A stretch of 32,875 bases of DNA, taken from assembly GCF_002864685.1 (NCBI RefSeq), contig NZ_NMQZ01000048.1, positions 1 to 32,875 on the forward strand, written 5' to 3'. Source of the DNA: Alloalcanivorax mobilis (GTDB lineage Bacteria; Pseudomonadota; Gammaproteobacteria; Pseudomonadales; Alcanivoracaceae). Shown one piece after another: positions 1 through 32,875 of the stretch (position 1 is its first letter; every line of letters starts with the position of its first letter). The notes under the pieces were generated by a model. That model was not told where the DNA came from. It was given only the letters and a program-made list of their open reading frames with translations, and searched no databases. A program made the position numbers and the translations under genes.

Positions 1-203
1 GTCCCCAATCGGGCGGCCCAACCGCGAGCCAAAAGAAGCTTCCCGCTATTCCGCGAAGAACCTTTTTTTATGGCTGACACGATAACCGCGAACGATCGCT
101 GACACCCGGCCTGCCTGGTAACGTCGGGCCTGCCCTGCTTTGTCTTCCACCCCTCAACTGCCTACACTCCTGAAACGTTTCCGCGACCCGCCGAGGGACA
201 ACA

Positions 204-1292
204 ATGAAAAAAATCATCGCCCTGATCGTTCTCGTCATACTGGCCGGCTATCTGCTGTTCTGGCCGGTGCCGATCAACGCCGTGGCCTGGAAGGCGCCGG
301 CCGCGCCGGCGCTGGATGGCCCGTTTCAGGTCAATGACAAACTCGCCGCGGCAAGAAAGCTGGGCATCGGGCAGGGACATGGCCCCGAGGACGTCGCCAT
401 CGACGACAACGGCCAGCTGTATGTGGGCTACGAGGACGGCTCGCTGGTGCGTTTTGATGGCAACGGTGAACACCCGGATCTGATCACCAACACCGGTGGC
501 CGGCCCTTCGGCCTGGACTTCGCCCCGGACGGCACGCTGGTGGTCGCCGATGGTTATCGCGGCCTGCTGCGGGTGAATACGCAATCCGGCGCCGTGACCC
601 TGCTCAGCGACGGCGCCGACGGCGTGCCCTTCCGTTTTACCGACGACGTCGACGTGGCACGCGACGGCACCGTTTATTTCTCCGACGCTTCCAGCAAATT
701 CGGCCCGGCGAATAAAGCACGCGACGACATTATCGAGCACGGCGGCCATGGCCGCCTGCTCAAGTACGATCCGGCCACCGGCACCACCACGGTGTTGTTG
801 AAGGGTCTGCAATTCGCCAACGGCGTGGCGCTGGCCGCGGACGAATCGTTCGTGCTGGTCACCGAAACCGGCAGTTACGATGTGGTCAGATACTGGCTGA
901 CAGGGGACAAGGCCGGCAGCCACGATCTGTTCTATGAAAACCTGCCCGGCATACCCGATGGCATTTCCAGCAACGGCGCCGACACCTTCTGGGTGGCGCT
1001 GTTCGCGCCGCGTAACCGGGCCCTGGACACCATGTCCGACAAGCCGCTACTGCGCGAGATGGTGTTCCGGTTACCGGAATTCATGCAGCCGCAGCCAGCT
1101 CACCACGCCTTTGTGCTGGGGCTCGATGAGCGCGGCAAGGTGACGCACAATCTGCAGTATCGGGACAGCAACGCCTTCTCGCCGATCACCAGCGTGGAAC
1201 AACGCGGTAATCGCCTCTACCTGGGCAGCCTGACGGCGAACGGTTTTGCCGTGTACGCCCTCGATCAGCCACACACGGAGTCAACGCAATGA
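204..1292 (+). CDS. Membrane-anchored strictosidine-synthase/SMP-30-like beta-propeller protein
   Basis: A 362-residue protein of the SMP-30/gluconolactonase/strictosidine-synthase-like superfamily, six-bladed beta-propellers that often hydrolyse lactones or esters using a bound divalent metal. Residues 1-22 form one hydrophobic segment after MKK (signal anchor or uncleaved signal), so the propeller probably faces the periplasm. The stretch DGTVYFSDASSKF (about residues 153-165) followed by GRLLKYDP and FANGVAL is typical of the strictosidine-synthase-like/APMAP branch. A weak GAGG lies 9 bases before the ATG. The stop overlaps the next start as ATGA, so the two genes are probably translationally coupled. 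The substrate cannot be read from the sequence; pairing with a beta-hydroxyacid dehydrogenase suggests carbon catabolism, but that is inference. Confidence 0.8.
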   Translation: MKKIIALIVLVILAGYLLFWPVPINAVAWKAPAAPALDGPFQVNDKLAAARKLGIGQGHGPEDVAIDDNGQLYVGYEDGSLVRFDGNGEHPDLITNTGGRPFGLDFAPDGTLVVADGYRGLLRVNTQSGAVTLLSDGADGVPFRFTDDVDVARDGTVYFSDASSKFGPANKARDDIIEHGGHGRLLKYDPATGTTTVLLKGLQFANGVALAADESFVLVTETGSYDVVRYWLTGDKAGSHDLFYENLPGIPDGISSNGADTFWVALFAPRNRALDTMSDKPLLREMVFRLPEFMQPQPAHHAFVLGLDERGKVTHNLQYRDSNAFSPITSVEQRGNRLYLGSLTANGFAVYALDQPHTESTQ

Positions 1293-2170
1293 CGAACGCC
1301 GCTTTTATCGGGCTTGGCAATATGGGCTACCCCATGGCCGGGCATCTGGCCGGCGCTGGCCTGGACGTCACCGTCTATAACCGCACCGCCGACACCGCCC
1401 GGCGCTGGGCCGGGGAATTCGGAGGACGGGTCGCGGCGACACCCGCGCAAGCGGCGGACAACGCCACCATGGTGTTTGTCTGCGTGGGCAACGACCAGGA
1501 CCTGCGCCAGGTGACACTGGACGAGGGCGGCGCGGTGCATGGGCTCGGCAAGGACGCGGTGCTGGTGGATCACACCACCGCCAGCGCGGCGATGGCGGAA
1601 ACCCTGGACCAGGCGTGCCGGGAACGGGGCGCGCATTTTATCGATGCGCCCGTGTCCGGTGGGCAACAAGGTGCGCAAAACGGCCAGCTCTCGATCATGT
1701 GCGGCGCGCATCAAGCGGTGTTCGAGCGCCTGCAGCCCATTCTCGCCCACTATGGCAAATCAGTAGTGCGCATGGGGCCGCCCGGCCAGGGGCAACTTAC
1801 CAAAATGGCCAATCAGATCTGTGTGGCCGGCGCCATTCAGGGTGTGGCCGAGGCCATTGCGTTCGCCCGCGACGCCGGCCTGGACGTGGAGAAAGCCATG
1901 CAGGTCATCGGCGCCGGCGCCGGCAGTTCCTGGCAACTGGTCAATCGCCATCGCAGCATGATCGCCGATGATTACGACCACGGTTTCGCGGTGGACTGGA
2001 TGCGCAAGGATCTGGACATCTGCCTGGCGGAAGGCGCCCGCCGGGGCACCTCCTTGCCCCTGACCGCCCTGGTGAACGAATTCTACAAGGAAATCCAGGC
2101 GCTCGGCGGCGGCCGCTGGGACACGTCCAGCCTGCTGCGCCGGCTCACCCCGCCGCGCAACCGGGAGTAG
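1289..2170 (+). CDS. NAD(P)-dependent beta-hydroxyacid dehydrogenase (HIBADH/GarR family)
   Basis: A 293-residue member of the 3-hydroxyisobutyrate dehydrogenase/tartronate-semialdehyde reductase family, which oxidises or reduces beta-hydroxyacids in the cytoplasm. The Rossmann nucleotide motif FIGLGNMGYPM is at residues 6-16, the substrate-binding signature DAPVSGG at 119-125, and the catalytic lysine is K172 in GQLTKMANQ. Length is normal for the family. The start overlaps the previous stop by four bases (ATGA), implying coupled translation with the propeller protein. The 3' end overlaps the convergent amidohydrolase by 26 bp. The true substrate (hydroxyisobutyrate, tartronate semialdehyde, succinic semialdehyde or another) is not determinable here. 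Confidence 0.9.
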   Translation: MTNAAFIGLGNMGYPMAGHLAGAGLDVTVYNRTADTARRWAGEFGGRVAATPAQAADNATMVFVCVGNDQDLRQVTLDEGGAVHGLGKDAVLVDHTTASAAMAETLDQACRERGAHFIDAPVSGGQQGAQNGQLSIMCGAHQAVFERLQPILAHYGKSVVRMGPPGQGQLTKMANQICVAGAIQGVAEAIAFARDAGLDVEKAMQVIGAGAGSSWQLVNRHRSMIADDYDHGFAVDWMRKDLDICLAEGARRGTSLPLTALVNEFYKEIQALGGGRWDTSSLLRRLTPPRNRE

Positions 2171-3155
2171 CGCCTCCCTCGGGCAGGGCCCGGGCGTTGT
2201 CCCGCGCCAGCTTTCGCGCCACGGTTTCAGGCAGGGCGTCCAGCAGCGGGCGGTACTCCGCCATGATTTTCTCCATGCTGTCGAAATGCCCGACCAGGTC
2301 CGTGCCCAGGGTAAAGCGGTGCGGATGATCGGCGATCAGAGTCAGCCAGTCAGCCTGCGGCGTGCCGTCGTCCAGAAGATAGTGCTCGCGCACGCTCCAG
2401 GAAAGGTCGATGTAGAGATTGTCGTAGCGGTCCAGCAACGCTCGGACGATTTCAGGCAAAGTGTCCAGGGGCGTTTGACGCTCCTCCACGCCGCCGCTGG
2501 TGCCAGCGTGGGCCAGCACGAATCGGGTTTCCGGGTTGCTCTGCAACGCTTCCTCCAGTTCTTTCAGGTATATCGGCGTTTCTTCCCTCAGGGAGGTGAG
2601 ATTGCTGTGCAGCAGCACCGGTAAACGGTGACAGGCAGCGAGTTTGTACACCTTCATCAGTGCCGGGTGGTTGGCGCGCGGCGTCTCGCCTTCGGTCAGG
2701 GCGGTGAGATCATCGTGGCGGGTGAGCACCTCGCCGATGCCCCGCCAGAGGCCCGGATAGCGCTCGATCAATGCCTCGATATGACGCGCGGCATTCATGT
2801 CGGTGGGATTGAAACCGCTGATAAACGGCACCAGCCGCTCACGGCGCGCGTCTGGCAGCTTCAGTATTGCCTGCGCCAGGATGTCGTCAGTGGCGCTGTA
2901 GTAGTACAACGGCGCTTCGTCTCCCAGGTAATAGCGCGGCCGGCGCGGGGCCTCGGCCTGCCACTTCTTCACCACCGGCATACCGAACGTCCAGGCCTGG
3001 ACGACGCCGGCCTTATCCATGGCTTGGAACATCGCGTCCATGCCTTCGCTTTCTTGCATGAAGTCCACGTAATGCAGATGGGCATCGGTCCAGGAATAGT
3101 CCCTGGCCCATAACGGTGAGGTCAGCAGCAGCAACCCACAACACAGTGTTTTCAT
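2145..3155 (-). CDS. Secreted amidohydrolase-family (TIM-barrel) hydrolase
   Basis: A 336-residue amidohydrolase_2-type metal-dependent hydrolase. Residues 1-18 form a signal peptide ending PLWA, so the enzyme is exported. Expected metal and catalytic residues are visible: DAHLH (H26, H28) at the start of the barrel, E142 in GIGEVL, H183 in LLHSN, H216 in LAHAG and D286 in LGTDLVGH. I chose the ATG at 3155 over the TTG one codon upstream; an AGGGAG lies about 11 bases before it. Export is uncommon for this family, whose best-known members are cytoplasmic decarboxylases and lactonases. It is convergent with, and overlaps by 26 bp, the dehydrogenase gene. The substrate is unknown. Confidence 0.82.
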   Translation of the reverse strand: MKTLCCGLLLLTSPLWARDYSWTDAHLHYVDFMQESEGMDAMFQAMDKAGVVQAWTFGMPVVKKWQAEAPRRPRYYLGDEAPLYYYSATDDILAQAILKLPDARRERLVPFISGFNPTDMNAARHIEALIERYPGLWRGIGEVLTRHDDLTALTEGETPRANHPALMKVYKLAACHRLPVLLHSNLTSLREETPIYLKELEEALQSNPETRFVLAHAGTSGGVEERQTPLDTLPEIVRALLDRYDNLYIDLSWSVREHYLLDDGTPQADWLTLIADHPHRFTLGTDLVGHFDSMEKIMAEYRPLLDALPETVARKLARDNARALPEGGATPGCAAG

Positions 3156-3299
3156 CAATAATTCGCTCCCTTTCCTGCACTGACCCGGGCGCCGCCGCGC
3201 GGTTCAGCGGCATTCGCCTGATTGCACATTTTATTACACCCCAGCCGCGTTCGATTCCGTCATAGCTGTGATGATGGCTCGATCATCGATATCCATCTA

Positions 3300-3329
3300 T
3301 GGACATTAATTACCAAAAAGTCTTATTAT
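3300..3329 (+). promoter_or_regulatory. Candidate promoter and operator of the toxin-antitoxin module
   Basis: A TGGACA box (3300-3305) and TATTAT box (3324-3329) are 18 bases apart, a reasonable sigma-70 promoter 25 bases before the antitoxin start. Two further signals could be operator half-sites. One is a direct repeat TATGGACA at 3298-3305 and 3327-3334, exactly 29 bp apart and bracketing the promoter. The other is an inverted repeat GATGAT/ATCATC at 3270-3275 and 3282-3287. Antitoxins of this class usually repress their own operon; binding here is inferred. Confidence 0.5.
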
Positions 3330-3353
3330 GGACAAAACAGTCAGGAGATGCTC

Positions 3354-3758
3354 ATGCAACCGGCCATCGCTTCATCACTTCAGCCGCTCGACGAGCGCGC
3401 CCGCCATGCCGCCCTGCGCGCGGTATTGCGCCTGCTCGAACACTGGCAGTGCAGCGAGCGCGAAAAGATGACGCTGCTCGGCGTGGGCCGCTCTACCCTG
3501 CATAAATATCAGGGCCAGCCCGACAGCGCACGCATCAGCAATGATCTGCTTGAGCGGCTCAGCTATCTGCTTAACATTCACCAGGCATTGCGTACCCTGT
3601 TTGGCAATAAGGAAAACGTGTACGGGTTCGTCAGGATGGCTAACCACAACCCCTTCTTTAACGGCGCCAGCCCGATGCAGGTGATGGCCAACGGCCGCGT
3701 GGCGAGCCTTTATGAGGTGCATCGCCAACTGGATGGCTTGCGCGGGGGCCAATGGTGA
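3354..3758 (+). CDS. Xre/MbcA/ParS-type antitoxin (DUF2384)
   Basis: A 134-residue antitoxin. The N-terminal half (about residues 14-75) is Xre-like and helical, with the helix-turn-helix segment MTLLGVGRSTLHKYQG. The C-terminal part NPFFNGASPMQVMANG...LYEVHRQLDGLRG is the DUF2384 domain, which caps the toxin active site in known RES-Xre pairs. The longer in-frame extension to 3222 is unlikely because AGGAG at 3343-3347 sits 6 bases before the ATG at 3354. The stop overlaps the toxin start (ATGGTGA), which is standard coupling for such operons. Expected role: bind and neutralise the downstream NAD-degrading toxin and repress the operon. Confidence 0.88.
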   Translation: MQPAIASSLQPLDERARHAALRAVLRLLEHWQCSEREKMTLLGVGRSTLHKYQGQPDSARISNDLLERLSYLLNIHQALRTLFGNKENVYGFVRMANHNPFFNGASPMQVMANGRVASLYEVHRQLDGLRGGQW

Positions 3759-4450
3759 GCGTCGACACCCTGCCACTGAGCGACTATCGCCACCAGGATG
3801 GCTATCGCCTGGTCAATGGCAAGTACCCGCCCATCAATATTTTTGATGACGTCGCCGATCAGGCGGATTTCGAGGCGCTTTACGCGGTTCAAGCGATCAC
3901 CAACCCGCGTCTGCAAACCGAAATCGGGCAATTGCACCGGGTGCCGCCCGCCCGACGCCCCTGGGGGATTCCCGGCTGCAATTACGCCCTTGGCCCCTTC
4001 GTGCACCTGAACCCGGACGGTTCCCGCTTCTCAAGGGGAGAATTCGGCGTGTTCTACTGCGCCGAGCGCATCAGCACCGCGATCGCCGAAACCCGCTACC
4101 ACCAGGAGCGTTACTTTCAGGCCGTTGACGGCCTCAAGTACGACCGCATCGTGATGCGCGGATTAAAAGTGTGTTTTTCGGCCCGGCTTCGCAATATCCA
4201 CCGGCCCTATCGGGATGACGACCACTGGTACCACCCGGACGACTATCGCGGCGGCCAGCGCCTTGGCCAGGCGCTCTACGAAGCCGGCGAAAACGGCCTC
4301 AGCTACGGCTCGGTGCGCCGCGACGCGGCATTGTGCTTCGCCCTGCTCTCGCCCCATCTGATCGAATCGGTACTGCCCGCCACCCATTACGAATACATAT
4401 GGGACGGCGAGAAGATCGCTCACACCCTGACCATCCGGCAGCACGTCTGA
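3752..4450 (+). CDS. RES-domain NAD+-degrading toxin
   Basis: A 232-residue RES family toxin. Characterised members deplete cellular NAD+ by hydrolysis or phosphorolysis, and one related protein ADP-ribosylates a metabolic enzyme. The domain signature runs from about residue 92 to 190: R92/R95 before GEFGVFYCAE, E113 in TAIAETRYH, and S187 in LSYGSVRRDAA, matching the arginine, glutamate and serine that name the domain. The protein is longer than the smallest family members because of an N-terminal extension with GYRLVNGKYPPIN. The start lies inside the last codons of the antitoxin gene. A stress-response or plasmid-style stabilisation role is possible; chromosomal context gives no further clue. 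Confidence 0.9.
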   Translation: MVSVDTLPLSDYRHQDGYRLVNGKYPPINIFDDVADQADFEALYAVQAITNPRLQTEIGQLHRVPPARRPWGIPGCNYALGPFVHLNPDGSRFSRGEFGVFYCAERISTAIAETRYHQERYFQAVDGLKYDRIVMRGLKVCFSARLRNIHRPYRDDDHWYHPDDYRGGQRLGQALYEAGENGLSYGSVRRDAALCFALLSPHLIESVLPATHYEYIWDGEKIAHTLTIRQHV

Positions 4451-4681
4451 GCGCCTGTTGCCGCGCCACCGCTACCGGCAAACCCTCGCCCTCGTTCTTC
4501 GCCGAGGCGCTGGCCAGCCTTGACTGCCCGCCCGGTGACGCCCTCATGGTCGCCGACCTGCTCCCCTGAGCGGCGACCTTCACGGCACCGTAAAACCACA
4601 GGCGCGGCAATTTGCCACCTTCTCTTCTGGCACCGGACGGGTAGGCTGCGCGGGATTTCCTCGTTGCCGCCGGAGGCCTCC

Positions 4682-6850
4682 GTGCCCGTTGTTCCCGCCC
4701 CTGTCCGTTCTCGCCTTGCCCTTTTGGCAATGACGTTACCGCTGTCGCTCAACGCCCTTGCCGCGCCGCCATCGCCGCACCGGCTGGACCCGGTGGAAGT
4801 GGCCGCGCCCAGCGACGACGGCGCCGCGCCGGTTACCACCACCAGCGACCGGCTCGGCCTTGAGCCCCGCGAGCGGCCGGCCACCGTCGACGTGATCCGC
4901 CGCCAGGACATCGAGCAACAGGGCCTGCGCAATCTGATTGAGCTTTACCGCAGCGCGCCCGGCGTGAGCGCCGGCAACATTCCCGGCTCACCGGCGTCGG
5001 TGTCGATGCGTGGCTTCAACGATGTCGGTTACCTGTTCGATGGCATCCGCGCCGTCGATCCCAGCATGGTGTCGCGCAACCTGGATACCTGGAATCTGCA
5101 ACGCGTGGAAATACTCAAAGGCCCGGCCTCGGTGATCCACGGCAGCGGCGCCCTTGCTGGCACCATCAATCTGGTGCCCCGCCAGCCAGACCTGGGCGGC
5201 GACCATTACGATGGCATGATCAGCTACGGCAGCAACGACACCCTGCGCCTGGGCATCGGCACCAACCAGGTGGTGTCGCCGCGCGTCGCCGTGCGCACCG
5301 ACCTCAGCCACAGTGAAAGCAATGGCTACGTGGACGGCACCGACTCCCGGGTCGATGCGTTGACCAGCAGCATTCTGATCCAGGCCAGCGACCGCCTGCT
5401 TCTCAGTGCCGCCATCGATCTCTACAGCGACAGCTACCGCACCCCCTACCAGGGCGCGCCGCTGTTACCGGCCACCCTGGCGCGCGACCCCAGCAGCGTG
5501 GTGTCCGGCCCCGATGGCCTGGTGCTGGACGAGTCGATTCGCGACAACAATTACAATGTCGATAACGGCAGCATGGCCGCCGACAGCCAATGGCTGCGCA
5601 CCCGCGCCGACTATCAGCTCTCGCAACGCTGGCGATTGATCAACGAGTTGGGGCTGTACAATGCCAACCGCGACTGGGCCAACTCCGAGGACTACACCTA
5701 CAACGAAACCAGCGGCCTGCTGGATCGCAGCACCACCCGCATCAACCACCATCACCGGTTCGCTTCGGAGCGGGTGTACGCCAGCTACGATGGCGACCTC
5801 GGCGATCATCGTCATCGCTTCAGCGCCGGCATGGATTATCAATACACCGACTTCGATACCCGCCGCCGTTTTGGCAACACCGGTTCGGTGGATCCGTTCA
5901 ACCCCGATCGCGGCCAACTGCCTGCCAACAACGCCGCCAATTACGACACCCGGGTCAACTACGACAGCACCGTCGCCACCCGCGCGCTGTTCCTCGAAGA
6001 CGCCTTTAATCTCACCGCCCGCTGGCTGCTGATCACCGGTGCGCGCTATGAGTTCATGGACCTGGACCGGGGCATCGACGATCTGGACAGCGGATCGCGC
6101 ACCGAATTCGGCCGCACTTTTGAGGATGTATCCTGGCGTGTCGGCACGGTCTTCGATCTGACCAACCGCAGCCAGCTCTTCGCCCAGTACAACCGCGCCG
6201 CCGCGCCGATCAGCGGTTTGCTGCTGGGCAACATCGGCAACGCCGACTTTGATCTGTCCAAAGGCCGCTCCGTGGAAGCCGGTATCCGCAGCCAACTCTG
6301 GGAGGATCGGATCACGCTCACCACCTCCGCCTTCCGCATTGACCAGGACGACATCCTCACCCGCGATGTCAACGACCCGACCCTGACGGTACAAGGCGGC
6401 AGCCAGCGCTCCCGGGGCATTGAAGCCACCCTGGCGGTGGCGCTGACCCCGCGCTGGTGGGTGAATTTCAATGGCACTCTGGTCGACGCCGAATACACCC
6501 GGTTGGTGAACGGGTCTGGCGATGACCTGTCGGGCAATCGCCCCTCTAACGTGGCCGAGAAAACCTACAATCTGAGCAGCGCCTACACCCTGGCCAGCTT
6601 GCCGCTGACCCTGGGTGGCGCGGTGCGTCACACCGGGGATTTCTACACCGACTCCACCAACCGGTATCGGGTACGTGGCCGCACCCTGCTGGACACCTGG
6701 CTCAGTTACCCGCTGGCCGGCGGCACCCTGACCCTGCGCGGTCGCAACCTCACCGACAAGTTCTACGCCGACTGGTCCGGTTACAGCGCCACTCAGGTTT
6801 ACGTGGGCGAACCGCGCACCGTGGAACTGGGTTGGACGGGCCACTTCTGA
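4682..6850 (+). CDS. TonB-dependent siderophore receptor
   Basis: A 722-residue outer-membrane receptor of the FhuA/FoxA-like siderophore class. A GTG start at 4682 is chosen because GGAGG (4672-4676) is 5 bases upstream and the resulting N-terminus is a good signal peptide (VRSRLALLAMTLPLSLNALA); a longer in-frame extension to 4520 has no signal peptide at its front. The plug domain covers about residues 50-165 (TVDVIRRQDIEQQGLRNLIELYRSAPGV, SVSMRGFN, VEILKGPASVIHGSG). The rest is the 22-stranded barrel, ending in aromatic F (GWTGHF) as barrel-assembly substrates do. It is coupled to the downstream PepSY gene, which supports iron-siderophore uptake. I did not see a clear Fur box in the 230-bp spacer upstream. 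Confidence 0.92.
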   Translation: MPVVPAPVRSRLALLAMTLPLSLNALAAPPSPHRLDPVEVAAPSDDGAAPVTTTSDRLGLEPRERPATVDVIRRQDIEQQGLRNLIELYRSAPGVSAGNIPGSPASVSMRGFNDVGYLFDGIRAVDPSMVSRNLDTWNLQRVEILKGPASVIHGSGALAGTINLVPRQPDLGGDHYDGMISYGSNDTLRLGIGTNQVVSPRVAVRTDLSHSESNGYVDGTDSRVDALTSSILIQASDRLLLSAAIDLYSDSYRTPYQGAPLLPATLARDPSSVVSGPDGLVLDESIRDNNYNVDNGSMAADSQWLRTRADYQLSQRWRLINELGLYNANRDWANSEDYTYNETSGLLDRSTTRINHHHRFASERVYASYDGDLGDHRHRFSAGMDYQYTDFDTRRRFGNTGSVDPFNPDRGQLPANNAANYDTRVNYDSTVATRALFLEDAFNLTARWLLITGARYEFMDLDRGIDDLDSGSRTEFGRTFEDVSWRVGTVFDLTNRSQLFAQYNRAAAPISGLLLGNIGNADFDLSKGRSVEAGIRSQLWEDRITLTTSAFRIDQDDILTRDVNDPTLTVQGGSQRSRGIEATLAVALTPRWWVNFNGTLVDAEYTRLVNGSGDDLSGNRPSNVAEKTYNLSSAYTLASLPLTLGGAVRHTGDFYTDSTNRYRVRGRTLLDTWLSYPLAGGTLTLRGRNLTDKFYADWSGYSATQVYVGEPRTVELGWTGHF

Positions 6851-8226
6851 TGGCCGACCACAGCGGCGGCCGCCGCCTTTACGCGGCGGTCTGGCGCTGG
6901 CATTTTTACGCCGGCCTGTTCGCGGCGCCGTTTCTGTTGATTCTCTCGATCACCGGCGCGATTTACCTGTTCAACGACGAGATCAACGACGCTCTCTATC
7001 CCCAGCTGCGTTTCGCGCCAAGCGGCGAGAGCATGCTGAATACCGGCGAGCTGGTGGCTTCCGTGCAACGCCATTACCCCCACGCCGTGGTGACGCGCAT
7101 CGACACGCCGGTGACGCCGGGACGCACCGCCATGGCGTTCGTGACCCCGGCCAGCGGTGCGCCTCTGCGCGTGTTCGTCGACCCCGGTAACGCCCGGGTG
7201 CTCGGCGAGTTCGTCTACACCGACACCCTGGTGGGCTTCGCGGATCTTATGCACGGCTCCCTGTTGCTCGGTGAGTTCGGCGACGCCGTGGTTGAACTGG
7301 CCGCCTGCTGGACCCTGGTGCTGGTGGTCACCGGCCTGTACCTGTGGTGGCCGCGCCGCCAGCGGGCGCGCCTGCGACACGCCCTGTTGGGCGAACCCGG
7401 CGCCCGTGGCCGCCGGCTATGGCGCGAGGTGCATCGGCTCATCGGCGTCTATGCCGCCGCGCTGATCCTGTTCCTGGTGATCACCGGCCTGCCCTGGGCC
7501 GGCCTGTGGGGCGGCCAGTTCCTGACCCCGATCAGCAACGCCCTGGGCCTGGGCTACCCGCCCCAACTCCAGCACCACTCCGCCGCGCCACCGGCCACAC
7601 CGCCCGCGGTGATGGGCGACTTGGGTGAAATGCCCTGGACTCTTCAACAGGCGCCGCTGCCCACCGCTCACCTCCATCACGGCGAAGGGCAACACGCACC
7701 CGGCCAGGCCGTCATCGGCGTCCACCAGGTTCACCGGATTCTGCTGCAACACGGCCTGCCCCATGGCTACCGGCTCACCCTGCCCACGCCGGAACATGCG
7801 ATCTATACCGCCATCACCTATCCGGACCGTCCGCAAGGCCAGCGCACCTTGCAAATCGACGCCTACAGCGGCGCCGTGATCGCCAACACCGGATTCGCCC
7901 ACTACGGCGCCATCGCCAAGGCCGTGGAATGGGGCGTCGCCGTGCACATGGGCAATTACTTCGGAGTCGTTAATCAGATCGTGATGCTGGCCACCTGCCT
8001 GGCGATCATCGCCCTGGTCATTACCGGGCTCACCCTGTGGTGGCGCCGGCGCCCGCCGGGAGGCCTCGGCGCCCCCCGCCCGCTGGCCGCCGCCCGTGCG
8101 CGCAACCTGACGCTGATCACCCTCGCCTTATTGCTGATGCTGCCCCTGGCCGGGGCCAGCCTGGTGTTGGTGTTGATCATCGAAGCGCTGTGGCGGCGAT
8201 GGGCCCGGCGCGCCGGGGCACGGTGA
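6850..8226 (+). CDS. PepSY-associated inner-membrane protein, probable siderophore-iron reductase
   Basis: A 458-residue polytopic membrane protein of the PepSY/iron-regulated family (FoxB/PiuB-like), thought to reduce or release iron from siderophores on the periplasmic side. Transmembrane segments are visible near the N-terminus (AGLFAAPFLLILSITGAIYLF), around residues 150-175 (WTLVLVVTGLYLWW), about 205-230, about 380-400, and near the C-terminus. The conserved WRWHFYAG and VHMGNYFG histidine motifs are present. A periplasmic loop (about residues 240-285) is rich in His (LQHHS, HLHHGEGQH). The start codon overlaps the receptor stop (TGATG), indicating coupled translation. A direct reductase activity is inferred from relatives. 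Confidence 0.85.
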   Translation: MADHSGGRRLYAAVWRWHFYAGLFAAPFLLILSITGAIYLFNDEINDALYPQLRFAPSGESMLNTGELVASVQRHYPHAVVTRIDTPVTPGRTAMAFVTPASGAPLRVFVDPGNARVLGEFVYTDTLVGFADLMHGSLLLGEFGDAVVELAACWTLVLVVTGLYLWWPRRQRARLRHALLGEPGARGRRLWREVHRLIGVYAAALILFLVITGLPWAGLWGGQFLTPISNALGLGYPPQLQHHSAAPPATPPAVMGDLGEMPWTLQQAPLPTAHLHHGEGQHAPGQAVIGVHQVHRILLQHGLPHGYRLTLPTPEHAIYTAITYPDRPQGQRTLQIDAYSGAVIANTGFAHYGAIAKAVEWGVAVHMGNYFGVVNQIVMLATCLAIIALVITGLTLWWRRRPPGGLGAPRPLAAARARNLTLITLALLLMLPLAGASLVLVLIIEALWRRWARRAGAR

Positions 8227-8302
8227 GATCGGGAACAGGTTGAAGGGAATCTGGTGTGGGAGCGGCACCGACACGATCTCGCTCTGAACACCGAACACCC
8301 TG

Positions 8303-8377
8303 TCGCTGGCTGGGCCTGCTCCTACAAAAAACCAACCCCCTCTACAGCGCCGCCGTAGGAGCAGGCCATGCCAGCGA
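8303..8377. repeat. REPIN-like inverted repeat pair
   Basis: Two 23-bp arms, 8303-8325 and 8355-8377, are reverse complements with two mismatches, separated by 29 bases. The conserved tips read GCCTGCTCCTAC and GTAGGAGCAGGC. A related GTGGGAGCGGC motif lies at about 8256-8266. Paired short palindromic elements with a GTAGGAGC or GTGGGAGC tail are typical of REP/REPIN elements of Pseudomonas and relatives, which a RAYT transposase moves in trans. No RAYT gene is in this window. It sits just past the stop of the PepSY gene. Confidence 0.7.
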
Positions 8378-8432
8378 TGTGTTTTGGCCGAACGGCACGG
8401 CGTTTTTGTCCCGAACCTGACAAGGCCGGAAC

Positions 8433-8670
8433 GAGGATGAACGCCAAATAAAAAAGCCCCGGCTCTTGCGAGCGTGCCAGCCATGGAATCCGGCTTCGTC
8501 GAGCGGCAACGACAAGTATCCTGGGGCAGCCCCGCCTGGGCGGCCCCACCAGAAATCACAGATTTCCGGCGTTCGCCGGCGCGAAGCGGTGCTTCGCGAA
8601 TTCCCGGCTCACCCCCTAGGGGAGTGCGCCTCCCCAGAGGATGAACGCCAAATAAAAAAGCCCCGGCTCT
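8433..8670. repeat. 34-bp direct repeat flanking a hairpin-rich insert
   Basis: An identical 34-bp sequence occurs at 8433-8466 and 8637-8670 (starts 204 bp apart). The second copy forms the left arm and part of the loop of the tRNA terminator. The intervening segment ends with a 13-base match (CCCCTAGGGGAGT, 8613-8625) to the 3' part of tRNA-Glu (8699-8711). This looks like a past duplication or insertion at the tRNA/terminator junction. Only one functional tRNA-Glu remains. Confidence 0.75.
8552..8635. other. Run of consecutive short stem-loops
   Basis: Within the 34-bp direct repeat pair, successive perfect hairpins abut each other: GAAATC/GATTTC (8552-8566), CCGGCG/CGCCGG (8566-8579), CGCGAAGC/GCTTCGCG (8580-8598), the palindrome CCCCTAGGGG (8613-8622) and GGGGAG/CTCCCC (8619-8635). 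There is no ORF of note. It could be a structured mobile repeat unit or a structured RNA; I do not recognise the family. Confidence 0.5.
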
Positions 8671-8697
8671 CTCGAGCCGGGGCCTTTTTATTTGGCG
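8646..8697 (-). terminator. Rho-independent terminator after tRNA-Glu
   Basis: The core stem GCCCCGGCTC (8660-8669) pairs with GAGCCGGGGC (8674-8683) around a 4-base loop, and on the minus strand it is followed by six Ts (8654-8659). The complementarity extends to 24-bp arms (8646-8669 and 8674-8697) with one mismatch, so the structure could act in both directions. The extended right arm runs into the CCA end of tRNA-Glu. Confidence 0.9.
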
Positions 8698-8768
8698 TCC
8701 CCTAGGGGAGTCGAACCCCTGTTACCGCCGTGAAAGGGCGGTGTCCTAGGCCACTAGACGAAGGGGAC
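8693..8768 (-). tRNA. tRNA-Glu (anticodon TTC)
   Basis: A 76-base cloverleaf on the minus strand starting GTCCCCT and ending AGGGGACGCCA, with CCA encoded. The anticodon stem CCGCC/GGCGG encloses loop CTTTCAC, giving anticodon TTC. The T-arm contains GGTTCGACTCC. It lies 5 bases after tRNA-Ala and directly before a strong terminator, so the two tRNAs form one transcript. gltX, encoding its cognate synthetase, is immediately upstream on the same strand. Confidence 0.97.
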
Positions 8769-8773
8769 GTATT

Positions 8774-8849
<76 letters not shown>

Positions 8850-8903
8850 AAATCTGTCCCACCGGGTTGCACCTTGTGTGGCGCCGCCTGTGTGGAGCCG
8901 CGT

Positions 8904-8931
8904 ATTTTACGCAGCACCCCTACTCTGTCAA
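8904..8931 (-). promoter_or_regulatory. Strong sigma-70 promoter for the tRNA-Ala/tRNA-Glu operon
   Basis: On the minus strand a perfect TTGACA (-35; 8926-8931) is followed after 16 bases by TAAAAT (-10; 8904-8909). Downstream comes a GC-rich stretch (ACGCGGCTCC) like the discriminators of stringently controlled stable-RNA genes. Transcription would begin about 50 bases before tRNA-Ala, inside the spacer after gltX, so the tRNAs need not depend on gltX transcription. Confidence 0.85.
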
Positions 8932-8978
8932 GCGCTGCCCGGTGGTTTTTGACGGTTTTTGGTTTGTCTGTTCAGCGC

Positions 8979-10469
8979 TTAATCAGTTTGTTGAAAAAGT
9001 GAACTGAACTCCTTTTCCAGCTTCTTGGTCTGTTTCTTCGAGACCCCGCCCAGCACCTCCACCGCGTGGCGCAGACGCGCGCGGCTCAGGTCAGCGCCGA
9101 GCAGTTCCATGCTGTCGACCACCGAGAAGCTGGCGCTGGTGCCTGCGACCGCGACGAACACCGGGAACAGGAAATCCTTGATCTTGACGTCCAGCGCGTC
9201 GGCCAGGGTCTTGGCGTCGGCGAACAGGCCATCGCGTTGCCAGTCACGGCGTGCTTCGCAGGCCCACAGATAAAACTGCAGCCACACTTTCATGTCCTCG
9301 GCGGGATATCGGGCGTGCTCGAAATCCGCCTCGGTGATCGCCGGCAGGCCGGAAAAGCAGAAGCCGGCCCGGTCCACCACGTCGCTGAGCGTCTCCACCC
9401 GCTGCTTAATGTGCGGCAGCACGCTCATCACGTACTCCCGGTTGAACGCCCAGCCCATCAGCGCCTGAAGAAACTGTTCGTCGGACAGCTCGCGGAGCCA
9501 TTGGCCGTTCAGCCAACTGAGCTTTTCCACGTCGAACACCGGCCCGCCCAGGGACACGCGCTGAATGTCGAACGCAGCCTGCATTTCGTCCAGGCTGAAG
9601 CGCTCGCGCTCGTCGGGCATCGACCAGCCCATGCGGCCCAGGTAGTTGACCAGGGCTTCGGGCAAATAGCCCATGCGTCGGTAGAAGTTGATGCTGGTGG
9701 GGTTTTTCCGTTTGCTGAGCTTGGATTTGTCCGGGTTACGCAGCAACGGCATGTGGCACAGTTGCGGCATTTCCCATCCAAAATACTGGTAGAGCAGCTT
9801 GTGCTTGGGCGCCGAGTTGAGCCATTCCTCCCCCCGGATCACGTGGCTGATTTCCATCAGGTGATCGTCGACCACGTTGGCCAGGTGGTAGGTGGGCATG
9901 CCATCGGACTTGAGCAGGATTTGCGCGTCAACCAGCGCCCAATCCAGTTCCACTTCTCCGCGCAGCATGTCCTGGATCGCGCAGCGACCGTCCACCGGCA
10001 CCCGCATGCGAATGACATAGGGGGCTCCGGCTTCGGCCCGGCGCGCCTGTTCGGCCGCGTCCAGCTCCAGATCCTGGGGTTTCAGGGCCCGGTTCTCGCC
10101 GCGTTCTTTCAACTGCGCGCGCAGCACATCCAGTTCTTCAGCGCTGCGATAGCATTTAAAGGCATGCCCATCCTCAACAAGCTGTTCGGCGTGGCGCCGG
10201 TAGAGATCCCCTCGCTCGCTCTGACGATAAGGCGCGTGCGGGCCGCCCACATCCGGGCCTTCGTCCCATTCCAGGCCAAGCCAGCGCAATGAATCAAGAA
10301 TGGTCTGTTCGGACGCGTCCGTGGATCGGGTCTGATCGGTGTCTTCGATACGAAGAATGAACTGGCCGCCGAACTGGCGGGCAAAGCAGCGATTGAACAA
10401 AGCGATGTAGGCGGTTCCCACATGGGGATCGCCGGTGGGCGACGGCGCCACTCGGGTACGAACGGTCAT
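8979..10469 (-). CDS. gltX: Glutamyl-tRNA synthetase
   Basis: A 496-residue class I aminoacyl-tRNA synthetase that charges tRNA-Glu with glutamate in the cytoplasm. The N-terminal [16 protein letters not shown] contains the HIGH-type motif (HVGT), and KLSKR at about residues 250-254 is the KMSKS-type loop. [10 protein letters not shown] and the anticodon-binding C-terminal half are present, and length is normal for GltX. The ATG at 10469 is preferred over a GTG five codons upstream because GGAG lies just before it. It is followed on the same strand by tRNA-Ala and tRNA-Glu, an arrangement also known in pseudomonads. Confidence 0.97.
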
Positions 10470-10582
10470 GCTGACTCCGGACACGGAATGAGGGCCGCAT
10501 TATAGGCGAATGCGGCCCTCATTATCAGCCATGACCGCCGCTGATGGCGCGGTATGGAAGGTACGGAAAGTGGAGAGCGCCG

Positions 10583-10738
10583 TTAACGGCGCCCGACCAC
10601 CAGACTGATGATCCAGATCACCAGGAACACCACGAACAGGATTTTGGCGATACCCGCAGCGGTACCCGCGATGCCACCAAAGCCCAGTACAGCGGCGATG
10701 ATCGCGATGACAAGAAAGATAAGGCTCCAGCTCAGCAT
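10583..10738 (-). CDS. DUF1328 small membrane protein (YtjA family)
   Basis: A 51-residue protein beginning [20 protein letters not shown], with two hydrophobic helices separated by the glycine-rich turn [12 protein letters not shown] and ending VVGRR; this is the complete DUF1328/YtjA pattern. The start at 10738 has AGGGAG about 10 bases upstream. The stop codon lies in the palindrome GCGCCGTTAACGGCGC, which may serve as a weak terminator stem. The function is unknown; relatives are often stress-responsive inner-membrane proteins. The gene stands alone between gltX and dusA. Confidence 0.85.
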
Positions 10739-10903
10739 AGTTATTCTCCCTGTTTCCTTTGGTGTCGTTCGTGCTCCCCCGGATCGGGCGAAACACAAAA
10801 GTCCATTCACGAATTTCGGAATGTCCAAATCAGCTTTGCCTTTTCCACCGTGACGCCTGAGATCCCGGTGTGGCGAAAAACCATCAATGCATTGGACGTT
10901 TCC

Positions 10904-10969
10904 AATAAAATACAAATCGGCGGCGCACGGCAAGACGGCTTTTACATGAAAATACTTTTGTATTTTATT
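10904..10969. repeat. AT-rich 13-bp inverted repeat upstream of the DUF1328 gene
   Basis: AATAAAATACAAA (10904-10916) and TTTGTATTTTATT (10957-10969) are perfect reverse complements 40 bases apart. The right arm overlaps a compact hairpin AAAATAC/GTATTTT (10949-10966). These AT-rich blocks stand out in an otherwise GC-rich spacer. The gene-free stretch 10739-11227 holds nothing else I can name. Likely uses are a promoter/operator region for the DUF1328 gene or a small RNA; neither is shown. Confidence 0.6.
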
Positions 10970-11227
10970 AACGCCGCATCCGTATGGCGGCAAACCCCAT
11001 GCCGGCCAGCGCCAAGGCCGCCCCCGGGTGGTTGTGGGTGGCCGGCGACGGCCCTGTAAAATATGGTCACACCCCGCGTCATTGCCCTCGCGCCAGCCCC
11101 GCGGAGGCGCCATCGAACCCAGCGACCACTCAGAGGGTTACCTGAATCTGTCTGAAGCCAGATGATTTCCGGCCGAGCCGGCATCCGTGCGATAATGCCG
11201 CCTCGTTGTTATCAGCCGTGTCCTGGT

Positions 11228-12271
11228 ATGTTTGTTGCCCGCTCGACCCATCAGTTTGCCCCGTCCCCCTTATCGCGGCGTTTCTCCATTGCGCCGATGA
11301 TGGCCTATACCACCCGGGACTTTCGTTATCTGGCGCGCCTGCTGACCCGCCATACGCTGCTGTACACCGAGATGGTGGTGGCCCAGGCGGTGATCCACGG
11401 TGACCGCGAGCGGCTGTTGGGCTATCACCCCCAGGAGCACCCTCTGGCGGTGCAACTGGGCGGTAGCGACCCGGCCAGTCTCGCCGAGGCCGCTCGCATC
11501 TGTGCCGATTACGGATACGCCGAGATCAATCTCAACGTGGGCTGCCCGTCCGACCGCGTGCAGCAGGGCAAGATTGGCGCGGTGCTGATGGCGGAGCCGG
11601 ATCTGGTGGCGCGTTGCGTGGGCGCCATGGCCAATGCCTGCGAAGTGCCGATCACCGTTAAAACCCGCATCGGCATCGACGATCAGGATGACTACCGGTT
11701 CCTACACCATTTTGTCGCGCGCATGCGCGACGCCGGTTGCCGCAGCCTCACCATTCATGCCCGCAAGGCGATCCTTGCGGGGCTGTCGCCGAAGGAAAAT
11801 CGGGATATTCCGCCGCTGCTCTATGAGCGCGCCTACGCGATCAAGAAGGATTTCCCCGAGCTGGAGATTATCCTCAATGGCGGGCTGCGCGATGTGCCGG
11901 AAATGATGACCCACCTGGATCAGGTGGACGGCCTGATGGTCGGTCGCGAGGCGTATCAGAATCCCTTTTTTCTGGCCGGCGTGGATGGCGTGGTGTTCGG
12001 CGACCCTGCCCCGGCGCCGAGTCGCCGTCAGGTGGCGGAAGCGTTTTTGCCCTATGTGGAACAGCGTTACGCCGAGGGAACGCACCCCAAACATGTGCTG
12101 CGTCATGCCCTGAATCTGTTCCAGGCGGTGCCCGGCGCGCGCGCCTACCGGCGCCATCTGAGCAGCCATATGAATGATCCCCAGGCAACGCCGGCGGTAT
12201 TTGAACAGGCGCTGGCCCGGCTGGGCCACGACGACCACGCCACGACCCCGTCCCCATTGCCGGCCTCCTGA
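11228..12271 (+). CDS. dusA: tRNA-dihydrouridine(20/20a) synthase
   Basis: A flavin enzyme (about 347 residues) that reduces uridine 20/20a in the tRNA D-loop. FSIAPMM near the N-terminus is the FMN-binding start of the barrel. The catalytic cysteine is in LNVGCPSDRVQQG (about C106), followed by VKTRIGID, the IHARKA motif and the INGG-like LNGGLRD. QNPFFLAGVD and the C-terminal helical domain are typical of DusA rather than DusB or DusC. The ATG at 11228 gives the usual short leader before FSIAP but lacks a clear ribosome-binding site; the frame stays open back to 11162, so the start is uncertain by up to 22 codons. Confidence 0.93.
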   Translation: MFVARSTHQFAPSPLSRRFSIAPMMAYTTRDFRYLARLLTRHTLLYTEMVVAQAVIHGDRERLLGYHPQEHPLAVQLGGSDPASLAEAARICADYGYAEINLNVGCPSDRVQQGKIGAVLMAEPDLVARCVGAMANACEVPITVKTRIGIDDQDDYRFLHHFVARMRDAGCRSLTIHARKAILAGLSPKENRDIPPLLYERAYAIKKDFPELEIILNGGLRDVPEMMTHLDQVDGLMVGREAYQNPFFLAGVDGVVFGDPAPAPSRRQVAEAFLPYVEQRYAEGTHPKHVLRHALNLFQAVPGARAYRRHLSSHMNDPQATPAVFEQALARLGHDDHATTPSPLPAS

Positions 12272-12383
12272 CCCGCCGGCAACCTTAAACCCTGTAAAGC
12301 CCGGCCTGTCCGGGGTGCACCCGGCATCCCGGTTGGTTATGCTCATCATTGTTGATAACAGGCCCAAGCAAAGGACGCGCTCG

Positions 12384-13340
12384 ATGAACAGCAAACGCCA
12401 GCAATTGCAGCAGTGGACCACGGTGGTCGCCGACACCGGCGATCTGGAAATGATCGCCGCCCTCGCCCCCCACGATGCCACCACCAACCCTTCCCTGCTG
12501 CTGGCCGCGGCCCGCGATCAGCGTTACCGCTTTCTGCTCGATCAGGCGCGGGAACTGGCGCGGGAAATGGGCAACCGGGACGACCTGGGCTGGTGTTGCG
12601 ATGCCTACGCCTGCGTCGCGGGTCAGGCGGTGCTGGAACAGATCCCCGGCCTGGTGTCCACCGAGGTGGACGCGCGTTTGTCGTTTGACACCGTGGCCAT
12701 GGTGGAAAAGGCGCGTCGGCTGATGGCCCTGTACCGCGAACTGGGGGTCGACAGCAGCCGCGTGCTGATCAAAACCGCCGCCACCTGGGAAGGCATTCAG
12801 GCGGCGCGCACCCTTGAGGAAGAAGGCATCCGCTGCAACCTCACCCTGGTGTTCTGTCTGGAGCAAGCGGTGGCCGCCGCCGAAGCCGGCGCCACTTTGA
12901 TTTCGCCATTCGTGGGCAGGATTCAGGACTGGCACGTCAAGCGCGGGCTGAACATCGAACACATTGATCAGGACCCGGGCGTGGAATCCGTGCGCCGGAT
13001 TTTCCATACGCTGAAATCGCGGGGGCTGGAAACCATTGTGATGGGCGCCAGCTTTCGTAACGTGGAGCAGATCCAGGCCTTGAGCGGCTGTGACCGCCTC
13101 ACCATCAGCCCGGCCCTACTCGAGGAGCTGGCCAGCGACGACGGTCAACTGACGCGCCGCCTCGACCCGGCCCAGGTGGAACCGGCGGATTCCCGGATCA
13201 CGATGAACGAAGCGGCGTTCCGCTGGTCTTTGAATGACAACCCGATGGCCACCGATCTGCTCAGCGATGGTATCCGCCGCTTCGCCGCCGATCAGATCGC
13301 GCTGGAAGACCTGCTGAGCGCAGAGGAGATTGCCGCGTGA
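12384..13340 (+). CDS. tal: Transaldolase
   Basis: A 318-residue class I aldolase of the pentose phosphate pathway, transferring dihydroxyacetone units between sedoheptulose 7-phosphate and glyceraldehyde 3-phosphate. The N-terminal TTVVADTGDLEMI and DATTNPSLLL motifs are diagnostic, and the Schiff-base lysine is K130 in VLIKTAATWEG. Length matches the TalB group. AAGGA at 12371-12375 lies 8 bases before the ATG; the long in-frame extension to 12174 is not supported. The stop overlaps the GTG start of the next gene (GTGA), so the TerB-like protein is probably co-translated. Confidence 0.96.
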   Translation: MNSKRQQLQQWTTVVADTGDLEMIAALAPHDATTNPSLLLAAARDQRYRFLLDQARELAREMGNRDDLGWCCDAYACVAGQAVLEQIPGLVSTEVDARLSFDTVAMVEKARRLMALYRELGVDSSRVLIKTAATWEGIQAARTLEEEGIRCNLTLVFCLEQAVAAAEAGATLISPFVGRIQDWHVKRGLNIEHIDQDPGVESVRRIFHTLKSRGLETIVMGASFRNVEQIQALSGCDRLTISPALLEELASDDGQLTRRLDPAQVEPADSRITMNEAAFRWSLNDNPMATDLLSDGIRRFAADQIALEDLLSAEEIAA

Positions 13341-13777
13341 GATTGTTTTCCCGTCTGTTCCAGACTGATTCGCCCAACGCCGCCCCCACCGAACAGGAAC
13401 TTCATCAAGCCGCCGCCGCGTTGTTGATGGAAGTGGCGCGCACCGATGGCGAGGTGGATCAGCGCGAGCAGGCCCTGCTGGTGGAGGCGGTACGGCGGCG
13501 CTGGCAGTTGGACGACGTGGCGATGAACGATCTGGCGGAGGAGTTACGCCAGCGGCTTGACCAGGCCACCGATTTGTTCGAATTCACCCGCCCGCTGCGT
13601 GAAAGCTGGGACCCGGAAACGCGGGTGCGTCTGATTTATGACATGTGGGCGATCGCCGCCGCCGACGGCCGCGCCGACGTGCATGAGGAACAACTGATCC
13701 GGCGAGTCTCGGAACTGTTGTATGTGTCACACGGGGATTTTATCCGCGCCAAGCTGGATGCGGTGGGGGATGGATAG
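13337..13777 (+). CDS. TerB-like (tellurite-resistance-type fold) protein
   Basis: A 146-residue all-helical protein with the TerB-family pattern: ALLMEVARTDGEVDQREQALL (about residues 27-47) and a second acidic repeat WAIAAADGRADVHEEQLI (about 103-120). In TerB and its relatives these acidic residues bind metal. Solo TerB-like proteins are common and usually unconnected to tellurite. The GTG start overlaps the transaldolase stop by four bases; a link to sugar-phosphate metabolism is not otherwise evident. Function unknown. Confidence 0.8.
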   Translation: MRLFSRLFQTDSPNAAPTEQELHQAAAALLMEVARTDGEVDQREQALLVEAVRRRWQLDDVAMNDLAEELRQRLDQATDLFEFTRPLRESWDPETRVRLIYDMWAIAAADGRADVHEEQLIRRVSELLYVSHGDFIRAKLDAVGDG

Positions 13778-13780
13778 ACG

Positions 13781-13811
13781 AGTGTTCAGTGTTCAGTGTT
13801 CAGTGTTCAGT
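13781..13811. repeat. Heptamer tandem array (AGTGTTC x4)
   Basis: Four perfect copies of AGTGTTC run from 13781 to 13808, plus three bases of a fifth, starting three bases after the TerB-like stop codon. One AGTGTTC also occurs at 24320-24326, next to another heptamer array. The spacer that follows (to 13945) holds a purine/pyrimidine-rich imperfect stem (about 13858-13893), a common GC-rich repeat between convergent genes that may terminate one or both transcripts. Confidence 0.9.
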
Positions 13812-13945
13812 AATATAGAGCCTGCCGGGTTTCCCTCCCGCGGTTTCTGGAGGGTCCCCTCGCCCCTTGCGGGAGAGGGACAGGGAGAGGGGTGTTTTCC
13901 AATCCAAGCAGGCAACACCGGCCACGCCCTGACCCTTTCATTCAC

Positions 13946-14767
13946 TCACCAGCCTTCGTTTCTTTCTATTTCGTCACTGCGTTCCGGGAACGCGGCATCG
14001 CCGCCCTGCCCTTGCAGGCGCTGCTGCAGGTAGGCGTTGCGGATAAAGGTGTAGCGGTCGCCAACGATGTTTTTCTCCAGATCCAGCAGATCAGCCCGCA
14101 GATCAATGCCATAGAGTGCGGCCACCCCATAGCGGGTCAGGTCATCGTCGATGTAAGTCACCGGCCACATGTAGGCGGCGGGATACAGGGTCGCGGTGTC
14201 ACGCACCGAGGACGGCCCAAGAATCGGCAGCACCAGATAAGGCCCGGTGTGCACACCCCAGCGCCCCAGCGTACGGTCCAGGCTGGTACTGTGTTTGGGA
14301 ATGTTCAGCTTGCTGGCCACATCGAACAGGCCGGCCACGCCCACGGTGCTGTTGAAACTGAAGCGGCCAAAGCTGTCGAAAGCGTTACCCCATTTCCACT
14401 GGAATACGTAATTCACGCCGCTGGTGAGATCGTGGAGATTCTGGAAAAAGCGGGTGACGGTGTTGTCCAGCCATTGCGGCGTCAACCAGCGGTAGCCCTT
14501 GGCGGCGGGTTTGATCGCATAGCGGTCCACGGTGTCATTGAAGCCGAAAATCTTGCGGTTGAACCCCTCCCAGGGGTCCTGCTCTTCATAGTTGTAGGCC
14601 GTGCCGGGAGAATCGAACGCGGTGTTCGCGTCACCCCAGTCATCGTCTTCGCTCTCCGCTGGCGCGCTGTTCACCGCGGCTTGATCGGATGCCTTGGCGG
14701 GTTCGTCAAACGGGTCGGCGACCGCGACCAGAGGCAGCCACAACAGGGCCAATATCCAAGTACGCAC
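13946..14767 (-). CDS. mlaA: MlaA/VacJ family phospholipid-transport protein
   Basis: About 273 residues. MlaA is the outer-membrane part of the Mla system, which removes mislocalised phospholipids from the outer leaflet and passes them to periplasmic MlaC. Family motifs are clear: DPWEGFNRKIFGFND, NLHDLTSGVNYVFQ, FGRFSFNSTVGVAGLFDVA, LGRWGVHTGPYLVLPILGPSSVRD. The GTG at 14767 is preferred over the ATG at 14785 because AAGGGAG sits 5 bases before it and gives a clean signal peptide. Unusually, the protein has no cysteine at all, so there is no lipobox; E. coli MlaA is a lipoprotein. An acidic linker (residues about 37-48) follows the signal. No other mla gene is nearby, which is normal for mlaA. 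Confidence 0.93.
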   Translation of the reverse strand: MRTWILALLWLPLVAVADPFDEPAKASDQAAVNSAPAESEDDDWGDANTAFDSPGTAYNYEEQDPWEGFNRKIFGFNDTVDRYAIKPAAKGYRWLTPQWLDNTVTRFFQNLHDLTSGVNYVFQWKWGNAFDSFGRFSFNSTVGVAGLFDVASKLNIPKHSTSLDRTLGRWGVHTGPYLVLPILGPSSVRDTATLYPAAYMWPVTYIDDDLTRYGVAALYGIDLRADLLDLEKNIVGDRYTFIRNAYLQQRLQGQGGDAAFPERSDEIERNEGW

Positions 14768-15025
14768 AATGACTCCCTTATTCATTATGGCCCGGCCAAT
14801 CGGCGCGGGCGGATCAGATCATCGGGCCTGGGCCCCTGTTATAAACACCTGTTGCCCGCGACTTTGAGGTCATGACCAGCCGGTCGGGCCACGCGGGGCG
14901 CACCGGGGTCGGTAAAGCACCGGCAAAGATGTTTTTTCAGAGGGTCCCCTTACCTACCGGCCCGGCAGTTACCATAACGGATTCCCGCCGCCAGAGCGCC
15001 GCTGTATGTAAAAAAACCGATGGTG

Positions 15026-15802
15026 TCAGGTGCTCTCGGTGGCACGGCGCGCACCGAGCAGGATATCCCGTTGCCGCAGGCGCGCCAGCAGGTCCTTGCC
15101 AAACGCCAGGATCGGCGCCGGATCGGTGGCCCCCAGTTCGTTGGCCAGTTGTCTCAGCACCTGTTCACCGGAGGCTGTCGGGCGCGCCTGCATGACCGCC
15201 AGCAGGCGAGCGGTCGCGGCATTGATTTCCATAAAGCCCACCGTGTCTTCGCGATCCCGATAGACCAGCAGCCATACCAATTCATCCAGCGGTTCGCGCG
15301 GCTGAAAATCGGCGCTGATCCGATGAACCGGCCACGGATAACTGGCCACGCAATGCAACGGCGACAGGTATGGCACGCCCTGATACAGGTCTCCTTGCGC
15401 GTCCACGCCCGGCTCTGGCGGCGCGTCGGCGGCGGTGTCCAGCACCAGCTCCAGCCATTCGTAATGGGCCAGCGCGATCAGAAAAGGCGGGTCCTGCGGC
15501 AGCGGCGCGTAATCCTGTTCAAGAAAGCGCACGAATTCGCCGGGGATTTCCACGAAATAGGGTGTTCGGCAGGCGTGCCGGTCAAAGAAGGTGCGCGCCA
15601 GCCGCTGCCATTCGGGCTCCTCGTAAAGGCTGCGAAGCACCGGGAAAGCGCGGTCCAGAAAACCCTGGATATTATTAAAAAACAGTTCCCGGTATATCTT
15701 CAGACGGCGCTCCTCGACGCCGGCCGGCGCCGGGTGGCGGTGCGGGTCGCGCAGGTGCGCCGCGAAGCGACGCTGCAGGGTCTGGAAGGGGGCGTCGGCC
15801 AC
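15026..15802 (-). CDS. DUF2063/HvfC-like partner protein of the MNIO enzyme
   Basis: A protein of about 258 residues whose N-terminal half (FQTLQRRFAAHLRDP, RRLKIYRELFFNNIQGFLDRAFPVL, YFVEIPGEFVRFLEQDY) matches the DUF2063 putative DNA-binding/recognition domain found beside nearly all DUF692 enzymes. In studied systems this partner binds the precursor peptide and is needed for modification. The GTG at 15802 follows the hvfB stop after two bases; the frame remains open further upstream but inside hvfB. It is the last gene of the three-gene minus-strand operon. No DoxX-type gene follows, unlike many related operons. Confidence 0.87.
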   Translation of the reverse strand: MADAPFQTLQRRFAAHLRDPHRHPAPAGVEERRLKIYRELFFNNIQGFLDRAFPVLRSLYEEPEWQRLARTFFDRHACRTPYFVEIPGEFVRFLEQDYAPLPQDPPFLIALAHYEWLELVLDTAADAPPEPGVDAQGDLYQGVPYLSPLHCVASYPWPVHRISADFQPREPLDELVWLLVYRDREDTVGFMEINAATARLLAVMQARPTASGEQVLRQLANELGATDPAPILAFGKDLLARLRQRDILLGARRATEST

Positions 15803-15804
15803 GC

Positions 15805-16653
15805 TCAGGCGCTCCGCGTCAGCAGGCCATGGCGCCGCTGGGTGGCGGCGATGCGCTCCAGCTCGGCGCACAGCCCGGCGAACGCGGGAAAATTAAAATC
15901 CCGCTCCAGCAGCGTGGGCAACACACCGAACTGCTGGTAGGCGATCTCCAGCAAACGCCACACCGCCTCGATCACGTCGCTGCCGTGGGTGTCCACCTTG
16001 AGGTCCCGCGCTTCGTCGTAATGGCCGGCGATGTGCACGTACATAATGCGCTCACCGGGCAATGCGCGGATAAATTCGGCGGCGTCGTAGCCGTGGTTGA
16101 TGCCATTGACGTAGGCGTTGTTGACGTCCAGAAGCAGGCCGCAATCGGCCTCGCTCAACACCGCCGTGAGAAACTCCAGCTCGCTCAACTCCGCCGCGGC
16201 GGGGTCCGGAGCCGCGTAATAGCTGACATGCTCAATGCCGATACGACGGCCAAGGAAATCCTGCACCTGGCGAATCCGTCCGGCGACATAGTGCACCGCT
16301 TCTTCGGTGAAGGGGATGGGCATCAAATCGTACAGCTGACCGTGGTCGCTGCAGTAGCTCAGGTGTTCCGTGTAGCAACGAATGCGGTGCTGATCGAGAA
16401 ACCCTTTCACGCCCGCCAGCAGATCCCAATCCAGCGGCTCCGGGCCGCCCAGAGACAAACTCAGGCCATGGCTGACAAACGGGTATCGTTCGGTAAAAGC
16501 CCGAAACTCGCGGCCCAACCGTCCTCCCATCGGAATCCAGTTCTCCGGTGCCACTTCAAGAAAATCCACCGGCGCGTCCGGCGCCTGGGACAGCGGGCCC
16601 ATCAGGGCCCGCCGCAATCCCAGACCGGTACCGGTCACGGGATAATCGCTCAC
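15805..16653 (-). CDS. MNIO family (DUF692/HvfB-like) multinuclear iron oxidase
   Basis: A 282-residue TIM-barrel enzyme of the MNIO family, which uses two or three irons and oxygen to modify cysteine (or other residues) in ribosomal peptides. Conserved metal ligands are visible: H62 (SHGLSLS), E96-H97 (YTEHLSY), E141-H142 (IEHVSYY), D176 with N178/N179 ([11 protein letters not shown]), H207/H211 (HIAGH), D221/H223 (DTHG) and E250 (LLERDFN). Length is typical. It starts 8 bases after the precursor gene and is followed directly by its DUF2063 partner. The expected substrate is the adjacent EGSCG-repeat peptide. Confidence 0.94.
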
Positions 16654-16661
16654 AGCTGTTC

Positions 16662-16946
16662 TCAGCCCTTTTTGTCGGCGCCGCAGCTGCCTTCGCCTTT
16701 CTTATCCGCACCACAGCTGCCCTCGCCTTTCTTATCGGCGCCACAGCTGCCTTCGGCCTTCTTATCCGCGCCACAGCTGCCTTCCGCCTTTTTATCAGCG
16801 CCGGCGAGCTGGTAGCCGGAACCGAGATCGGAAGAAGCAAACGGATTGGTGGAAGCGGCCTGAGCAACCGGCACGGACAGAGCGGAAGCCATGAAAGCGG
16901 CGCCAACGGTCACTGCCAGGGGGTTCAGTTTGGAATACTTGGACAT
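16662..16946 (-). CDS. HvfA-like low-complexity precursor peptide with EGSCG repeats
   Basis: A 94-residue exported peptide. Residues 1-30 form a signal peptide ([15 protein letters not shown], cut before A31), followed by a short spacer (residues 31-50) and four decapeptide repeats containing EGSCG with cysteines at 58, 68, 78 and 88, separated by ADKK(A/G). HvfA-type precursors in Haemophilus, Legionella and others carry EGKCG repeats whose cysteines are modified by the MNIO enzyme into copper-binding heterocycles (thiooxazole type). Here Ser replaces Lys within the motif. GGAGA lies 7 bases before the ATG. Periplasmic copper or other metal handling is the likely role, by inference. Confidence 0.9.
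16665..16784 (-). repeat. 4 x 30-bp coding tandem repeat in the precursor gene
   Basis: Four exact-length 30-bp units (16665-16694, 16695-16724, 16725-16754, 16755-16784) encode the EGSCGADKK(G/A) decapeptides. Units differ at several third positions and in one Ala/Gly codon: the two N-terminal linkers have AEG, the two C-terminal GEG. This hints at a block duplication and makes copy-number change by slippage or recombination possible. Confidence 0.9.
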
Positions 16947-17141
16947 GGTGTTTCTCCAATAATCATTTGAGGTATTCGAAATCGGGAAGGTTTAACAACG
17001 ATCCGATCAACCATCCCTCGCCGTTTCGACGTCCCATTGATGCACGGATCAGGTAAACGTTACGTGTACGCCGAAGAGAAACAACCGTTTTTTTATGGCC
17101 AACGAGCCGGTGCGACCCGTTGCTCAGCATCAATCACCTGT

Positions 17142-17164
17142 AAAAACGGCGGCTGGAGCCGCCG
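17142..17164 (-). terminator. Rho-independent terminator of the KAS III gene
   Basis: The stem CGGCGGC/GCCGCCG (17147-17153 and 17158-17164) with a 4-base loop is followed on the minus strand by five Ts (17142-17146). It lies about 30 bases past the KAS III stop and separates that gene from the precursor-peptide operon, whose promoter must therefore lie in 16947-17141. Confidence 0.85.
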
Positions 17165-17193
17165 CGTATATGCAAATAAACATAACTGGTCTG

Positions 17194-18324
17194 CTAACGA
17201 ATCCGGTCAACCACCACGCTGCCAATGGAATAACCGGCGCCAAAGGAGCAAATCACGCCTTTGGTGCCCTTCTCCAGATCGGCGTTGTACTTGTGGAAAG
17301 CGATGATCGAGCCGGCTGAGCTGGTGTTGGCGTAGTCGTCCAGGATCACCGGCGCCTCTTCCCGGGAGGCGGGCCGGCCCAGCACTCGGCGGGCGATGAA
17401 CTCGTTCATGTTCAGGTTGGCCTGGTGCAGCCACATGCGCCGCACCTGCTCCACCGGCACCCGCAGGTCGCCGAGATGGCTGGTGATCTGGTCGGCGACC
17501 ATCGGGCAGACTTCCTTGAAGACCTTGCGGCCCTCCTGGCGGAACAGCTTGTCACGGGCGCCCACGCCACTGGGATCGGCGCGATTGAGAAAGCCGAAAT
17601 TATTGCGGATATTATTGGAAAAACGGGTTTGCAAGCGGGTGCCGAGCACCTGCCACTGATTGTCGCTGGTGGCGTCTTCGGCCAGCTCCAGAATCACCGC
17701 GGTGGCCACGTCGCCAAAGATAAAATGGCAATCCCGATCTTCCCAGGCGAGATGACCGGAGCAGATTTCCGGGTTCACCATCAGCACCCGGCGCGCCGAG
17801 CCATTACGAATCGCATCGACCCCGGCCTGGATGCCGAAGGTGGCGCTGGAGCAGGCCACGTTCATGTCGTAGCCCCAGCCGTGTTGCATGCCCAATGCCT
17901 GCTGCACCTCCACGGCCATGGCCGGGTAGGCACGCTGCATGTTGGAGCAGGCCACCAGCACGGCGTCCAGGTCGTCGGCCACCAGGCCGGCGTTGTCGAG
18001 CGCCTGGCGCGCGGCTTTCACGGCGATCTCCGCCTGCACCGAAATGTCATCATCGCCGCGCTCGGCGATGCTGGGGCGCATCCGTCCGGGATCGAGAATC
18101 CCCTCGCGGTCGAGCACGTAACGCTGCTTGATGCCCGAGGCTTTCTCGATAAAGGCACTGTCGGAACCGGTCAACGCTTCCTGCTCCCCCGCCTCGATAG
18201 CGGCGGCGTGGGTCTCGTTATAGCGCTTCACATACTCGTTGAAAGAAGCCACCAGCTCGTCGTTGGTGATGGATTGTTCCGGCGTCCACAATCCGGTTCC
18301 GCTGATCACTACCGAGTGAGTCAC
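17194..18324 (-). CDS. Beta-ketoacyl-ACP synthase III, FabH-like (beta-ketodecanoyl-ACP synthase type)
   Basis: A 376-residue thiolase-fold condensing enzyme. The catalytic triad is visible: C158 in NVACSSATFG, H300 in WLHQANLNM and N333 in DDYANTSSAGS. The N-terminal GTGLWTPEQSITNDELVASFNEYV and the insert FIEKASGIKQRYVLDREGILDP resemble the long FabH homologue of Pseudomonas aeruginosa (PA3286), which condenses octanoyl-CoA from beta-oxidation with malonyl-ACP to shunt chains into fatty acid synthesis. That specificity is inferred. The GTG at 18324 has a GAGG 8 bases upstream; a TTG six codons earlier is the alternative. Confidence 0.9.
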   Translation of the reverse strand: MTHSVVISGTGLWTPEQSITNDELVASFNEYVKRYNETHAAAIEAGEQEALTGSDSAFIEKASGIKQRYVLDREGILDPGRMRPSIAERGDDDISVQAEIAVKAARQALDNAGLVADDLDAVLVACSNMQRAYPAMAVEVQQALGMQHGWGYDMNVACSSATFGIQAGVDAIRNGSARRVLMVNPEICSGHLAWEDRDCHFIFGDVATAVILELAEDATSDNQWQVLGTRLQTRFSNNIRNNFGFLNRADPSGVGARDKLFRQEGRKVFKEVCPMVADQITSHLGDLRVPVEQVRRMWLHQANLNMNEFIARRVLGRPASREEAPVILDDYANTSSAGSIIAFHKYNADLEKGTKGVICSFGAGYSIGSVVVDRIR

Positions 18325-18450
18325 AAGCCTGTCCTCGCGCAAAAGGGCGACCGGCCACGCCGGTTACCGCGACGGTAAATGGGTCAATTATCCGGATATG
18401 TCGGCTCCAGCGCAAAGGGTGGCCGCGATAGCGATACGAAAAGCAGATAG

Positions 18451-18590
18451 AGGATGCAGGATTCAGGATACAGCGCGGGAGACCGCTTGGTTTGCTAAAG
18501 GGTTGTGCCCGCGCCATGGCCTCAGCGCGGAGTCGGGCGTACATGAACCTGATCAAACGTCATCGCGCTGAATCCTGAATCTTGCATCCT
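18451..18590. repeat. Inverted heptamer arrays (AGGATNC) forming a long stem-loop
   Basis: The left array at 18451-18471 is AGGATGC, AGGATTC, AGGATAC; the right array at 18570-18590 is the reverse-complement type (GAATCCT, GAATCTT, GCATCCT). The arms 18451-18477 and 18564-18590 are 27-bp inverted repeats with two mismatches around an 86-base loop. The element fills the spacer between hrpA (ends 18599) and the KAS III gene, both on the minus strand. It lacks a T-run typical of a terminator. Confidence 0.85.
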
Positions 18591-18598
18591 GTATCGCT

Positions 18599-21500
18599 TT
18601 AACACGCCTCCCACTGCCGGTTGAGCCGCTTCGCGGACACCGGCATACGCGTGCCCAGGGTCTGGGCGAACAGACTGACCCGATACTCCTCAAGCATCCA
18701 GCGAAACAGCGTCAGCGGCTCGCTTTGCCGCCACGGCGGGGCGTCACCGGCGCGACGCAGATATTGTTGCCAATACTCTTCCAGCTCGGCGCTGACGGTA
18801 CGGTCGCGACCGATCTGGCCGGGCAGCTTTTCCAGACGCTGGGTCAGCGCCGCCAGATAACGGGGATACTCCCGAAGCCAGGCCGCGGGCGTGGTGAGCA
18901 GAAAATCCTCATCGAACAGCGCCGCCAGTTGGGTTTTGATGTCGCGGTGGGCATGCGCCCAGGCGAGCGGGAAATTTTTCTCCAGGCGCGCCATCACCCC
19001 ACGGTAGTCGGCGAACATCGCCGCCCAGCCGGCCAGGCTGGTTTCAGCGGCGGGCACGAAATCGCCACGCCCGGCGTCCAGCCGCTGCTGGAAGCTGTGC
19101 TCGTCGCGAATGCCCTCCTGGTGCAAATGGAAATGCTCACTGGTCGCTCTCAGCAGTGCCTGCTCCAGCGCCTGGCGGGCCATCGGCGACTTTTCCGCTT
19201 TCAGCTTCTGGAAACCGGGTTGCTGGCCGGCGAAGCGCCGCAACTGGCGGGCCTGTTCCGGCAACCGCAGCAGCATCAGCCGGGCTACCCCGTAACCGTG
19301 CGTCTGTTGTGCTTGCTCGGCGTCGCTGACGCGCACCAGCGCGACCCGATCGCCACGGTCCTCCAGCGCCGGGTAGTAGCGCAATCGCAACCCGCCCTGC
19401 TCGCTTTCGTCGCTGACCGGCAAACTGCCAAAGCGCCACTCTCGCTCTTCCTGCGGCGGTGGTTGCTCGCCGGACCGTGGGGCCACGGCCAGTGCCGAAA
19501 AACGTTCGCGCAACGCGGCCAGGTCGCGGCCCTCGGCCAGGGTGGCGCCGTGCTCGTCGACCACGCGGACATTAATGCGCAGGTGTTCGGCCAGTTGCGC
19601 CTCCGGCCATTCCTCTTGCTCCACGCGCACGCCGGTCATCCGTTGCAGTTCCCGGGTCAAGGCCGCCAGCAGCGGCCGGTCCGGCCGCAGGGCCTCCATC
19701 AACGCGTTGACGTAATCCGGCACCGGCACGAAATGCCGGCGACGCGCCTTCGGCAGAGCGCGGATCAAGGCTTCCAGTTTTTCGCGCAACAATCCCGGCA
19801 CCAGCCACGCCAGACGCTCCTGCTCCACCTGCGCGAGCGCCGCCACCGGCACCACCAGGGTGACGCCATCCTGCTCGCCGGTGGGGTCGAAACTGTACTC
19901 CAGAGGCAATTCCAGCGCGCCGAAGCGCAGATGATCGGGGAACGCGTCCTCGCGCAGCTCCGCGCTGCGCGAGAGCAGAAAATCGTCGTCCATCAGCAGA
20001 GCGGCCCGCTGGGCCGGATCGGCCCGCTTGCGGTACCAGGTCCGCAAGTGGGCCAGAGAATAAAGGTCTTCGGGAAGTCGCTCGTCGTAAAACGCCACCC
20101 GCGCTTCCTCGTCCACCAGAATGTCCCGTCGACGCAGCTTGTGCTCGATCTCCTCAAGGCTTTCCAGGCGCTCCCGGTTGGCCTTGACGAACTCCGGCTC
20201 CTGACTCAGCTGGCCGGCCACCAGCCCTTCACGGATCATCAATTCACGGGCCAGCGGCGGGTCCAGCGGGCCATAGTTGACCCGGCGGCCGGCGGCCAGC
20301 ACCAACCCGAACAGATTGATTTGCTCCTTGGCCATCACACAGCCACGCCGTTTCGACCAGTGCGGTTCGGAATACTGGCGCTTGATCAGATGCGCCGCTT
20401 CGGCTTCGATCCATTGCGGCTCCACCCTGGCCACCACGCGGGCGAACAGCCGGCTGGTCTCCACCTGCTCGGCGGCCACCAGCCAGCGGCTTTTGGTTTT
20501 TCTGAGCGCCGAGCCGGGCCAGATCAGCGGCTTGCGATTGCGAGTGGAAAGCCACTCGCCCTCTTCATCACGGCTCATCACGTTGCCCAGCAGGCCGGTC
20601 AGCAAAGCCCGGTGGATCGGCTCATAGCCGGCCGGTTCGGCATTCAGCGCCCAACCGGCCTCCCGGGCCAGCAACACCAATTGGCGGTGGGTGTCACGCC
20701 ATTCGCGCATCCTTGACGGCGCCAGAAAATTTTTCTTCAGCAGCTTTTCGTACTGGTTTCTGGTCAACGCCTCGCGCTGCTCTTCAGCCCAGCACCACAG
20801 GTTCCAAAAAAACAGGAAATCGGATTCCTTGCTCTCGAACGGCTGGTGAGCCTGGTCCGCTTGCTGCTGCTTATCGCGCGGCCGCTCACGGGGGTCCTGC
20901 ACCGCCAGGCCAGCCACGATCACCAGCGTTTCTCGCAGGCACTGCTTGGCGGCGCCGGCGACCACCATGCGTGCCAGAGTGGGATCAAGCGGAAAGCGCG
21001 CCAGTTGCCGTCCCAGAGTGGTCGGCTGGCGCTGCGCATCCAAGGCGCCCAACTCCTCGAGCAATCGATAACCGTCGCGGACAAAGCGTCCGTCCGGCGG
21101 CTCCATAAAGGGAAAGTCCTCCACCTTGCCGAGCCGCAGATCCGCCATCTGCAGAATCACCGCCGCCAGGTTGGTGCGCTGAATTTCCGGATCGGTAAAG
21201 GCTGGCCGCTTGAGGAAATCATCTTCGCCGTAGAGCCGGTAGGCGATGCCCGGCATCAAGCGCCCACTGCGCCCGGCGCGCTGGTTGGCGCTGGCCTGGG
21301 AAACCGGCTCCACCGGCAAGCGCTGCACCTTGGAATGCACGCTGTAACGGCTGATGCGGGCGGTACCGGCGTCGATCACGTAGCGGATGCCGGGCACCGT
21401 CAGCGAGGTTTCCGCCACGTTGGTGCTCAGCACCACGCGCCGGCCCCGGTGCGCGGAAAACACCCGCTGCTGCTCGGCGGCACTGAGCCGGGCGTACAAC

Positions 21501-22450
21501 GGCAACAGCTCGGTGTCGCGAAACTCGCAGCGCTTTAAATGGTGGTGCACGTCGCGAATGTCCCGCTCGCCACTGAGGAACACCAGCACGTCGCGGGCGC
21601 CGGACGCCCCCGAGCGGCGCTCCTCGGCCTGGATCTCGCGCAGCACCTCCTCGACCTGCTGCCCCAGCTCGCGCTCGCCTTCCGGTGGCCGGTAGCGGGT
21701 TTCCACCGCAAAGGTGCGCCCGGACACTTCGAAAACCGGCGCTCCGGAAAAATGCTCCGCGAAGCGGCGATGATCAATGGTCGCCGAGGTGATGATCACC
21801 TTCAGATCCGGCCGGCTCGGCAACAGTTGTTTTAAATAGCCCAGCAGAAAATCAATATTCAAACTGCGCTCGTGGGCCTCATCGATGATCAGGGTGTCAT
21901 AGCGATTCAGAAAGCGGTCGTTCTGCACTTCGCTGAGCAGCATGCCGTCGGTCATCAGTTTGATCAGGCTGTTGTCGCCCACCTGCTCGCTGAAGCGCAC
22001 TTTGTAACCCACCAGCGCGCCCACCTGGCTGTGCAGTTCCTCGGCCAGGCGCGACGCCACCGAACGCGCCGCCAGCCGGCGTGGCTGGGTGTGGCCGATG
22101 TAGCCATTCGCGCCCCGCCCCAGCTGCAGGCAGATTTTGGGAAGCTGGGTGGTTTTGCCGGAGCCGGTCTCGCCGGCCACCACCACCACCTGATGGCGGC
22201 GGATCGCCTCGGCCAGTTCCTCGCGGTGGTGCACCACCGGCAGATCCGGCCAATCGAGCCGGGCCGGAATCAGCGCCGAGCGGCGCTCACGCTCGGCCAC
22301 CGAGCGTTCGATGGCCGCCGCCAGCTTGGCGCGCGCTGCGTCGCCATCACGGCCACGCAGCCCGTCAAGACGCTTTTTCAGGCGAGGCCGGTCGGCGCCG
22401 CGAACCTGCTCCAGGCGCTGATAAAGTTGGTTCAATGGAGTGTCGGTCAT
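18599..22450 (-). CDS. hrpA: ATP-dependent RNA helicase HrpA
   Basis: A 1283-residue DEAH-box RNA helicase, full length for HrpA. In E. coli HrpA helps rescue stalled or collided ribosomes and process some fimbrial mRNAs. Walker A GETGSGKT is at residues 93-100, the DEAH box at 190-193 (IIDEAHERS), motif III ITSATID follows, and QRAGRSGR is motif VI. The long C-terminal region is the HrpA-specific extension. The start ATG at 22450 lies 15 bases past the stop of the upstream M61 peptidase on the same strand, so the two may be co-transcribed. Confidence 0.97.
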   Translation of the reverse strand: MTDTPLNQLYQRLEQVRGADRPRLKKRLDGLRGRDGDAARAKLAAAIERSVAERERRSALIPARLDWPDLPVVHHREELAEAIRRHQVVVVAGETGSGKTTQLPKICLQLGRGANGYIGHTQPRRLAARSVASRLAEELHSQVGALVGYKVRFSEQVGDNSLIKLMTDGMLLSEVQNDRFLNRYDTLIIDEAHERSLNIDFLLGYLKQLLPSRPDLKVIITSATIDHRRFAEHFSGAPVFEVSGRTFAVETRYRPPEGERELGQQVEEVLREIQAEERRSGASGARDVLVFLSGERDIRDVHHHLKRCEFRDTELLPLYARLSAAEQQRVFSAHRGRRVVLSTNVAETSLTVPGIRYVIDAGTARISRYSVHSKVQRLPVEPVSQASANQRAGRSGRLMPGIAYRLYGEDDFLKRPAFTDPEIQRTNLAAVILQMADLRLGKVEDFPFMEPPDGRFVRDGYRLLEELGALDAQRQPTTLGRQLARFPLDPTLARMVVAGAAKQCLRETLVIVAGLAVQDPRERPRDKQQQADQAHQPFESKESDFLFFWNLWCWAEEQREALTRNQYEKLLKKNFLAPSRMREWRDTHRQLVLLAREAGWALNAEPAGYEPIHRALLTGLLGNVMSRDEEGEWLSTRNRKPLIWPGSALRKTKSRWLVAAEQVETSRLFARVVARVEPQWIEAEAAHLIKRQYSEPHWSKRRGCVMAKEQINLFGLVLAAGRRVNYGPLDPPLARELMIREGLVAGQLSQEPEFVKANRERLESLEEIEHKLRRRDILVDEEARVAFYDERLPEDLYSLAHLRTWYRKRADPAQRAALLMDDDFLLSRSAELREDAFPDHLRFGALELPLEYSFDPTGEQDGVTLVVPVAALAQVEQERLAWLVPGLLREKLEALIRALPKARRRHFVPVPDYVNALMEALRPDRPLLAALTRELQRMTGVRVEQEEWPEAQLAEHLRINVRVVDEHGATLAEGRDLAALRERFSALAVAPRSGEQPPPQEEREWRFGSLPVSDESEQGGLRLRYYPALEDRGDRVALVRVSDAEQAQQTHGYGVARLMLLRLPEQARQLRRFAGQQPGFQKLKAEKSPMARQALEQALLRATSEHFHLHQEGIRDEHSFQQRLDAGRGDFVPAAETSLAGWAAMFADYRGVMARLEKNFPLAWAHAHRDIKTQLAALFDEDFLLTTPAAWLREYPRYLAALTQRLEKLPGQIGRDRTVSAELEEYWQQYLRRAGDAPPWRQSEPLTLFRWMLEEYRVSLFAQTLGTRMPVSAKRLNRQWEAC

Positions 22451-22464
22451 CCCTTCACAGCGCC

Positions 22465-24255
22465 TTAGCGGCCCAGCAGCCAGGCCCGGCCTTTTTCAGT
22501 CAAGCCACCCTCGGCGAGACTGAAAAAGGCGGTGTCCGGTTCGGAGCGTGCCAGGCTCACGGTGAAGCGCATCAGCTCGTCACGGCGGAAGGCATGCACG
22601 TCCACCCGCTCGCCTTCCTGATAGGCGGCCAGCAGGCTATCGAGTGAGCCGGCGTCGGTCTTGATGCCGTCCACGGCGATGATCACATCGCCGGCGGAGA
22701 GCCCGGCGGCCATCGCCGCGCCCTGCTGGTAGGCCACCTGAATGCGCGCGCCCTGTGGGTCGGCGGCCACCCGCACGCCCAAATGCACCGGCGGCGGCGC
22801 ACTGGCCGCTTTGCCACCGTTGTCGCCGTGGCTACTGGCCGAGCGCCAATGAAGCAGCACACCACGACTTTCCAGCAAGGCAGCCAGCGGCAGATCGCCG
22901 GTGCCGTACAGCGCCGGTTCGAAGAAATCGCTCAGGTCCTCGCCCAGCAGCTCTTCCGCCAGCGCCTGTATGCCCTGCTCCGGCACGCCCTGATCCTGAC
23001 CATGGCGCTGCCACAACAAACGCATCAAGTGATCCAGGGTGACCCGCTCGTCGCTGCGATCGCGCAACGTCAAATCCAGGGCCAAAGCAATCAGCGCGCC
23101 CTTGGCGTAATAGCTGACAATCGCGTTGGGGGCGTTCTCGTCCTGCTTATAGAAACGGGTCCAGGCATCGAAGCTGGATTCAGTGACGGTTTGCCGCAGA
23201 CGGCCCTGGCCGCGCTGCACCCGGGTCAGGGTCTGGCCCAGCAATTCCAGGTAACTCTCCGGTTTAATCAGGCCGGTGCGCGCCAGCGCCAGGTCATCGT
23301 AGTAACTGGTGATGCCTTCGAACGCCCACAACAATTCGGTGTGCACCTCCTGGCGCAGATCAAACGGGGTGAACGCCGCCGGCTTGATGCGTTTGATGTT
23401 CCAGGTGTGGAAGTATTCGTGGCTGCACAGACCCAGGTAGCCGCGATAGCCATCGCGGACCTCGTCGGCGCCGTCGGTGCGCCGTGGCAGATCGCCGCGC
23501 GGGCTCATCAAGCTGGTGGAATTGCGGTGCTCCAACCCTCCGTAGCCATCGGTGACCAGGGTCATGAACAGGTAATCGCGCACCGGCGCCGGTTCACCAA
23601 AAAGACCAATATGCTGCTCGCAGATCACCTTAAGGTCCCGGCACAGGCGCGCCATGTCGGCGCGTTGGCGTCCGGTCAGCACCACCCGGTGGGGCACGCC
23701 ACAGGCTTCGAATTCGGCGTGTTCGAACTGCCCCATCTCCACCGGATGATCGATCAGCGCGTCGTAGCTTTCCGCTTCAAAGTCGCCGAACCCCAAGGCC
23801 TCACCGCTGATCCGGCTCATCCCGGTGGCCAGCTTCCAGGTCGCGTATTGCGGCCCGGCGGGCGGCTCCATGGTGACCCGGCACGGCTGGTCTTCGTGCC
23901 CCATGGCGGCCAGGAACACACAGGTTCCGTTGAAATAGCCGTGGGTGGGGTCCAGGTGGGCACCACGCACCGACAAATCCCAGGCGTAAACCTGATAGGT
24001 CACGCTCACCGGGCCCTCGGCCACCGGTGGCAACTGCCAGGTTTGTTTGTCCAGCTTGGCGATCGTGAGCGTCTGATCCCCGGCATGGGCCTCGATCGAC
24101 ACGATATGGCGGGCAAAATCACGGATCATATAACTGCCCGGAATCCACGCCGGCATCGTCACCGCCTGGCCCTCCGGGGTCGGCTCGGCCACGGTCAGGG
24201 TCACTTCGAAGAGATGGGCTTCGGGTCGCAGCGGACGGATCTGATAGTGGATCAC
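22465..24255 (-). CDS. M61 family metallopeptidase with C-terminal PDZ domain
   Basis: A 596-residue glycyl-aminopeptidase-type (M61) zinc peptidase. The zinc site is HEYFHTW (H279, E280, H283), with the third ligand E313 in WAFEGITSYY. The N-terminal beta domain covers about residues 1-170, and a PDZ domain is at about 490-570 (LGVRVA, GAAMAAGLSAGDVIIAVDG). No signal peptide is seen, so it should act in the cytoplasm. The GTG start at 24255 has AGGAG 6 bases upstream. Probable role: trimming peptides with small N-terminal residues; the link to hrpA directly downstream is positional only. Confidence 0.93.
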   Translation of the reverse strand: MIHYQIRPLRPEAHLFEVTLTVAEPTPEGQAVTMPAWIPGSYMIRDFARHIVSIEAHAGDQTLTIAKLDKQTWQLPPVAEGPVSVTYQVYAWDLSVRGAHLDPTHGYFNGTCVFLAAMGHEDQPCRVTMEPPAGPQYATWKLATGMSRISGEALGFGDFEAESYDALIDHPVEMGQFEHAEFEACGVPHRVVLTGRQRADMARLCRDLKVICEQHIGLFGEPAPVRDYLFMTLVTDGYGGLEHRNSTSLMSPRGDLPRRTDGADEVRDGYRGYLGLCSHEYFHTWNIKRIKPAAFTPFDLRQEVHTELLWAFEGITSYYDDLALARTGLIKPESYLELLGQTLTRVQRGQGRLRQTVTESSFDAWTRFYKQDENAPNAIVSYYAKGALIALALDLTLRDRSDERVTLDHLMRLLWQRHGQDQGVPEQGIQALAEELLGEDLSDFFEPALYGTGDLPLAALLESRGVLLHWRSASSHGDNGGKAASAPPPVHLGVRVAADPQGARIQVAYQQGAAMAAGLSAGDVIIAVDGIKTDAGSLDSLLAAYQEGERVDVHAFRRDELMRFTVSLARSEPDTAFFSLAEGGLTEKGRAWLLGR

Positions 24256-24356
24256 TTTCTACTCCTGGCGGGCCAACGTTCAGTACCGGCGAATGATACA
24301 GGGGGAAGGGGCAGTTTTCAGTGTTCGGAGCGGGAAGACTCGTGGGCTGGTTGGGA

Positions 24357-24559
24357 ACGCTGGACGCCAGACGCTGGACGCTGGACGCCAGACGCCAGAC
24401 GCTAAACCCGGTGCGGCCAGCAATGGTGTGTTTACTGAATAGCAGAAAACACACCAAAACTTTCAAGTTACGGGTTAAGCGTCCGGCGTCCGGCGTCCAG
24501 CGTCTGGCGTCTGGCGTCTGGCGTCTGGCGTCCAGCGTCCAGCGTCCAGCGTCCAGCGT
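24357..24559. repeat. Paired inverted heptamer arrays (ACGCTGG/ACGCCAG), 7 and 12 units
   Basis: Left array 24357-24405: seven tandem 7-mers of form ACGCNNN (ACGCTGG, ACGCCAG, ending ACGCTAA). Right array 24476-24559: twelve 7-mers in the opposite orientation (TAAGCGT, CCGGCGT, CCAGCGT, CTGGCGT). Complementarity continues inward through CCCG/CGGG, giving a stem of about 50 bp with scattered mismatches. The 70-base centre holds its own 9-bp hairpin, GGTGTGTTT/AAACACACC (24425-24433, 24447-24455). It lies between divergent genes, so it is not a terminator for either. Two AGTTTTC/AGTGTTC heptamers sit just outside at 24313-24326. Confidence 0.93.
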
Positions 24560-24622
24560 CCCATCATTGACGCCTTACCGAACATGTCGCATGTTCTTCA
24601 CTCTTTTCAAGGGGACCCGTCC

Positions 24623-25537
24623 ATGACTTCGGAATGCTTCGTAATCGGTGCCGCCGATGGCCATACCATCGGCGTGCATCACTGGCAGGCCGCCGATCCG
24701 GTCGGCACTTTGATCTGGCTGCACGGCATGGCTGAACACGGTGGCCGTTACCGCACCCTGGGGGAAATTCTCGCCGGGCACGGCTGGAATCTTTATTGCC
24801 CGGATCATCGCGGCCACGGCATCAGCATGGACTCGGACGCCCCTCCCGGCCATTTCGGAGACCGGGACGGCTGGCAAAACGTGATCGGCGATCTGGAAAA
24901 GGTGATCGAAACGGTCAGCGAGCGCGAGCAGGGCCCGCTGGTGCTGGGCGGGCACAGTATGGGGTCGTTCATCGCGTTGGCCGGCGCCGAGCAGCATGGC
25001 GCGCGTCTTTCCGGGCTGGTGCTGTGCGGCAGCGATCACCATTCGAGCGGTTATTATCGCCTGATGGCGACGCTGCTCGGCTGGCAACAGCGCAAACACG
25101 GCGCCCAGGGCCATAGCCCGTTGATCGACAAGCTGACCTTCCAGGCGTGGGGCGCACGCATCGCCGACGCCCGCACCGGCTTCGATTGGCTGAGCGCCGA
25201 CCCGGCCCAGGTGCAGGCGTACATCGACGACCCCAAGTGCGGCTTTCAGTGCACCACCGCCACCTGGCTGGCGCTGGTGTCGGCCCTGGCCAAGGTGCAA
25301 TCGCGCAAGGCCCTGGCCTCACTGCCCCGGCGGCTGCCGGTGTTGCTGCTGGGAGGACGCCGCGACCCAATGAGCGCCGGCGGCAAGGGCATGGACCGGC
25401 TGCAACAGATACTGGCTCGCCAGAACCAGCCGCTGCAACGTCTGGACTGCCCCGAAGGCCGCCACGAGATACTGAACGACTATTGCGCTCCGGAAGTCCG
25501 GCAGACCCTGCTGGAATGGTTGAACCGGCGCCTGTAA
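24623..25537 (+). CDS. Alpha/beta hydrolase, monoacylglycerol-lipase-like
   Basis: A 304-residue serine hydrolase of the Hydrolase_4/lysophospholipase group. The oxyanion motif LHGMAEH is at about residues 33-39, the nucleophile S112 lies in GGHSMGS, an acid is in GGRRDPMS, and the histidine in EGRHEIL, in that order. No signal peptide is present, so it is probably cytoplasmic. Likely activity: hydrolysis of monoacylglycerols or lysophospholipids. The ATG at 24623 has AAGGGGA 7 bases upstream; the frame extends to 24584 without a better site. The large heptamer stem-loop ends 63 bp upstream and may affect its promoter. Confidence 0.9.
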   Translation: MTSECFVIGAADGHTIGVHHWQAADPVGTLIWLHGMAEHGGRYRTLGEILAGHGWNLYCPDHRGHGISMDSDAPPGHFGDRDGWQNVIGDLEKVIETVSEREQGPLVLGGHSMGSFIALAGAEQHGARLSGLVLCGSDHHSSGYYRLMATLLGWQQRKHGAQGHSPLIDKLTFQAWGARIADARTGFDWLSADPAQVQAYIDDPKCGFQCTTATWLALVSALAKVQSRKALASLPRRLPVLLLGGRRDPMSAGGKGMDRLQQILARQNQPLQRLDCPEGRHEILNDYCAPEVRQTLLEWLNRRL

Positions 25538-25561
25538 ACCGGCAGGCGTGGCCGGCGCGGC

Positions 25562-27640
25562 TCAGGGTGTTTCGGAATGGTTCTGCTCACGGGTAAATTC
25601 CACATACCCCAAATAACGATTGCGAATTTCACGCACGTATTTGACCGGCTCCGAGCCGCGCACGTAGCCATACCGGGCCTGACGGGCGTAACCGGGCTGC
25701 GAGAGCAGCAGCATGGCGCTCTCCACGTTGCCAAACCAGACATCCGGGTCCTTGCCCAGACGTTGCGCCAGCCGTCGCGCGTCCTCCACATGACCGTGGC
25801 CGGCGTTGTAGGCCGCCAACGCGAAGTAAATGCGCTGGGCCAGTTCCAGCCGCTGGGGAAAACGGCGTTCCAGCCAATCCAGATAGGTGACGCCAGCGGC
25901 CACGCCCTGCTCCGGGTCATGGGGGTCGTCGTAACCGAACTGGCGGGCGGTGCGCGGCATGATCTGCATCAGCCCCTGGGCGCCGGCGAAGGAGCGGGCG
26001 TCCGGGTTGAAACGGCTCTCCTGGTACATCTGTGAAAGCAACAGACGCCAGTCGAGGCCGGAACTCAGCGCGTACTTCTTGACCAAGTCGTCGTAGGGCG
26101 AGATTTGCTTGCCCGCTTCCACCCGATAACGCTCGTGCACTTCAATGGTCTTTGGCTCGCGGAAGTAGCGGTTGTAAGTCACGTTGTAGAACAGGCCACG
26201 ATAATTGCGAGAAATATAGGCGTTAAGCCGGCCGGCCAGAGCGCTCTGGTCCTGACGCAAGCCCCAGGCGATCTCGCGGGTTCCCGCCAGTGTCCAGAGC
26301 GGCTGAATGTCATCACGGTAGGTGCTCTCCAGCGCCGCCAGGTGGCTGTCCGCCATGGTCAGATCGGTGTCGCCATCGGCGACCTGCTGAATCAGCATTT
26401 CGGTGCTGGCGTCGGGCCGCGTCGCGATCCGCACCGCCACGCCGTCCTCGCGCAAGGCTTCGAGGGTGCCCAGGAAGGCGCTGTCCGGTGCCACCGCCAC
26501 GGTCCGGTCAGTGAGCGCCTGCGCCGATTCAAAAGGCTCTTCGTCGCTACGCCCGATGATCTGCTCGTTGATTTCCAGATAGCGCTTGGAGAAACGCCAG
26601 CCCTGCTCACGGCGCTGTTCGGTGACCGTCATCGAGGCGGCGATCACATCGCCTTCCCCTGCTTCCAATGCCGCGAACAGCTCTGACGCGGAGTTCTTGA
26701 CCACCATGCGCACCCGCAGGTCATGTTGTTTGGCGAAATTGCGCATCAGATCGTAATCGAACCCCATCAACTCGCCGCGCCAGAGAAAGTAGCTGGCCGG
26801 GTTGTTGGAGGTCAGCACACGCAATACGCCACTGGCTTTGATCGCCGCCCAGTCGCGCCGCTCCGGGCTTTGCAACTCGGCGCCCACGTGGTGGCTGACG
26901 ATAAACTGATTGACCGCCGCGCGCAGGTCCTCGTTGTCTTCACGAACCGCCCAGGCAATGCGTCGGCGCGGATTGACCACCGGCCCTTTGCGCAGGTCAT
27001 CGAAGCCCAGCAGCAGGCTGTCGATAAAATTGCCGTCGATGATGGTGGCGCCGTACACCCCATCGGAGACGCCCTGAAGCAGTTGCTCATCGGAGAGGTC
27101 GCCGGTCAGGCTGTTGACACTAATGGCCTCCGATTCGCCGGCCAGAGCCGCGGCGGTTTCCGCGTAGGCGGTGCCACGCGGTACGGCGATGCGCAGCTTG
27201 CCCAGCGAGGCCAGGGTGTCGCCCTGGCGATCGGCGTTCACCACCAGATATTCCCGGATCACCGCCACCGGCGTGCAAAACGCCATGCTTTCGCTGCGTT
27301 CGCGGGTCACCGAATAATTGGTAACGATAATGTCGCCACGTCCGTCGTTGAGCATGACACCGAGCTGTTCAAAGCTGTCCGCGTAAACCCAGCGCGGCTC
27401 CAGCCCCAGGGACTCGGCCATCCGCTCCGCTTGCTCGCGAAACTCCTGCAAAGGTATCCCTTCGCGCACCAGGCCCAGTTCCTCATCAAAACGTGGCGCC
27501 AGCAATCGTAGAACGCCGCGCTCGCGTAACGCATCCAGATCACCGGTCTCGGTGTATTGAGCCCCACCCGGCCCGCACGCGCTGACCAGCAGCGCCAGGG
27601 CGGCCAGCAGCACCGTGGCCAGAGCCCGTTGAGTGATCAA
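25562..27640 (-). CDS. MltF-like lytic transglycosylase lipoprotein with two solute-binding domains
   Basis: A 692-residue protein. A lipoprotein signal ends LLVSAC (C22). Residues about 36-250 form one SBP_bac_3-type domain (RGVLRLLAPRF, GRGDIIVTNYSVTRERSE); about 263-495 form a second (SGVLRVLTSNNPASYFLWRG, EGDVIAASMTVTEQRREQGW). Residues about 513-670 are the SLT transglycosylase domain with catalytic E541 in MYQESRFNPDARS and GAQGLMQIMPRTA. E. coli MltF has a single binding domain and about 500 residues. Expected role: cleaving peptidoglycan in the outer-membrane-facing periplasm under control of bound muropeptide or amino-acid ligands. The start is a TTG with only a distant AGGGG, so the first residues are tentative. 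Confidence 0.9.
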   Translation of the reverse strand: MITQRALATVLLAALALLVSACGPGGAQYTETGDLDALRERGVLRLLAPRFDEELGLVREGIPLQEFREQAERMAESLGLEPRWVYADSFEQLGVMLNDGRGDIIVTNYSVTRERSESMAFCTPVAVIREYLVVNADRQGDTLASLGKLRIAVPRGTAYAETAAALAGESEAISVNSLTGDLSDEQLLQGVSDGVYGATIIDGNFIDSLLLGFDDLRKGPVVNPRRRIAWAVREDNEDLRAAVNQFIVSHHVGAELQSPERRDWAAIKASGVLRVLTSNNPASYFLWRGELMGFDYDLMRNFAKQHDLRVRMVVKNSASELFAALEAGEGDVIAASMTVTEQRREQGWRFSKRYLEINEQIIGRSDEEPFESAQALTDRTVAVAPDSAFLGTLEALREDGVAVRIATRPDASTEMLIQQVADGDTDLTMADSHLAALESTYRDDIQPLWTLAGTREIAWGLRQDQSALAGRLNAYISRNYRGLFYNVTYNRYFREPKTIEVHERYRVEAGKQISPYDDLVKKYALSSGLDWRLLLSQMYQESRFNPDARSFAGAQGLMQIMPRTARQFGYDDPHDPEQGVAAGVTYLDWLERRFPQRLELAQRIYFALAAYNAGHGHVEDARRLAQRLGKDPDVWFGNVESAMLLLSQPGYARQARYGYVRGSEPVKYVREIRNRYLGYVEFTREQNHSETP

Positions 27641-27739
27641 AATAGGATATCCCCTGATTCTCCCCAGACCATGAATCTAACCGAAAAAGGTGATGAGAGG
27701 CTAATCCGTTGGTCGCAGCAGGCGTGGATCAGGCGCGTT

Positions 27740-27860
27740 GGTTCGCGGTCAGGGACCGCTAGTACGCGAAACGCGAAACGCGACACGCGGCACGCGGCAC
27801 GCTTTGCGCTGCGCGCAACACGCCAGGTCATAACCGCGACGCGGTCCTCGACCGCGAAGG
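27740..27860. repeat. Heptamer array (ACGCNNN x6) flanked by an 18-bp inverted repeat
   Basis: Six tandem 7-mers at 27764-27805 read ACGCGAA, ACGCGAA, ACGCGAC, ACGCGGC, ACGCGGC, ACGCTTT: the same ACGC core as the array at 24.4 kb but different variable triplets. The array is bracketed by an inverted repeat (27740-27757 and 27843-27860, GGTTCGCGGTC.. type, 15 of 18 matching). It lies between the MltF-like gene and the terminator of the calcium-repeat lipoprotein gene, both on the minus strand. Confidence 0.85.
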
Positions 27861-27892
27861 CGCTTTGCCAGGCCGTCCTCGCCTTTCGGCTC

Positions 27893-27925
27893 GGTTCGCG
27901 ATCAAGGATCGCTCCCACAGCGGCT
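27893..27925. repeat. REP-like palindrome
   Basis: GCGATC (27898-27903) and GATCGC (27907-27912) form a stem with a 3-base loop, followed by TCCCACAGCGGC. On the other strand this is a GTGGGAGCGATC... element, the common REP form of pseudomonads and relatives, and its tail matches GTGGGAGCGGC near 8.26 kb. Confidence 0.6.
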
Positions 27926-27986
27926 TCGTTGCCTGGTCGATGTCAGCCTGACGTAACGGCTGAGGCGGCCCGGAGGACGATGAACC

Positions 27987-28015
27987 AAAAAAAAAAGGGG
28001 CGCTTTCGCGCCCCT
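27987..28015 (-). terminator. Rho-independent terminator of the OmpA/TSP3 operon
   Basis: The stem AGGGGCGC/GCGCCCCT (27996-28003, 28008-28015) with a 4-base loop is followed on the minus strand by ten Ts (27987-27996). It lies 27 bases after the stop of the thrombospondin-type-3 lipoprotein and ends that operon. Confidence 0.93.
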
Positions 28016-28041
28016 GAGTGCCTGATGAAAGAGGGTTCAGA

Positions 28042-29508
<1,467 letters not shown>

Positions 29509-29519
29509 ATCGGACCTCC

Positions 29520-30611
29520 TCACTTCTCGGTTACACGGAATTCAACACGGCGGTTCATGGCACGACCGGAAACACTGTCATTGCCCGCCACCGGATCGGA
29601 CTCGCCATAGCCGCGCGCGGAAATGCGGCCGGAATCAACACCCTGGGAGATCAGGTACTGACGCACGGAGTCGGCGCGTTTCTGGGAGAGAATATCGTTG
29701 TACTCGGCGCTGCCCGTGCTGTCAGTGTGGCCGGCCACTTCGATACGGAAATCGGTTTGTGACTGCAGAGACTGGGCGATCCGGCTCAGGGTGTTCTCGG
29801 AAGAACGGGTCAGCCGCGCGGAATCCAGCTCAAACAGGATGTCGTTGAAGGTGATGGTCTGATTGACGATCAGGCACCCTTTGGCATCCACCTTGCCGCC
29901 AGGCAGGGTATTCGGGCACTGGTCGAGGTTATCCGGAATGCCGTCGCCATCGCTGTCGATGACCGGCTGCTGCACCGCCACCTCGCGGGTTTTCACCACG
30001 GTCTTTTCCTTGGTGATCACCTTGGTGTAACCGAGCGGGAATTCCAGACCCAGCGACGCCCGGACATCGCCGAATCCGCCTTCGCCACGGGCCGGGCCGG
30101 CGCCATCGAAGTCGTCGTAGACGTAGCGCACGTCGCCGCGCAATTTCAGGCCGTTGTCGAAAATCGGCCCGGTGACCGCGCCGAGGCCGGCGTTGGCGGT
30201 AAAGTTGGTGTCGTTATCGTCACGGGGCAGCACTTCGTGTTTGATCGCACCCAGCGCCACGATCACGTAAGGCGTGAAGCCGGTACGATCACCAAACGCA
30301 TAGGCCAGACCGGTGGTCAGGTGGTACTGATAGAAATCCTGGCCATCCGGAACTTCGCCATCCATCTTGTAAAAGCCGCCTTCGGTCTCCCACCAGAAAC
30401 TGTCCGAGAGCTGACGGCCATAAAAGACACTGTAACCTTCGCCCTGATCATCGATCTGGCGGTCATCGTCCACGTCCACGTAAGAGACCGCGCCGCCCAC
30501 ATACTGGCGGGTGGCGAGGTTCTCCTGGTGCTGATCGGTCGCGGCCATCGCCAACGGCGATGCAAGCGCGGCGGCCAGCACAAGTGAGGTGAATTTCAAG
30601 CTTCCTTTCAT
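29520..30611 (-). CDS. OmpA/OprF-like outer-membrane protein
   Basis: A 363-residue porin-like protein. Residues 1-23 are a signal peptide ([12 protein letters not shown]). An eight-stranded barrel covers about residues 35-195, followed by a linker with one TSP3 calcium motif ([15 protein letters not shown], 219-233), and the OmpA peptidoglycan-binding domain from about 252 to the end. HTDSTG (D297) and NRRVEF (R354/R355) are the diaminopimelate-binding positions. It should link the outer membrane to peptidoglycan. A G-rich run (AGGGGGG) precedes the start. It is the first gene of a two-gene operon with the TSP3 lipoprotein. Confidence 0.93.
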
Positions 30612-30970
30612 GGTCTTACCCCCCTACGGGTATCAACGGATTACTGTGCAATCATTGGAATAGTTGGCGGGGGTAAAAAAAACAGAATTACCGTGAAGTC
30701 AGGTTGCATTAGTGTTGTGATGGCCTTGATGTTTTTACACAAACGCTACCCCTTGTGTCCCTTTGTATCCGGTGTGTATACGCGCGTGCCTTTCCCGCCC
30801 CGTCTGATTGTGAATACGCGCCTGCCGCCGTGTTTCGATGCAGCCCTCGCCGACCGACCCCGACCGCCATCGGCGAGCTCTGACGAGATGGCCGCGAAAA
30901 CGCGGCCGGCGCCGCTGTTCCGCGATGGCCACCCTGCTACACTGGATGCTTGTCCGAAGGAGGAAAAACG
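30612..30970. other. Intergenic region between divergent ompA-like and lipoprotein genes
   Basis: This 359-bp gene-free stretch must hold the promoters of the divergent ompA-like and lipoprotein genes. It is AT-richer near 30640-30730. A TTGTGT...18 bases...TATACG pair around 30755-30784 could serve the plus-strand lipoprotein gene, but I see no convincing -35/-10 pair for ompA. There are no repeats of note. Confidence 0.4.
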
Positions 30971-31558
30971 ATGAGGTCCGCGCTGTTGTTGGCGTTACTG
31001 CTGGCCGGCTGTGCCAGCACCACTGAACTGGTAACGCGAAGCGTAACCCCAACCCCGCCACCGCCTCCGCGAGGCGTGCTGTTGGTGGCGCAAACCCCGG
31101 AAAACGATACCCGCGAGACCTGGGAGCTGACCTGCCGGCCAATTTTTCAACGCGCCGGCCTGGAGGTTTTTCTGAGCCACCAGGAACTGCCGTTGTGGGA
31201 TGAGAAAGGCCGAGCCATTCTGGTCGACTGGGCGCATCAGCACGGTGTGGAGCGGGTGCTGGTGGTGGATCTGACGTATCTGATCCAGCGCCCGCCGCAT
31301 CTTACCGAGCCCCGTGATCACAACCCGATCAGCCAGGGCGAAGTGGAGCCCACCTGGCGCATCGGCATCGGCGGAAAAATCAAGGAAGAGCCGCAACCGG
31401 AGGCGGAGCAACGCTATCCGGTGGATCTGCTCTCCGCCGAGGGGCGTAACCTCTGGAATGGTGAAGCGCGCACCCACGAAGCCAACGATCAGAGCGCCAT
31501 CGCCAAAAGCCAGTGTCGCGCCCTGGCTGCCGGCCTGGGCGCGCTGGACCTGTTGTAA
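30971..31558 (+). CDS. Uncharacterised lipoprotein
   Basis: A 195-residue protein that I do not recognise. MRSALLLALLLAGC is a short, strong lipoprotein signal (lipobox LAGC, C14), followed by a proline-rich linker (TPTPPPPPRG). The globular part begins GVLLVAQTPENDTRETWELTCRPIFQRAGLEVFLS and contains a hydrophobic strand VERVLVVDLTYLI, suggesting an alpha/beta domain. It is rich in charged residues and has two further cysteines. AAGGAGG at 30957-30963 is 7 bases before the ATG; a start seven codons upstream lacks this. It precedes msrA by 125 bp on the same strand. Confidence 0.78.
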   Translation: MRSALLLALLLAGCASTTELVTRSVTPTPPPPPRGVLLVAQTPENDTRETWELTCRPIFQRAGLEVFLSHQELPLWDEKGRAILVDWAHQHGVERVLVVDLTYLIQRPPHLTEPRDHNPISQGEVEPTWRIGIGGKIKEEPQPEAEQRYPVDLLSAEGRNLWNGEARTHEANDQSAIAKSQCRALAAGLGALDLL

Positions 31559-31683
31559 CCGGGGCCAGGTGCCCCCAGAACAGAGACGCGCGCCGCGCGG
31601 CACAGCGCGTCGCGCCCTTTGCCCGGTGTTCCCGGCCTGGCGATACCCGCGACGGGCCTTGCACCGGTCGCCATGGAGGAGTT

Positions 31684-32301
31684 ATGAAAGCCGTTATCCC
31701 CGGTACATCCCTGACCGTCCATCCCGATCGTTTTCCCGACCCGGCCGAGGATCTGCCCGCCGACCAGGACCCGGGCCGCGCCCTCCTCGGCGGCGGTTGT
31801 TTCTGGTGCGTGGAAGCCGTTTACCAAGCGCTTGATGGCGTCTCCTCGGTGGTGTCCGGTTACGCCGGCGGCACCCCGGAAACGGCTAATTACGAGGCTG
31901 TGTGTGGCGGCCACACCGGCCATGCGGAAGTCGTTGAAGTCGGTTACGACCCCCACCGGATCAGCTATGGCCAGCTTCTCAAGCTGTTTTTCGCCATTGC
32001 CCACGACCCCACCCAGAAAGACCGCCAGGGCAATGACCGTGGCCCCCAGTATCGATCTTCCCTGTTCCCGGTGAATCAGGCGCAGAGCGAGGTGGCGGCG
32101 CGCTATATCCAGCAGTTGGATAACGCCGGCGCCTTTACCGCGCCGATCGTCACCACCATTGAGCCCGGCCAGACGTTCTACCCGGCGGAGGATTACCACC
32201 AGGACTTCGCGCGCCGCAATCCCGCCCAGCCCTACATCGCCCACGTGGCCCGGCCGAAAGTGGAAAAGTTGCACGCGCATTTCAATAACCTGCTGAAATA
32301 A
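31684..32301 (+). CDS. msrA: Peptide-methionine (S)-S-oxide reductase
   Basis: A 205-residue MsrA that reduces the S epimer of methionine sulfoxide in proteins and free methionine. The catalytic motif GGGCFWCVE places the active Cys at residue 39, with [42 protein letters not shown] and PAEDYHQDF all in family order. GGAGGA ends 3 bases before the ATG at 31684; the longer frame to 31513 runs inside the upstream gene. msrB follows after 17 bases, so both stereoisomers are repaired by one operon. No signal peptide, hence cytoplasmic. Confidence 0.97.
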
Positions 32302-32318
32302 GCGCCCGGGAGATCGCC

Positions 32319-32750
32319 ATGAGCAGCCAACAATCCGCCAGCGGTTTCGATCTGACTCCGCTCAGCGCCTCACAGAAAGAGCAACGCGCCGCCGGCCTCA
32401 CCGCCGAGGAGCGCCGCATTCTTCTCAATCAGGGCACCGAACCGCCGTTTTGTGGCGGCTTGCTCGACAACAAGGAAGCCGGCACTTACCTGTGCAAGCT
32501 GTGTCACCTGCCGCTGTTTCATTCCGACGGCAAGTTTGAATCCGGCACCGGCTGGCCGAGCTTCTACCAACCGGTGGACCCGCAACATGTGCGGGAACTG
32601 CGCGACGCCAGCCATGGCATGGTGCGAACCGAGATCCGTTGCGCTCGCTGCGACGGTCACCTGGGGCACGTGTTCCCCGACGGCCCCGCCCCCACCGGCC
32701 TGCGTTATTGTCTGAACTCGGCCTCCATGGTGTTCGAAGCGGATCATTGA
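32319..32750 (+). CDS. msrB: Peptide-methionine (R)-S-oxide reductase
   Basis: A 143-residue MsrB that reduces the R epimer of methionine sulfoxide. Zinc is held by CKLC (C59, C62) and CARC (C108, C111); the catalytic nucleophile is C131 in RYCLNSASM; the family motif [11 protein letters not shown] is at about 75-85. C45 in PPFCGG could serve as resolving cysteine. GGGAG lies about 8 bases upstream of the ATG. It is translationally close to msrA. It uses thioredoxin for recycling in known systems. Confidence 0.97.
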
Positions 32751-32756
32751 TGCTCA

Positions 32757-32789
32757 AGCCCGGCCGATGGGCTCGCATTGGGCCGGGCT
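32757..32789 (+). terminator. Possible terminator stem after msrB
   Basis: AGCCCGGCC (32757-32765) and GGCCGGGCT (32781-32789) form a perfect 9-bp stem with a 15-base loop just after the msrB stop. No T-run follows directly, so it is at best a weak or Rho-assisted terminator. Confidence 0.4.
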
Positions 32790-32875
32790 GATCGGGTGAG
32801 ACCAATAAAAAAGGTTCATCGCGGATTAGCGGGAATTGACGCATGCTGATCCACCTCCCATCGCCGCTGACGCCC

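Follow-up and report, generated by a model that had tools for sequence, protein, structure and literature searches.

The window analysed, a stretch of 32,875 nucleotides on contig NZ_NMQZ01000048.1 of the marine bacterium Alloalcanivorax mobilis, carries four loci built of head-to-tail 7-bp units, all of them intergenic according to gene calls from a home-made codon-usage finder. An earlier note on this DNA had described these four period-7 arrays, and TRF together with the raw sequence bears them out. The first (13781–13811, + strand) consists of 4.4 copies of AGTGTTC, is placed in the CAGTKTT family by TRF, raw sequence and pattern counts, and occupies a spacer between convergent genes, 3 bp past the stop codon of a gene with a TerB domain. 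The second belongs to the CAGGATD family and comprises a left arm of GGATNCA units (18446–18473, +) and an inverted right arm of the same units (18568–18595, −), around an unstranded core with CGCG at each end (18474–18567; raw sequence and folding); the right arm and the stop codon of an HrpA-type helicase gene are 3 bp apart. Both arms are below the array threshold and outside the 162 arrays discussed here, and were recognised by TRF and by the occurrence of the same family elsewhere.

The third locus, of the GACGCYD family, has a left arm of ACGCNNG units (24357 to about 24403, +) and a right arm of about 12 inverted units (24479–24561, −), both delimited by TRF and raw sequence; sequence and folding reveal between them an unstranded palindromic core of the form TAAACCCGG..GGTGTGTTT..AAACACACC..GGGTTAA (about 24403 to 24478). 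A short partial CAGTTTTCAGTGTTC remnant, visible in the raw sequence, adjoins this element at 24312–24326 (+), in agreement with the earlier remark that AGTGTTC recurs beside the third locus. The fourth (27764–27802, +; TRF and raw sequence) is a CACGCNN-family array of ACGCNNC units for which no opposed arm was recognised. The hairpins of the two window elements have z values of −16.0 and −5.6. An Rfam search of positions 13500–28500 returned nothing at gathering score and four sub-threshold matches, the best of which, mir-6301, merely reflects the hairpin.

Analysis of 1.03 of the 4.10 Mb of the same genome revealed a strong excess of period 7. At a threshold of 14, the sample of 1,031,694 bases contained 123 arrays of period 7 versus 4 of period 6 and 3 of period 8; periods 5, 9, 10, 11 and 12 gave 2, 2, 0, 3 and 6 arrays, period 14, a multiple of 7, gave 70, and two third-order Markov resamplings yielded a mean of 1 period-7 array. 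In this sample, 764,156 bases had been picked with knowledge of the window, of contig hits or of RAYT genes, and the remaining 267,538, picked without such knowledge, still held 33 arrays of period 7 against 2 each of periods 6 and 8. The arrays would have been chance microsatellites had period 7 been no commoner than 6 or 8, and the counts in the full sample and in its blind-chosen part rule this out. Pattern counts over the whole genome, in which overlapping windows within one array are scored separately, gave 544 matches for ACGCNNN x3 followed by ACGC versus 7 for the reversed pattern, 92 versus 0 for CAGTNTT, 33 versus 0 for CAGGATN and 160 versus 0 for CAAGCNN. For AAAGTTN the counts were 23 versus 9, but this control is flawed, as members of the AAAGTTN family can themselves match the reversed pattern. 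Nearly all arrays sort into about seven word families under motif rules that we set ourselves, with 1 of the 162 outside all of them.

The earlier proposal of a real class in which the period is conserved and the unit differs thus holds in this genome; the 7-bp period is not strict everywhere, since another Gammaproteobacterium (L222) has 8-bp arrays alongside 7-bp ones. In a small comparison sample of other Gammaproteobacteria, no period-7 excess was seen among 73 loci (5 arrays versus 7 of period 6) or among 20 stretches (3 versus 2 of period 6 and 3 of period 8).

The arms tend to be paired. Among neighbouring arrays at most 300 bp apart, 49 of 54 pairs stand in + − order and 45 of those 49 are of the same family, so that the general plan of this dispersed intergenic class is tandem heptamers, a core, and the same heptamers inverted. 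Such inverted terminal repeats are also a feature of MITEs. Some cores are mere loops, a few bases long; at the other extreme is a conserved palindrome some 85 bp in length, which is enclosed by the commonest family, GACGCYD, in which 24 of 27 cores measure 72–93 bp; AACCC near the left end accompanies GGGTT near the right end in 22 of the 27, and at least one of the two is present in 26. RNAalifold, applied to 13 of the 27 cores, gave 16 pairs of which only 1 showed double changes, so that covariation provides hardly any support for selection on core structure. Within one element, the left arm resembles the right arm no more than random arms resemble each other (identity 0.276 versus 0.295; 25 of 27 pairs), and their compositional overlap is 0.606 versus 0.548 (P 0.08; same pairs), a comparison in which no pairing constraint at the free columns was seen.

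Constraint within the units is uneven. Columns 1–5 of GACGCYD show 24 changes in 1610 cells (1.5%) versus 240 in 644 cells (37%) in columns 6–7, unit counts that do not represent independent events, and the two free columns drift from GC to AT. Unit identity drops with distance along the array (0.47, 0.32, 0.22, 0.15), neighbouring units being alike as slippage predicts. The arms vary in unit number and order, and in the 63 of 70 GACGC arrays with at least 4 units, on which polarity was analysed, the less-decayed words adjoin the core. As five bases of the commonest word are fixed and two drift, there are hints that the words have a role beyond mere copying slips. Three-frame stop codons, conceivable since 7 is not divisible by 3, were ruled out by inspection because the CAAGC words and the GACGCCG word contain no stop codon.

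The arrays are mostly intergenic and clustered behind stop codons. An array lies within 10 bp at 63 of 118 stop edges versus 1 of 72 start edges, the corresponding figure for stop edges under random placement having a mean of 33 and a maximum of 44 in 1000 trials. Two of the four window loci, at 24357 and 27764, break this rule. Within 40 bp of a stop, 77 of 87 arrays are oriented with the sense strand pointing away from the gene, and the same is true of 22 of the 30 single arrays (P 0.016). Arrays occur in 8 of 115 divergent spacers versus 31 of 77 convergent ones. Folding of the first 100 nt past stop codons is hardly stronger where arrays are present than where they are absent (mean MFE −36.0 versus −34.8). 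Compared with array-free spacers of the same kind, array-bearing ones have fewer terminator-like sites where the genes are convergent and more where they are co-directional, a mixed outcome for the elements as intrinsic terminators. Stop-codon location, strand rule and palindromic cores were all absent from the earlier note.

In orthologous spacers of sister species the copy number differs, the core is inverted, or a different word or a different hairpin is present, while some of these spacers hold no element at all; the same word was also found on different cores. At one orthologous site (B), and at that site only, a whole-unit change was observed, with 7 versus 2 CACGCAA units, which is typical of long simple sequence repeats; together with the likeness of neighbouring units, it upholds the period-7 slippage suggested earlier. 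The accompanying suggestion of mobile spread is partly borne out, by dispersed copies with a common core and by presence and absence at orthologous sites, but not by any link to a transposase. Orthologous sites without an element do occur, but those compared had neither a target-site duplication nor the clean boundary of an insertion, and the spacers appear replaced rather than filled. None of the 3 Y1_Tnp genes of the genome has arrays on both sides (gene C14 has one AGTGTTC array upstream and none downstream), and mobilisation by RAYTs was judged unsupported. An autonomous transposon between like arms was also rejected, as the genes between widely spaced + − arrays resemble ordinary neighbours, for instance an ArsH-like flavoprotein. 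An ISL3-like transposase and other genes sit between AGTTAAA arrays 3.5 kb apart; both of these names are our own reading of the sequences.

Tandem 7-bp units with several words per organism, as seen here, are also a feature of the STRR heptanucleotides of heterocystous cyanobacteria. By their tandem 7-bp units beyond chance length, the present arrays qualify as heptamer simple sequence repeats. Their nearest published kin is the GGGAATC (GGGANTN) repeat of Xanthomonas (Rehm et al. 2015, PMC4692102), for which the available text gives about 185 heptamer arrays per genome, 89–93% of them intergenic, at an average of 28 nt from the 5' neighbouring gene versus 160 nt from the downstream one, with 70–75 convergent pairs, conservation at positions 1–4 and 6, under-representation in divergent spacers, and length and sequence varying between related species. 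Intergenic and 3'-proximal placement, close convergent pairs, conserved columns, scarcity in divergent spacers and interspecies variation are common to both. However, the Xanthomonas word is single and G-rich and is discussed as a quadruplex, whereas about seven words occur here; by their unit compositions several of these have no G-tract able to fold into a quadruplex (AAAGTTA, CAGTTTT and CAAGCTG lack GGG), and quadruplexes therefore cannot be the general reason for the arrays. In Xanthomonas the two strand orientations are nearly balanced with respect to co-directional genes (30% versus 35%), unlike the sense bias near stops here, and the available part of that report describes no conserved palindromic core. 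It also mentions heptamer repeats of Calothrix and cites a 7-bp repeat excess in bacterial spacers noted in 2007; where explained at all, that excess has been put down to the polymerase footprint or, in Xanthomonas, discussed with reference to quadruplexes.

The TAACTGA direct repeats of marine Beggiatoaceae (MacGregor 2015, PMC4679880) are likewise numerous intergenic heptamer tandem repeats with a lineage-restricted word, but as described in the accessible text that word is single and stands directly upstream of start codons, with one indirect (inverted) set reported. REP elements of the GTAG and CGTC superfamilies (Di Nocera et al. 2013, PMC3733652) are described as palindromes of 20–40 bp with a terminal tag, dispersed downstream of genes between co-directional or convergent ORFs, as are the elements here, and like them form head-to-head dimers, some inside longer palindromes. 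As described there, they differ in having no tandem heptamer arms; the GACGC cores mostly exceed the REP size range, and no RAYT link was seen. Counted anywhere in the core, regardless of position, GTAG or CTAC occurs in 10 of 27 and CGTC or GACG in 11 of 27 GACGC cores.

On balance, the intergenic heptamer arrays probably belong to REP/MITE-like hairpin elements whose heptamer arms are driven by slippage and kept under sequence constraint. Their arms would lengthen and shorten in 7-bp steps by slippage, perhaps beside the palindrome, where the polymerase may pause, and whole elements would spread in the manner of REP or MITE sequences. Recognition of the tandem word, either in DNA or in a hairpin at the mRNA 3' end, would preserve the fixed positions, and hairpins behind a stop codon could act on termination, mRNA decay or translation. 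Another account, which we regard as unlikely, is that of neutral microsatellites for which slippage intrinsically favours 7 nt (a hypothesis of Mrazek, as cited in PMC4692102 and PMC4679880) and which survive only where harmless, behind genes. The likeness of neighbouring units, the copy-number differences between species and the depletion between divergent genes all agree with it, but neither the unequal drift of the columns nor the inverted pairing around related cores nor the strand rule follows from slippage alone. Such slippage should leave all columns equally mutated, and the inequality measured counts against this account unless mutation itself is column-specific. Such specificity, for instance through 5-methylcytosine in CCGG acting on columns 6–7 while the other columns are simply young, would suit the chief changes in GACGC units, C to T (116) and G to A (95); we nevertheless hold it highly improbable, because deamination does not account for the G to T changes (27), drift in the CAAGC family affects these two columns where no CCGG is involved, and the sample shows no CCGG depletion (observed/expected 1.18), which disfavours methylation of that site.

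Transposases bind repeated terminal sites. The arms might, by analogy, be tandem sites for a sequence-specific DNA-binding protein contacting 5 bp and leaving 2 bp free, and Omega, reported to bind 7-bp heptads of plasmid pSM19035 in direct and inverted repeats (PMC9499535), provides a precedent for the 7-bp step. The fixed and free columns fit this proposal without proving it, but about seven words per genome would call for several proteins, and we think it unlikely. Quite unlikely, in our opinion, is a dedicated machinery that makes or reads the arms, either a tandem-heptad-binding protein or templated terminal addition onto the ends of the palindromic core in 7-nt steps; if real, it would explain together the fixed step with differing words and the fixed and free columns, and would also cover the lesser decay of words near the core and the occurrence of one word on different cores among sister species. 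The drifting columns offer a neutral reference within the units themselves for gauging constraint on the remaining columns, so that the choice between slippage and function becomes testable. A single genome carries about seven words with a common step, place and strand rule, several of the families also sharing the arm-core-arm plan.

All the arrays that the earlier note had described in four spacers of the window, which is contig 43 of a 92-contig, 4.10-Mb genome, were found by TRF and in the raw sequence: a CAGTKTT array (13781-13811), a CAGGATD element (18446-18595), a GACGCYD element (24357-24561) and a single CACGCNN array (27764-27802). The common 7-bp period that it proposed also stood out when period distributions were compared with control sequence. 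In 1,031,694 bases of the same genome, period-7 arrays numbered 162 with the threshold set at 11 and 123 with it set at 14, versus 29 and 4 arrays of period 6, 4 and 3 of period 8, and 4 and 1 period-7 arrays in resampled sequence; a hit-blind subsample (267,538 bases) contained 33, 2 and 2 arrays of periods 7, 6 and 8, respectively. For 149 of the 162 arrays, overlap with a called gene did not exceed 8 bp. Seven families can be distinguished by heptamer word: GACGCNN (70 arrays), AAAGTTR (32), CAGTKTT (22), CAAGCNN (14, plus one AAGCTTG variant), GACGTCN (10), CACGCNN (8) and CAGGATD (4); one array belongs to none.

Most closely spaced arrays form elements in which a left arm (+), a core and an inverted right arm (-) follow one another. 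Fifty-four pairs lie at most 300 bp apart, 49 in + - order, and 45 of these 49 are single-family. Neighbours further apart are in - + order in 51 of 89 cases, as expected if the element is one + - unit. Cores measure 72-93 bp in 24 of 27 GACGC pairs, and 22 of the 27 carry AACCC close to the left end and GGGTT close to the right. For one core type, an alignment of 13 cores gave the consensus AAACCCGGnnCTG..GGnGTGTTTnCTG..CAGGAAACACnCC..CAG..GGGTTT; a second type has stems resembling GCGGCTACGCAA. RNAalifold predicted 16 pairs in GACGC cores with double changes in only one, so the stem is conserved and not proven by covariation. AAAGTTR cores start with CGCG in 5 of 9 cases, the four CAAGC pairs enclose loops of 13-20 bp and one CAGTKTT pair a loop of 4 bp. 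At another locus (L172, 9527-9947), a GACGC element has its core in three tandem copies.

A neutral array should drift equally over all columns. Across 322 GACGC units, 24 of 1610 cells are changed in columns 1-5, compared with 240 of 644 in columns 6-7. These are counts of units and not of independent events because slippage copies units, but each of the six two-base types is found in many arrays. The drift from CG comprises C to T (116), G to A (95), G to T (27) and C to G (2). No fixed cell of 205 is altered in 41 CAAGC units, and the AAAGTT-R, CAGGAT-D, GACGTC-N and CAGT-K-TT families have one main free column each. These conserved bases imply that the tandem words are selected as words. 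The free columns themselves bear the mark of turnover: in GACGC arrays, their identity falls with unit distance (0.47, 0.32, 0.22, 0.15, 0.16; 0.215 between arrays), a decay predicted by slippage. Left and right arms vary independently. CG units are core-proximal beyond chance (mean relative position 0.37 versus 0.50, 0 of 5000 permutations) and TG units lie outward of chance (0 of 1000); CA, TA and CT units gave no significant trend in this position test. Arrays may thus grow at the core side, or the core-side units may be part of a spreading element.

Arrays occupy 31 of the 77 convergent spacers of at least 40 bp, 56 of the 369 co-directional and 8 of the 115 divergent ones. Array edges lie a median of 8 bp from stop codons (at most 10 bp in 63 of 118; random placement within the same spacers, mean 33, maximum 44) and 89 bp from start codons (at most 10 bp in 1 of 72), and 50 of 56 in co-directional spacers are closer to the stop. 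Of the arrays no more than 40 bp from a stop, 77 of 87, and 22 of 30 single ones, are in sense, pointing away from the gene. The window loci at 13781 and 18446-18595 keep this rule; the one at 24357, between divergent genes, and the one at 27764, closer to a start codon, fall outside it. The HrpA-type helicase gene at 18599-22450 has Alcanivorax or Alloalcanivorax records as its best six named relatives (76-79% identity) and a further relative in an Alcanivoracaceae bacterium (63%); on this basis the genome was assigned to Alloalcanivorax. The predicted folding energy is -154.6 kcal/mol for 24350-24565 (shuffles -79.6, z -16.0) and -69.1 kcal/mol for 18446-18598 (z -5.6). A position near stop codons has a parallel in E. 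coli REPs, which reportedly cause ribosome stalling when they lie within 15 nt of stop codons (PMC12306157). A strong RNA role for the heptamer elements is doubtful, as array-bearing 3' regions are hardly better folded than others and the terminator comparison was mixed.

By eye, none of the four window arrays was seen in orthologous Alcanivoracaceae spacers (3-7 loci per site), some of which carry REP-like palindromes instead. Four further orthologous spacers, sites A-D, were compared among congeners of 92-97% identity (84% for G003). At site A, G008 has 17 units and a core, G007 arm stubs without core, and G005, G006 and G003 nothing. Site B holds seven CACGCAA units in G008, two each in G005 and G006 and none in G007 and G003. 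At site C, arms, core and REP-like palindromes (G008) are replaced by arms without core (G005), a different palindrome (G006, G007) or nothing (G003). At site D, the core of about 170 bp is inverted between near-identical CAGTTGA-type arms in G008 and its sister species G005 (L205 6680-6960, L206 2440-2740); in this one case the arms therefore probably served as recombining inverted repeats. Among Alcanivorax sp. 24, A. xenomutans and A. balearicus (L052, L053, L055), two species share a GACGC element in one spacer, where the third has a different hairpin; in another spacer, both the words and the cores that they surround differ.

Counting overlapping windows of an array separately, the ACGC pattern occurs 544 times in the window's genome, 530 in G008 and 0-103 in eleven other congeners searched, with any match in 16 of 57 genomes; in 11 arrays inspected, the GACGC arms of G008 mostly flank a core that differs from that of the window's genome. 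Among 142 other Gammaproteobacteria genomes searched, a single one has the CAAGC pattern, and Chromatiaceae and Pseudidiomarina loci carry other heptamer words. Seventy-three loci of other organisms showed no period-7 excess (5 arrays versus 7 of period 6), nor did 20 further stretches (3 arrays of period 7, 2 of period 6 and 3 of period 8); period-7 dominance is therefore established for the window's genome and some relatives, and not for the class. In another Gammaproteobacterium, 8-bp arrays beside 7-bp ones (L222 131-219, 7914-7963, 9200-9230) show that the 7-bp step is not strict everywhere.

Palindromic elements would settle or arise behind genes, where they may be tolerated or useful; their ends would slip by 7-nt steps, perhaps through polymerase pausing at the palindrome, and the arms would then recombine, with cores flipping or vanishing. 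In this scheme the anatomy, position, strand preference, unequal columns and turnover are observed, and the reason for the 7-nt step, the recogniser, the spread and any benefit are inferred. A recogniser stepping by 7 bp would have a parallel in the Omega protein of pSM19035, which has a 7-bp recognition step (PMC9499535). Heptamer excess, convergent pairing and proximity to the 5' neighbouring gene have already been published for Xanthomonas (PMC4692102). Among the literature matches listed, with most subscription journals outside the search, no account was found of heptamer repeats in Alcanivorax or of several heptamer words sharing one plan, which is weak evidence of absence.

Upstream of a Y1_Tnp (RAYT-like) gene at another locus (L158, 9744-10493) lies one AGTGTTC array of three units (9693-9717), with none downstream, possibly by chance given the array density. 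In the window, REP-like palindromes (..GCGATCAAGGATCGCTCCCACAGCGGC..) at 27837-27935 adjoin the 27764 array, and relatives that lack heptamers have palindromes of a similar kind in these spacers. A tandem repeat of 30/60 bp (16651-16802) lies within or next to a called minus-strand gene.
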